From Phytophthora sp. 'mugwort' (taxonomy: Eukaryota; Oomycota; Peronosporomycetes; Peronosporales; Peronosporaceae), in NCBI GenBank assembly GCA_033558025.1, contig JAUCEF010000009.1, forward strand, positions 1,302,001 to 1,366,000: DNA of 64,000 bases, in the 5' to 3' direction. The notes beneath the pieces are model-generated. The model saw only the letters and a list, made by a program, of their open reading frames with translations. It had not been told where the DNA came from and did not search any database. This document shows positions 1-64,000 of the stretch, one piece after another. Numbering within the stretch: the first letter of the stretch is position 1; every line of letters starts with the position of its first letter. Both the position numbers and the translations under genes were made by a program.

Positions 1-310
1 CAAAACAGTATACAACATCCACTCTTACAGCATCATTATGGAATAAATCCAATGCCTTCCCGTGCGACAACACGGCCTTGTTACGAGGATATCAACAAAG
101 AAACTGAACTGCAAACAGCTAATTTATGTAACTTAGCTACTATGTTGGCACCCTTGCATCGTGCTATCCGATAGTTCAGCAGGGCACGGAGACTAAAGCA
201 TGCCTCGCGACTTTTGAGTTGGTTTCACTCGTACTAGTACGAATTCGACTTCTCGGGGTTACATGCGTGGTCGTGCTCTGGGACGCAGTTCCCTTTGTGC
301 AAGACACCTC

Positions 311-326
311 TTAACCCCTTAGTTCC
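311..326 (+). repeat. piggyBac-type terminal inverted repeat end
   Basis: TTAA followed by CCCCTTAGTTCC matches the left end of the piggyBac element at 41267 (TTAA then CCCCTTAGTTCCC), except that the third C of the final CCC is missing. A loosely similar subterminal stretch rich in TATGTT/CATATG follows at about 386-410. No partner end was found within the next few kilobases, so this is probably a solo end or one edge of a decayed element. Bases 1-310 hold no gene that I recognise. Confidence 0.5.
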
Positions 327-644
327 TGTGTGTTGGAGGATCCAACAAAGGAGTGTCTACCCTAATTCAAGGCTTTTGTGCATCAATGTTATGTTGGGCT
401 CCAGCATATGCCGCATTATTACACTTGGAATTTGTATTGAAACAAATCGTGGTTGATGTCATACTCAAGTCAATATGTTTGTTGAATAAAAAAGCCAAAT
501 GCACAGGTTTAGGGCGGCCTCAACCTTCTCTGCTGAGGTAGTGGTTCAACGGTACAGAGACAAGTATGGCGCACCCACCACCCAAAGGAGGGACGCCAGC
601 CACGAGCTCTCCTCATTCTCAAAAATGGCGACGAAAGGGGGAGA

Positions 645-1620
645 TTGTGGGTCTGGTTGGATAAAAGACCATGCGTCCAGCTAACTGCAGAACAGCGTCG
701 GCTGTATCTCCAAACGCAGCGGCGTGAGCGACGAATCCGGCGGACAGAGCAGAAGAAGGCAGCGGAAACGACGGGAGGGGGTCAGCTTCAGCTACCGGCG
801 GGCGAAAACAAGCGGCAAGTCAAGAATAAGACTGCGGCCAAGGAGACTGCATCACCGAAAGACACGGGTGTCGCCGCTGACGAAGCGAATGTGCCAGGGG
901 GAATGCGGCTGCCAAATCTACTGCACTGACTAGGGAAGGAACGACGCCTGCAACGGAAACACCAGCGGTTTCCCCGCGTCATTTCCCTCCGTTCAGTCGC
1001 AACCCCAGCGGTAGATACGGTTATCGCAGAAGTCATTGCAGATATTGTGGCGATGGGTGAGGGCGAGATGACGACGACACCTGTTCGGCCACCTGCACTT
1101 GCTAATGAGCGCCGTCGGTCCAGTGGTTGGAAGCGGAAGCGAACAACTCAGAATTCATTAAGCAAGCGCCGCCGGGATGTACTGCAAGACGATAACTGTG
1201 AGGAGGTACGTAATGCTGCCTTTCTCCTACATTATGGTTTGGATCGAGGCATGAGTCCTCCCAAGCTACGGTCCCAGCTTGCTGTGGAGAGCAATGCGTA
1301 TCACACCCAGTTCATCCCTGGGCGGGCTCGAGCGATTTGGTCGCAGCAGCGCCGTAATGGTGGAGACGTTGAAGAGATTGATGAAATCCGGCGGCGCCTA
1401 TCGAGAATAATCGACATCGAGACATGGGTCCGCGATGCAAGACTACCATTGCCGAATGGGCAGGGTTGACATCCATGACCAACTACGGTTGTAGAGCTAC
1501 GCGCTGCAGCTGTTGGTGCGCTTTCGCAAGTACTACAAAACGATCTTCTTGGGTCGCGTGGACATGGCGATTGTAAACCAGCTACTCCAGACTACGGCGG
1601 TGGATGCCATCGACGAGGTA
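645..1620 (+). pseudogene. unrecognised coding-like relic
   Basis: Two open stretches, 645-929 (94 codons, rich in Gln, Arg and Lys) and 1047-1469 (140 codons, basic then acidic), lie close together in different frames. A further open stretch follows around 1551-1635. Composition is protein-like and the first part resembles a charged coiled-coil segment. No catalytic motif is visible and I do not recognise the family. It follows a piggyBac-type end at 311, so it may be the body of a decayed mobile element; that is only a guess from position. Confidence 0.25.
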
Positions 1621-2584
1621 TATAGTCCATCTTGATATTCTGACATGGTGTGTATTGAATGGATTTTTTTTCTGACACTGCTTGTTTGAATAGGTACATA
1701 CACCTGGTTCCACCACACCAAGCTGAAAAGTTTTAGCCATTGGTACGGAGCACAAGCTGTCTGAATTTCCAGAGTGGGTTCAAGTGCGAGAGGGCTTTCG
1801 TGAGAGACGCCAATGTAAGGTCTGCTCGACGAAAGACGAAGGTTGGGTAGCGCAGTGCCAAAACCTTCCTTTGTGTAGCCTGTAGCATCGGTACGGAACG
1901 TTGCGGCAAATAAATTCGTTGTACTCGCTGTTCGAACGCACTGTTTGCATGCTGTAGTGTATATCTGTGGGATCGTGTTCCTCCAGGTCACTACCCGAAC
2001 AATAACATGACATGCCATAAAATATGGCATGCCTCTCTTTGAGCGATATATTCAAATGCGTGGACTTGGGGAGAAACGCCGCCGTCGTAACGCCGAGGAG
2101 GGGAGCAAGAAGAAGAGAAATGGGAGGAGAAGGACGAGGCGGACGAGCAGGAACATGGGAGAGAATATGAGGAGATGACAGGTAATGAGGAGTAGAAGGA
2201 CAGCTACGATGATTACGATCGTTTACGGCCGCGAAGGAAGGCGTGCTTGCTAAATGAAGTCCAATCATTCTGAAGCTGAGAGTTGGCATAGTTAGGCGAA
2301 TATGTTCGCTCTTTGTTAGCTTAAAAAGGCCAAATCCAAATTCGTATTTACACCGTGCGCCCACTTGTTAGTCTGGCGGAGGTGTATTTGACAGCATATC
2401 GGGTACAGAGCGCGGCGCACGATGTGCAGGCAATCATGGCTGATCAGGTTGCATTCCCGTAGTACATACTATACAATCGCATTTATTGAAGGCAACACAT
2501 AAATCAAGATTAGAACGGCCTTAGCATGTAGTATTCAACAAAATGTTTAGGACTTACCGAAGGGTCAAAAATAGCTTGAGAGCC

Positions 2585-2600
2585 GGGGGGGGGGGGGGGG
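2585..2600 (+). repeat. poly-G run of 16
   Basis: Uninterrupted run of G, read directly. A second run of 15 lies at 3620-3634 and a third of about 9 at 3771-3780. A 14-base run of C is present at 25970-25983. Such runs can form G-quadruplexes and are error-prone in sequencing. Confidence 0.85.
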
Positions 2601-5260
2601 TCACAAAAACAGTAGCTATCTCCAGGCGGTGCTGTCACCATGTTTACGTATTTGACCTTCAAAATCACTGGTTTGAAGCAGAAAGACCGGAATCGGCTCG
2701 CGCTCTCGTTGAATGGTTCGCATTAACAGCGCTTGAAGACGTCTGGTCTGCGTCGTGGTTCCAATAACGCAAAAAGGTGTCATCGCATGTGCGTGTGTAT
2801 GTCACAGAGGGAAAATTGAGCGACGGCAGTGGCACCGGCGACGCCACGAAGTGTGACAAGTTAAACACAAGAAAGCAGGGCGAATATGCCTAGTTGAAGT
2901 AAGTCTTGTACTTATGGTATTGCACTTACTTGGTGGATGTTTTTTGTGCAGTAGTCATTGTCATGGTGGGAGACTTGGCCGCGAGCGGTACAGGCAAGGA
3001 AGACACACTGAAGCGGACGAGCCAACACCAAGAAGGCCACAGGTGAGTAAATGTTCGCGTACATAGCACGCGGACGTGGCATGCCGACAACCTTTACATG
3101 AATGATGCACAACAGACAAAATACTGGAAGTAAAGGGAGAAGAGGACACTTTATCGACGCCGAGTAGACAGAAGGTTGGTGCTGCTTTCGAGGGGCCAAG
3201 GAAGCAATAAAACCGAGTCGTGCGAAAACAATTGGAGTATCCGCTAAGCGGCGAGGTAATATTTCTTGTCATAGCAAGAATAATTGAAATTGACAGGTGT
3301 GGCATTGCTGCTGTCGTATAGTAGTGGTGTTCCTACAGTTGCAACCTCTAGAGTATGGAAGCACAAGAAGGAGAGTAGTCGTTTGTGATCAATTATGTGA
3401 AACCTAAACCCTGGTATCAAAGAGAAAACAAACTCAGTGTGCTCTTATATGTATATAGGTGATAGCAAACAGCGAAATATGACTACAACCAAAGCACTGC
3501 TCCGCCGCGCAAACAGTGGAGACCTGCTTTACGATATGAACTTGACGAATGCGCTCCCACTGAAGAACCTTGCACACCTCAACTCCCTAATCTAGAAGTG
3601 AAAATCCTCCGTGAGCGGAGGGGGGGGGGGGGGGTCGGCGCGCGCGCTTTAATCGAAACAGTGATCACAATATCCAGGATAGGATTACGCCGATGCCTCA
3701 CTTGCTACGCCTCGTGGGTGGCTGTTGATGTAGCTATCACATATTACGAAAAGGCTCGAATACGCATTATCGGGGGGGGGAGGTAATGTAGCGTTGCCCC
3801 GCGACCCTGAACGGCCCAACGCTTAGAGGTCGTCCCCCAACCACAGAAAATACGACCGAAGCAATTGCCCGAGCGAGCTGCCCCCAATTCGACATCCTAG
3901 AAAATCTAATGAAATTACTAATGGATACACTTCTAGCCAAAAAAAAAAGCCGCCGCAAAAAATGATGTGGATAGGGGTGAACACGCGAAAAAAGAAAACG
4001 ACCATCGACCACTGGATTCAGGTGAGATGGTTATAAAGTTCAAGGCATCCGGGTCTCTATTCTCGAAGTTTGTACATTATTACGCTAAAGCGGCGCTATT
4101 TGATCGGGATCTGACGTTTTGATTGCTGCGTTTGGCCTCAGCACTTGAGTTAATGCAATTATTAACTTTTATGACTGCAGAAATAAAACTGCACACTTGG
4201 GAGCAGACATGACGTGGTTGAAAGAGGACTGGGCATTGAATGATGACGTGCATGTGGAGTTATTCACATCAGAAGTAGGGGACGAGGGATGACTGGTAAA
4301 CGCATAAGACAGCTGCACTGCCGCCTTGCAGAAGACTTGATCACGAGCTATGTATCGTCCAGTCTGATAAGACACTACTCCATCCCTTTAACGATTGTGA
4401 CGACTTACTTTTGGGAACTGGTGGGGGATCTGGCTGGAAATAAGTGGAGGAATGCCTCCACGGTAAACGTTTCACTTCATGCAATTGAGGGTTCGAGATC
4501 CGATATTCGAGTACTGGCGTCTCGTGGTTTGGGGAACAATCATCCCCCACGCGAAAACAGATACACAAATTGTCAGGGATGACGATTGTCGTTCTCCCTG
4601 TCAATCACAGTGATACACATCGGTCGCCCATTATGGCTACTATCGACCACACACAAGCAAGGATGCTGGGTGTTCATTTTACGATCATCTACCCGTATGA
4701 AGTAGAAATTGAACGCAAATGGAAGGATTCGTTTTGGTCATCCATGCATCGCTGGCATCCTATTGTCGATCCCATGGGGCTAATTGACCTAAACGGCCCG
4801 GTGGGCCTAGTTGTGGTGTTATCATCACGGCTATAGCATATTGGTACGCCCAATGGCTTCAACAATTTGAGCATGACGAAATTGCTAAGGAGACAATCAA
4901 CGACGCGATTATGAATGCTCTGAATGATTTTATGCAGCTTCGTCGTACACAGCATAGAGGCCGAAGATGTAGCTGAAGCAGCGATTGCGGATGCAAAACT
5001 TACGAGTACATTCAAAGAAATAGAATAGGACAAGTCCAATAAAAATGCAGTTAAATACCTGTCAGTAAGGTACGCACCATCATTCGTAGTATTATATTAG
5101 GTGCATTGTACGGAAGCTACATATATTCTCCATTGCCCAATGCTAGCGGAGGATACTATAGCTGTACAATGTAATGCGCTGTCGCTACTTTAGTTGACTT
5201 TATCTACTGATACAGCAGCTCACGGTGCCTGTCGCTTCAAAGGCGCGACTTCAACTAGGC

Positions 5261-5336
5261 AGTGCGATTTAACTTCGATGGGCGGGTTTAACTACGTTAG
5301 TGCGATTAAACATCGAAGGGCGGCTTTAACTTGACG
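5261..5336 (+). repeat. two-copy 38-bp tandem repeat
   Basis: The units at 5261-5298 and 5299-5336 both begin AGTGCGATT and share AACATCGAAGGGCGG-like and TTTAACT blocks. They are about 80 percent alike by eye. A weaker related segment (GGCGCGACTTCAACTAGGC) precedes them. Confidence 0.6.
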
Positions 5337-6449
5337 CTCCGACTAAAAAATACGGTTGTTAAATTTTATGTACCGGGTACTACAAGTTAAAGTCGAAAAC
5401 GTTATTAAAGTCGTTCAAGTCTGTAAAATGTCTCAGTTTAAGAAAGCTTTAACGGAATTATACTTGTTAATGTCTGTCCATGAGCCGTACTCCCGACGCT
5501 CAAGTTGGGCTAACGCTACAACGATACTGCTCAGTAGCCGCTGACGTGGGTCACGCCATCAAGATCTCGAGCTTTTAGTGATAAACTTGAAGGAGGAGTA
5601 CGGGCAACGCCAACAACATGTAACGAGAAGCTCGGTCTTTGACACAGCAGCTTATTCCCCCCTAAATCTACCCAAGAGGAAGGGGTGAAACCGAGCGAGC
5701 TCGAAAGGCTGAAACTATGCGTATATGCTAACCCTTTTCGCGAGCCACTTCGATTAACTATACTGTACATAATTAGGTTATTACCTTTCTGAAATGCGCA
5801 AAAATCTTCCTTTTACCAAACTACGGTACTGCTACAAATCTCCCTCAAATCTTTTTTTTGTTTACGTTCCCACCGGTTCATTTGCGGGTATTTGTGCAGG
5901 GTCACCGCCCATTCCCAGATTGTTTTTTATTATTATTATTTACTTCTTGCGGTAGGGAGTGCCTCATGCAGCAGCAATACGTCGAGCATCATCAGGACCG
6001 ACGCCCCTACCAAAAACCACAACTCGAACAACGCAACTCTGTGGCAACCACGGGTTCATTGCAGTCACCAACAGTCAACTACAGCACAATACATATCTAT
6101 TATACAGAATACGCTTTTCATTAGTATAGTTGAGCACCAGGTTGTTGGTGTAACCGATTCGTATTTAGTAGCTAAAAGGCGCAATATCGGCTTCCTCCGC
6201 TAATGTCACGAACCGGAACATTGTACTTCCCTTCAAAAGCGATATTCTGATTTCGGTAACCGATATCAATACTCAAAAGTCAAAAAGAAAAGTCGTCTGT
6301 TATTAGCATCTTGCCTATGCGCAAGGCTGCCATTTATGGTACTGTTATTTGTTGTGATAACCACCAAAGCATACATATTGTGACTATAGCTGGCAAAGTG
6401 ATCAGTAAATTATGGCATAACCCGCATACCTTACTCAGAGCTAACCGCG

Positions 6450-8200
6450 CTTCCCTTACTCGAGAGCAGCGACGGTGGGCACGCTCCAGTATGTCTCGTT
6501 CTGCCTTAAAAAAAGGGCGGCATTTCCAGCGTGGCAGGCTGGAGCGAATGACGTTGCTGACCGAACGTCGTTCTTGCCATGCTGAAAAAGCGCTCGATAA
6601 TATCGTTTGTCGGAGGAATGGAGCCAATAACGCGAAACTTGGCCGCTGTCATCTCAAGTCGGCGCTTCTTCTGCAACCTTTGCATGAGCGACTCCGTGTA
6701 TACCTCACCACCTTCCCCCTCTGTTGCGGGAGCAGCAGCAGCGACGGGCGAGATTTCAAACGGTCACAACGCCGATTTATCGGCGCGCGCCAGTCTTGAG
6801 CCCTTCCTGTTCAGTGCACGTACGCATCCAGCCTCGAAGTCGGGGCTGGGGACTATTGCAGCTCGAGGTCCTACATATTAGTATATACAAAACGATAGTT
6901 GGTCACATATAAAGTGTGTAGCTGTCGGACCTACATTCGTACCAACGTAGAAAGCATACGCGGCCTTGACCTAGATTAAAGCATTGAACCACTCGCATGC
7001 GTCCACCAATGTTGTGGATTCATCCTGAAGCGCCGTTGTCACCGTCTCTACGTCCTTGAACGAGTTGAACAGCTCCCTTAGACGTCAGTTTGCATGGAGG
7101 AGATGGCAGAAGCTCAGCGAGTTCGTCGTCGTACGAGTTGAGGTGCTCAATGAGAGCAAAATAGAGGTCTATCCTCGCGAAGGTCGAGCCCCATCTTGTC
7201 TCTTGGCGGATGATTGGACGAAGCAGTGTTTTAAACCCGCACACAGATTGCAATATGAACTGTCAATTTTCAAATATAAATGTAATATTTACTAAACCAA
7301 GCATACCTGAGACGCGCCGCATGGGTGAGTGTCCCCAATTTCATCATGAGGATTTGGATAGCGGCCAGGTCGTCTTCGTGTTGGCGCATGTCCTCTTGGA
7401 TGGCACGGGTAAGCCGATGGCTTGCACATCCGACCAATGGGCATGCATCAGCGTGGCCAGGCGGCGATTAACCGAGCAGCTGTCTCTGACAAGGAATATA
7501 CACTACTCGATTTCCTTGCCGAAATCGCGCCGCAGCATTGTGCGCAAAAACGCCCGGTGTGTCTGGACCGGTCAACCTCGTTGGGCTCATTGATGAGGGG
7601 GCATGCTGAGGACCGGTCGCTTCACCACGCCCGCAACTTCGCAGCAAGCGAACACAGCTACGAACTGTTCCGAGGCATGGGTCCGCTTGTCGAAGATGAA
7701 TCCAAAGCGGTCAGGGATCTCGGTTGCGATCGCAGCCTCGGCTGCCCTGGTCATACCTTTCACAGCCGAGCGCAGCGTCTCACCCCATACTGTCTCGAGG
7801 TTTGTATAGTTGCACGAAGGCATAGGCAAGTATAAGTTAGTGAGACTATACTGAAAAAACAAATGAATAGATAGAGCTCATACGACCTGGAGTTTACGTT
7901 CTCACAGAATGCGAGGGGGGAGATTGCTCATGACGATCCACCGAAACCAGCTAAACACATGGAGTTGCCGCGAGCATCTCCGGTGCTCGCGCGTACATGC
8001 TGCATTAGGTTAGTCCACCCGTTGTGAGCCGTCATCTTCCGGACTGTGCCGCAACAGCAACTGTAGTACTCGGAAATGGGTTCGTCATAGTCGTCGCGGA
8101 CCGCCGGAAGCAAACAAGCAGACCTGCCGGGTGGGGACAGGGTTGCGGGGGCAGACAGCATATATCGGAGCGGCGAGGGAATGAGAATGAGCAAATGGGT
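6450..8200 (-). pseudogene. hAT transposase relic (copy 1)
   Basis: Read on the minus strand, fragments of one hAT-type transposase appear in the expected order but in different frames. A BED-type zinc-finger piece lies near 8050-8110 (Cys-x-Cys, then a downstream His). A core segment at 7590-7760 contains FGFIFDKRTHASEQF. A segment containing ETRWGSTFARIDLYF lies near 7130-7200. The C-terminal dimerisation part near 6500-6660 contains PPTNDIIERFFSMART. The second hAT copy at 60593-62733 has the matching core piece (FGLIFDGWTHASEHF). Frameshifts separate the pieces, so it cannot be functional. No convincing terminal repeats were found. Confidence 0.7.
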
Positions 8201-8379
8201 CGGATTTCGAGCTCACGATTAAGCTGGGTAAATTGAGATCAATGAACGAAGGAAATTCGAGGCACCCTCAATAAACAATGTTATTGATTTCCTTAATCCT
8301 CACCCATAAATTTATTAGGATATTTATTGCAATAATGAAAGGAGCCATTTATTGTTCGGCTGCCCTGCCTACGCGTCTC

Positions 8380-9700
8380 CTATATCATGGTCTGAATCAA
8401 CCTCGTTAAGACCAGCATCAATTGCGCAATGCTTAACGAGCCCCTCATTCAAATCAGTGCCTGCTACGTCAGCACCATCGAGAAAAGTGCCATAAGCCTT
8501 GCGATACCCACTTGCAATAGTCGATCTCGTCAGGCCGTCTCAAGTCAAACAAATCCACGTCGCCGCCTTGATTCTGTCTGGAGCGACAGGCTTGAACTTA
8601 GCACCACCAGCATGAGGACGGAGCTGCTCGCGCAGAAGCTCGACCCAGCAGGCGAGCAATCGCGACTTGAACGAAAGTTCTATTCAACACCAGCTGGCTG
8701 ACTCAACGAAGTCGCGCCCTTTGACACTTCCATAATCGCCACGTTTATCGAATTTGCATGAGCCGATTTCCTTTGTCCAGTGGCCGGAGAAGTCGTCCCA
8801 AAGCAATAAATAGGTCTTGCATATCCCATCGTGCAGCGAAAGGATATATCAGGGACTTAACTGAGAGGTCACCAGGTCACCATTCAACCATAAATCTAGA
8901 ATTACAACTGAGCGACTTATATATAATCAAAACCAAACTTAGCGTATCTTTCAAGTCCCGTAGATTTCTATCCGCTGCTCGAGGTGCGTCGCATTCCCAT
9001 TCTCCACACCGTCTTGCCAAAACCGTAGCGAAGGCGTCGATTTTCATCGGCCATCGCAGGAAGCTTTAACGGTTTGGACTTAAATACAACAAAGGCGGTA
9101 CTTCTCTCCATCTGTATCACCCAGAAGATCATGGTCACCCCTTCCTTCGTTTTGGCTGCGCATCGCACCCAAACTGTCTTGGCGCCCTTCGCATTGATTG
9201 GCCTTGTTGGTAGAAACTAAAAAGGACTGCTAGAAATCAAAAAGTATGTCCTACAACATATCATAAAAGATTGGATAGAAATACTCACCTGTTTTTTTTG
9301 GCCCGCGTTGTATGCCGTTTTTACGCCAAGGTCAAGCATCGTTGCTCGCACCTTGACGGCGAAGGCGACGGCAATGTCGTCCAGATCAGCAGGTGTCTTG
9401 TGTGTGGTGCGAGTACTTGCCCTCAACAACAGCATCTGCCGCGCTTTGAAAGCTCGTTACCGCCGCCACGACGCCTCGAACCCCTCCACAATATACTCGG
9501 TGGCTCGATCCTTAGCTTCTAGCGCTAACATCGTAGAGGAAATAGGAACACCTTTTTACGGAGGTTGTTAACCACTCACTAGATCTTATTCTGCTGCTTG
9601 TGGAAGCTTTGTACATACCCCTGCTGACTGCGGCTTCTTCTTGTAGCCGCCGTTCTCCGCAGAGTACTGTCCTTCGAGCTTGTCCTTGTCGTGTATCCAC
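8380..9700 (-). pseudogene. pogo-like DDE transposase relic (copy 1)
   Basis: The minus strand encodes, in order, an HTH-like piece around 9620-9690 (RWIHDKDKLEGQYSAENGG) and a linker near 9300-9390. A conserved block at 8968-9215 includes INAKGAKTVWVRCAAKTKE and ENRRLRYGFG. The motif LLWDDFSGHWT near 8750-8800 matches the second catalytic Asp region of DDE_1/pogo transposases. A C-terminal piece at 8400-8650 contains FKPVAPDRIKAATWICL. Frameshifts and stops separate the pieces. Assignment to the Tc1/mariner superfamily, pogo clade, rests on these motifs. Confidence 0.65.
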
Positions 9701-11631
9701 CGCAATTGAAGCTACCGTCGAGAGTCGTAAGCATCGCCACTTAGGCTAGGGACGTACTGCCTAATTACTTATTGCGCATCACAAGATTATTCTAGCTCGT
9801 TCCCAATGTTCAGCTTCTCACGCGCAGTAAAGACTCCCTACACCGGGCTAGCGCATTGCCAAATGAATGGCGATCAAATGTCGGTCTTGACAAAAACCGG
9901 TACAGTACCGGTAAAACTGTATGAATATGTTTGCACCGGAACTTACTGCACAAATATACCACGCAATTTGATTGTGAGGTTACCGGTATCCTCCTCAACC
10001 GGTGTACTCGTACTTAACATAAAATTGGAAAATGGGTTAAGTCCGTGCTGCTACTTCATATTTGTACTTCCCACGATCCCGACGTAGAAAGCACTTCGCC
10101 TGATTTCGATAAATTCCAACTAAATTCTTTGAAAAGGCGGGACGTACGTAGTTGACATTGTGATCCAAATAACTATGTTCGGATCATTTCGGCATTATTT
10201 TACTGGGAATACCCGAAGAATGAATGGGGTGGACAGTCTCAACGGATTTAACTGCGTGCGTGAACGTAATCTCAATCAACTTTCATACCACATTCAGAAT
10301 GTTGCAGCAACAAATTTGTAATGAAATTGTTCACTGACACACCTCACGGCATCAGCTGACGTTGAAGTCTTCACACTATGTGGGTGATTCACCCGTTAAA
10401 ATGCGTGCAAAAATAAATTGTTGGTATTCCCAGCTACGCCATAGTCGTGCTGTGCACGCATACGAAGTACCGGTAAATCCAAGCCTGAGCGCCTTTTCTA
10501 TAATAAAGCTCTGCTTAGGGTTTTGCAACCCCAAAACTTGCTTAAACATGCTCAAAGGTGCTCAAAGGTGAAGGTGTTAAAGGTGCTCAAAGGTAAGGGT
10601 AAAGGTGCTCAAACCCAAGTAGCAGTAACGCAAGCGGCACCAACAGAGCATCCAGAAGAAACTCGGCGCTCCAGGCTCATCTCGAGAAGTTGTTGATGAT
10701 CGCCAAGCTGACTGAGCACCTAAAGGACAACATGAAGCCGCGATCATGATTGCAGTTGCCTTCATATATCAGGTTCATTGCCTTATTGTCTTTGCCGTAG
10801 CATTGAGACCCTCAAGTTTCTTCTTTGCCCCTGCTCGTTCATGTTCGTCCATTCGTTCCCTCGACCGCGCAGTGCCGAGCATAATGGACTTGAGCACGGA
10901 CGCATTGGGTGCGATCCGTCGCGACTCTTTTACATCCATCCACTCGGCGCATTCCACGCGATCCCCGTTCGTCTCCGTGTCGGTTGCCACGCTTGGACAT
11001 TGCATAACTTTAATCCAGACTTACCTGAGCCACAAAAAGAGTGTCACCATTTAAAGAGAAGCGTCCAGGCTATCTCTGGAACGTGAGCGACGGTCATTCT
11101 GATGTCTGTAGTCATGGAGATCCCCGCATCGATGGAGACTGCGACTGCGGCTGCGACTTCTTGAGCTGCAGCGTCTAGAGCGCCGATATCGACGCGGAAG
11201 CGGCCAGATATGTCGATAGACGGCGAGATACCGCAGGAGCTACTTGAAGACCGCGGACGATGGCTCTTTCGCGCTCGTCGTGAGCTGCGGCGTCGGTGGG
11301 TGTCACTTTCGTCCATCTGCAAAATGTCATAGGGACATCCGCCAAAATCGCACGCCCCCGTTTTTGTGACGTTGGCTTGCATTGCACGCAGCCTGTATAA
11401 CTTTATAGCAGCTGAATGGTCCTGTCTTTTGGTTTCTATGTTCGGTAGCCTGCATAATCTATACCGCGCTGTGGGAAGGTGGTGGTGCAGTAAGTGGGAC
11501 ACATCGATGCACGCATTCACGCCTGCAGAAAACAAGCTTCACTTCCAGAACTCCCCGGGCCCCGACACACTGAGCTTCGGTATGTTTCTGCATTTGGCGT
11601 AAATTGCCACGTTGCCACCTTATAGCTTTTC
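9701..11631. other. intergenic, no recognisable gene
   Basis: The largest open frame is on the minus strand at 11044-11535 and has an internal Ser/Arg-rich patch. It may be followed by another minus-strand open frame at 10775-11005. A possible splice donor (CAG|GTAAGT, minus strand near 11026-11034) lies between them. No domain is recognised, so I do not call a gene. A microsatellite sits at 10549-10610. Confidence 0.45.
10549..10610 (+). repeat. imperfect GCTCAAAGGT tandem repeat
   Basis: The decamer GCTCAAAGGT (or GCTCAAAGG variants) occurs about four times, interspersed with GAAGGTGTTAAAG and AAGGGTAAAG variants. It is a simple degenerate satellite. Confidence 0.7.
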
Positions 11632-11647
11632 GCTCACACTATTTTTC
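11632..11647 (+). promoter_or_regulatory. candidate oomycete initiator of the kinase gene
   Basis: GCTCACACTATTTTTC is an imperfect match to the oomycete initiator consensus GCTCATTYBNCAWTTT and lies about 140 nt upstream of the chosen ATG at 11772. The match is only moderate. It supports the view that the open frame upstream of 11772, which opens at a TTG, is leader rather than protein. Confidence 0.4.
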
Positions 11648-11771
11648 ACCCCGTATTTTCGTGTTGATTGATTACCCACGGACAGTTCGTGCTGCAAAAA
11701 GATCCCCAAGTCCGTCACCGAGGACAGCGGGGCCGTCCACTTCCCTCTATTTCCAGGCATCCCAGACGCCT

Positions 11772-14186
11772 ATGGCTGACCTCAACCTCAATGCTCGTTC
11801 GCGGTCTCAGCTCAGTCCCTGCCACGAACCCGAGCCCAAGACTCTCTTAATGCCTGATAAGAAAGAGTGCCAACACAGGATTGACGCGGGCTCTCCGACG
11901 TCTACAACGACCGCGTTGGAAGCCTCCACATTCATGGCGTCGCCGTGCTTCTCCTTTATGTTCGGGGTGGATCCAGCGTCCAAGTTGCAACGGGACGGAC
12001 GCGCCAGCTCGGCCGGTTCCTCAGACCTTGGGGAGCACGGAGACGCACAGGTGCAGCAATTGCCAGCCACCCATAAGGCCGCGGAAATGCCACATCTCGA
12101 TCTGAACCAATCGGCGCAGCAGTTATCCTATCAAGAAGCACTGAGTCCGCGCCAGCAGAGTGGCAAACGGTACTACGGTGGGTACTTACAGCACCGAGTT
12201 CCGATGGCTGCTGGATTGCTTAAGACGTGGAAGCGAAAGTATTTCCGCCTTCGGGAGCATGGACTCGTGTGCTACAGGACGCAGGACGCAACAGCGCCAC
12301 TGTTTGAGGTGAACTTCACGAGCCACTCAGTGCTTGTACATGATAAAATGCACGGAGACTGCACGTCCAGCAACAGCAGCAGTAGCAGTGCGCCAAAACA
12401 ACGACCGTATACCTCGAGACAGTCACCGAATGCTGGTGATGCGTATGCGGACCAGTCGGAAAAGCGACGACGAACGTCGTGGCCCAACCGGACCGCATCC
12501 AACTCCGGGTCGCTGATGCTTATTTTAAAGCATGTCGAGATCACAGGACACAAAATACCAGCTAAAACAGTGGAAATGCCCGTATTCTTACAAGCAGACG
12601 ATGAAGGGGGTCACGCAGCATGGACGGATTGTTTGCGGTACATGATCGAAGCCCGCAAGCGCGCGTTGTTCCAAGTCGCTATTGAGAAAGGTCAAAGCGA
12701 TGAAGAGACTGACGAGATGAATTCGCCCGTGCAGTCCCAGTCTTGTGGTAACACTATATTTGCAGATCCCCCCACTCGCCAAGGATCTGACCCTAACGGC
12801 GACGAAGTTCTCAAGATGCGTCGGCGTCGACGAAGCAGCGGCTCAGCAGTGGCACCCGACATGGCAAACTGCGTGGTGGAAGTCGAGACATTCGAAGAAT
12901 TTTCCACGAAGTATATGCTGATGAAGGAGATTGGCGAAGGCTCGTTCTCGATCGTTCATCGTGCGGTGAATCGCATGACTGGTCAGGTGTGCGCAGTGAA
13001 GTGCTGCAAGATATCGCCGGCACTAGAAGAAGAGGAACGGCTGCTACGCACTTTATCACACCCTAACGTGGTCAGTCTTGAAGGTGTCTACGAGCGTGAC
13101 ACGAATCTCCATTATGTGGTCATGGACTATTTGAAGGACGGCGACTTGTGCGACCTGCTCATCGAACGGCAACGCCTTCCGGAACCCGAGGCTCGACGCA
13201 TCATTCGTCAGGTAGTCGAGGGACTCGCGTATTTGCACCGCCGTTGCGTACTTCATCGCGATATTAAGCCTGAAAACATTCTCATTCACGGGAACATGGT
13301 CAAGATTGCAGATTTCGGGCTTGGTAAGCAACTCGCGCAGCCAACAACAATGCTCAAACGTAGCTGCGGCACGCTGGAATATGCGGCCCCGGAAGTGCTG
13401 TGCGGTCGGCCATATGGACTCAAGTCCGACGTCTTCAGTCTGGGTATTGTGCTGTATGTGCTACTATTTGGCGCATTTCCTTTCAGTGTGGAATCTGCAG
13501 CAGCTTTGCAGTGCATGGATCACTTCCCGACAGGTGTTGACGTGCGCGATTTGAGCTGTCTGAACCGTTCGAATGTACAGTGGCGGACCGTGAGCCCCTT
13601 GGCACAAGATGCGCTGCTGAAAATGTTGAAGACAGATGATTCTGAGCGCATCTCTGCCGAGGACTTGTTAGGTCATCCTTGGTTTGATGAGGTCGACGAC
13701 GGCATGTCTGGTTCGAGTGGACATACGCCGGAAGAGCTTGAGCTCGTTCGAATCGAGGACTGTGAAGCCCTGGGATTCGCTGAGCTCATGTCTCGTGGCT
13801 TCCAGCTTGTCAAATATGGCTACAAGGAATCAACAACACCCCATTCCACTTCCTTGACCCTCAACTTCATGGAGGAAATAATCACGTGGACAGCTCGGAA
13901 GACCCCGAGACTGACGCGGGTGACGAGCAGCAACACTGAGAATAAAGCACCCGGAAGTAGTGAAAGGGGCCGTGCCATCCCGCTTCGTGACATCAAGGAG
14001 ATCCGGGAAGGCCATACAACGGAGGCATTCCTATCGCACAAGGACTCGAAGTCAATGCCACCGCCTGAGCTCTGTCTTTCCATCATTTGTCCATGGCGAA
14101 CGCTCGACATAGTGGTGGAGGTCTCAAGTCAGCGCGAATTTATGGTGCGCGGACTCCGGCGACTGCTTCCAAACGCCGCACGGTAG
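11772..14186 (+). CDS. PH domain - Ser/Thr protein kinase - C-terminal PH-like protein
   Basis: Intronless, 804 residues. It should phosphorylate Ser/Thr on unknown targets, with membrane-lipid recruitment through its PH domain. An N-terminal PH domain spans about residues 133-295 (GGYLQHR, then TWKRKYFRL) and carries a Ser-rich insert near 190-245. The kinase domain runs from about 381 to 640. It has a GEGSFS glycine loop, Lys410 (CAVK), the HRDIKPEN loop with Asp497, the DFG Asp514 and the APE Glu541, so all catalytic residues are present and it should be active. The layout is CAMK-like. Residues about 655-804 form a second PH-like fold (LTLNFMEE, then PWRTLDIVVEVSSQREFMV). The frame is open back to 11604, but that position is TTG; the first in-frame ATG is 11772. 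It converges with the SUMO protease gene, with only 156 bp between stop codons. Confidence 0.9.
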   Translation: MADLNLNARSRSQLSPCHEPEPKTLLMPDKKECQHRIDAGSPTSTTTALEASTFMASPCFSFMFGVDPASKLQRDGRASSAGSSDLGEHGDAQVQQLPATHKAAEMPHLDLNQSAQQLSYQEALSPRQQSGKRYYGGYLQHRVPMAAGLLKTWKRKYFRLREHGLVCYRTQDATAPLFEVNFTSHSVLVHDKMHGDCTSSNSSSSSAPKQRPYTSRQSPNAGDAYADQSEKRRRTSWPNRTASNSGSLMLILKHVEITGHKIPAKTVEMPVFLQADDEGGHAAWTDCLRYMIEARKRALFQVAIEKGQSDEETDEMNSPVQSQSCGNTIFADPPTRQGSDPNGDEVLKMRRRRRSSGSAVAPDMANCVVEVETFEEFSTKYMLMKEIGEGSFSIVHRAVNRMTGQVCAVKCCKISPALEEEERLLRTLSHPNVVSLEGVYERDTNLHYVVMDYLKDGDLCDLLIERQRLPEPEARRIIRQVVEGLAYLHRRCVLHRDIKPENILIHGNMVKIADFGLGKQLAQPTTMLKRSCGTLEYAAPEVLCGRPYGLKSDVFSLGIVLYVLLFGAFPFSVESAAALQCMDHFPTGVDVRDLSCLNRSNVQWRTVSPLAQDALLKMLKTDDSERISAEDLLGHPWFDEVDDGMSGSSGHTPEELELVRIEDCEALGFAELMSRGFQLVKYGYKESTTPHSTSLTLNFMEEIITWTARKTPRLTRVTSSNTENKAPGSSERGRAIPLRDIKEIREGHTTEAFLSHKDSKSMPPPELCLSIICPWRTLDIVVEVSSQREFMVRGLRRLLPNAAR

Positions 14187-14342
14187 TTTCAACCCGGTAT
14201 CCATGGCCACCTCATCCCGCGTTAAAAAAACAGAGCCTAGACAGTATCAGTGCATGCTGATAGGCTTTTGTTTACGTTAATATTTTATAAAGTACTTCAA
14301 AGTACCGTCATGCGTGCTCGTGTTGTTGTCCCAGTTAATCTT

Positions 14343-17300
14343 TTAGTCGATCGTGAAGAGCTCGAGTCCCTCATCCTTCACTTTTTCTTCTGAAAGTCCG
14401 CTCTTCTCCAGAAATTGCAGACAGAAGAGCAGTTGCTGCAGGTATTCACGGAATTCCAGCACGTGCTCGTCCCGAAACATGGTTGGCGTCAGCGTTGGCA
14501 TCAAATTGCTTTCCAGGTCTTCACGCACCACGCCGGCAGGAAATAGACGCACGATCGATGCAGCGTACATTAAAAGGAATACTCCGCAGTCCGAACTGTT
14601 GCTCTGCATAGGGATCTGTGCAATGTATTAACATATTAGCATGACGACAATATAAACGAAACACGACAAGTGACACGAAACACGACAAGTGACTTACATT
14701 AGGCTCGACGAGATCGATGCTTTCTAAATCGAACGTCGTCACAATGGACTCCTCCACATCCAGCTCACCTGCCCCAACTTCACTTTTCTGCTTCGACACG
14801 CTAGCAGCAGCACTGGACGCATAACGCGCTTTCCATTCACATTCCAAATAGTTGCGCAACATTTTCGTAAACTTCTTCTTTCGATGACATCGAAGTGAAT
14901 CCAGAAACAAGAGGCAGGGAGGATTTGCAATCCGATCTTCTTGACATGACTGCAATTCTTCTTCTTCGATCTTTTGTTCTCCGTCGCTACCCATTGCTTC
15001 TGAAGTTCCTTCATTTTCGGCGTTGCCATCATCGCCATCCACCAAATCCACTACTTCCTCTCTCTTGTCCGGGCTGCACGTAGCAGTGGTAATTCGGCGA
15101 CGGCGCCTCACCTTTCGGTGCTTTTTGATAATAGCGGAGCCTGGATTGCAAAACACAGCAATACTCCAGTGAAAGCTATGCACACAAGCCACAACAAATA
15201 TAATAAATTGTCAGATCTACATAGCTTTCGCTGTACCAGGATCAACCAGACGGGGGATACCTGTCGTTTATGGGGATAAATATGAAACGCTTGTCGAAGA
15301 AGTTCGTCTCCCTCTGTGTCCAGCGAGCTACTCGCGCGAATCGCTCGTCTGGGTCTGATGTTGTTAGTTCATGAGCTCCATTTGTGCCATTCAGCTGCGT
15401 GAAAAAGTGTGAAGTGAAGAAGTACATCTGCTGCTGCTGCCACGAGTTCAAATGTCGCCAGAGGAATCTGCATACAGTTAATACAGTTTAAACTCAGAGC
15501 CTTGCACGCACTTTAGTCTATCAGCCCGTGCAGACCAACCTTAGATAGAAGTCGATGATATTGTCGTTCAAAAACTCTCCTGGAACCAAGCGATCCACGT
15601 CACCGAGCGTCACTGATATCCTCCCCGATGTATCCGACCCGTCATAAGGATATGTGAGCAATAATTCATTGCGGCGACTCGCGATTCTCCTCCGTTTCAT
15701 TTTTTCATCCTCACGCCGACTTGCTGCTGCTCTTTTCCTGCTCTCCACCTTTTCTCTCGCCTTTTCTTCTTGCTGCAACAACGAAGATGCTGCATCACCC
15801 ACTGACATGTCCCGTTTGTCCAGTTCATCTTGCTGTGTGCTCTGGGTTAAAACCACCGTCTCGACACCGTTATCTGCGCCTGACCATCTATCTCGCTTGT
15901 CGGTACCTGCATCATCAATAGAGATCGGCGCTTTTTTCTCGTCAAAGTCAGCAGGCGGTGATCCGTTGCTTTTGAGTGACAAATTGAGCGTTCGACCTCG
16001 GGTTGAGCTGCCTTGGTCTCGGACAACCAAGGGGTTATCATCCTCTCTCAATGCAGAAGAACGTGGCTTTTCCTTTTTCGGGTGAAAGAAGGAAGTCATA
16101 GTGCCTAAAGCATGTCTAGCGCCGTTCCCCATCATTGAGACTAAGCTACCACCGCCGGTACCTGATGTACTGCTTTTCGACTCGATACGACGCGGATGTC
16201 GTAACTTACTCGACGCATCTAGTCTCAAATACTGCTGCACTTCACTCTCTCTACATCCATTCCGACCATATAAGCAAATGCAACAAATACCGATTAGAGA
16301 AAAAAAAAGCAAACTGCACCACCAATGAGCTACACCCCGTAATTCATGCTCACTCACGATAATTCTTCCCTGAAAAGATGCGCCAATTTTGGGTTATTGT
16401 CGCCCATACTATGACATCGCATATAGTCCATTTCTTCGTCGAAGTAAAATACGACTCCATACACCTCTGTACAACAAGCACGAGACCACTACTTAGTACA
16501 AACGAAGCACGACATTTCATGCCTTCAATCAAACATACTTGTCGTTGCTTGCTCCTTTGCCATAGTTTCCTCGTATTCTTTCGCGTAAATGGGATCATAA
16601 AAGGTCGCAAAGTCTGATCTGCCTCTTGAGCTATCTAGCTGCAGCAAGAGGATATACGGCGGATGATTTACTCTTGAGAAGCTGGCAACAGTAGACAACA
16701 ATTTAATTAGAACTGTCTTCACCCCAAACATGTCCCCCCTTCACGCACCAGAAGCGCACCATGTGCGCATACTTGATCTCCCCCTGCCACCGCGCCTTGT
16801 TGTCCTTCCAGATCGTCAGTTCCACTCGATCGTCACCGAATTCCAGCTCACAGCGGTCAAAACTCTGGCCACAGATGCTCGTGCGCGCCGCCGAGATCAC
16901 CTCGTGCAGCTCGTCCTGGGGCGAAGAGCTCTGTGCGCTGCTGCTACGCCGCGTGAGACTGTCTCTCTGCGGCTTCGTGGATGTAGCCATCTTGAAGAAG
17001 AAGGTGAGGTTCGACTTGCTCTCCTCCTGCCCCTCGGACGAGTTATCAAGGCTACTGCTGGGTGACGCTGCGTCGTCCTTGTGCTCGCTCTGCTTCTTCT
17101 CGCTGTCGTCGGTGCGCTTGTACTGCAGCTCCATAGCCCTCTGTTGGCGTCGTTTAGTACCGATATTATTGCTGTTGCTGGTGATATTCGCAGAGAGATC
17201 CAGCACGGATGGTTGGTTGTAATGCGAAGAGAGTGCTGCCAAGTCTTGGTGGCGGGTCGCCGGGGGATCTGCGTCATCGGCCGAGTCGCCGTCCACGTCG

Positions 17301-17398
17301 ATGGGGCTAAAGGCGGACGAACGTGCTGCCGCTACTACAGCAAGAGACTGGCGCCTTGCAGACGCCTGCAGAGCCCTGGACGGCGACGGAGATTCCAT
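14343..17398 (-). CDS. Ulp2/SENP6-7-type SUMO protease (C48 peptidase), seven exons
   Basis: Exons on the minus strand: 17398-16723, 16670-16539, 16466-16358, 16250-15540, 15467-15261, 15175-14698, 14615-14343. All junctions are GT-AG, phases agree, and the total is 2,586 nt (861 residues). The product should cleave SUMO chains or SUMO conjugates. The catalytic triad is visible: His614 (FHWSIAVF), Asp704 (PCLLFLDSL) and Cys781 (QSNSSDCGVF). The catalytic domain opens with DRLVPGEFLNDNIIDFYLR near residues 530-545. His and Asp are 90 residues apart, against under 20 in yeast Ulp1, because of a basic then acidic insert; split catalytic domains are typical of SENP6/7 and Ulp2. A PH-like segment precedes it (ARWQGEIKYAHMVRFW). 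The start is the first ATG in exon 1. Exact positions of exon 1/2 are less certain than the rest. Confidence 0.88.
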
Positions 17399-18586
17399 GC
17401 CGAGCCGCAGTGCCTTTTTTGGCGAAAGCGCGTGCGGAAACGTGTCATTGAAGTGAATAGTGACGCAGAATGATGGTCATGTAAGGATATGCTTTATGAT
17501 GGGATTGGCCTGGGACGACGGTGCGGATTTGTCGGACGTGCCCGCAACGCAAGGCCTGTATACTTGTATGACCTAACTCTCGACGACGCTGTGTACATGT
17601 ATGCGCTTTCCCAAAACAGGCGTGCAGATGATGGGAAAGGGTCGGGGCTCGGACGGAACTCGCCGAGTAATGGCCTCTGCGGAATATCAACTGCAAAGCG
17701 ACGGGGACTGATCGTCGGTGAACCAGCAGCCGTCTCTCCGACGTGAAGCTAACTGTTGTTCGGCCGGTAATGCAACGCGCTGAGCTATTAAATACGAAGC
17801 TATTTAATACGACCCTCTCGAGCCATTTGCTCGCTTCTTGAAAAGATGGGAAGAACGCGGGGGGGCGGCATCGAGTGATCTCACCGTGCCACATGTAGTA
17901 CAGCACTGGACCCAGTCTGGGCCACCGCTATGGTGCCATCAAGAGCCTAATAAAGTTGAGCGCCTTTTCACACTATAGGGGTAGGTCTCCGACTCGTTTC
18001 CGGAACCACGTATACTACGTATACCCTTCATCAGCCCAGTGGAGGTTCAGGAATTCGTCGCCGCTTGATTCTGCTGCTCACGAGCCATTTGTCGGCGCTC
18101 ATAGCGACATGACCAGCTGGGAGCCTTAACGCAAACCCCCATTCTGAACTACTTAAGTATATTAACATCACATTGGTCGGTGTATAATGAGGACCTTGGA
18201 CCCTTTTGGACCGCGGCGCCTCATTGCAAATTGCCACTTCCGTTTTCAGTCCTCCCACGGCGAATTTTCTTTGTCGGCAGTTGAGCCGCGCTTTGTATGG
18301 CGTCGATCTTGAAGAAACCTGCTCGGCCCAGCTGGGGTGAGCTTTCCGTATTTCTTAGATGCGCCGCGTATAACCGTATCCGGTGGCGCATTTTCGCATG
18401 GCGAGCCCCGATTTGCCGTAATTCGCAAGCAGTTACAGCAGATGCCGGCTTCCTCCAGTTTTTTCCTCGCCACACTGTTTTTGTATGCCCCCCTGCCGCC
18501 CCTGTCCCAGAGCCTTGGGCTGCGGTTTTCTTCCCCCCCTCTCTCCATCGCAGGCCTCATTCGCACCTCATTTCCGCTTTCGCTCG
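17399..18586. other. intergenic between divergent SUMO protease and AN1 genes
   Basis: About 1.2 kb separates two divergent genes and should contain both promoters. The open frames here lack motifs. On the plus strand, CCTCATTCGCACCTCATTTC just before 18587 resembles the oomycete initiator. On the minus strand, a TCACTATTCACTTC segment near 17450 is a weak initiator candidate for the protease gene. Confidence 0.5.
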
Positions 18587-19264
18587 ATGGCGCGCAGCTC
18601 GTCTCCGGTCTTTAACGAAGCCACTCCCGCCGCTACGCCCGCTGACGCCAGCTCCGAGATGGTGACCAAGACCACGACGTCCTCCAGCGCGCCCTCCGCT
18701 GACACCTCTGGCGTGTCGTCGGCCAGCGCCACTTCTACAGCCACAGCCTCCTCCACCGTCGTTGCCACGACCCCGGCGCCAACTCCCAGCGACTGCATCA
18801 AGACCCCGTCGTGCGCGGGCTCCCCATCCAGCGTGGACGTGAACCCAGATGCCTCAGTGCCGTCTTCGGCCTCGCGGTATGCTTGCGTCCCACCTACGGT
18901 GCTGCAAAGTGTTAAGGCTTCGATGACCTACCGGAAGAGCTGCCTGAAGCGTTCTCAGTCGTCAATGCTGCCGCCAGCTGCTTTCCGCACGGACAGGAAG
19001 CCTGTAACCAAGATCAAGGAGGAAACCATAGTGGCGAAGAAGGAAGGCTTCGAACCCGTACAGAAAAACCGCCGGCGGTGCTGGCAGTGCAAGGTGAAGG
19101 TTGGCCTGACGGCTGTCAAGTGCCGCTGCGATTTCACGTTTTGCGGCAAGCACCGGTATGCGGAAGAGCACAATTGCGCATTCAATTTTAAGACGGCGGG
19201 CAAGCGCAAGCTTGAGGAGGAGAACCCAGTTGTTGTGCCTGTTAAGGTTGCGCGAATCAACTAA
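18587..19264 (+). CDS. AN1-type zinc-finger protein
   Basis: 225 residues, no intron seen. A C-terminal AN1 zinc finger spans about residues 165-198, with the expected spacing Cys-x2-Cys, Cys-x-Cys, Cys-x2-His, His-x-Cys (RCWQCKVKVGLTAVKCRC, then FCGKHRYAEEHNC). The finger is followed by a short basic tail (GKRKLEEENP). The N-terminal 150 residues are Ser/Thr/Ala-rich and probably disordered. No A20 finger is visible, unlike many plant stress-associated AN1 proteins. AN1 proteins are linked to ubiquitin handling and stress responses; the exact role here is unknown. An ATG 34 codons upstream (18485) is in frame, but the stretch it adds looks like leader and overlaps an initiator-like motif, so the downstream ATG is preferred. 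Confidence 0.82.
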   Translation: MARSSSPVFNEATPAATPADASSEMVTKTTTSSSAPSADTSGVSSASATSTATASSTVVATTPAPTPSDCIKTPSCAGSPSSVDVNPDASVPSSASRYACVPPTVLQSVKASMTYRKSCLKRSQSSMLPPAAFRTDRKPVTKIKEETIVAKKEGFEPVQKNRRRCWQCKVKVGLTAVKCRCDFTFCGKHRYAEEHNCAFNFKTAGKRKLEEENPVVVPVKVARIN

Positions 19265-19928
19265 GCGCCGGATTGAGAAAGACCAAGCGATGAACTCAAA
19301 ACCGCTCGACAGAACCCGGTTATTGAATCTTTTAGGTCCTGTCGTCGCAATCGTCGTAAGTTTCGGCCCCAGATTCGTTTTCGACATCCATCTGATAGAA
19401 AAGAAGTAAATGATGTACGCCTCCCCTCTACGACCAGACGCGCCTCCCTGTGTGTGGTTCGAGAGCCGCGTAGACCGACCGCGTCCACAGTAGTTTAATA
19501 GCAGAGAGGCGTGGCCGCCGCACTCCGGGCCTCGTATCCCGCAGCGTTCTCAGCGTAGTGCACGCTACAGTTCAGCGCGGAACGACGAAGTTTAAGTATA
19601 GTATTATTTCTGAATTCCTTCTGTCTGCCTTTGTTAAGTGCATACTACCTGAAGTAATTTTTTGGCGTCTTGTCGCTGTCAAGTTCAGTGCACACGATGG
19701 GAGAGGGACTATTACGAGCGAGTAAAACGTGCTCCCATCGTGCTAAAACAGGCGTCGCCGAAGGTACATGTATGTTCGAGAACTTCTCGATCATGCATGT
19801 ACAGACGAGAAGGAGGCGAATGTGCGCACGACGCGACGAGCGCCTATGTTACAACTTCTACAAGATCCTCCGGTTTGGGTGATTTCTTCCTTTTGCTCCA
19901 CAAAACCTGTTTTTCGTATTCAGACAAG
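19265..19928. other. intergenic between convergent genes
   Basis: About 660 bp between the AN1 gene stop and the stop of the first thioesterase-like gene. It contains several short open frames, most of them overlapping neighbouring coding sequence. No motif or RNA gene is seen. Confidence 0.5.
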
Positions 19929-20739
19929 TTACAGCGGCAAATTCCACGAGCGGGTGGCGCGGACCAGCAGTTCCTTAAAAGGGTTGCCGTCACCCGAGGC
20001 CAGCGCCGTGGCGGACGGCAAGACCGTCTCGACCTGGCGCCGTGCGGCCTCGGCGGGCGTCTCCAGCACGATGCGCTGCGAAGAGTCCCATGCCAGCAGC
20101 TGCGCGACAACGTCGGGCATGCCCTTGGGCAGCGTGCGCAGCGCCTTAGTGTTACCGTCGAATACCTCGGCATACAACATGGCCGCGGAAACCCTTTCCC
20201 CATCCTCCCTGCAACTAGCACGACACAGCCCTTCAGCGTACAATTTGCCCGTCGTGGGGCACTGGAACTTTTGCAAAAAATACATCCACTCGGCGTCGGC
20301 GAACACGAGCTGCGACCGAATTTCGTACGGTCGGAAAGGCGGAATCGGGTGGCGGAAGCGCACAGCCTGCGAAGCCATCAGTAACCTTCTTCGATGACGA
20401 GCCACGTTGCCTAAAATGCCAGTCACTCTGCAATTAGAAATGAGCAGAAATGGACAACGAGAAAGTGAGTTGAGCCATGAAAGACTATTATTGGTACATG
20501 TAGCTGGAAATAGTCGCCAGTTTTAGACTAACGTACGCGCAAAAATGCCATCGAGCCAGCTCCATATTGAAGAGGTATGACGCGTTGTTCAGGTGCAGAT
20601 TAATATCGCAGTCCAGGAAGCCCGGCCGCGCGCGCCACACCGAAGGATAGGCGATGCCCATTCCCGGGCGGATGTGCGCCTTGTTCAGCATACGATGCAC
20701 CAGTCCGGCAACCACATTCCACACGATGCGCCCCACCAT
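19929..20739 (-). CDS. hotdog-fold thioesterase-like protein (copy A), one intron
   Basis: Exons 20739-20537 and 20427-19929 (minus strand) give 702 nt, 233 residues. The intron is phase 2 with donor GC|GTACGT. Family: THEM6-like/4HBT_2 acyl-CoA thioesterase superfamily, expected to hydrolyse acyl thioesters, though this group often lacks proven activity. The N-terminal hotdog motif is LDCDINLHLNNASYLFNMEL (Asp-x-Asn-x-His-x-Asn-Asn pattern). Exon 2 carries QAVRFRHPIPPFRPYEIRSQ and LQKFQCPTTGKLYAEGL, both shared with copy B. An N-terminal hydrophobic stretch (IVWNVVAGLVHRML) could associate with membranes. It is a tandem duplicate of the gene at 20889-21653 with the same intron position and phase. 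Confidence 0.85.
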
Positions 20740-20888
20740 CGTTACGACGCAACAAGTCTAAACGCAAGTGATGCAACGGATGGCAGGTAAGACTTATCAT
20801 AAGTGGACGACCCCGACGTGAAGGTTCCGACGTGACAAAATGACGGATTCAGTATTTCTTATCCAATAACTTTTGCCAAAGCATACAC

Positions 20889-21653
20889 CTACGGTAGGTT
20901 CATGGACTTCTTCATCTCCAGCCAAATTCGAGCTCCAAGCTTCTGGGGTGTAGGTGAAGGCGGGTTGGTTTCCAGTTCCAGCTCGGCCTTCTTGCCAGCT
21001 TCTCGCATACTGGCAGTGCACGCGCCGTCCCATTCCAAAAAACTTTTCACCACTTCAGGGATTTCTTTCGGCGCTTCGATCACGTCGCCACCGCTCACTT
21101 CGGCGATAATCTTGTTAGCCGACACTCGACGACGGTCTTTCATCACGATTCCACGCACAAGCCCCTCAGCGAATTGTTTGCCAGTGGTGGGGTCCTGGAA
21201 CTGGTGCAACAGGTAGATCCAGTCATCGTCCCAGTAAACCACCCGTGTCTTGATCTCGTACGCGTGGAAAGGAGGGATGGCGTGGCGATAGCGGATCGCC
21301 TGCGAGCCCACTAGGACCATGCGGCGGTTCTTGATCGCCTGCCACAAAATGCCGTTGGCACTTCAAATGGCAAAACAAGGTTTGAAACGGTTAATACCGG
21401 AGTATAGAGACGTCGCTAGATTATCAACTTTACTAGTCGCCACGTACGCGGTGAAGTGCCAGCGCGCGAGTTCCATGCTGTAAAGGTAGGACGAGTTGTT
21501 GAGGTGCAGGTTCACGTCGCAATCCAATAGCCCCGTTCTCCCCTTCCACACGGCCGGGTAGCTCACGCCCATAACACCCTTGGCTATCGAAGGCTTGTTC
21601 ACCATCCGATGCACCAGGCCCGCGCTGATGTTCCAGAGCGCACGCAGCACCAT
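20889..21653 (-). CDS. hotdog-fold thioesterase-like protein (copy B), one intron
   Basis: Exons 21653-21448 and 21360-20889 (minus strand) give 678 nt, 225 residues. The donor GC|GTACGT and phase 2 are identical to copy A. The hotdog motif is LDCDVNLHLNNSSYLYSMEL. Exon 2 contains QAIRYRHAIPPFHAYEIKTR and LHQFQDPTTGKQFAEGL. An alternative ATG 28 codons upstream (21737) would add a Ser/Glu-rich leader. The start at 21653 is preferred because it aligns with copy A (MVLRALWN against MVGRIVWN). Copies A and B are clearly diverged, so the duplication is not recent. Substrate is unknown. Confidence 0.85.
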
Positions 21654-22242
21654 CGCGAAGACTTGATCCGACTCTGATTCCGAGGCCGCAGCGCTGCCGC
21701 ACGTTTTACTGCGATGTGATTGGCTTATCCGCTTCAAGCAGATGTAGCCATGTTCGTATTACTATTTCTACAACAGTTCAATGATACCTTGAGGTGTACG
21801 CAAAACGAAGGCCATGTTCGCGATGAACTTCATCTAGCCGGAATGGGGTTTTCTGGAGCTGGTCGTTTCTTTGTCATTCCAGCAGGAACATGAAAATGAA
21901 GTTTTTATGATCCGTGTTCGCGATGCGGCTACCCGAGAATGACGTTCTAGTTCTCTCTATTTTTCGCTTTCAGATATTGATGTCTATGAATGAATATGAT
22001 CACTTATCCGACCATACTAACTTTTGTATGGGTGGCATTCGCCCAATCACTAAATTTACACGATAAACAACCAATCAAATAATGTATGCCAAAACATTTT
22101 GGCCAATCTTTTAGCTAGGGGTAGGTAGGTCCTCTACTCCAGTCATTCCGACGTATTTGGGTCAAACGAAAAATATGTGTATCTCTATTCCAAACCCTAG
22201 CGAAGTGCGTATCACTTGCATATCTGCATCTTATCCGATCAG
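21654..22242. other. intergenic upstream of thioesterase copy B
   Basis: About 590 bp with no convincing open frame. It should contain the copy B promoter. No initiator match stands out. Confidence 0.4.
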
Positions 22243-24280
22243 GATGGGATTAGACGAGCTAAAGCCTGGCAACACGAAGCGGGCCAAAGCAACAGCCATC
22301 AAGGCGTTCAGTGCCTTCGTAAGAGTGAAAATGTTGAGTTTGACTGTGTTAAGCAATGCATTGAACGGGACGGTTCAGGCAAGTGTTTTGTAGCGGTATT
22401 GGACATGTTTTTGGTATGTATCTTGCATTTAACGAGGGTAAGAAGGGCAAGGCACTTACTCGAATACCGCAATGCAATATTATAGACAGAGTAATATGTG
22501 GCTGTTTAAGCTCTTCCCCGTGTGTAACTACACATTGTCGAAGCAAATTTGCTTAGCATGGGGAAGACACTCGACAGCTTCTGTATGAAGCGATATGTAA
22601 AGGTAGTCAACAAAGCACCACCGTGCTCAAAAGGCGATTTGAAAAAGATGATGATGTATTTGTATCAGAATGCAAGTTCATCTAGTGACTACCAAGACGC
22701 TGCGTTGCTGTGTCTGCTGTGGTACCTATTTTGGGGGGCGTTAGATTTGTCACTCGTCCGAGAACATCTCCGTCGACGCGTCGGGCGTCTTCTTCGTGCG
22801 CTTCATCCGCATGAAAACGTCCGAAGAGCAGGGGCTCTTGCTGTTTCCGGACGCCGACTTCGTCACCTGCCCTCTTCACGCGATCGCTGTGGCTCTGATC
22901 ACACAAGCTGCTCCGTCCGTCGCCTTGATAGACAACTTGCCTGAGATACCTGTCGGAGCCGCTGTGAACTTGTCTCCGGCGACGCCGCTAATGGAGGTCC
23001 TGAACCGCCTTTCCGAGTTTTTCTGCGCTGCTACGCCCGGTCCCGCTGTTTCCGCCCCCGTCAACGCCGTCCCAACGATATACTCCCAAGTCAACCGCAT
23101 GATAAATCGTGTCGCTGCTCCTGCTGGAGTAACGGTCTCTTTGTCGTCGTACTTCGCCGCGGATGTGCTTAGCACGTAACGGCTGCGACGGACTCACCCA
23201 TCGCTGGATATTCGACTGTGGTGCCTGGAACATGAGCACAACGAACAAGGGGTTCAACTACATTTCAACACAAGCAGGGAAGATCTCACGGTTAGAAAGG
23301 CACTCAGCGGTTACGAGACGAAGGCCACAGTGAGGGCGCTGAACTTGAATCCCTTTGACGCTGAGACACAAGTTAAGATCGCCGCTGTACAGCGATTGGC
23401 GTTCACGGCCTGCTTCAAGATGGGAAGATCAAGGTACAATATCGCCAGCAAGTGGCCGATATTCTCATGACTTGCCTCATCTTACACTACCCCACAATGA
23501 AGAGCTCCAAATGGATACTTTGGCCGTCAGGCGTTTGTGGGCGGCTGTTGTGAAAGCTGGAATGACGATTATTGAGATGCTTGCATGGTCGAAGCATCTT
23601 GCCGCCTGTAGAAATGCAAATACCGAGAAATTCAAACGATAAATCAAGCGAAGGAGTAGCCCCCGCAACGCATACGGAACCAATCGACATCGAGCAAGAT
23701 TATTGGCTATCAACGCAGTGTCATTGACCAGTTAATGATGCACATCAAGCGTCAAGACGAGCGCTTGGATATCTAGAAAGCTAGGGCGGATGGGGATACA
23801 GCAAAAGACAAGCAGAAGAAATGTCAGCAGACCCCCAGTCAAGACCCAGACAAGCCCAAGCGTAGACGATCGTCAGTTACTCACCTTCACGCCACGTGGT
23901 TTGAGTGGTTCGCGCAGGAACCATTTTGGGTGTCTGACGCGCCGAATCAGCGGCACTCAAACGCGAAGCAACTTGTCAGCTTCATGAAAGTCTTCAGGAC
24001 CGACAGCTTCATCCTTGACCCAAGTGCGAGCGACTACCGCGAACAACTCCTCAGGCTTGGGAAACAAGCTGAAACGGCAGTGCTAGCCTTCCTCAGCAGC
24101 CACAACATCCTGTCACGAGGCTCCACCGCCATTCGCAAGCATCTTCATGACCTCTACTTGAGTGGTGCCTTCAACGCTAACATCATTCAGCACCTGAAGC
24201 TGCATCGGGCCGCCTTAATCCATGATTCGGATCGCACGGATGTACTCGACCCTGTATACAAGGCTCCCAAAGCTGGGTAA
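22243..24280 (+). pseudogene. Crypton-like tyrosine recombinase relic (copy 1)
   Basis: Fragments in several plus-strand frames follow the same order as copy 2 at 26695. An N-terminal SAM-like part (NTKRAKATAIKAFSAF, then SENVEFDCVKQCI) comes first, then MGKTLDSFCMKR, then the segment with FVRFIRMKTSEEQGLLLFPD at 22790-22870. The catalytic region at 23130-23300 contains a damaged His-x-x-Arg box and the stretch RWIFDCGAWN, then TNKGFNYIFNTSRED. A C-terminal domain at 23930-24280 (VLAFLSSHNILSRGSTAI) follows. At least three frameshifts or stops break it. Cryptons are known from oomycetes, and the HSFRRGG/GAWN pattern seen across the two copies supports this assignment. Confidence 0.6.
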
Positions 24281-24329
24281 ATCTAGACTGGAAGGCTTTC
24301 TTCGTCTGCCACGTGTCTGACAAGCTTAG

Positions 24330-25045
24330 TAGTGTCGATAATACCCGAAAAAACTTATCGAGAATAGAACTAAAACCTTGATAATACCAAGTCATTGTCG
24401 AAAATACCCGAAATTTTTTGTCGAGAATAGAAGTAAACCTTGTCGAAATATAAGCAATCTTGTCGAGTATGTCCGAAAAAAAACCTCGTCTGGAATACCC
24501 GAAAAAAGTTCGAGTGCCAGTTTCCAAAATGACATCAAGAAACATGACAGACACGACACAACACACGATCGCTGAGAAGATCAAGATCATCCTAGCGGTG
24601 AAGGAGCAAGGAAGGACCATCCGAGAGGTCTCGCAAGAAACTAATACTCCGCGCACGACGCTACTCGGTTTTTTGGCCGCGGAAGAGAATCTGTTTTCCT
24701 CGCCGGCCGAACCCGTCTTCAAAACGTACGACACGTCCTGGAGTTCCTACTCCAACCAAGGCGTTCGAGCCCGAATTGGTTTGTCTCGTCAGAGAAAAGG
24801 CGATCGAGGGTTTAAAGGTGTCACGTAGTGACATTATTGCGGAGTGCATCAAGAAAATATCAGGGTTGGCGGAGAAAGCCTGTAGAGCTCAGTGCTCGTG
24901 GCTTGCCCGGTTCATCAAGCGCAATAACCTCGCTAATTGTGTGGCATGTTATAAAAAACGACATCCCAGGCGGTGTCAAGTATACCCGAAATCACCCAGG
25001 CGACGGTGTCGAGTATACCTGAAACGATAGCTCGGTCGAGTTTAC
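24330..25045 (+). repeat. dispersed GTCGAnnATACCCGAAA-like motif cluster
   Basis: A degenerate motif of about 16 bp, typified by GTCGAAAATACCCGAAA, recurs between 24332 and 24520. Variants include GTCGATAATACCCGAAA, GTCGAGTATGTCCGAAA and CTGGAATACCCGAAA. It recurs again between 24970 and 25035 as GTCAAGTATACCCGAAA and GTCGAGTATACCTGAAA. The two clusters flank the HTH-coding segment. Function unknown; binding sites of the encoded protein or subterminal repeats of an element are both possible. Confidence 0.55.
24460..24950 (+). pseudogene. Psq/CENP-B-like helix-turn-helix relic
   Basis: A plus-strand frame encodes HTIAEKIKIILAVKEQGRT followed by IREVSQETNTPRTTLLGFL, a typical Psq/CENP-B N-terminal HTH. 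After a frameshift near 24770 a second frame continues with IIAECIKKISGLAEKACRA and SWLARFIKRNNL, resembling the second HTH of pogo/Tc5-type proteins. No intact DDE domain follows; a protease-like relic follows instead. It is a relic of either a pogo-type transposase or a domesticated DNA-binding protein. Confidence 0.5.
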
Positions 25046-25832
25046 TTGAGCGACCAAGCGTGAAGAAGGATATCGGATGCAAAGACATTCCCATGGAGAT
25101 TGATGAAGGCGACGAAACGATTATAATGTCTGTCGTCGCCAATGCAACGGATAGCCCATTGGTTTGTAAAACTACGGCTCTTTGCTTTAGGCCAGATGAT
25201 GAGTCGTACCACCTCCAGATCACACGGAAAAACCTGGATACGCTCGAGCCTCAAAGTTGATTTGATGACACCGTGATGTCATATTCATCCAAGAGCACAT
25301 CACTACCTACGGCGCCACTTTCAATTTCGACTACCAGTTATTTGGAGTTATACTAAGCGGGTACAAAAAAAAACAAGAGCAGCATGGTGGCGACGTACAA
25401 GGCGGTATGTGGCATAACGGCACGATTTCCGTACAAAACGTTTCGAATCGTCATTATCCCAGTATGCATGAACGGTCATTGGAGTTTTGTGATGATGTAA
25501 AACCCAGTGCTTGCCATTGATGGAGTAAAAAAACTTGTATGCTGCACGTAGACTCGAAGAAGTACCACTCAAACCAGGAGATCGGGACAATTCTCGGAGG
25601 GTATTTCAAGGCAGAGGCGATGGAGAAGTATGGCAACAAGCGAGTTACATATGCGACCAAGTGCGTACAGACCAACCCGCCACAACGCAACAGCTTTGAT
25701 TACTGTATCTTCGTGCTGTACTTCATGCGCGAGGTAAACCGAGCTCTCCTTCGCGACCCAAATCTTTTGCTTCTCCTTAACATTGGCAACATCTGCAGCG
25801 TGTCAAGAAAGATAAAGTTCAGCTCCGACTAG
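25040..25832 (+). pseudogene. Ulp1-like C48 peptidase relic with altered catalytic site
   Basis: Pieces in three frames read as a C48 catalytic domain: DDTVMSY near 25265, FPYKTFRIVIIPVCMNGHWS near 25430-25485 (His region), MLHVDSKKYHSN near 25540-25575 (Asp region) and PPQRNSFDYCIFVLYFM near 25680-25730. In the last motif the family consensus Asp-Cys-Gly reads Asp-Tyr-Cys, so the nucleophile position is lost. Frameshifts and stops break the frame. It lies directly after the HTH relic and may have been one gene with it. Confidence 0.55.
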
Positions 25833-26516
25833 GTGCGAATGTAATTCAAAAAGCTTTTCCTCAACGACAAAGCGTTACAGCAGTAGGCAATTAGTATCAT
25901 GTTAATTCAAACGCGTTAGTTCCTCAATGGCAAACTAATCCCTGCTGCCGGCGCAATGGCTAGCTCCCTCCCCCCCCCCCCCCGCACGCGCACCCAAACC
26001 ACCCGCCCTCGCCGACATCCTGTTGTTTCCCGTCCTGCCGCCCGTCCTGCTGCCGCACGCGGACGCCGCCTGCCCGAGCCACATGTCCAAGATGCCCGTA
26101 CACGCCGTTCGCATTCCGCCCGCCCGAATCGTCCACCTCTGTCGCTTTCCGGCGTGCCACCAGTCCTGCGGCCGCACGCTCAAGCCGTCCGCCATGCCGT
26201 CCGCCACGCCACCGCCTTGCCACCCGTCCACTCCGACCGCTCCCGCCGCCCTCGCGGCTGCTGCCGCCTTTCGTTAATGAAAGAGTTTAAGAATCTTAAT
26301 GTTAAGTGTGGCCCACAACATGTAATGCATAATTTAAATCGGAATGTACCATAGGTTTGATACAGGTCGGAGAAGTCCTCCGGTCGGATCGGATATTTTA
26401 TGGTATAGATGAATCTCACGTCTCCGACCACACTTGAACTTACTATTAGTATTATTGGCCAATAGATTAGCTACCATGGTATTAGCTCTGTTTTAGTGAA
26501 TTAAATTGATCTACTC
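25833..26516. other. no gene; GC-rich low-complexity stretch
   Basis: Contains a run of 14 C (25970-25983), then a GC-rich stretch with recurring CCGCC and CCGTCC words up to about 26275, then AT-rich DNA. The open frames over this stretch are low-complexity Arg/Gly/Pro/Ala products on both strands and are not credible proteins. Confidence 0.6.
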
Positions 26517-26584
26517 GGTGTTGTGCGCTTTCACAATTATCTATCTGACCAATCAGATAGATAAAAAGGTGAAAGCACACAACC
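26517..26584. repeat. foldback inverted repeat, 31-bp arms, 6-bp loop
   Basis: The left arm (26517-26547) begins GGTGTTGTGCGCTTTCAC and ends ATCTATCTG. The right arm (26554-26584) is its imperfect reverse complement, with loop ACCAAT. About 25 of 31 positions pair. It may be two abutting transposon ends or a miniature foldback element. Confidence 0.7.
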
Positions 26585-26587
26585 ACA

Positions 26588-26610
26588 CCTCCGACATATT
26601 GAGTCGGAGG
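26588..26610. repeat. short perfect hairpin
   Basis: CCTCCGAC, loop ATATTGA, GTCGGAGG: an 8-bp perfect stem immediately after the foldback repeat. Related CTCCGAC words occur at about 26420, so it may belong to one repeat family. Confidence 0.55.
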
Positions 26611-26694
26611 GAGCCCTAAAGTTATTAATATACAAATTCCAAGTCATTCGCATATTTCTCGAATAACAGCCAAGCTCCGGCATCCCGACGCCAG

Positions 26695-28610
26695 ATGAGC
26701 CTGAACGACCTCGCACCGACCAGAACGAAGCTTGCTTGCGAGTGCGCATCTCGCTCGTTTCTGAAGTTCCTCAAGGAGGAAGACGTAACTTGGGAGTACC
26801 TGAAAATAGCTATGCAGCGCGAGCGTGCCGCAATCGTCCTAGAAGATGTGGTGGACAAGTTCGGCATGCACCTCGCCTTCAAAGAGGGCCGTAATGGCAA
26901 GCTGTTAGCCCGATAATCGGTCGTACAGTACTACCGACAGGCTAAGAACTGGCTGCTGGACCAGTTTCCTCAGCATCGGGCACTGCTCAAGAAGGGCCAA
27001 TTTCTGGAACGTTATTGCTTGAAGGGATAGTCAGATGCTGTTGTTAAAAGGCTCCTGTGTGCACGAAGAACGCGGTCAAGTAGATGACGGTGTATCAGTA
27101 TTCGACTGCTGTTACCTCCGCGCATTACCAGAATGCTGCGCTGCTGTGCTTACTCTACTTCTTTTAGGGTATGCGTCGGACCTTACGCTTCTTCGCAAGA
27201 TTAACCTGCCCGTCGGCGCTGGCGATATATTCTTCGCGCGCTTCATGCGGATCAAGCCTGCCGAAGAACAGGGTCTCTCGCTGTTTCCCAACGATGATTT
27301 CATCATGTGCTCACGCTTGCGCTTGCACTGGTGACTCAAGCTTCTCCGACGGCATCGCTACTGAATCAACTTCCTGCAGCTTAAGCAATCTCCCAAGCCA
27401 CTCTGGTTCCTGCGACAGTTCTTATTCGACTTGATTGACCACCCAGGATCTGCAGTCCCGCTAAAGTGTCTCGCTCGAATGACGGCAGGAACTGGCTTTT
27501 CGCCGGGCATCCACAGTTACGGCAACCGTGTCCGGAAGAGAGTCGCTAAACCGGCTGATGTGACCGAGCGTCTGACATCGCATTCCTTTCGACGCGGCGG
27601 ATTACAGCATGCAAATGGATACGGCGTGCGAGAGCAGTGGTACGGGGGTCATGGGACATGAAAGCGACGGAAAAAGCTTTCGCGCATGCCTTCAACACAC
27701 TCTCTGAGGACCACAAGGTTGCTAGCGTCCTTAGTGGCCGAGGTCCCGATTGAGTCGTTTCGCTCTCGTTGCTAGATCCGTCCGTCTCCGACACCCAGAT
27801 GAAGATTCTGACCGTCCAGCGGCGCATCCTATGGGCTAAGACATCGAAGTACAACGTGAACGGGAGGGTTATCAACACACTCATCACTTACCTTCTGCGC
27901 CAGTATCCATCCCTGAAGCATCTCAAGGCAGATAGACCTGCTGTCAAGCGACTGGAACCATGCGCCAGCGAGAAAGGTCTCTCCATCAACGAGCTAACTT
28001 GGTCGTCACCACTTGACCTGTAACACGAGCGCAAGTCCTGAAGCCGACACAGCTAAGTCCCAAGACAGCACGACCGATATCATCAAGCACCCCATGTTTC
28101 TTCACCGAGCTGCCTTGATTGAACAGTTAATTCAGGTCACAAGCTCGACGCTCGCGTTTCTATCATGGAGGCTAAAGTCTACAACAAGGCGCATCTATTA
28201 CCAGCAATGACACAAGGCACAAGTCAGAATCCAATCGACGAGCCACCAGCTAAAAAGCGCCGCACGGTGCAACAACACACCTGAAGGATTTCTGGTTATC
28301 CAGGTACACCCAAGAGCCTCGCATCTGGAGTTCGACCAACAGCTCCACCAGATACACGAGATCCACCGACAAGCTTGTCGCTGTGTTCTTAAAGCTGTTC
28401 CTTTTGGAAGGATTCGAGCTTGAGAGAGGTCACCGCAGTACAGAGACGATGTCCTGGAGCTTGGTGCAACCGCTGAGAAGGAGCTGCTGTCGTTTCTATC
28501 CGAGCACAAGATCCCGGCTCGCGCAGCTCAGAACGTCCTCAAGTCCATGCGCAAGCTCCACAAGGTCGGCCATCTCAACTCTTTCATCCACCACTACAAG
28601 CAACTTTAAG
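26695..28610 (+). pseudogene. Crypton-like tyrosine recombinase relic (copy 2)
   Basis: The N-terminal part starts MSLNDLAPTRTKL at 26695 and runs to a stop at 26916, then continues in other frames. LPVGAGDIFFARFMRIKPAE lies at 27200-27265, LTSHSFRRGGLQHANG at 27570-27620 and KATEKAFAHAFNTLSEDHKV at 27662-27725. MKILTVQRRILWAKTS follows near 27800, and a C-terminal piece IPARAAQNVLKSMRKLHKVG lies near 28510-28570. Order and motifs match copy 1. The position that is Tyr in copy 1 (FNYIFN) is His here (FAHAFN), so the presumed nucleophile is lost. There are at least five frameshifts or stops. Confidence 0.62.
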
Positions 28611-28799
28611 CCCGATCGCATCGTTGTCTCTGCACCTGTGTATATTACAAATATTCTTAGGTAATTATCCGCTGCATGATTACGCATGTTTTACCTCTGT
28701 GTCGTCCTCGCCATCCCTTGATATGTGTACTTGCCTCGATGCTTGTTTTGTCGCTGGTCGCTTTTGTATTGAAACTCCACGGTGCGCATCGTTGCCATC

Positions 28800-29240
28800 A
28801 TGTCGCGACGAGGCCTACGAAAAACGCATTAGCTCCACAAAGAAGTTCAAGACCCTGTTCACCGCTGCTAGCAAGATGCGCAAGATTCAGGTGGCCATCC
28901 AGTCATCTGCGGCATACCATGGACATGACGGTCGCCTCCTCAAGCCTTCTTCCCCAAGCGATCGACATTATCAACTCCTCGCTCGCCAAACGGAAAAAGC
29001 GCAGGGTCAGCCTTAAATATGTACAGGAGTGACTTGCACCTTCTGTCTACGCGGATGACGAAGCCTCGGAGCATGACCGCCGACAAAGGCCGCGAGGACG
29101 AACCGGTGCACTCCGTTCGCAAGTTGTTGAATGGAAGCGTGAGAAGAGGGTTACGTACTACCTGATCGACTGACAGCCCACTTGGGAGACAAAGACCCAC
29201 TTGAACGACACGCTTGTCGCTGCCTACACTGAACAGCAAT
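28800..29240 (+). pseudogene. chromodomain-containing relic
   Basis: Frame pieces contain KMRKIQVAIQSSAAYHGHDG, then KKRRVSLKYVQE, then a chromodomain-like tail KREKRVTYYLID, stop, QPTWETKTHLND. The stop at 29171-29173 is TGA where a chromodomain normally has a Trp, suggesting a TGG to TGA change. Chromodomains of this kind occur at the C-terminus of some retrotransposon integrases. The parent protein is unknown. Confidence 0.4.
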
Positions 29241-30021
29241 CGACTAAGATGGCATGTGTATTACGTGTTTTAGAAGGTGAGTTGTGCGTAGTGAGCACTA
29301 AGCTTAACCTCCGAATGGAACAGCAAAATTATCCTCGAAACAGAGTAAGCGAACATGTAATTTGAGCACAGCATCGAACACAAAGTTTAACCTCCTTGCG
29401 GAACAGCAATGTTGATCTCAACGCAAGCCAGCACACCACGCATGAACAGAAGAGGCGGCCGCATATCGCACAAACATGCATACAAATATACAGTCAACCC
29501 GAACCATTGAGCTTGTGGGTGAGCGGGCGACTTGGCCGTTGCGAGAAAGAAAGTTTGAGGCTGCTCATGCCCTAGGCAACCATAAGCCAACCGTTTCAAT
29601 AAAACCTTCGTTTATGAGATTGTACCTATTGCGTTGTGCCAGCACTCGCTAGCCGGCGTGTTTACGCGTAAGAACTATCGTAAACAGGCCATGCTCTCCA
29701 AAGAGTGGACCCCTATTTTCGGGCACGGCCTCACTTTCTAATGTCGTGGAACGCTCACATGTCTCCGCGGCTGTGCTAGGCTGAAAAACAGCCTGAATAG
29801 ATTTTAGCCGTTTTCGGGGCCCACAGGCCGTTTCAGCGCTTGCGGCGCCGTCTATAAACTTGCATTAATCGACCCTCTAGCACGCCTGCTACGCGTTACA
29901 CATCCTGACTTAGGTCACCTAACTTCAAACACAACTTCATGTACAATACAGAACCTTTACACTATACAGGACTACCTCTACGCGTGTCGGAGTCCGTTGG
30001 AGGTTGGAGATTTTTTTTTAT
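29241..30021. other. no recognisable gene
   Basis: Open frames are short. A GC-rich segment at about 29760-29850 resembles transposon-terminal DNA by composition only. It may include the end of the MULE-like element that follows. Confidence 0.4.
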
Positions 30022-30840
30022 ATGGGACGCAGCACGAATGCGCGCAAGCGGACGGCAAATGAGGAGCCGATTCAACCAAGCGCAAAACCAATTGAGCAGC
30101 GTCAGGAATTAATTCGCGCAGTATGTGTCTGAGCTGGGCATTCTACCACCAAATCATATTGTGTGATGCTGAAACTGAAGAGCCGATTGACTGGCAGAGT
30201 TTGCTCTAGCGTTTGCTGCTTTGAATTCATCTCACTTTAAGAAATACCCCCTCATCAAAACCGACACCCTCGACCCCTTTACCCCCACAACGCACAGCCT
30301 CACCATCACGAGCCCCTGGGACCTGCTGGGTGGCAGCGTTTCCGCTGAAGATTCAGCGCTGCCCCTCCAAGGAATGAAGGAATACAAGACCGTCAAGAAT
30401 CAGCTAATGTCCTACACTCGTGCAGCATCAGTGCCCCGCACTCAATGCGTACAAGGTGCTGCCCTTGGAAGCTCAAAGTGCTGGTCTACCAGGAGACTGA
30501 CAGCGCTGAGATGTACGAACAGGCTGAACACCTCTCGCGGGCGCGGACGCCATCGAAACCGCGCATCACCCCGTTGCAGCGAGACTTCATCAAGGAGCTC
30601 GCCGGAGAGAATCTGATGCCGCTGGGCATTCGCCACACCTTAGGGCGCAAGTTCGACCTCCGGCCTGCTATGCTACCTAGCCTACGCACTGTGCGAAATA
30701 TTGTGAACCACTATCGATGAACGCGCCTTGATGGCAACGACAAGTGCAAGGAGATCATCGAGGCGATCTGCGTTGCGGCATGTAGTGGACGTGAAGGCGA
30801 CCATGACGCCTTCACGTTCACCAACAACTACGACTAACAG
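30022..30840 (+). pseudogene. MULE transposase N-terminal relic
   Basis: It begins MGRSTNARKRTANEE at 30022, is interrupted by stops, then continues with HFKKYPLIKTDTLDPF (30233 on) and KLKVLVYQETDSAEMYEQ (about 30470). PLQRDFIKELAGENLMPLGI and MLPSLRTVRNIVNHYR follow (to 30720), then TRLDGNDKCKEII. I recognise this arrangement from oomycete Mutator-like transposases. The transposase core expected downstream on this strand is missing; a core fragment is on the opposite strand at 31497-31920. Confidence 0.5.
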
Positions 30841-31496
30841 ACCAACCGTACGCGGCTGCCCATCGACCTCCATTCGAGCGTTTTTTTGTTTTAGTGGACG
30901 CCGAGCGCTGACAATATTTTCATGTCTTCGCGTGCCGATTCAGCTCAGGGAGTTGGGGTCAGCACTAGGAGGAAGTCAGCGCTGAAGCGCGCGATCACAT
31001 GCTCCTGGAGCAGAACTCGCCTGCGCAGACCTCGCGTTCGCGTTTGCAGTGTCGTGGGCAGGTGGGCTGAAGCAAGAAGCGTGGCAGCGCCATTGAGAGA
31101 TGGCTAGAGCACGCGAAAAGTGCTTGATGAGCAGCCCATTTTCAGCTTGTGGTGATGCGTGTAGTCACGCTTGAAGGGCCCGGTTGAATTGCTTGACCGG
31201 ATTATTCATAGTAGCGAAGCCGGACGGTGTGTGGTGGCATTATCACTTCACTAACCTTCTCTTAAAGCTATTGCGCCGTCATGCATCGAGTGACGGGATC
31301 CAGAGCCGCATGTTGGGCCCATGCAAGAAGCATGACCACCTTCCTTTTAGCGAACTGTGCATCGCTTAGCGAGATATGCATGTCTATGAAGACTAGTACT
31401 CACAGCTCAGCAGTTAACCCACGTTGTTCTATGACGCAGCTTAGCTACTACGTGGTAGAAACACAATAAACATAGGTCAGGTTGCAGCCAGAAAAG
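30841..31496. other. no recognisable gene between MULE fragments
   Basis: About 650 bp with only short open frames. It may contain rearranged MULE sequence that I cannot identify. Confidence 0.4.
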
Positions 31497-31920
31497 TTAC
31501 TGTGAGAAGCGTTGTACTGTGCTTGGGTCCACATCACCCAGCACGTACTGCACCTGCATTTGCGAACCGTTGACCCGCGCATATGCGCCGGGATGCACAA
31601 GCGCAGCCGCGTAGAGAACTCCCTGAAGCTGCGAAGTAACGAACAGAGCTACCAGGTGGAAGTTCCTGGAGGCATCTATAATGCCACAAACGAGCACCGG
31701 GTACCCGGTGCTGTTCAGCTTGAACGTTGCGTCCAAGTGCAGCACGAATGAACCAAAACACATCGCGCTGAGTTCTGCCCGTGCCGTTATGGGTATTGCT
31801 GTCGCCTGTTGTACGCGCAGCAGTGTCGAAGCGTGGTGAACGAGTCAGGTAACAAAAACTTGTCAATCGGAATCGCCATTCGAACGTTGGAAGACCGCAC
31901 AGCATCGGTCACGCACTTCA
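31497..31920 (-). pseudogene. MULE transposase core fragment
   Basis: The minus strand encodes FVLHLDATFKLNSTGYPVLV and IIDASRNFHLVALFVTSQ, the first catalytic Asp region of a Mutator-like transposase. VQYVLGDVDPSTVQRF follows. Upstream in another frame is a piece containing NGTGRTQRDVFW. Orientation is opposite to the N-terminal MULE relic at 30022-30840, so either an inversion or two elements are involved. Confidence 0.55.
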
Positions 31921-32056
31921 GCGTCTCTAAGCCAGATACCTCAATCTCCTAGCATATCCTAATGTGTGTATGTATACAACCAACGCTTCAACTGGTTTAA
32001 TCATTACCAACTACACAAACTAGTGCACATACATCACGCAGACAAGGTCAGCTCGG

Positions 32057-32120
32057 TACCAGTACCAATATTCACTCACCTTAGCAAAATACCAGTACCA
32101 ATATTCACTCACCTTAGCTA
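32057..32120 (+). repeat. two-copy 33-bp tandem repeat
   Basis: The block TACCAGTACCAATATTCACT, continuing CACCTTAGC, starts at 32057 and again at 32090. The copies are nearly identical. Confidence 0.75.
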
Positions 32121-33076
32121 CAGCCACACACTGCTGTCCACCACCGCTTTTGTCCAAACCGGTCGCCGACGCCGCCCTCGCAGTGCTCTCCACCCATAAC
32201 GCCGAATCTTGAATGAGAGCATGCCGGATTCTGTGGGAACGCACTTCGAGTGTAGGGTGAAACTAACTTGTCTCAGGTGCCGCGCAGCTTGGCACGCCTT
32301 TGTCATCGTGCTGTGCTGGATCTTATTGTGCTGGTCAGGGATTTGGTTGTGTTTTTGGTATTTGTGCTTGGCATTGATCAGGATAGAGGTCTCCTCTCGT
32401 ATTCTGCGATATGCTCGGTGTGAACCACACCGTCTTCATCAAATGATATTCTCCCTAAGATAATAATTGATCAGCTTTCTTTTGATATTTTTATCCTGTA
32501 AGAAAAAACCGAAATATTGAGCGATCTAGTCGAAATTTCCGCGATCGATTGGTTGAATTGACGTCAAATCGACCTTAATCGACCGGAAGCTCAAACGCAC
32601 TTAAGTTAACGTAATCGGACTTCGCCGAAATTTCTCCAGACCATATGGAATTTGGCTGATTTCAACAACTTGAGAATAGTATTGACCGATTCAACCCGTT
32701 GTTTGTGAAAACCGCAAGTTTGGCTGGAGTTTACAATAACGATCCTCACATCGCCGCCGGTTAACAAAAAATACATTACACTCTAAGGCTAGTAAGCAAC
32801 CTACTTAGCTACCCTACTTGGCTATTTGGGATCCATTTGCGTCATGTGGACCCAAAAATTGGATACGAAGTATCAAATTGGTGTCCAGAAAAGATCCATT
32901 TTCTCAAAAGTGGGTACCATGAAAGACCCATTTTAGTGTCCAGGAGGAAACTGGTGGATGTCCCGAGACGTCTCTGGGCCGAGTTGGACATTGCAGGACC
33001 TTTCCGATGGGGTCTATACAAAAACCAAGTATAACCCGATGAACCAGTTGGTGGTGAGCCAGCTACTTCTAGTGAG
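32121..33076. other. no recognisable gene
   Basis: About 950 bp of mostly AT-rich DNA. The open frames (up to 86 codons) carry no motif. No RNA gene seen. Confidence 0.45.
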
Positions 33077-33400
33077 CTCAGATAGCTCAGCTGGTTAAGC
33101 ATCCAGTGTCGGACGGAAGCGGCCAGGATTCGATCCCCGGGCCGACCAGACCTTCGGACGATGGTTGGGGCTAGGCCGCGAAGGTTGGGATATCTGGGCT
33201 TGTGACTGGACTGGTGGTCTTGGTGGCTATGGGCGCCGTCTCATGGGCTGTAGGCCCGGAAGCACGGTTAGATCCGGTAGTTCTTGAGACTGCTTGACCA
33301 GGCACTTCAGTAGGAGAGATGCGGGTCGTGGTTTAGAGGGGCAAAGCCTCCCAGTCGTCGTCTCATGGGCTTGTAGGCCTGGTGTTACGCGCGGCTCGGG
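33077..33400 (+). mobile_element. tRNA-derived SINE-like element
   Basis: The head at 33081-33147 carries a pol III A box (TAGCTCAGCTGGTTAAGC) and B box (GGATTCGATCC), spaced as in a tRNA. The acceptor-stem halves do not pair and the anticodon stem is degenerate, so it is not a working tRNA. The tail contains CGTCTCATGGGCTGTAGGCC at 33236, and a near copy at 33359. tRNA-derived SINEs are known in Phytophthora. The 3' boundary is uncertain. Confidence 0.55.
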
Positions 33401-33730
33401 ATGTGGCACCGCTCTAGACCTCGATCCAAAGAGTAGTCCAGTGATGTCGTGCATGCCATAACACGCGTAAACGTGTGAAGCGTGTCGCGTTCTTCACTCG
33501 CCTGTCCGCCAACGTGGGGCCCCGCCTGGGCTCAAAAATCCACAACGCCTTCGGGTACAGCAGACATAAAGCAACGCCCGCTAAGCGATCGGCAAATGGA
33601 GCCGGGAACTTGGCGTATGGGTGTGAAAGTGGTAGAGACTGAATCCAGTAATGGCCGAGCACGCCGGCGGCGGATTGTAAGACATCAGGATGAAGCCTTA
33701 AGCATGTGGCCTTACCTTCGGGCCACAGCC

Positions 33731-33918
33731 GTCTCTTCCCGGCTGCGGTTCAACATGACCGCGGGAAAGGAGTCCCGCTGACGGGTTCCACCCCGCGATC
33801 GCTTGGATCTGCAGTGGTAAGGGCACCAACGCTCTGGACGTCTCTTCTCTGTCGTGGTTCAACATGTCGCGAGTAAGGAGTCCCACTGACGGGTTTCCGC
33901 CTCGTGGTCGCTTGGGCC
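33731..33918 (+). repeat. tandem duplication with 109-bp period
   Basis: The unit starts GTCTCTTC at 33731 and again at 33840. Both share GGTTCAACATG, AAGGAGTCCC, CTGACGGGTT and TCGCTTGG in the same order. Identity is about 75 percent by eye. Confidence 0.7.
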
Positions 33919-33945
33919 ATTAGCATCGAAGGGTGCCGACACAGG

Positions 33946-33992
33946 CAGTCCTCGCAATAAGTGTGTAGTTGCCTACTCACCTGCGAGGACTG
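33946..33992. repeat. 11-bp inverted repeat
   Basis: CAGTCCTCGCA at 33946-33956 and TGCGAGGACTG at 33982-33992 form a perfect stem with a 25-nt loop. A neighbouring pair (CAATAAG with CTTATTG) could form an alternative pairing. It lies just past the 3' end of the LINE fragment. Confidence 0.6.
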
Positions 33993-34019
33993 TCTTATTG
34001 CTTGCGCCTGGGTTGCCTG

Positions 34020-34626
34020 TCATAAGGCAGCAACATGAAGGTCAATCAGGGCGTGCACCCGAGCCTTGACGTCGATGAGACTTGGTTCATACTCGTGGAA
34101 GCGGATGTCATTGCGGTGCGTCCATAGGCAGCGAAGTACCACAACTCTCACTATGTGGAAGACCGTAAAGAGACTGTAATCAAAGTATTTTTTGGCTCGG
34201 GGCGTAGGCATGATGTCCGCGAAGTAGACCACAGTCGCCCGCTCAATGGAAGACTCAAACCACTGCTGGAACACCTCAAGCCATTCCGCCCATACGGCTG
34301 CCGCAAAGTCACAATACTAAAAGAGGTGGGAGACGTTTCAATGACTCCACACCCATGACGGCAGCGGGTCATAGCGCCTTGCACGTGCTGCAACCTAAAG
34401 CCCACCCAAAGTGCGTTGTGCTGAAGTCTGGACAGCAAGTCCGCGTTCACTGGTAGTACGTGCTTGTTCATCTTTAGGTCCCTGCCCCATACCTCTGCGA
34501 GAGGTGCTTGTTCAAGGCCAACTGCAGTCGTTGGCAGGCCGGGTACCTTATACTGAACCAGGAGCTTGCGTATTAGCGACACCGTGAGATCCGCGACTTC
34601 ATAGCCACTGAAGCTCCAAGTATGGA
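34020..34626 (-). pseudogene. LINE reverse-transcriptase C-terminal (zf-RVT) fragment
   Basis: The minus strand reads LLVQYKVPGLPTTAVGLEQA, then DLLSRLQHNALWVGFRLQHV and CRHGCGVIET, then after a frameshift VWAEWLEVFQQWFESS and LRCLWTHRNDIRFH. This matches the zinc-binding C-terminal region of LINE reverse transcriptases (zf-RVT). The element is 5'-truncated: its catalytic part would lie at higher coordinates, where the P450 begins instead. It therefore sits within about 80 bp of the P450 start codon. Confidence 0.65.
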
Positions 34627-34706
34627 GGACGCAGCCGTAGCGTGCTTGGGGCGGGGTCCAATGGGCATGTTGGCCAACGGTCGTAACTCACGTCGACGCA
34701 CCGTCG

Positions 34707-36278
34707 TTGCTTCAAACGGAGGACAACGTCGGTCCGATCCTCTTCGGCCTGCTGGTCGCTACTGCAGTCGTCACGCTCTACTCAACCCACAGGAAGAATC
34801 CTGTGCCCGATGGTCTCATCCCCGTGCCATTTCTTCCAGGGATCCCATTGCTGGGGAACCTTTTGGAAGGCGCCGCCAAGACGTCTCGCATTCATGACTG
34901 GATCTCCGATCACTTCCAGGCACGCACTGGAAAGCCGTTTGGCGTTCGATTGGTCGGAAAGAACGACCTCATCTACCTAGCTAAACCCGAGCATTTCGAA
35001 CAGGTGCTGAAGCAACAATCCAGCAACTTTAACAAAGGGGTAGCCACGCTCGACGTGTTTTCGGACTTAATGGGGGAAGGCATTTTGCTTGTCAATGGGG
35101 AACGATGGAAGTATCATCGAAAAGTGCTCATTAACCTCTTCAGTGCACGCGCCCTTCGTGACTTCATGACGCCTGTGGTTCAGCAGAATAGCCAAGTGCT
35201 AATGGACATTCTGGCTGGAGCGCGCGACTCGGGAGATGCCCTTAATGTCTTCAAGTTGATGCACAAGTTTACATTCGAGACGTTCGCTGAGATCGGCTTT
35301 GGGAAGACGCTTGGGAACCTGAAATCCACCGACGACCACCCGTGTGAGGTCGCATTTGATGAAGCTCACAAACTTTGTGGGTGGATTCATGGCGCCATCA
35401 TGGTTTTGGAAGTTTAAACGCTGGCTAAATGTGGGAAATAAGCGGCGTTTGATAGATCTTATGAAAGTGATTAACACATTCATAATGGACACAATCTCTG
35501 ATACGATGGAGCGACGCCGAGCCCAAGAAGAAACAACCAAACTGGGTAATCAACCGGTGAAAAAAGACATTGTGTCAATTATCCTCGATATAATGGACGC
35601 AAGTGGACAAACTATCACACCAGCAGACATTCGTGATATTGCCTTCGCCGGAATGATTGCCGGTCGGGACAAGACTGCAGATGCATTAAGCTGGTTAATG
35701 CACATGCTTCACCATAACCCAAACGTTGTTGAAAAACTGCATAAAGTTCTGATCACGAAGCTCCCGCAGCTTGCAGTCTCGGCGAGCTATGTACTATCCA
35801 TGGATGAAGTCCAGGACATTCCGTACTTGGAGGCAACCATTTGGGAGGGGTTACGCTTGTTCCCACCAGTCCCGACGATCCCATACCATTGTATCCGCGA
35901 CACCGTATTTCCTGATGGCACCTTTATTGCAGCAGGCTCCGCCGTGTTGCTGTCGCTCTACTCGGCTGCTCGACTGGAAAGCGTATGGGGCCCCGATGCC
36001 GCATCATTTGTGCCAGAACGATTTCTGGACAAAGAATCGTGATATTTAATACCGGTGTCATCGACCAGTTTTTTTGCGTTCAGTGCTGGATCACGAGTGT
36101 GCGTCGGTCGTAACTTAGCTTTGTTAGCGCTGAAGATTGTGGTGTCATCTCTGGTGTGCGCTTTCGTCTAGTAGAAGTGAGCGGTCAGAACGTCAAAGAC
36201 GGCAGGGATGTAACACTTGGGATGAAAAATCTGCTCATGATGAAAGTGGAAAGAGATCCTGTTAGCGAATTTTGCTGA
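34707..36278 (+). pseudogene. cytochrome P450 pseudogene (full length, three lesions)
   Basis: An oomycete P450 that would have been an ER-anchored monooxygenase. It has an N-terminal membrane anchor, the Pro-rich hinge (PFLPGIPLLGNLLEG), the C-helix region (GERWKYHRKVL), an I-helix (FAGMIAGRDKTADAL) and the K-helix ExxR (WEGLRLFPPVP). The heme loop (FSAGSRVCVGR, Cys present) lies near 36080-36110. A one-base frameshift near 35345-35400, an in-frame TGA at 36040-36042, and another one-base frameshift near 36155-36165 disrupt it. In the I-helix the usual second Thr position of AGRDTT is Lys. With single-base corrections the frame would be continuous, so a sequencing-error explanation is possible for some lesions. 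LINE DNA abuts its 5' side. Confidence 0.82.
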
Positions 36279-37918
36279 CAATACACCTGACGTGCAAGTG
36301 GGGGACTCTGTTTGCCGCATGATATATGATGACGTATTGGAATTCCTAGTTGCTTAGTTTATAAGCAAATGTGAACGGATAGAAGTTCTAATTCGTTTTA
36401 AACGCAATGCAATAAGCTAAGAAACGTAACAGTAAAAAAAACTACAAAGTACAAAATATTGCGCTTTACGCGGCTGTACACTGAGACAACCAATTGGCAG
36501 ACGTGGATAGTCAGTCGTTCTTAGAATTCATTCAGCGAAAACTACGTTCAGTTTTCACATTCGTCAGCAACGAATATAGCTCACAATAAGTTCGGTACTT
36601 AGTCCTCATTGGACGGAAATGTAAGTCGACATCATCCATTCCCCTCCCCCCAACCACACACTCACTCACCTCACCGACCTCGACTGGTTTCCGCTTTGTG
36701 TCTCTGGCAATATTTATCAAGTCCCAACAAATTTACGCATTTATAGAAAGGAACGAAGCATGCTAGACGGAAGGGCTTCTGTCATCAGTTTTCCACGCCC
36801 TGGTCATTTTTTTTTCGAATCGTTGTCCTCTCTTTGATGCAGTGATTTTTTCAACGTGATACAGTATCCATCCACCCTCTAAACCATTCTTGGGAAAATC
36901 ACGCCTTTTAGTGAGTTTCTGTTTGTCGAGTCGTCGTCACGTTGGGGTACAGCTGGTGCTGGCACAGCACCACAACATGAATTCCAACAATGTCGACGAT
37001 CGTTCGAGATAATGACGCGCCGGCGACTTAGAAATCAGAGGCAGATGGTCGGGTTGGTAAACACATCGTGTTCTAGTTTGTAGAAAGTCCTCTTCGACAG
37101 TAGAGACTCTACGGGTGAATACAAAATAGTGATCCGATGACCAGATATCTTTGGATTTACTTATGTATTTCAAATGTTACTTCTGAATACCTAATACAGT
37201 ATCTTGCACGTCCGTAGCTTGACCTGGCACGTAAAAAAATACGTATGTTGGAGCCAGACCTTTCATGGAGAGTTACATGAAAGGAAGTAAATTTGCTTGT
37301 TCTACGAGTCGTAGAACAAGAATATATATTCGCATTCGTAGACTACGAGACGGACTAACCAAATTACAACATATAATATCCTAGTTTTGAATTACTATAT
37401 AATATCCTAGTTTTGAATTACTGTACCTACGGATAAATGCCCTTTTAAGGATAAGGTACTTAAAAGTACCTTTTCACGAACCGTTAAGTAGCGGAGCCTA
37501 CCATTATGCAGGTTGGTTAATTTGACGAAATCTTGTCGTAACTTATTTTTGCTTTACAACCGTAAACTGGTAAAGAGTTATAACAAGCCTTCTCGCTTCG
37601 TAACGCCGTTTATAAAACGTTGACGTAAAAATACTCGCAGGTTTTAAAGGTTGGGAAAGCCAGCAGCTGATTCATCCTACGCCATTGTCCCACCACCTTC
37701 GTTGCGTCAATCTACATCTCCTCTATTCTTATAAAAGAGCACTATAGTTACAGACAAGAATCGTGGAAGCTTCACATCGCACTTTCCCTCCAATACAACT
37801 GCCATGCTGTGGTTATTTTAGTCTTGGCGAGATTCTACAATGGTAGCTTCTTGGCCGCGTCCAACGCTTTTCAGCTAAGACCCGAAGGGACCGACGGTGG
37901 TTATTCGGAAGCATTTTC
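36279..37918. other. intergenic, promoter side of ATPase 1
   Basis: About 1.6 kb, AT-rich, no gene recognised. It contains a two-copy 26-bp tandem repeat at 37375-37426, a TATA-like CTTATAAAAG near 37729, and a weak initiator-like TTCACATCGCACTTTCC near 37772. The best initiator match is at 37919. Confidence 0.5.
37375..37426 (+). repeat. two-copy 26-bp tandem repeat
   Basis: AATATCCTAGTTTTGAATTA begins at 37375 and again at 37401. Near-perfect direct repeat. Confidence 0.75.
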
Positions 37919-37934
37919 GCTCATTATCCAAATC
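37919..37934 (+). promoter_or_regulatory. candidate oomycete initiator of ATPase 1
   Basis: GCTCATTATCCAAATC matches about 13 of 16 positions of the oomycete initiator GCTCATTYBNCAWTTT. It lies about 100 nt upstream of the chosen ATG at 38020. The spacing resembles that in the two palindrome ATPases. Confidence 0.55.
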
Positions 37935-38019
37935 ACCACAGCATACAGCGGAATTGTCAGTTCAAGACCAGACAAGCAAGTTCACATACACAGCAGAGAT
38001 AGCAGCCGAAAGGCCCGTC

Positions 38020-41000
38020 ATGATTCCGCAGCCGTCTTCGGCAGATCCGCTTCACACCAAGCTCGGAATCACCTTACGAAGAAATTCTCGAAGCTCACGG
38101 GGCTCATTGGTACTTGATCACATCCGAAGTGAGAGCGAGCAGTATTGGCAAGCCTACATTAAGGTCGACGAGTTGTCGGTACGCGAGCCTCATAGTCGAA
38201 TCTCAGCTGCCAACCTCGAGCAAAGCCATGGTCTGACATTGGCAGAGGTCGAAGAGGTTCGTCGATCATGTGGATATAACCGCTTGTCGCCGCCCAAAGC
38301 TGTGCCGGACTATATTCTGTTTCTACAACAGTTTCTCAACATGTTCATGCTCCTCCTGTCGGCTGCTGCAATTCTCAGTCTCATCGCTTACTTCATTAAC
38401 ACTTCGACAGAGATGAATCTGTACCTGGCTATCCTCCTCTTTGCGGTGGTATTTGGTACTTGTACAGCAACATTTCTTCAGGAACGGTCGACGGGTAAAG
38501 CAATGGATTCATTCAAGAACATGCTACCAGCTCAATGTACGGTCGTGCGTGACGGAATAAATCAAACGATCGCAGCGGAAGAGCTTGTGGTTGGAGACTT
38601 AGTCTGGGTTCGAAATGGCGATAAAGTCCCGGCAGATCTCCGAATCTTACAGTGCAATCATCTCAAGGTCGAGAACTCTTCATTGACAGGTGAATCCGAG
38701 TTGATTTCTCTTACCTCCGACGTTCAGGATCACAGCGTCGCCCATCTCGAGTGCAAGAACATCGCCTTCAACGGTTCCCTGTGCTTTGACGGCGCAGCGC
38801 TGGGCTTGGTGTTGACTATTGGAGATAAGACGGTACTCGGCCAAATCGCTAAGCTTTCGACCTCATCAACCCTTCCTGAAACAAATATGCAGCGCGAAGT
38901 CAAGGCATTTGTGCGTTTTATCGCCATCCTTGCGTTTGTGATGGCTAGCGTCCTCTTTATTCTCGGCGTCATCCACAAGAACGGCGAAGACGTCCTCATC
39001 ACGTTCGTCGATGGTTTCCTAGTGATTCTCGTGGCCAATGTGCCTCAAGGTCTCCACGTCACAGTTACGTCTCTGCTCACAATTACAGCAGGTCGATTGG
39101 CAGCAAAGAATGTGTTTGTGAAGCGCTTGGACTGCGTCGAGACATTGGGCTCCATTTCCCTCATCGCCACCGACAAGACGGGCACGCTAACGAAAAATAT
39201 CATGACTGTGACAGATATTTGGACTGGTCGCGAGTTCTTTGCTCAACCTTCGGAAGAATCTATGGAGATTGTACCAGATACTACGATAGACTATTTGTCG
39301 GGTATGACCCCGAAAGCTGTGCTCACCCGTGGCGCCACACTTTGTAATCGTGCTGCACCAGACATCGCTCGGATGGAAAATATTCAGATTTCTATTGATG
39401 ATTCGGTAGATTTCGGGACTACTCGCAAAATTCGGAGCCCTTCGATAATTCGTGAACAACGGAAGTTAACGACCAAGCGCCAGTATACCGGTAACCCGTC
39501 GGATATCGCGTTGCTTCGCTTTGCAGACCTCAACTTTTCCGCCGATGTGACTCGCCAAGAGTATCCGCTACTCTTTGAGATTCCATTTAACTCGACAAAA
39601 AAGTGGCAGCTCGTCATTGTGCCGGCTCCAGGAGCCAAACTTTCTCGACGCAGCTTTGACGTTTTCATGAAAGGAGCCCCTGAAGTCATCATCAAGCGAT
39701 GCAGCACGATTATGTCGGCAGCAGGCCACGAGATACCGATAAATGACGCAGTGAATAGCGAGTTCTTCCACGCGTACGAAACGTTTGGAAGGAAAGGACG
39801 ACGGGTAATTGCGCTTGCTACACGACGTTTTGAGTCGTCAAGCGCTCAGTTTTCGGCCGAAGATTGCAACTTTCCGTCCGAGGACTTGTGCTTTGTGGGC
39901 ATCACAGCCATCATGGACCCTCCGCGTGACGACGTCCCTACCGCGATTGCTAAGTGCAAGGCGGCAGGGATTAAAGTCTTCATGGTCACTGGTGATCACC
40001 CGTCGACTGGTCGAGCTATTGGTGCGGAGATTGGGCTCCTGGACGAAAATGGACGTGTGTTAGAGCTGTTGGAACCTCCTTCCACGAACGAGACGGTAAA
40101 ACTTCCAGAGGATTTCCACACATATGATGGTGCTGTAGTCCACGGCGGGTTTGTAAACTTACTCTCGGATCAAGATTTAAAGGCGATTCTTCGGTTAAAA
40201 TCCGTCGTATTTGCGCGGACTACCCCTCAGCATAAACTTCAGATTGTCAAAGCGAGTCAAGAGATTGGAGAATGTGTCGGAGTGACTGGAGACGGTGTGA
40301 ACGACGCACCAGCTTTAAAGCAAGCCGACGTGGGCGTTGCCATGGGCAAGAACGGGAGCGATGTCGCTCGACAAGCGGCAGATATCATCCTCATGGACGA
40401 CAACTTTTCGTCCATTGTGCGTGGCGTCGAGCAAGGACGCATTATTTTCGATAACGTCAAAAAGACGATCGCGTACACGTTAACCCACTTGTGGCCAGAG
40501 ATCTTGCCATTAGCCATTTATTTGGCTCTTGGGATGCCCACAGGTATGACTGCCCTCCAGATTTTAAGTATTGATCTCGGCACAGAACTTGGTCCCGCAA
40601 TTTCCATCGCCCATGAAGGAGGCGAACACGACATTATGAACCGTCCACCTCGTAATGTCAAGAAGGACCGTCTCATCTCAAAGTCGTTGCTAGTCTACTC
40701 GTATATTGTCGTGGGGATGATCAATGCCGGTGGCTGTTTGCTCGCATATGGCGCGGTGTTCTGGCGCCATGGCGTCCCGTTTTCAGACTTGTTTATGAGT
40801 GCAGAGGACTATTGGGTTAAGAAAGCGCAGCCACTGTGCATCACAGCCACGGAATGCTTCGACGCTCAAGGCCAGATGACAATACTCGCGGAAGCCTGTG
40901 CTTCATGGTACATTTCGCTGGTTGTTTGCCAGTTTTTCCACATTTGGATGGTTAAATCGCGCCGTACATCGGTAATTAAGGCTGGGATTTTCAAGAACGT

Positions 41001-41226
41001 CGTCACATTGTATGGTGGAGCAATGGAGATGTTAATCGTGGTACTTGTCGTGTACGTGCCTGGCATCCAGTCGTTCTTTGGCACCGCTACCGTTGACTAT
41101 GTGCCATGGCTGATTGGCTGTGGCGCCGGTATCATCACGTGTTTGTACAGCGAAGCTATTAAGGCCGTGGCACGACGACAAGTCCCTGGACAAGAAGACT
41201 GGCTCGCACTATGGGTAGCATGGTAG
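38020..41226 (+). CDS. type IIC P-type ATPase (Na,K/H,K-ATPase alpha-like), copy 1
   Basis: Intronless, 1,068 residues, expected in the plasma membrane to pump monovalent cations with ATP. The actuator TGES, phosphorylation motif DKTGTLTKN (Asp385), nucleotide-site KGAPEVIIKRC, and hinge TGDGVNDAPALKQADVG are all intact. About ten membrane spans are visible, starting with LFLQQFLNMFMLLLSAAAIL. The M4 motif reads PQGL (Gln343) where animal Na,K-ATPases have PEGL. M5 reads YTLTHLWPEI and M6 IDLGTELGPA. Copy-specific changes are PQGLHVTV (PQGLPATV in copies 2 and 3) and GDHPSTGRAIG (GDHPLTARAIA there). The open frame extends upstream to 37897, but that codon is GTG; the first in-frame ATG is 38020. 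A piggyBac element lies 36 bp past the stop. Ion specificity cannot be read directly. Confidence 0.9.
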   Translation: MIPQPSSADPLHTKLGITLRRNSRSSRGSLVLDHIRSESEQYWQAYIKVDELSVREPHSRISAANLEQSHGLTLAEVEEVRRSCGYNRLSPPKAVPDYILFLQQFLNMFMLLLSAAAILSLIAYFINTSTEMNLYLAILLFAVVFGTCTATFLQERSTGKAMDSFKNMLPAQCTVVRDGINQTIAAEELVVGDLVWVRNGDKVPADLRILQCNHLKVENSSLTGESELISLTSDVQDHSVAHLECKNIAFNGSLCFDGAALGLVLTIGDKTVLGQIAKLSTSSTLPETNMQREVKAFVRFIAILAFVMASVLFILGVIHKNGEDVLITFVDGFLVILVANVPQGLHVTVTSLLTITAGRLAAKNVFVKRLDCVETLGSISLIATDKTGTLTKNIMTVTDIWTGREFFAQPSEESMEIVPDTTIDYLSGMTPKAVLTRGATLCNRAAPDIARMENIQISIDDSVDFGTTRKIRSPSIIREQRKLTTKRQYTGNPSDIALLRFADLNFSADVTRQEYPLLFEIPFNSTKKWQLVIVPAPGAKLSRRSFDVFMKGAPEVIIKRCSTIMSAAGHEIPINDAVNSEFFHAYETFGRKGRRVIALATRRFESSSAQFSAEDCNFPSEDLCFVGITAIMDPPRDDVPTAIAKCKAAGIKVFMVTGDHPSTGRAIGAEIGLLDENGRVLELLEPPSTNETVKLPEDFHTYDGAVVHGGFVNLLSDQDLKAILRLKSVVFARTTPQHKLQIVKASQEIGECVGVTGDGVNDAPALKQADVGVAMGKNGSDVARQAADIILMDDNFSSIVRGVEQGRIIFDNVKKTIAYTLTHLWPEILPLAIYLALGMPTGMTALQILSIDLGTELGPAISIAHEGGEHDIMNRPPRNVKKDRLISKSLLVYSYIVVGMINAGGCLLAYGAVFWRHGVPFSDLFMSAEDYWVKKAQPLCITATECFDAQGQMTILAEACASWYISLVVCQFFHIWMVKSRRTSVIKAGIFKNVVTLYGGAMEMLIVVLVVYVPGIQSFFGTATVDYVPWLIGCGAGIITCLYSEAIKAVARRQVPGQEDWLALWVAW

Positions 41227-41719
41227 CTTATTAGGAGTCGAGAAGAAGATAACCTTCTTACTTTAACCCCTTAGTTCCCGGAAAAAAGCAGGGGGTATAT
41301 TTTGATCCATATGTTCTACCCTAAAACATAAGAATATATAGGAATTTGTATGTATCTGTCTTAAGCTCGCTTCCTTGCGGGAGGGTTAAGTGGGGCGTAA
41401 AGGGCTACTCGGTGGGTAGAGTACATGCATCTCAAACACAACATGTCTTATATTGCTTCAAAAGCTGTCATCCTTACCGCTTATGATGATAAAACCAACC
41501 AAAGAACTGTACTGTTTATTGGATGGCCCGTTTTTTTAAGTGTTGCAAACTTCCAGCTTCCGGCTTTATACATTTCGACCACTAAGAAGGTCAGAAAGAC
41601 ACAAGTTCACTTGATTGCTTTGCGCCCTAGCTGCAAGAGAATGCACTACCAAATCAGAAAGACAAACCTTCACTTGATTGCTATGCGATACGCTCGACCC
41701 CTACCTGCACTGCCTACGG

Positions 41720-44700
41720 TTCATCTTCCTCCATATCTCCATCTTCGCTTTCAGCGCTGCCGTCCGAAGCCGCTCGGGGACGCCGTCGCTTCTTGCCCGG
41801 GTGCGTAGGTGGTGGGCGATCGCGGGTCTTGTGCTCCTGCGGCAGAACAGGGGACGTCGTTCCCGTTGCTCCAGTCGTCGTGCCAGATACGGTAGCACGT
41901 TCTCCCACGCCCGTCACGAACTATATTGCAAAGATATTTGCTAAAATCTATGTTAGAATTGCAAAACAGGTTTAGATAAAGATTCACAGACACGTACTGT
42001 CGGTTGCCGGAGAAACACTCGGGGCAGGGGTACTTCGTGTAATTCCTGGGCTTCGACTTGTATAGCGCACACTTTGCAGGGGCGATGGCGGCGTTTCAGC
42101 CCTTGTTCGTTGTCCACTCTGTCTGGGTTTTCTTCGACGGTGACCTCACTCAGCACCTGTCGGCGCGGTCTCCTGGAACCCGCTTGCTTCTCTGCGCACG
42201 GAGAAGCTGCCGTCCGATCCTGGGCCCGGATAGCGCTCTGTTCGTTCAGCAATAACAATAAATGGTTATGTTAGTCGTTATGTTGACCATAACTCCGCAA
42301 AGCAGCTTATGTCGGATCCGTCAACATAATCCTTACCTCGATTGCTTTCGAACGCCTGAGGAGAATTGATTGTCAGTAGTTGAGTAGTGTTCTGTACTTT
42401 GCGACTGTGGCGAACACTATAAAAGCGTTCACCATGGCCATGTCCAGCAAGCCGAGAAACAGAGCCTTTTAATACTTCCGTGTTTTGTAGCAGGGCTAGA
42501 TACTGTACCTCTGCATCTGGAGTTGGTCGTGCACGTCCACACACCCCATCCTGCGGTGGTAGTCGCAGACCAACTCCGGTGAAGAGACGCTTTTCATTTC
42601 TCCATGAACGCGATGCACCAGTATAGGTACACACATTCGCAGTTAGCAACAATTAGTCTCCACAGCCAAAACGATTTACTTACTGACTGATCCTGTGCGG
42701 CAACTGCCTCTGGTGGTGAGTAGATGAACGGGTTTGCGATCCATCCACGTTGCTACTGTAATCTGGGGGAATGTCTTGTTCTGGGCAAGCTTGGTAGTTC
42801 CTTGAGGGTGGTGCACTATCTTCCTCTTCTTCACAGTCTTAACATCCTTCTTATTTATAACGCCCTTCGCATAGCCTGCTCAATCTGTCTGGATGATACC
42901 TGTCAAATAGAAACGGCGGTGCAGCAGTTCCAACGGCAACTTGACGGATGTGTAGAAGCGATCGGTGACGACTAGACGCCACGGCGACGTTGGTGATGGA
43001 GGACAAAATGCGTTTATATTTCGCAGCACTTCAGCTTTTCCGGTATTGTTGTCTGTCGGCACAGGTGTCCGCAGGTGGGTCTTGGCACCACAGTAAATTT
43101 CAATCCTGTCACAGCACCAGAAACGTCACACATAGATTATTTCTGCTTTATGTTGGATTCGTATTCGACCAAGTGCTGCTTATGCTGACCGCAGACCAAC
43201 ATAAGCACTTTTTTTTTACCAAAAAAGGCCGCAGCCTGCCACAACATCCACATTACAAACCTCAAGCAGTATGCCGTTTTCGCGCACGCAGCAACAAATA
43301 CCTTTGTCCCCCACTTGTGCGGTTTATCCTTGTTGAACTGGCGAGTCGGGTTGTAGCGAGAACGAGACGGCAATGTGGCTTCGTCAAAGCTTACACGGGG
43401 GACGTTCGGTATCCTCGGGCGAATGTTCGTTGCAGAACATCCACAACGGGTCGTATCTTCCACGCTCGATCAGTGCTGGCTTGCGGAGACTTGTTGTTAG
43501 AGAAATGTAGATATCCCATAACATGAAAGAAGCGATTCTTCGGCATGAAAAACTTGAACCGATTAGAGGATAGCGCCCCTCTTTGCTTGGCATACCAGCG
43601 CGCTGCGATACCCTTGGCGTCAGCATGCGCGCAGTCAGCAGGCCACACAACTGTTAGCACTTCGTAGGGCTAGATGTCAGCAACACCAGAGAGTCGGCTG
43701 CGGATATCTCCCAGCTCTTCCGCTTCATCGCCATTCCGCCGCTGCTATGAGCGGAATAAACTCATAGTGCGTGGTAGCGGTTGCTTTCCTCGGCGATCTG
43801 TCTCCACAACTCGGGCGGCATGAAGTAGAACAGAAGCGCTAACGGATCGTCAGCCACCTACATGACGCTATGGCTTGGACCGTACGGGCCATCGTGCAAG
43901 TCAGTGTACGTCGGGCCAGGTCCCTACTTTGCTGATCTAAGAATAGCATACACACCACAAGTTAGTATATGTTGGCTCTTACGTTGGATATCGACCATCG
44001 TGGTAAATCCCTATGTTGAATCAGGTAGTCATAGCGTACCATGTTCTCATCCGTGTGTCCGCATGATCGAGATCGCTTTCTTGTTTTGTAACATAGATGA
44101 ACAAACAGACTCTGATATCTCCACCCCTTCCACATCAGAGTCTTCGTCAGTGAGATCTCCAATATCCCAGTACTCCTCCCAATCCTCGTCATCGCCGTCG
44201 CAATCCACCTCGCCTTCATACTCTTCCTCCAACAAGGCGTCATCGTCGGAATCAGGCCAGTACACTCCTCTGCACCAGCGGCCATCATGTTTGCGTCCCC
44301 ATCCATAACGCAGGCTAGCGGTCGGCTCACAGTGGGCTGGCTCACAACGGAAGCTTCCCCATCTTTGGAAGCGCCCGAAGCGTCACCGTCGTCCTGTAGC
44401 ACACCCCGGCGACGATCCGTGAATCTCGACCCGTTCGCCGTTGCTTATCCCGCGCAGGAATGACTGCTCGTGATGCTGGTCGCTGGTCAGGGGTCACGCG
44501 CGCGAGCGTGGCAACCTCTTCCACCGCCGCAGCCGTCGTCACATTGTCGGCAAGGCCTGCCGCCACCTCGACTGACTCCAGCTCGGGCGGCTCGACTGCT
44601 ACTGGCTCGACTAGAGCCGTCTCGCCCGCTGCCCCTCGTCCTCCGCCTCCTTCGCCTCCGCTTCGACAAGCATCGTCTCTCCTCCCGTCAATGTCTCCTT

Positions 44701-44980
44701 CGCCCCCACCGCATCATCTGCCATCGCCTCCTTCGCCTTCGCTCTTGGCAATGCCTCCATTGATCGCCGAATCGCCGTGGCCGCCGTGGTCCTTTTCGCG
44801 CCCTCTTTCCTTCTTTTCGTTTGATGCTTGCCGTCGTCCCCGCGTCCACAACCTCACCCACTACTCGTCGAAGCTGACGCGCATGTCTGTCGCTGAGTTG
44901 CGCCACCCTGCACAGCTGCTGCTCTTGGTCCGTTAGCTTGTGCCGCGGTTGCTTCCCCGTGTTTCCTACCATCTTGCTCT
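41720..44980 (-). pseudogene. piggyBac-type transposase relic
   Basis: The minus strand reads, in order, a charged N-terminal part (about 44980-44690), an acidic stretch near 44047-44265 (many Glu/Asp), FHVMGYLHFSNNKSPQ near 43510, and VSFDEATLPSRSRYNP near 43370 (first catalytic Asp). Next come KPHKWGTKVFVAACAKT, LVVTDRFYTSVKLPLELLHR near 42970 (second Asp), GCVDVHDQLQMQRYS near 42520 (third Asp), and a C-terminal zinc ribbon near 42030-42100 (PCKVCAI, then KYPCPECFSGNRQ). All three Asp positions are visible, but stops and frameshifts separate them, including TAG and TAA codons around 42450-42500. It is not autonomous as read. Confidence 0.82.
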
Positions 44981-45215
44981 CGTCTCGCTCTTTCAAGAAT
45001 GAAGACTGCTGGAATCCACCAGTTCGTGGTGGGTGAGAAGGACACTCTCTATCACGTTCAACCGAACTGCATCTGGGCGAAACCTAAACCTGTGTATTTG
45101 GCTGTTTTCTACTCAAACCGTTGTCTTGATTTCACTATGCTGTGAAAATCGACAGTACACACATACAAACACCAAGTACACCAAGTATAAAAGTTGCTTA
45201 TGTTCTACCTCTAAC

Positions 45216-45260
45216 ATACCAGAGACGCTGCCGCAAAAATCGCGGCAGCGTCTCTGGTAT
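45216..45260. repeat. perfect 19-bp hairpin near the piggyBac right end
   Basis: ATACCAGAGACGCTGCCGC at 45216-45234 is the exact reverse complement of 45242-45260, with a 7-nt spacer AAAAATC. It lies about 70 bp inside the element's right end. It could be an internal transposase-binding palindrome or a terminator-like structure. Confidence 0.8.
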
Positions 45261-45487
45261 TTGCGCAAACAAAAAACTGACTTAGGGTATACACCTTTAT
45301 GTTCTACGGTACAACATATGGGAACTAAAGGGTTAATGCTCTTCTTAGTAGTCTTGCGCTGTTATAACTTCCTGTAGTTGTTAAAAAATGTTTGTAACGT
45401 TAAAAGTTATGACAAGACAAGCGAAGGGTACGTCTGTAAACTATCCAGAATGGCATCTGGATCTACTGGAGATGCACGGTTCATTCG

Positions 45488-46236
45488 CTACAACAAACTA
45501 CGCGAAGACGAATGTGCATTTGCTCGACACATTTTTCCTGATCTGAACAGTGAGTGTTGAGATAGCACACTAATTAGAATCTCCGGTTCCTTGCACATGA
45601 TTGCGTGTTCCATTGCAGACTTGATATTAAACTCTCCGTAGTACTCGAGAAGCCTTGGAGCCACCTTCAAGTGACTATGTCCTAATTCATTCATCGCTCC
45701 TGGCATGAATTTGTAGAGCTATTCGACAAAAATCCATGCCACCGGCTACTCTTTGGGTACAGCGTTCTGAGCGATTCACACTCAACCACTTCAACACTTC
45801 CAAGTGCCCAGGCTCGCAGCAAGGACTTTTCTTGTATTGCGACGGACAAAGGATAGAATGTCTACGTGGGCTGCAACGACGGCACGAACCAGCGCATACC
45901 AACATTTGTGGCACACGCGAAGACCAGGATAGACAGCGGGACGACCATCGAGTCGTCGTCGCTTGGCATCAACCACCTCCGTGCTATCGGATCTGGACGA
46001 CACGGACGGGGTCGCTTTTGGCAGTAGATGGTAAGACGCTCGTCGATGTGAACGGGGGAGGCGCCGTGCTGTACGGCGAGTCGCAGTTGACCATTTTCGA
46101 CATCGCAGAGAGCTGCAACGGCATCGACAAGGTGTCGTATGCGACGCAGAACATGTGCCCGTTTGACCACTCGTTCGTCTTGGCGCAGCATCGTGGGGGT
46201 CCCCCACTGGGAGATGACCGAAGCAGAAGTACTCAT
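45488..46236 (-). pseudogene. ankyrin-repeat protein relic (copy 2, internally deleted)
   Basis: The C-terminal part at 45488-45706 (AMNELGHSHLKVAPRLLEYY, then EHAIMCKEPEIL) parallels the C-terminus of copy 1 (AMHEVGHGHSKVVQWLLAHC, then ERVIVCKEPEI). A repeat fragment GHLEVLKWLSVNRSERCTQR lies near 45750-45815. The region 45862-46236 (HVLRRIRHLVDAVAALCDVE, then GQLRLAVQHG) looks like an N-terminal domain of the same kind of gene, but that link is inferred. Much of the repeat array is missing and frames do not join. Confidence 0.5.
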
Positions 46237-46434
46237 TGATTACGGTTGTTGCTTTTATTTGGTTTAAGTTGCCCTTTAATAACTGAAACTGGGAATTCCT
46301 AATTTCGACTTTTGTTCTTAATTATCTACTACTTCACAGTAAAATTGTTAGCTGGTGCGTTTGCTATCGATATAGTAAAATCCTTGTGCTGAACTCGGTA
46401 TCTCCCAGGTGCTTCGACAGTTCGCGTTTCACCC

Positions 46435-47790
46435 TTAGCGCACAGACAAAAGCGTACGATCATGTAGGCGCAATCGCATTTGCTCGACGCTTTCTCGACG
46501 ATCCGAGCGCAGTGCATCGAGATAACACGTAATCTCCGGTTCCTTGCACACAATGACACGTTCCAGTGCTGAATTAATGTTCAGTCCGCTGCAATGCGCG
46601 AGAAGCCATTGAACCACCTTCGAGTGACCGTGTCCTACCTCATGCATCGCTTTCGAGATTTCCACAAGGTCCGATCCCATCCAAAACTGCACGTCCAGAT
46701 TACCACACGCTGCTGCGTCCAACGCATGAGACGTGCACCCTTCTGAGCGATTCGCATGCAAGCATTTTAGTACCTTTAAGTGACCGCCTTCAGCCGCACC
46801 ATCCATAGCCTCAGTTGTGCATCCACCCAAACGACGCTCGTGTAGCCATTTAACGATATCTAAGTGGCCCGCTGCGACTTCGTCCATAACTTTAGCTATA
46901 CATCCACCCGTTGTATTCTCATGAAGCCACTTAAGCAACCTCTCTCTCTTTCTCTCTCTCTCTCTACTTGAAATTTCCATTAGCGGCAGCTCCATCCATT
47001 GCTCTTGTCGAACAACTACAGAATCACGTTCATGTAACCACTGGACAATTAGGAGCTGTTTTTTAACCAGCGAGTTAGGTCCATAGTATTCACGAGGCAA
47101 ACTCCGGTTGCCACACAAAAATACGAGACACGACGGAATTCCGAAGCCGCTTGGTCCAGCACGTTAGGCCTACAGACTGGCGATCGGCTAACATGCAACC
47201 ATTTCACCACCTCAAAATGACCATTGACAGCAGCGCTACTCAATGCAAACAGAGAACTCCCCTCGTAGCCGTTAGCGTACAACCACTTGACAACCTCGAG
47301 GTGCCCGTTAGAAGCCGCTAAGTCCATGACATTACGTGTATAACTTCGGCAAATTTTGCGGGTACAAAACGTCTCCCTGTCCTCTCGTTTATGTTTCTTT
47401 CGTTGCCATGCATCGACTTTATGCAGGAATTTCAGAACATCCAAGTGCCCGTGACAGGCTGCTACATCCATGACAGTAGTAGGACTCAGTGTCCTTGTAG
47501 CATACATGCGATATGATAGCCCCATGAAGAGATCTACGTTCGGGTCATCAGAATAATGATCCGCCAGCCACTTAACCGCATTCAATTGCCCATGTTTTGC
47601 AGCTTGGTACATGACTTACCCTGGATTGTGGGGTAGTTCAAGAAGTCTTAGATGCGTCAACAGGCCTTTAAGCACTGACACGTGACCATATCTACCAGCA
47701 TTTTCTAATGCGAGAGAAAGTACGTCGTCAGGGTCCTCGGATTCATAGGAACTGGTCACATACCGCAAAAGTCATAATGATGCCGTAGTC
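46435..47790 (-). pseudogene. ankyrin-repeat protein pseudogene (copy 1)
   Basis: Ankyrin repeats with the pattern (A)xxGHLDVLKFLH are visible in two frames: 47612-47049 (GHLDVLKFLHKV, GHLEVVKWLYANGYEG, GHFEVVKWLHVSRS) and 47118-46435 (GHLDIVKWLHERRLGGC, GGHLKVLKCLHANRSEGC). A frameshift lies near 47050-47118. Upstream, the same frame as the first part continues through a TAA near 47616 with NAGRYGHVSVLKGLLTHL. A (CT)n microsatellite at about 46942-46967 has expanded inside the repeat. Ankyrin proteins bind other proteins; this copy cannot make a full product. Confidence 0.7.
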
Positions 47791-47949
47791 GAAAAAATAC
47801 AGCACTTGCCATTTATCTGTATGAGACTTCTAGGCCAATCTGAACGACGCACGAGTACCTGTCCCATTCAAGAATTCGTAAGTTGCAAAAGTGGACAAAA
47901 CGATTTTCTCTTGAACTTTGTATTGAAGGAAGTACCTGTAATTCTCTAC

Positions 47950-48720
47950 AAAGTGCGTTTATCCCCGGAATGGGGGGCCCGTACGGCGCGAACGGGCCCG
48001 CTGGGTGGAAAGCACTGCGCACCACTTCTCCGAGATATTGTCCAGCGCCGCCATCGCGCGATCGAACATGTTACGGCGACGCTGAGCGGGTGTCAGCTTC
48101 GCGGGGCGCCCCACACGCGGAGGCAAGGATTGGGTGCGGATGTGCTGTTTCAAAGGGCCCATGATGCCCACATCCAGCGGTTGTGCCACCCCACCCCCAT
48201 GCACCCGTCGGGGACGAATATGACCGCCGTGCCCGTGCAGGCCAACGCATCAAGCACAGGCACCATCTTGTGGACCTGTAGGCTGTCTAAGTTCAGGACA
48301 GAAGGCTCCGTCACAATGCACTTCCACACGTTCTCGATCCAGTCAAGCATGACCTGCAGGTCGAACCACGCTTTCGCCTGGACAGAGAACGTGGTCACTG
48401 AGGCGTCGCATAGCCCCTGAACTCCCTCTCTACGCCACTGCCCGGCTGCCCCATGAACACGAAGTGGGGCGGGAACTTGCGGCCGTCCGCGGCCATGGTA
48501 AGGTCCATCGTGCAGCGATTGCTCCCAGAGCCTTCCGTTGCTGGGGGAACGCAGGTCGCCACCGCAAAGACTACCGTAGTGCGGGGGGAGATGCTGTAGT
48601 AGATCGAAGTCTGATCCATGTTGAAGATGGTGCGTTTGGGGGCGAGGCCAAGGTGGGGGTCGCAGCCATTCGCGTTCTGGGATACCTGAAGTCGACTCGT
48701 GAGCATGGCATTGTGTACCA
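47950..48720 (-). pseudogene. pogo-like DDE transposase relic (copy 2)
   Basis: Minus-strand pieces are FNMDQTSIYYSISPRTTVVF, CTMDLTMAADGRKFPPHFVF, WLDWIENVWK-like text, VLNLDSLQVHKMVPVLDAL, VIFVPDGCMGV and QPLDVGIMGPLKQHIRTQ. This follows the DDE_1 order (NMDQT, LDSLQVHK, IP/VPDG, QPLDVG). It is broken by frameshifts near 48395 and 48200. It belongs to a different subfamily from the relic at 8380-9700, judging by the motif text. Confidence 0.65.
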
Positions 48721-48796
48721 AGGAGGTTCCGGTACGGTTACTGCCGAAGCACCCATGGATGCTGACTAGGGCAGTAACACTGGTGACCGACGTTCC

Positions 48797-49200
48797 GTGT
48801 CTGGTGTCATGGTGATGACTGGGAACGCTCCAGTGGTATTCAAATCGAAGTACCAGAGAACGGTTGCTCTCAGCTCTGCGGAAGCCGAGTACATGGCTCT
48901 AAGCCTTTGCACGCAAGAGGTGATATGGGTACGTACTATGCTGAAGGACATGGGTCGCGACCAAGTGGGAGGAACGCTTGTCTGGAAGGGAACCAAGGTG
49001 CTATAGCACTGGCAAGCAATGCAAGATATCACGCACGGACCAAGCATGTGGATATACGCCACCACTTCATCCGCGAGAATGTGGAACGTGGAACGCTCAA
49101 GGTTAACTACATCGATACGAATCGTCAACTGGCGGACATGCTGACCAAGGGACTGGGAACTAAGACAGCAAGTTCCTGCCTGAACCGACTGGCATCAAGG
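48797..49200 (+). pseudogene. Ty1/copia RNase H fragment
   Basis: The plus-strand frame reads VVFKSKYQRTVALSSAEAEY and MALSLCTQEVIWVRTMLKDM. After a frameshift near 48990 it continues with NQGAIALASNARYHARTKHV, DIRHHFIRENVERGTLKV and RQLADMLTKGLGTKT. This is the C-terminal RNase H part of a copia polyprotein (SSAEAEYMA, TKHVDIRHHFIRE, LADMLTKGL). The rest of the polyprotein is absent; a pogo-like relic lies upstream. Confidence 0.8.
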
Positions 49201-49233
49201 ACAAGGTCACCGTTCCGTAGCAGTGAGTGGGAC

Positions 49234-49457
49234 TGTTGTAATAGCACCGCTCTTGCACGGTTCACTACGGTAAGCGGTCCTCAGAATGGTCCATGCTGAA
49301 CCGCAGGAACGCTCTCCTATTGGCTGAACAGCCATGGGTGGTGAGCAGCGGCTTCAGAAGGACAAGAAGGCTAGGGGGACAACAGAGAGTAGCTTTAGGT
49401 AACTTTATTCTACTCACTTCGGCATTTACCTCCAACATCAACAACCTCGACTCAACA
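49234..49457 (+). repeat. probable copia 3' LTR
   Basis: It follows the RNase H fragment by about 35 bp. It starts TGTTG (49234) and a matching CAACA occurs at 49453-49457, the usual TG...CA pattern. Without a 5' LTR the ends are tentative. Confidence 0.4.
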
Positions 49458-50216
49458 GGCTTAACATGAATAACTAATCTTACAAAAGAGGGGTACCTAA
49501 ACCTCGTGAATGAATCTGAAACTGATCTGTTATCGAGGAAAACGGCAATTCATCGTTGCCAGGGCCTGGCCGACCAGGTCTAGACGGCATGTGCTATCCA
49601 TCTTTATCGATAATGCCGTTTATGTATGTAGAATAGGAATAAAACCATTCACATTACCTTTGCTTAATATGTTTCTCGTATACAGCGGCCTGTTTCAGCT
49701 TCCGAAACGGTGGCCAGCAATACTGTTGAGGCCAGCGTGGGTGGGTGTGCAAAGCGCCGCATGATATGCCGATACGTATCGTCCTTTGGTGGTGGCAAAC
49801 GCCATGGATCCACTGTAGCCGTGATAGAAGACATAAAGCCCCAGGCGTTTCCTAAGCAGTTCCGCGTCCTCATTTACAAAGGTCTGGTCGGGCGCTGACA
49901 GAGAACACTTGGTCTGAAGCTGCACAGCAATAGTAACATAAAATAAGTTTATATGGTTTTAACTTAGAACATAATAGCGTTCAGTACTAAAACTGTCTGC
50001 TAATGCAAAAGCTCGTCGTTTCACTATTTCTTCTGTTAATCAATTTAATAATTGGTTTCCTGTGAAATGCGCGGATTGTCAACACATCATATAAAACCTG
50101 CTATAAAAGAGATATCTGGGTCTTTTCGCAGATTTCCAATCAAAAGGCGTCTGTCCCTCTTTATTACTGTGACAACCAATCAGATGGGATATGAATTGCA
50201 AACTGATTTTGTTATC
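49458..50216. other. no recognisable gene, left flank of the palindrome
   Basis: Open frames up to 84 codons, no motifs recognised. The palindrome begins at 50217; the flank is unrelated to the right flank after 59168. Confidence 0.5.
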
Positions 50217-50366
50217 TATTGATTAGGATTGATACTGGAGAGTGCATTTGAATTTGTTCGCGCATTTTTTGAATTTGAGTGTTGACTTCGTGAATAACGC
50301 CGTGCAATGGTGTAGGCATGTAGTGGGTTTTCCTAAAAGTGTCCAATTACGACAATATAAATCTTT

Positions 50367-53300
50367 CTACCACGCTAACCATCGAGCGAGGCATCGCTCT
50401 TCGCCAGGCACTTCACGACGAGCGAGTGCCTTGATGCTCTCGCTGTAAATGCACGTGATGACACCCGTAGCACAGCCAATCAGCCAGGGCACATAATCAA
50501 CTGCTGCCGTTCCGAAAAACGATTGGATGCCGGGAACGTACACGACAAGTACGACAATGAACATCTCGATCGCGGCGCCATACATCGTCACAATGTTCTT
50601 GCAGATGCTGGTCTTGGTCACAGACGTGCGGCGGCTCTTGACCATCCAGATGTGGAAAAACTGACAGACGATCAGCGCAATGTACCACGAGCCACACGCC
50701 TGCTCCATCAAATACGTTTGCTCAGCTTCGTCAAAGCACTCGCCGTCCGCGGTACAAAACGTGTCGGCGTCGGCCGTCCAGTAGTCATCGTCACTCATGA
50801 ACAGATCTGAAAAGGACACGCCGTTGCGCCAGAAGACGGTACCGTAGGCTAGCAGACAACCAGCGGCGTTGATCATACCGGCGACGGCATACGCGTAGAT
50901 CAGCAGAGACTTGGACATGAGTCGGTCCTTGTTCAGGTCGCGCGGTGGACGCTGCATGATATCGTGTTCTGCACCTTCGTAGGCGATCGAAATGGCGGGG
51001 CCCAGTTCCGTACCGAGATCGATACTCAAGATTTGCAACGACGTCATGCCCGAGGGCATTCCCAGCGCCAAGTTGATCGCCACCGGCATGATCTCGGGCC
51101 ATAAGTGCGTCAACGTGTATGCGATCGTCTTCTTGAGGTTATCAAAGATCACACGGCCTTGCTCCACGCCACGCACGATCGACGAGAAGTTGTCGTCCAT
51201 CAGGATGATATCCGCAGCTTGTCGAGCCACGTCACTGCCGTTCATTCCCATGGCGACGCCCACGTCCGCCTGCTTCAGTGCTGGTGCGTCATTCACGCCG
51301 TCTCCCGTTACACCCACACACTCCCCCAGTTCCTGACTGGCCTTTACAATCTCGAGTTTGTGCTGGGGCGTCGTACGAGCAAACACGACGGATTTTAGAC
51401 GCAGAATGGCCTTCAGGTCGTCATCTGACAGGTAGTTGAGAACACCGCCGTGCACGACTGCACCATCGTACATGTCCAGATCAACAGGCAGTCCGGCAGT
51501 ATCACTAAGCGACGTGGGTGTCAATAACTCCAACACGCGACCGTAGTCGTTAAGGAGACCGATCTCTGTCGCAATGGCACGGGCCGTCAGTGGGTGATCA
51601 CCAGTGACCATAAACACCTTAATGCCAGCGTGTTTGCACTTCGCGATGGCGTCCGGGACGTCGTCTCGAGGAGGGTCCATGATCGCTACCATGCCGACAA
51701 AGCAAAGATTCTCTGACGGAAAGTTGGCCTTGTCCACGGAGAATGCCGCAGTTGGGGAGTCAAACCGGCGTGTTGCTATTGCCAGAACTCGACGGCCCTT
51801 GCTGCCAAACAATTCGTACGACTCGGTAAACTCGCGTATGAGCGCGTCATCCATCGGAAGCTCGTCGCCTGTTGCCGACAGGATCGTGCTGCATCGCTTG
51901 ATGATCACCTCAGGTGCACCTTTCATGAACACGTCGAAACTGCGCTGTCTACTTTTCTCTCGTGGGGCGGGGACGATCACTAGTTGCCACTTGTTTGTCG
52001 AATTAAAGGGGATCTCAAACACCAGCGGGTACTCCTCGCGGGTAATGTCGGACGTGTAGTTGGCGTCCGCGAAGCGGAGCAGGGCAATGTCGGACGGATT
52101 GCCGGTGTATTGGCGCTTGGCCACGACCTTGGGCTGCTCGCGTACCGAGACGTGGCTTTGGAAGCTGAGACGAGAGAGGCTGAAGGAGCTTCTAGCTGCG
52201 GACAAATGGGCCCCACCGATCATTTTCTCTTCTGTAGCATCCACTGACGCATCGGCATTCAGCGTCTTGTGCTCTGGCGCAGTGACGTCTGGAGCTGCAC
52301 GGTTACATAGTGCAGCTCCACGGACCAGTAGCGCCTTTGGAGTGGTTCCGGACAAGTAGTCGGTCCGGTTGTCCAGCTCAATGACCACACGGTCTCCGGA
52401 CGGCTGCGCTGCGAATTCTCGACCAGCCCACGTGTCTGTCACCGTCATCACGTTCTTCGTCAGCGTTCCGGTCTTGTCCGTTGCAATCAGCGAGATGGAC
52501 CCCATCGTCTCAACACAGTCGAGACGCTTCACGAAAATGTTACGCGCCGCCATCCGACTCGCCGTAATCGTCAGCAGTGACGTCACCGTGGCTGGCAACC
52601 CTTGAGGCACGTTCGCTACAATTATCACCAAGAAGCCATTTACGAACGTCGAAATCACATCTTCACCTCCTTTGCGAATGACACCAATAGCAAATAGGAT
52701 ACCAGCCATAACTACCGCAAGGACACTAATGAAACGAACAAACGCCTTCACTTCGCGTTGCATGTTGGTCTCACGTGTAGTAGTGGACGTGGCAAGCTCA
52801 GCGATGCGACCGATGACCGTCTTGTCACCGATCGTCAGCACCAGACCCAACCCGGATCCATCGAAACACAACGAACCGTTGAACACTACGTTCTTACACT
52901 CCAAGTGGGCCACTGAGTCCTCCTGGACATCCGACGTGATGGTGACCAGCTCGGATTCACCCGTGAGCGACGAGTTCTCCACTTTGAGATTGTTGCAGAG
53001 CAGAATGCGGAGGTCCGCGGGAACTTTGTCGCCGTTGCGCACCCAAACCAAGTCGCCCACCACGAGCTCCTCAGCTGGGATCGTCTGGCTCACGCCGTCA
53101 CGTACCACTGTGCACTGCTGCGGAAGCATGTTCTTGAACGAATCCATCACTTTGCTCGTCGAACGCGCCTGTAGGAACGTGATGGTGCACGTGACGATCA
53201 CAATGGCGAATAACACCAGCGACAGATATAGGTTTAGCACTGTCGACGTGTCGATGAAGTAGGCAATGAGGCTCAAAAGACCCGCTACGGACAGCAAGAT

Positions 53301-53612
53301 CATGAACATGTCGACGAATTGTTGTAGGAACAGGATGTAGTCGGGCACGGTCTTGGGCGGGGACAGACGGTTAAACCCACACACTTTCCGGACGTCGTCG
53401 ACATTCGCCGAGTTGAGGCCTTGACTCTGCTCGAGGTTGGTGGGTGAAATGCGACTACGAGGTGCACGGGTCAGGAGATCTTCAACTTCCACGTACGCTT
53501 CCCAGTACCGTTCGTCCTCACCCCCTCGAGTACTGCCTCCAGTCTTAGGGGTAAGGGGCATAGCCGTGAACTCGGTGTGCCTTGAGTCCGTCATGGGGGA
53601 CTCCAGGGTCAT
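50367..53612 (-). CDS. type IIC P-type ATPase, copy 2 (left palindrome arm)
   Basis: Intronless, 1,081 residues, protein identical to copy 3. It should be a plasma-membrane cation pump. It has TGES (217-220), DKTGT (Asp379), KGAPEVIIKRC, TGDGVNDAPALKQADVG, and M6 IDLGTELGPA (Asp865, Glu869). M4 is PQGLPATV (Gln337) and M5 YTLTHLWPEI (His836, Glu840). It differs from copy 1 in the N-terminus and at M4 (PAT versus HVT). An open frame continues 125 codons upstream to 53987, but a perfect oomycete initiator lies in it at 53714-53729, so the first 125 codons are not expected to be in the mRNA-encoded protein. The start at 53612 is MTLESPMTD. Confidence 0.9.
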   Translation of the reverse strand: MTLESPMTDSRHTEFTAMPLTPKTGGSTRGGEDERYWEAYVEVEDLLTRAPRSRISPTNLEQSQGLNSANVDDVRKVCGFNRLSPPKTVPDYILFLQQFVDMFMILLSVAGLLSLIAYFIDTSTVLNLYLSLVLFAIVIVTCTITFLQARSTSKVMDSFKNMLPQQCTVVRDGVSQTIPAEELVVGDLVWVRNGDKVPADLRILLCNNLKVENSSLTGESELVTITSDVQEDSVAHLECKNVVFNGSLCFDGSGLGLVLTIGDKTVIGRIAELATSTTTRETNMQREVKAFVRFISVLAVVMAGILFAIGVIRKGGEDVISTFVNGFLVIIVANVPQGLPATVTSLLTITASRMAARNIFVKRLDCVETMGSISLIATDKTGTLTKNVMTVTDTWAGREFAAQPSGDRVVIELDNRTDYLSGTTPKALLVRGAALCNRAAPDVTAPEHKTLNADASVDATEEKMIGGAHLSAARSSFSLSRLSFQSHVSVREQPKVVAKRQYTGNPSDIALLRFADANYTSDITREEYPLVFEIPFNSTNKWQLVIVPAPREKSRQRSFDVFMKGAPEVIIKRCSTILSATGDELPMDDALIREFTESYELFGSKGRRVLAIATRRFDSPTAAFSVDKANFPSENLCFVGMVAIMDPPRDDVPDAIAKCKHAGIKVFMVTGDHPLTARAIATEIGLLNDYGRVLELLTPTSLSDTAGLPVDLDMYDGAVVHGGVLNYLSDDDLKAILRLKSVVFARTTPQHKLEIVKASQELGECVGVTGDGVNDAPALKQADVGVAMGMNGSDVARQAADIILMDDNFSSIVRGVEQGRVIFDNLKKTIAYTLTHLWPEIMPVAINLALGMPSGMTSLQILSIDLGTELGPAISIAYEGAEHDIMQRPPRDLNKDRLMSKSLLIYAYAVAGMINAAGCLLAYGTVFWRNGVSFSDLFMSDDDYWTADADTFCTADGECFDEAEQTYLMEQACGSWYIALIVCQFFHIWMVKSRRTSVTKTSICKNIVTMYGAAIEMFIVVLVVYVPGIQSFFGTAAVDYVPWLIGCATGVITCIYSESIKALARREVPGEERCLARWLAW

Positions 53613-53713
53613 CGTGTATAAGAGTTGGTACTGTAGTAGGCGGAAGTACGTGCAGGGAGGGAGGTTGGTTGCAGGTCTTCGAAGCTGCTGGTGGTTCTTG
53701 CGGATGCCGAAGC

Positions 53714-53729
53714 AAATTGAGAAATGAGC
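53714..53729 (-). promoter_or_regulatory. oomycete initiator of ATPase copy 2
   Basis: On the minus strand, GCTCATTTCTCAATTT is a full match to GCTCATTYBNCAWTTT and is followed by GC, as in the flanking promoter region. It lies about 100-115 nt upstream of the ATG at 53612. Confidence 0.75.
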
Positions 53730-54574
53730 TTCATGGCTAGCGACAAAGATGGCAGCGAGTGCATTCGAACGAGGCATTGTCTGAGTGGACAGCGAGGCCA
53801 GCAGTATCGTTGGCAGGTCTGCCGTGGGCGCGTCGTACGGCGTTGTCCCGATATCTTCGCCCAAGTATGAGGCCATTCGTACGGCAATGTACGCGGAAAC
53901 TCCCAGTCGGAAAAGTAGAGGGGCGGGTGGTTTTCCCCTCCCGATGCCACCAACAGCGCTGCAGCAGCTTAACCAGTGGGTGCGCATTCATTTTCAACAC
54001 GAGAGCGTAGATGCCGATGACTACGACCCCGAAATACTAGTTTAGCTCGAAAGTAATCAGCCGAACACAGCATGTACAAACAGGCCATCTATGCATCGGT
54101 CTCCGTAGTCAAAAGCCTTCCGATTCGGAAGTTCCGAAGCTTACGTATGACACTTATGTGATTTAACGGAATAGTGTCTGATAAGGTTTTGATACTTCTG
54201 GGGTGTAAACGGAGATAAATGATAGTTGCACCCAACCGTATTCGCAAGGGTATTATATTCGGAGATACGTACGTGTCTCATAGGAGGGATGACCTTGCTG
54301 GCTCAGTGCGTACTGAATCTTTATGTGGGATGGGCGAGGTGCTTTGCAGCTAAAGCGTACTGGCATTTCTGCAACCCTTGAAAAGATCCTGACTACATGC
54401 ATGCGGTGCTAGATGATGTTGCAAGCTCCTGAACCGCTCAGTGCGTGTTTCATCGGAATTCAAGGCTTTTTCTCGTGTGCGTCGGATTCGTTCACCAAGG
54501 GGCCAGTGCAACTATGTCGTACGGCATTGTCCCGATAATATGGCGTCACTAGAGTCCATCGTACGGCGCTGTAC

Positions 54575-54810
54575 ACTTAATGCGTAGTTCCCTCCACTGA
54601 GCGACAGCACGTTCGTACGGCAACTTCCAGCCAGGAACACCGAAAGAACTCACACCATCTTTTAGTATTTTAATCTTCCTTTCTATTATTTATGCTGAGT
54701 CCTTCGTAGCACTTCGTTCCGGTTTAACATTTGACGGTGTTCACGGCTGGAAGTTGAGGCCGTATGAGCGTGCCTTTGGACAACGGGGGAACCACCCATC
54801 TTCGATCGGG
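54575..54810. other. palindrome spacer with decayed inverted halves
   Basis: The 236-bp spacer does not match perfectly. Its outer parts do align when one side is reverse complemented: GTAGTTCCCTCC near 54585-54596 with GTGGTTCCCCCG on the other side, GCACGTTCGTACGG with GCACGCTCATACGG, then CAACTTCCAGCC and GAACACCG on both. Only the central ~90 bp (about 54646-54737) is unpaired. No gene is called here. Confidence 0.75.
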
Positions 54811-55655
54811 GTACAGCGCCGTACGATGGACTCTAGTGACGCCATATTATCGGGACAATGCCGTACGACATAGTTGCACTGGCCCCTTGGTGAACGAATC
54901 CGACGCACACGAGAAAAAGCCTTGAATTCCGATGAAACACGCACTGAGCGGTTCAGGAGCTTGCAACATCATCTAGCACCGCATGCATGTAGTCAGGATC
55001 TTTTCAAGGGTTGCAGAAATGCCAGTACGCTTTAGCTGCAAAGCACCTCGCCCATCCCACATAAAGATTCAGTACGCACTGAGCCAGCAAGGTCATCCCT
55101 CCTATGAGACACGTACGTATCTCCGAATATAATACCCTTGCGAATACGGTTGGGTGCAACTATCATTTATCTCCGTTTACACCCCAGAAGTATCAAAACC
55201 TTATCAGACACTATTCCGTTAAATCACATAAGTGTCATACGTAAGCTTCGGAACTTCCGAATCGGAAGGCTTTTGACTACGGAGACCGATGCATAGATGG
55301 CCTGTTTGTACATGCTGTGTTCGGCTGATTACTTTCGAGCTAAACTAGTATTTCGGGGTCGTAGTCATCGGCATCTACGCTCTCGTGTTGAAAATGAATG
55401 CGCACCCACTGGTTAAGCTGCTGCAGCGCTGTTGGTGGCATCGGGAGGGGAAAACCACCCGCCCCTCTACTTTTCCGACTGGGAGTTTCCGCGTACATTG
55501 CCGTACGAATGGCCTCATACTTGGGCGAAGATATCGGGACAACGCCGTACGACGCGCCCACGGCAGACCTGCCAACGATACTGCTGGCCTCGCTGTCCAC
55601 TCAGACAATGCCTCGTTCGAATGCACTCGCTGCCATCTTTGTCGCTAGCCATGAA

Positions 55656-55671
55656 GCTCATTTCTCAATTT
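55656..55671 (+). promoter_or_regulatory. oomycete initiator of ATPase copy 3
   Basis: GCTCATTTCTCAATTT is a full match to the initiator consensus, followed by GC. It lies about 115 nt upstream of the ATG at 55773 and mirrors the motif at 53714-53729. Confidence 0.75.
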
Positions 55672-55772
55672 GCTTCGGCATCCGCAAGAACCACCAGCAG
55701 CTTCGAAGACCTGCAACCAACCTCCCTCCCTGCACGTACTTCCGCCTACTACAGTACCAACTCTTATACACG

Positions 55773-58700
55773 ATGACCCTGGAGTCCCCCATGACGGACT
55801 CAAGGCACACCGAGTTCACGGCTATGCCCCTTACCCCTAAGACTGGAGGCAGTACTCGAGGGGGTGAGGACGAACGGTACTGGGAAGCGTACGTGGAAGT
55901 TGAAGATCTCCTGACCCGTGCACCTCGTAGTCGCATTTCACCCACCAACCTCGAGCAGAGTCAAGGCCTCAACTCGGCGAATGTCGACGACGTCCGGAAA
56001 GTGTGTGGGTTTAACCGTCTGTCCCCGCCCAAGACCGTGCCCGACTACATCCTGTTCCTACAACAATTCGTCGACATGTTCATGATCTTGCTGTCCGTAG
56101 CGGGTCTTTTGAGCCTCATTGCCTACTTCATCGACACGTCGACAGTGCTAAACCTATATCTGTCGCTGGTGTTATTCGCCATTGTGATCGTCACGTGCAC
56201 CATCACGTTCCTACAGGCGCGTTCGACGAGCAAAGTGATGGATTCGTTCAAGAACATGCTTCCGCAGCAGTGCACAGTGGTACGTGACGGCGTGAGCCAG
56301 ACGATCCCAGCTGAGGAGCTCGTGGTGGGCGACTTGGTTTGGGTGCGCAACGGCGACAAAGTTCCCGCGGACCTCCGCATTCTGCTCTGCAACAATCTCA
56401 AAGTGGAGAACTCGTCGCTCACGGGTGAATCCGAGCTGGTCACCATCACGTCGGATGTCCAGGAGGACTCAGTGGCCCACTTGGAGTGTAAGAACGTAGT
56501 GTTCAACGGTTCGTTGTGTTTCGATGGATCCGGGTTGGGTCTGGTGCTGACGATCGGTGACAAGACGGTCATCGGTCGCATCGCTGAGCTTGCCACGTCC
56601 ACTACTACACGTGAGACCAACATGCAACGCGAAGTGAAGGCGTTTGTTCGTTTCATTAGTGTCCTTGCGGTAGTTATGGCTGGTATCCTATTTGCTATTG
56701 GTGTCATTCGCAAAGGAGGTGAAGATGTGATTTCGACGTTCGTAAATGGCTTCTTGGTGATAATTGTAGCGAACGTGCCTCAAGGGTTGCCAGCCACGGT
56801 GACGTCACTGCTGACGATTACGGCGAGTCGGATGGCGGCGCGTAACATTTTCGTGAAGCGTCTCGACTGTGTTGAGACGATGGGGTCCATCTCGCTGATT
56901 GCAACGGACAAGACCGGAACGCTGACGAAGAACGTGATGACGGTGACAGACACGTGGGCTGGTCGAGAATTCGCAGCGCAGCCGTCCGGAGACCGTGTGG
57001 TCATTGAGCTGGACAACCGGACCGACTACTTGTCCGGAACCACTCCAAAGGCGCTACTGGTCCGTGGAGCTGCACTATGTAACCGTGCAGCTCCAGACGT
57101 CACTGCGCCAGAGCACAAGACGCTGAATGCCGATGCGTCAGTGGATGCTACAGAAGAGAAAATGATCGGTGGGGCCCATTTGTCCGCAGCTAGAAGCTCC
57201 TTCAGCCTCTCTCGTCTCAGCTTCCAAAGCCACGTCTCGGTACGCGAGCAGCCCAAGGTCGTGGCCAAGCGCCAATACACCGGCAATCCGTCCGACATTG
57301 CCCTGCTCCGCTTCGCGGACGCCAACTACACGTCCGACATTACCCGCGAGGAGTACCCGCTGGTGTTTGAGATCCCCTTTAATTCGACAAACAAGTGGCA
57401 ACTAGTGATCGTCCCCGCCCCACGAGAGAAAAGTAGACAGCGCAGTTTCGACGTGTTCATGAAAGGTGCACCTGAGGTGATCATCAAGCGATGCAGCACG
57501 ATCCTGTCGGCAACAGGCGACGAGCTTCCGATGGATGACGCGCTCATACGCGAGTTTACCGAGTCGTACGAATTGTTTGGCAGCAAGGGCCGTCGAGTTC
57601 TGGCAATAGCAACACGCCGGTTTGACTCCCCAACTGCGGCATTCTCCGTGGACAAGGCCAACTTTCCGTCAGAGAATCTTTGCTTTGTCGGCATGGTAGC
57701 GATCATGGACCCTCCTCGAGACGACGTCCCGGACGCCATCGCGAAGTGCAAACACGCTGGCATTAAGGTGTTTATGGTCACTGGTGATCACCCACTGACG
57801 GCCCGTGCCATTGCGACAGAGATCGGTCTCCTTAACGACTACGGTCGCGTGTTGGAGTTATTGACACCCACGTCGCTTAGTGATACTGCCGGACTGCCTG
57901 TTGATCTGGACATGTACGATGGTGCAGTCGTGCACGGCGGTGTTCTCAACTACCTGTCAGATGACGACCTGAAGGCCATTCTGCGTCTAAAATCCGTCGT
58001 GTTTGCTCGTACGACGCCCCAGCACAAACTCGAGATTGTAAAGGCCAGTCAGGAACTGGGGGAGTGTGTGGGTGTAACGGGAGACGGCGTGAATGACGCA
58101 CCAGCACTGAAGCAGGCGGACGTGGGCGTCGCCATGGGAATGAACGGCAGTGACGTGGCTCGACAAGCTGCGGATATCATCCTGATGGACGACAACTTCT
58201 CGTCGATCGTGCGTGGCGTGGAGCAAGGCCGTGTGATCTTTGATAACCTCAAGAAGACGATCGCATACACGTTGACGCACTTATGGCCCGAGATCATGCC
58301 GGTGGCGATCAACTTGGCGCTGGGAATGCCCTCGGGCATGACGTCGTTGCAAATCTTGAGTATCGATCTCGGTACGGAACTGGGCCCCGCCATTTCGATC
58401 GCCTACGAAGGTGCAGAACACGATATCATGCAGCGTCCACCGCGCGACCTGAACAAGGACCGACTCATGTCCAAGTCTCTGCTGATCTACGCGTATGCCG
58501 TCGCCGGTATGATCAACGCCGCTGGTTGTCTGCTAGCCTACGGTACCGTCTTCTGGCGCAACGGCGTGTCCTTTTCAGATCTGTTCATGAGTGACGATGA
58601 CTACTGGACGGCCGACGCCGACACGTTTTGTACCGCGGACGGCGAGTGCTTTGACGAAGCTGAGCAAACGTATTTGATGGAGCAGGCGTGTGGCTCGTGG

Positions 58701-59018
58701 TACATTGCGCTGATCGTCTGTCAGTTTTTCCACATCTGGATGGTCAAGAGCCGCCGCACGTCTGTGACCAAGACCAGCATCTGCAAGAACATTGTGACGA
58801 TGTATGGCGCCGCGATCGAGATGTTCATTGTCGTACTTGTCGTGTACGTTCCCGGCATCCAATCGTTTTTCGGAACGGCAGCAGTTGATTATGTGCCCTG
58901 GCTGATTGGCTGTGCTACGGGTGTCATCACGTGCATTTACAGCGAGAGCATCAAGGCACTCGCTCGTCGTGAAGTGCCTGGCGAAGAGCGATGCCTCGCT
59001 CGATGGTTAGCGTGGTAG
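55773..59018 (+). CDS. type IIC P-type ATPase, copy 3 (right palindrome arm)
   Basis: 1,081 residues, no intron, protein identical to copy 2. It runs away from copy 2, so the two share a head-to-head arrangement, with about 2.2 kb between their ATGs. All catalytic motifs are intact (DKTGT Asp379, TGES, TGDGVNDAPALKQADVG). Membrane-site residues are Gln337 in M4, His836 and Glu840 in M5, Asp865 and Glu869 in M6. An upstream in-frame ATG exists at 55398 (125 codons earlier), but it lies before the perfect initiator at 55656, so it is not used as the start here. No N-terminal targeting peptide is evident. Identical copies should make the same pump; duplication may raise dosage. Confidence 0.9.
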   Translation: MTLESPMTDSRHTEFTAMPLTPKTGGSTRGGEDERYWEAYVEVEDLLTRAPRSRISPTNLEQSQGLNSANVDDVRKVCGFNRLSPPKTVPDYILFLQQFVDMFMILLSVAGLLSLIAYFIDTSTVLNLYLSLVLFAIVIVTCTITFLQARSTSKVMDSFKNMLPQQCTVVRDGVSQTIPAEELVVGDLVWVRNGDKVPADLRILLCNNLKVENSSLTGESELVTITSDVQEDSVAHLECKNVVFNGSLCFDGSGLGLVLTIGDKTVIGRIAELATSTTTRETNMQREVKAFVRFISVLAVVMAGILFAIGVIRKGGEDVISTFVNGFLVIIVANVPQGLPATVTSLLTITASRMAARNIFVKRLDCVETMGSISLIATDKTGTLTKNVMTVTDTWAGREFAAQPSGDRVVIELDNRTDYLSGTTPKALLVRGAALCNRAAPDVTAPEHKTLNADASVDATEEKMIGGAHLSAARSSFSLSRLSFQSHVSVREQPKVVAKRQYTGNPSDIALLRFADANYTSDITREEYPLVFEIPFNSTNKWQLVIVPAPREKSRQRSFDVFMKGAPEVIIKRCSTILSATGDELPMDDALIREFTESYELFGSKGRRVLAIATRRFDSPTAAFSVDKANFPSENLCFVGMVAIMDPPRDDVPDAIAKCKHAGIKVFMVTGDHPLTARAIATEIGLLNDYGRVLELLTPTSLSDTAGLPVDLDMYDGAVVHGGVLNYLSDDDLKAILRLKSVVFARTTPQHKLEIVKASQELGECVGVTGDGVNDAPALKQADVGVAMGMNGSDVARQAADIILMDDNFSSIVRGVEQGRVIFDNLKKTIAYTLTHLWPEIMPVAINLALGMPSGMTSLQILSIDLGTELGPAISIAYEGAEHDIMQRPPRDLNKDRLMSKSLLIYAYAVAGMINAAGCLLAYGTVFWRNGVSFSDLFMSDDDYWTADADTFCTADGECFDEAEQTYLMEQACGSWYIALIVCQFFHIWMVKSRRTSVTKTSICKNIVTMYGAAIEMFIVVLVVYVPGIQSFFGTAAVDYVPWLIGCATGVITCIYSESIKALARREVPGEERCLARWLAW

Positions 59019-59619
59019 AAAGATTTATATTGTCGTAATTGGACACTTTTAGGAAAACCCACTACATGCCTACACCATTGCACGGCGTTATTCACGAAGT
59101 CAACACTCAAATTCAAAAAATGCGCGAACAAATTCAAATGCACTCTCCAGTATCAATCCTAATCAATACTTCAGTATTCCTAAAAATAGATATTGTGACT
59201 GCGCGGGAAGAGGAGAGGGACTATTGGCAGCAGGTGATGCATATGGGCGTTACGTATACTTGCAGAGGCGGAAGGAAGAGGGGGGAGTGAAGAGGATCAA
59301 ACATGGCGGCAGCGATCAACGGCGAATCACACTACAGAACGTACGGGGATTCACAGAGTCGAACCGTCACAAATGGCTGAGAGTTTGGAGATGAACGCCG
59401 GTCAAAGAGAGACCGATAGCCTGGTTAATCCAGGAAACGCATACAACCAAGGAAGAGGAAGTCGCGAAGCTGACTACGTCCTGGTGAAGACTATGGGGGA
59501 AACCATACGAAATTCCGGGATATCAGTCACTCACGCAAGAAAAGCCGAAGGCTGCGCAGAGTACAGTATCCGATAAATTCGGCGCAACCTGAGAGGATCC
59601 AAGAAGAGCTACTGGGTAA

Positions 59620-60584
59620 TTGATAGAAGCGGAGGTGGGAAAGGATGTCATGCTTCAAAATTGGGACACCACAGCTCGAGAGTGTGTCAAATGCATCCAA
59701 AGGGTAGCGGATCATGAAAAACAAAGACGGAAAGCAACAGTACATCGCATCAACGCGCAGCATCGGGCGCACTTGTTGACGCCACGAGAACTATTGCAAG
59801 TGTCTGAAGCGGACGTCCAAGAGGAGCTACTAGTCAGGACCGGACAGCGGCTAGAGAACAACGGAACAACTGCGGTGGAAGTTCAAGCGGGTCTCCAATT
59901 GGGAAAAAGACCAAACGATAACAACAATCAGGTGCATCAATGAGGAGCCTTTCGAGAGAGGAATGACAATTGCAGATCAATTCTCGTCGGAATAGAAACC
60001 AGTTTTAGGGGTAGTACACAGTCAAGTGGCGAGGAGGACATGGAAGCCGAATTCGACAAATTCGTCAGAATTCCAGATGAGCGTCGCGTTTCTCCACAGC
60101 AAAATGGGGAGTTGATGAAAGAAATCACGTCAGAAGAAGTGATCCAGGCAATAGCAGATCTGAACCGTCACAAAGCAGCAGGCGCTGACGGATTAAACAA
60201 TGACTTTTACAAAGACGCCCAGGCGGTGTTAGTATCGGCGGCAATAGGTAACGAGTTGCTGAGGGGAGGGAATCCCCGGCGTCATTTCTCGAGGGCATGA
60301 TAATTCCGTTACGAAAGATAGGGGATTCTGCTGACGCAACGGACTTCAGGCCGATCTCGCTATTGCAAACGGGATACAAGTGTACACAAAGGTCATAGCT
60401 ACTCGAGCACAGAAGGTAATGGGCACACCGATCGGGGACTCCCAGCAAGGGTTTGTTCATGGCCGTCAAATGCTTAAGACCGTGACGATGATGTTAGCTA
60501 TCCTGGCAACAGCATCCAATGAGCCCGAGCTCGTAGCGGCGCTCAGTCAAGTGATCCTATTATTGCTGGACTTCAGAAAAGCGT
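59620..60584 (+). pseudogene. LINE ORF2 fragment: reverse-transcriptase N-terminal half
   Basis: 59620-59943 encodes a charged linker typical of the stretch between endonuclease and RT. It continues in other frames with EITSEEVIQAIADLNRHKAA and GADGLNNDFYKD (about 60118-60210), then [20 protein letters not shown] (about 60314-60370) and [17 protein letters not shown], and ends at [12 protein letters not shown] where a hAT element interrupts it. Several frameshifts. RT continues at 62742. The LINE lies about 450 bp past the palindrome edge. Confidence 0.75.
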
Positions 60585-60592
60585 ATGATACA

Positions 60593-62733
60593 CAGGGACC
60601 CCGATTAATGCATACAGGCATATATTAATGTGCATTTATCTACTTCCATTATGTATTGGAGCCTCCTGCAGATTCGCTGACCATTATGTATGTAGCGAGT
60701 TTTTACATATGCATTATTAAGGGGTGGGGTCTGATTTAGTAATTACGTTTATCGCTTACAACCAACCATTCGCAGCTACCAGGTCTCCGAACATTTCGTC
60801 CACACACAGTTAATTTTGCCCTAGGCCTGGCAATGGGCGACATCAACCTCTCTAGGTCCGCTTCTGCTGGTCCATTTTCACAGAAGCAAATTGCTTTCTT
60901 CTATTTTTCCCGTGTCTGGACGACAACGGCGAGTCTACAACCTATTACAAATGTAAGGTGTGCTCCACAGTGCACAACCAGCACACGGGCACAGGCACGA
61001 CAAAACTCAATCAGCATATTCGGCTCAAAGATGCCAATTTTGAGACCGAAATGCTTGCTGCCGGTCCCAGCAAGACCGACTCATTCTGGCTTGAATTAGC
61101 AAAAAGCGCAGATTCGTTTTGGTTGGCTGGAGTGGACGATGTTCGGTTATCTACCGTTCAGCTTTTGCGAGCAAAAGAGGACGAGGAGGTACGAAATCAC
61201 CAATTTTTACGTCTCGGCCTGAAACTTAATTTTGTTTTCTTATTTTCAAAATAAAGGTACGCGAATTTTTCTCAAAAACGCTTAAAGCAGATATGCAAAA
61301 AACCCGAAGCGGTGGAAGCTAAACTTTCTGCAAAGATGCCTCAAAAGTTTGGTCTAATTTTTGACGGCTGGACCCATGCCTCAGAGCATTTTATCGCTGT
61401 ATTTGCGTGTTACGAGGTCGATGGAGTGCCGTACCGACCGCTATTGGCTATGGCACCGGTACTGAAGCCACCGGAGGAGACAGTGGATGACGTGGTAATT
61501 ATTCACAACGCAGAAGCGCACCGTGAGGCCATAATACTAATTTTGGGGGTATTCGACAATACAATCGACCAAGTATATTCTTGGTTAGTGACAACTGCTC
61601 ACTTAACAAGAAACTTGCTCGTATCCTCTGCGTCCCATTAGTTGGCTTTGCAAGTCACCGCCTGAACCTAGCAGTCTCAATACTCATCGCGTCCCTAGAA
61701 ACTGTGCTGCGCAATATCGAGACGCTTATGGTTCGCCTCAGCACTCTCAACCATTCAGCAAAAATCAGGTAACTTTATTTTGTAAATTTTTTTATTAATC
61801 TTCTATGTTTAATTGAGTCTTATGTTTATTTTCTTAAAGGTCCAGGACGGAGCTTAGACTTAAACTTCGCCAAGTCACGAGGTGGGGATCTACGTACCAC
61901 ATGTTGAAACGGTACTTCGAATTAGAATTTATTGCTCGTGACGACGAAAGGCTGGCTGATTGTATCCCATCAGCCAGCGATAACAAGAAGCTGAAGGTGT
62001 TATTTGAGACGTTGGGTAACGTGGAGTCGGTATCCATGTGACTGCAGTCTGACGACGTAACACTATGGGAAGTTCGGGTTCTTTTAAACGCACTGCTCAA
62101 AGAAAAAACAGCGTTAAAGCGTTATCTGGGTACATTTGTGTGGGTGTGTTCGTGTAATGTTTTTTGTGCTTTTTTAAAACAATATATATTTAAGGTGCTA
62201 CGGCTAATATTGTGGCTAGTCCGGATTTTGAGTCTGCTTGCGTAAAAATACAGACTGGCAAACATCATCTCATGAGTCGTCAAGAGAAGCATGCCGCTCA
62301 ACCGTTTGAGCGGCAACCCGCTACAATCGCAACTTCTGAGAGCGCGAAGAAGGTCAACTTTGCTGCATCGGTTTTAAAGAAGGCTCGACTCGAATAAAAA
62401 CAGTACTTACGACCAAGTCAACACGATTCCGCCGACGTCCAACCTTGCGGATCGCTTGTTCAGTGTGGCTCGTGCTACGTACGGTATTGACCGCCACTCG
62501 CTGCTACCCGTTTCGCTTGAGATGATTCTATTTCTTAGAGCTAATGAGAGCTACAGGGATGTTCAAACTGTTCATGAGTGCATTGACTAGAAGATTTACC
62601 CATTATGTACCCATTAGTGCCATTAATATGCATAATGAACATTATGCATGTAAGGTTTGTCTTATTCCTAAATGCATAATGCATGGACGGATAATTTTTT
62701 GACATGAGATTAATGCCATTATCGGGAGCCCTG
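60593..62733. mobile_element. hAT element inserted in the LINE, full length
   Basis: The left end CAGGGACCCCGATTAATGCA (60593 on) and right end, reverse complemented, CAGGGCTCCCGATAATGGCA (ending 62733) form terminal inverted repeats. The 8-bp target duplications are ATGATACA (60585-60592) and ATCATACA (62734-62741), with one mismatch. Removing the insert rejoins LINE reading KAYDT with [19 protein letters not shown], as expected for RT. Total 2,141 bp. Confidence 0.9.
60920..62590 (+). pseudogene. hAT transposase relic (copy 2)
   Basis: The order is BED-type zinc finger (KVCSTVHNQHTGTGTTKLNQ, near 60955-61015), FGLIFDGWTHASEHFIAVFA at 61340-61400, DNCSLNKKLARIL then LVGFASHRLNLAVSILIAS near 61580-61690. 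The C-terminal dimerisation part (PPTSNLADRLFSVARATYG, then RHSLLPVSLEMILFLRANES) lies at 62430-62550. Frameshifts and stops at about 61640, 61770, 62040 and 62395 break it; small introns could explain some. The core piece FGLIFDGWTHASEHF matches copy 1 at 6450-8200. Confidence 0.78.
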
Positions 62734-62741
62734 ATCATACA

Positions 62742-63130
62742 GTAGCTCGGGAATCCCTGTTTTTATCCCTACTCAAGTTTGGATTTTCAGAAAGGTTTGT
62801 CAATATGATCCGGAGATTGCATGAAGGAACGACGGCACCAGTTTTTAGTCAATGGCGAGCTTTCGGAACCACAGGATGTTCGGTCGGGGATCCGGCAGGG
62901 CTGCCCGTTAGCGCCTCTGCTGTTTATTCTAGCGGCAGAGATGCACTGGCAATTAGACAGGATAAAGAGCTCACAGGAATAATGATCCCAGGGGGGAAAG
63001 GATCACGGCATAAATTGTCGGCTTTTGTGGACGACTCGACGGTGTTTTTAAAGGAAGCGCAGCAACTACCGAGAGTGATATAAATAGTGGAGGATTTGGG
63101 CAGGCTATCAGGACTACAAGTACAGCCAAC
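62742..63130 (+). pseudogene. LINE reverse transcriptase, C-terminal half of the split copy
   Basis: It continues the RT after the hAT insertion: [37 protein letters not shown] near 62895-62940, and the catalytic FVDDSTVF near 63025. The FVDD box is the usual YxDD position. The end near 63130 abuts an oppositely oriented LINE fragment. Confidence 0.7.
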
Positions 63131-63136
63131 AAAGAG

Positions 63137-64000
63137 TCATCTTAACTTCCTAAGCACGGCCATCAATCTCCAGGAATACGGCGGCATACCGGTGCTAGCG
63201 CACTTAAGACTAACCCTTTGGTGATCCGATGGGAACGCTGGTTCAGCCACTGAGACCCATTGAACCTTGGCCGTCCAAACTTGCGGCACGTAAATTCTAT
63301 CAATCCTGCTCGCTGACTCCACTCCCCAATACGTGTAAAATCCGTCGGGTCCGGCTTGTCACTATCCTCTTCTGCTTGATCCTCTAATGTTCGGGCAGCT
63401 TCCAGTTGTAACTGTCTAGGCAACTTACCTAATTCTTCACTTTCTGGGCGCGCTGATCTGTGCCCCCCCAGTCGATCCATACTGGGCTCTGAACGCTGTT
63501 GAATCTCCGGCAAGTATCACGTCCTTAGTTTGTTGTGGCCACTCCTGCAGCCCTGCAAAGAACTGTTCTCGTTCATGATGTCCGTTCGGCACGTAGACAT
63601 TAATCAGTAGAAGATCTCCAACCGTTACAGCCATTGCCCGGTTCGTCCATCGCCTTGTTGCCAGGGTTGGACTGCTCTCGCTTCTCCGGGGTTGATCAAT
63701 ATCGCCACTCCACCAGTCTTTGCCTGGTGAATACTCCAGTAGGATAATGGTGGCCCCCCTTGACGGGGAAACAGTGCGCTAATTTGGCTACGAGGTCGGA
63801 ACTGGAAATCTGACAGACGTCAACTGGGCGGGGAGGATCCGAGCCATTTAGCGAAGACTGGCGACGGCAACGCAACTATCCACCAGTGCTGACACTCGAG
63901 CGACGATCCTGAGCGTTATAATGGTGCCACCACTGTTGTTCACAGCAGCGGTATTTGACATGCCGAAATGGGCGATTTCCCAGATCTGCAATCTACAAAA
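63137..64000 (-). pseudogene. LINE endonuclease (APE-like) fragment, runs off the window
   Basis: Minus-strand pieces read GDLLLINVYVPNGHHEREQF and QQTKDVILAGD at 63520-63634, and SRIDRIYVPQVWTAKVQWVS then FPSDHQRVSLKC at 63200-63310. NVYVPN, the D-x-N/D region, SRIDRIYV and SDH are hallmarks of LINE APE endonucleases. Earlier sequence to 64000 continues the ORF in other frames (KTGGVAILINPGEARAVQ). Its orientation is opposite to the LINE RT at 62742-63130. Confidence 0.7.

Follow-up and report, generated by a model that had tools for sequence, protein, structure and literature searches.

An exact 4.36-kb palindrome with two identical P-type ATPase genes in Phytophthora sp. 'mugwort', probably an old inverted duplication homogenized by gene conversion

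In the oomycete Phytophthora sp. 'mugwort', two identical P-type IIC ATPase genes, B1 and B2, lie in the arms of an exact palindrome. Judged from its sequence, this palindrome is most likely a real and old inverted duplication, the arms of which have been kept identical by intrachromosomal gene conversion. The duplication appears to be older than the identity of its arms implies, because a DNA transposon (TE1) and a Copia element at the left edge carry 6.4% and 4.4% private changes, respectively, and an inverted repeat in the spacer has decayed. The transposons nested at one arm edge allow the duplication to be dated from one genome, so that conversion can be inferred without a second species. 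What the first-pass annotation had left as a rare structure or an artefact thereby becomes a dated case.

The window, that is, the whole 64,000-nucleotide stretch analysed, comes from one assembly. Its two arms are exact reverse complements at 4,358 of 4,358 positions, including 1,112 noncoding arm bases and all synonymous sites. Near-perfect identity between inverted arms that extends to noncoding DNA marks a conversion-maintained inverted duplication, and it is found here. A match of this size cannot have arisen by chance. The first-pass annotation had described a near-perfect palindrome of 4.36 kb with 4,358-bp arms, which proved real and too weakly worded; the 236-bp spacer and the two identical divergent type IIC ATPase genes of 1,081 residues were likewise borne out. 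Apart from the arms, long self-matches within the window involve only a third, diverged paralogue (gene A, at 38.0-41.2 kb), with 71-74% identity. In 338 kb, comprising the window and partly overlapping loci, no further inverted repeat was seen that was 200 bp or longer and 90% or more identical. The features are listed in the table.

Table. Features of the palindrome and its surroundings (positions in the window)
Feature	Positions	Strand	Remarks
ATPase gene A	38020..41226	+	1,068 codons; old paralogue of B1/B2
Copia 3' remnant	48662..49459	+	lacks the 5' part; LTR 49234-49459; abuts TE1 ~30 bp inside it
TE1, DNA transposon copy	49460..50216	+	TA at end; right end is the left boundary of the palindrome; lacks the left tip and an internal segment
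TE0 (dispersed MITE-like repeat), inner part	50217..50315	+	outermost in the left arm; interrupted at the TA occupied by TE1
Palindrome left arm	50217..54574	-	4,358 bp; exact reverse complement of 54811-59168
ATPase gene B1	50367..53612	-	P-type IIC; 1,081 codons, ATG to TAG; frame open upstream to 53987
Spacer	54575..54810	.	236 bp
Decayed inverted repeat of spacer, left half	54580..54642	+	pairs with 54735-54799 reversed
Unpaired palindrome centre	54643..54734	.	92 bp
Decayed inverted repeat of spacer, right half	54735..54799	-	pairs with 54580-54642
Palindrome right arm	54811..59168	+	4,358 bp
ATPase gene B2	55773..59018	+	1,081 codons, ATG to TAG; identical to B1
TE0, right-arm copy	59070..59203	-	runs ~35 bp beyond the arm end; empty site
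Decayed repeat sequence past right arm	59210..60592	.	29 matches with itself counted, mostly 65-73%; part to ~59503 rests on one genome match, from ~59726 on many

The left arm ends exactly where TE1 ends, at a TA dinucleotide. In eight of the 12 TE1 loci fetched, the element is retained up to the TA exactly at the arm edge and the sequences diverge beyond it. One further locus (L041) is slightly degenerate at the arm edge, and three (L038, L036, and L039) end short of it. The terminal inverted repeats read TAGATAAC...GTTATCTA in L035 and TAGATAAC...GTTGTCTA in L033, and are more decayed in the other copies; TE1 is a candidate Tc1/mariner-like element. The left boundary was rejected as a breakpoint of the duplication, since the TE1 end sits precisely there. 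The clean flank breakpoints that had been cited for a real structure are thus to be read differently, the left one marking where a transposon stops at a TA and not where the duplicated segment does.

Both inserted elements have diverged from their relatives. TE1 shows private substitutions at 31 of 481 sites (6.4%) by a strict count, which we prefer to a looser one (77 of 667, 11.5%; ten rows, 75% majority) that is partly misaligned across a deletion. The Copia remnant has private sites at 28 of 636 positions (4.4%), and in both elements such substitutions partly predate insertion. Four relatives of the Copia element, in which 3.5-5.2% of sites are private, have LTR pairs that are 5.7-8.6% diverged, which equals 2.9-4.3% per lineage. 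Searches extending up to 59 kb leftward for the left tip of TE1 (and hence a second TA), the 5' LTR of Copia, and the remainder of TE0 gave no score above the shuffle maximum, and no second TE1 end was found within the window.

At the right edge, the host repeat TE0 continues unbroken past the arm. Six TE0 copies were tested, namely those of 16 fetched loci with a match reaching near the edge. TE0 goes on past the right arm end in four of them (p <= 0.005) and past the left arm end in none; two copies lend no support to continuation. In a genome search at the right edge, two of five other TE0 copies match across it and three stop at or before it. TE0 is numerous (35 of 41 matches listed). Because TE1 ends exactly at the left edge and TE0 is uninterrupted on the right, TE1 probably arrived after the duplication.

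The spacer is itself a decayed palindrome, in which 49 of 62 aligned columns match, with two indels. It has a local score of 45, whereas 1,000 letter shuffles averaged 14 and never exceeded 24. A second control with 2,000 random window pairs reached 126, above the score of the spacer, presumably due to true repeats. An asymmetric spacer had been cited in support of the structure, and this point changes, as the spacer turned out to be a decayed palindrome instead. Provided that the spacer repeat belongs to the duplication, the inner edge at 54574/54811 is an abrupt passage from the identical core to diverged homologous sequence. The repeat could also be an ancestral quasi-palindrome. A repeat internal to the arms extends into the right half of the spacer, too weakly to be of use.

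The following course of events would account for the locus. A gene with TE0 about 50 bp past its stop codon would have been duplicated head to head, together with its upstream region, around a short centre. TE1 may then have inserted into TE0 at the left arm's outer edge, severing any homology further out, and Copia into TE1, to be truncated later. The block that remained homologous, from the TA of the TE1 insertion to the spacer edge, would be copied from arm to arm during break or fork repair, one copy being overwritten by the other, and the last full-length copying would be so recent that zero differences remain. About 70 bp adjoining the centre would have escaped copying and decayed. What the sequence shows directly is that the arms are identical, that the spacer repeat has diverged, that TE1 ends at the boundary while TE0 runs on at the right and Copia abuts TE1, and how far the elements have diverged. 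That conversion was responsible, in which order the elements inserted, which way and how often copying took place, and whether it brought a benefit (probably extra pump dosage) are inferred. With 3% change per lineage, the 1,112 noncoding bases of the arms should differ at 67 sites; even with 0.5%, 11 differences are expected, and the probability of none is 1.5e-5.

The first-pass annotation had offered a recent duplication, a conversion-maintained duplication, and an assembly fold-back as options; the diverged TE1 and Copia and the flanks favour conversion and speak against the other two. A recent origin is unlikely. It would require a broken or stalled 3' end to have folded at an older imperfect inverted repeat (now the spacer), copied the arm, and rejoined, with identity reflecting youth. 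Fold-back priming depends on an imperfect repeat such as the one located where arm and spacer meet, the arms have zero differences, and a switch into another of the many TE0 copies is conceivable. However, the copied tract must then end exactly at the terminal TA of the unrelated TE1, with TE0 continuing from the same base on the right. The TE1 copy at which the left arm ends has several percent of private change and carries a diverged and truncated Copia, which also speaks against a recent duplication, and recency cannot yield the diverged edges round identical blocks in three other ATPase pairs (see below).

An artefact of assembly is less likely still, whether it is seen as a chimeric read, as two haplotypes joined via the gene, or as one arm overwritten during consensus polishing. 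Such an error might leave 4.4 kb of perfect identity in one assembly. A fold-back would, however, retrace the same flank, and 24.8 kb of right flank have no inverted homology to 60.2 kb of left flank, the two sharing just four short same-strand matches (68-76%); a haplotype fold-back was rejected on this ground. The outer junctions are also unlike, one being an occupied and the other an empty transposon site. Nor does the sequence turn cleanly at the centre, where the spacer forms a decayed palindrome. None of the best 40 of 53 candidates in the genome is a third full-length arm, and polishing, in our judgement, would have removed a few differences at most. Independent purifying selection on each copy, with no conversion, is hardly credible: the gene is conserved in oomycetes, but the noncoding bases and all synonymous sites of the arms are identical too.

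Gene conversion between the arms of an inverted pair is a known process, apparently at work here in an unusual place. In Caenorhabditis elegans, long inverted repeats hold divergent or convergent pairs of paralogous genes, such as the hsp-16 locus and F44E5.4/F44E5.5, the latter with 2,207-bp arms, a 126-bp spacer, and 99.7% identity (PMC1803023, PMC3966223). Gene conversion is put forward there as one mechanism, and the authors favour selection for a structure as well. The nematode pairs share with B1/B2 the identical inverted genes, the kb-long arms, and a short, faster-evolving spacer. They differ in host and gene (an oomycete P-type ATPase here), and their age was taken from a comparison of three species, whereas that of B1/B2 is suggested by nested transposons in one genome. 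The primate Y palindromes (P1-P8) have arms more than 99.9% identical, ascribed to gene conversion with multi-kb tracts, and spacers that diverge faster (PMC3723533). The arms of P6, the palindrome studied there, are about 100 kb long, as opposed to 4,358 bp here, and these palindromes reside on a haploid, non-recombining sex chromosome, of which there is no sign at this locus.

For Phytophthora, a 2001 paper on P. sojae reportedly deals, by its title, with mitotic gene conversion and recombination. Effector paralogues of P. ramorum have been linked to recombination or gene conversion (PMC3820680). These earlier cases appear to concern alleles or effector families, whereas the present one is an inverted pair of pump genes. 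No report of palindromes or inverted conversion in Phytophthora or oomycetes appeared among the top matches in open-access full text.

In three further ATPase pairs of the genome, two inverted and one direct, an identical or nearly identical block gives way sharply to diverged edges, which is the mark of conversion. The inverted C18 pair is 99.9% identical over 3,150 bp, with 1,047 consecutive identical residues. Its N-termini are unlike. At the C-terminus, the two proteins end in tails of 54 and 65 residues that have diverged yet are still homologous, scoring 75 with core residues excluded, against at most 45 in 5,000 shuffles. The inverted C13 pair has 77 mismatches in the first 605 bp and 3 in the following 2.9 kb. 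In the direct C16 pair, a block of 1,211 bp (835-2045 of L053) contains a single mismatch and is bordered on both sides by sequence that has clearly diverged; on this ground we rejected both the even 89% identity of its BLAST line and the notion that only inverted pairs are homogenized. The transition from core to edge is clearer in these three pairs than at the inner edge of the palindrome. Together with the palindrome, they suggest that neighbouring transporter paralogues evolve in concert in this lineage. Identical neighbouring genes here are not automatically fresh duplicates or assembly errors.

Orientation was compared by counting pairs with equal domain bit scores, a proxy for identity that misses partial conversion, as the C16 block shows. 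Equal scores were found in 6 of 16 inverted and 1 of 17 direct ABC transporter pairs within 50 kb (p 0.039), in 6 of 14 and 1 of 14 within 30 kb (p 0.077), and in 5 of 10 and 1 of 10 within 15 kb (p 0.14). With P-type ATPase pairs added, the counts are 9 of 20 and 1 of 19 (p 0.008). The pairs are non-independent and the test was devised after the data had been seen. The ABC count started from 101 matches, 15 of which fell under 100 bits and were dropped, and treats the C12 hits as separate genes; the ATPase pairs were chosen by eye from the best 38 of 62 candidates. The MFS family, with the best 8 of 169 candidates scored, led nowhere as a further test. It is possible, though doubtful, that neighbouring large transporter paralogues (P-type ATPases and probably ABC transporters) are pervasively converted on the kb scale in both orientations, with orientation setting the extent. 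If so, homogenization of inverted pairs would take in most or all of the gene and let them last as palindromes, that of direct pairs would be confined to partial tracts, and oomycete genomes would regularly contain identical genes paired in palindromes.

The B gene is conserved in oomycetes. Its open frame reaches 125 codons further upstream, giving 1,206 residues. This longer start was rejected and the 1,081-residue start preferred because none of nine aligned homologues carries the extension. Upstream of their coding regions, A and B show only weak homology. The nearest relatives of the B protein are from Phytophthora, and the closest oomycete ones are 80-87% identical. Six Pfam families score above their cut-offs, one of them without any stretch that passes alone, and the best solved relatives are Na,K-ATPase alpha subunits. 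B shares the pump domains of P-type IIC (Na,K-ATPase-like) oomycete pumps, including the P-type ATPase superfamily domains and the catalytic DKTGT motif (as DKTGTLT). It differs from the animal pumps of this class at some ion-binding positions and keeps others: in PEGL the E is replaced by Q, and in GTD the D by E, at positions that we take to be animal-type ion-binding residues.

The arms of the palindrome on contig C9 (assembly of 86.26 Mb in 154 contigs), 50217-54574 and 54811-59168, are reverse-complementary at 4,358 of 4,358 bases. Their ATPase genes, B1 and B2, have no difference in DNA sequence, in agreement with the identical proteins of the first-pass annotation. The B protein matches six Pfam pump families above their cut-offs, one of the six without any single passing stretch. 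Among solved structures, the alpha chains of animal Na,K-ATPases come closest, and the top database relatives are Phytophthora proteins (best 120 of 3,314), the first from P. pseudosyringae at 87%. In B (55773-59018), two motifs of animal Na,K-ATPases are altered, PEGL with Q in place of E and GTD with E in place of D, at residues that we take to be ion-binding positions of the animal pumps. Since some of the animal ion-binding positions carry other residues in B, the pumped ion is uncertain, and judging from these motifs its specificity may differ from that of animal Na,K-ATPase. The role of the doubled gene is probably ordinary, namely more dosage of a cation pump. On the window's plus strand, TCGTACGGC is confined to 53833, 53877, 54517, and 54559, all in the upstream region of the left-arm gene, and to 54613 in the spacer; four mirror sites lie in the right arm. 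It may be a regulatory or repeat motif that has spread.

Genes, element remnant, and gene pairs discussed, with their locations in the window or on the named contig
Feature	Location	Strand	Remarks
ATPase gene A	38020-41226	plus	71-74% DNA identity and 74% protein identity to B
Copia element, 3' part	starts at 48662, upstream of the LTR 49234-49459		
ATPase gene B1, P-type IIC	50367-53612	minus	1,081 codons, ATG-TAG
ATPase gene B2, P-type IIC	55773-59018	plus	1,081 codons, ATG-TAG
Divergent P-type ATPase pair with heavy-metal-associated domains	C18:3313000-3322600 (L048)		domain scan of one member
Inverted ATPase-domain pair	C13:378700-382300 (L051), 421500-425100 (L052)		some 40 kb apart; one member domain-scanned
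Direct pair of ATPase-like genes	C16:3295400-3298000 (L053), 3310680-3313280 (L054)		about 15 kb apart

A tree of 36 proteins places the third paralogue, A, and B in two separate groups, both with other Phytophthora or downy mildew proteins (support 100/100 at the fork with A, 91/97 at that with B). This grouping makes A and B old paralogues and the B1/B2 doubling an event distinct from their split.

A dispersed MITE-like repeat, TE0, makes up the outermost 99 bp of both arms, and 35 of the 41 listed genome matches fall into it. On the right, TE0 continues some 35 bp beyond the arm end at 59168. When the genome was searched across this edge, two of five other TE0 copies matched through at 77-78% and three stopped at or before it. 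Six copies, those of 16 fetched loci with a match reaching near the edge (most others match further in only), entered a shuffle test; four of them support the continuation on the right (p <=0.005) and two do not, and none of the six supports one on the left. The left arm ends where a DNA transposon copy, TE1 (49460-50216), ends. A query of 49900-50230 gave 17 genome matches, self included. Eight of the 12 fetched loci keep the element up to the TA at 50217-50218, the first two arm bases, and then diverge; one is slightly degenerate at the TA, and three end short of it. The best-preserved full-length copies run TAGATAAC...GTTATCTA (L035) and TAGATAAC...GTTGTCTA (L033). Such ends resemble those of TA-targeting DNA transposons (Tc1/mariner-like). 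In the simplest reading, TE1 would have inserted into the TE0 of the left arm, the right arm being the empty site; it is far less likely that the duplication ended by chance exactly on the last base of TE1. The clean left breakpoint proposed earlier is thus not a duplication limit, as the boundary is the TE1 end at the TA and TE0 is uninterrupted on the right.

TE1 itself lacks its left tip and at 49459 adjoins the 226-bp LTR of the Copia remnant (34 genome matches, self included); the order of events was probably palindrome, TE1, Copia, and truncation. Private differences, counted at sites on which all of the four or five other copies present agree, occupy 31 of 481 sites in this TE1 (6.4%; other copies 2.5-12%). 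In the Copia remnant, 28 of the 636 sites with agreement among four copies are private (4.4%). As an age proxy, private sites are rough but reasonable, because the four Copia relatives have similar values by this measure (3.5-5.2%) and by divergence of their own LTR pairs (5.7-8.6%, or 2.9-4.3% per lineage). At 3% per lineage, about 67 differences are expected in the 1,112 noncoding arm bases, and 0 were observed. A very cautious 0.5% predicts 11, with a probability of none of 1.5e-5. Arm divergence has a 95% upper bound of 0.07%. Between the recent and the conversion-maintained duplication that had been offered as alternatives, the private sites of both elements set against identical arms favor the latter. 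Most likely, the palindrome is old rather than new and has been homogenized by intrachromosomal gene conversion. Third-codon-position GC is higher in B (0.679) than in A (0.547), a single comparison that is no proof and agrees in direction with the GC-biased conversion expected in palindromes (PMC3723533; see also PMC8981503).

An assembly fold-back through the gene, also raised in the first-pass annotation, would make the flanks reverse complements of each other. No inverted homology was found between 24.8 kb on the right and 60.2 kb on the left, just four short matches of 68-76%, all same-direction. A third full-length arm is likewise absent among the genome matches listed (40 of 53 candidates scored). 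These observations are an argument rather than proof against an artefact, and we regard the palindrome as real. Its spacer is less asymmetric than first described. At the inner arm edge, identity drops from 100% to about 79%, and palindromic symmetry continues between 54580-54642 and 54735-54799 (49 matches in 62 aligned columns and two small indels, as derived from the printed alignment and score), leaving an unpaired centre of only 92 bp. The score is 45, whereas 1,000 letter shuffles averaged 14 and reached 24 at most; 2,000 random pairs from the window had a mean of 14.5 and a highest score of 126, above 45 and presumably due to true repeats. The repeat is compatible with an old palindrome left uncopied at its very centre, and also with an ancestral quasi-palindrome from which the duplication started; alone it is not decisive between the two.

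Neighbouring pump genes in this genome seem to undergo conversion repeatedly. Further ATPase pairs came from a protein search, and the three described here were selected for proximity and similar scores and so show that conversion occurs, not its frequency. The C18 pair shares a 3,150-bp core at 99.9% identity, with 1,047 consecutive identical residues; the C-terminal tails (54 and 65 residues) are diverged but homologous (score 75; 5,000 shuffles reached 45 at most), and the N-termini are unlike each other. The C13 pair has 77 mismatches in the initial 605 bp and 3 in the next 2.9 kb, so identity falls abruptly at one edge. In the C16 pair, positions 835-2045 of L053 form a 1,211-bp block that has one mismatch and lies between clearly diverged flanks. 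Differing columns number 126 through position 1042, counting the one in the block, and 166 in the final 556 bp. The block's longest mismatch-free run is 1,003, a length that never exceeded 108 in 2,000 trials of random mismatch placement. We attribute all three to conversion, because it leaves diverged homologous edges around identical blocks and a fresh duplication does not.

Orientation was counted in an exploratory way, the pairs being non-independent and equal domain scores being a proxy blind to partial tracts like that of C16. Among nearby ABC-transporter paralogues within 50 kb, scores are equal in 6/16 inverted and 1/17 direct pairs (p 0.08-0.14 at shorter distance limits); with P-ATPases added, the counts are 9/20 and 1/19 (Fisher p 0.008). 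Conversion restricted to inverted pairs is ruled out by the C16 block. We think it rather unlikely that pervasive kb-scale conversion between neighbouring transporter paralogues acts in both orientations with orientation setting its extent, an already tentative reading that we marked down because the C16 tract lies in a direct pair. For C. elegans, a review (PMC3966223) mentions a suggestion of more frequent conversion between same-orientation paralogues, with proximity a possible confounder. Opposite-orientation nearby ABC-transporter genes with identical domain scores lie at C7:7903342/7911844, C1:669793/674990, C11:2535568/2545314, C12:3617425-3626042, and C8:429374/455923; by their scores, they are candidates for the same process.

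B1 and B2 resemble inverted genes kept near-identical in C. elegans, where conversion is one proposed cause (PMC1803023), and on primate sex chromosomes, where it is a proposed cause as well (PMC3723533). In Phytophthora, mitotic recombination is known (PMC6414701), and effector paralogues are known to undergo recombination or conversion (PMC3820680). Among the top matches listed in searches of open-access full text, none reports a conversion-maintained palindrome in an oomycete. The B1/B2 palindrome is most likely another case of a known phenomenon, here with an unusually good age stamp.

Elsewhere, Copia LTR matches of equal identity recur about every 9.92 kb at C5:7922849-7967717. Four units share a strand and one lies on the opposite strand, which suggests recent tandem and inverted amplification. 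A small hairpin of 45 bp, 89% self-complementary, lies at 45216-45260 of the window.
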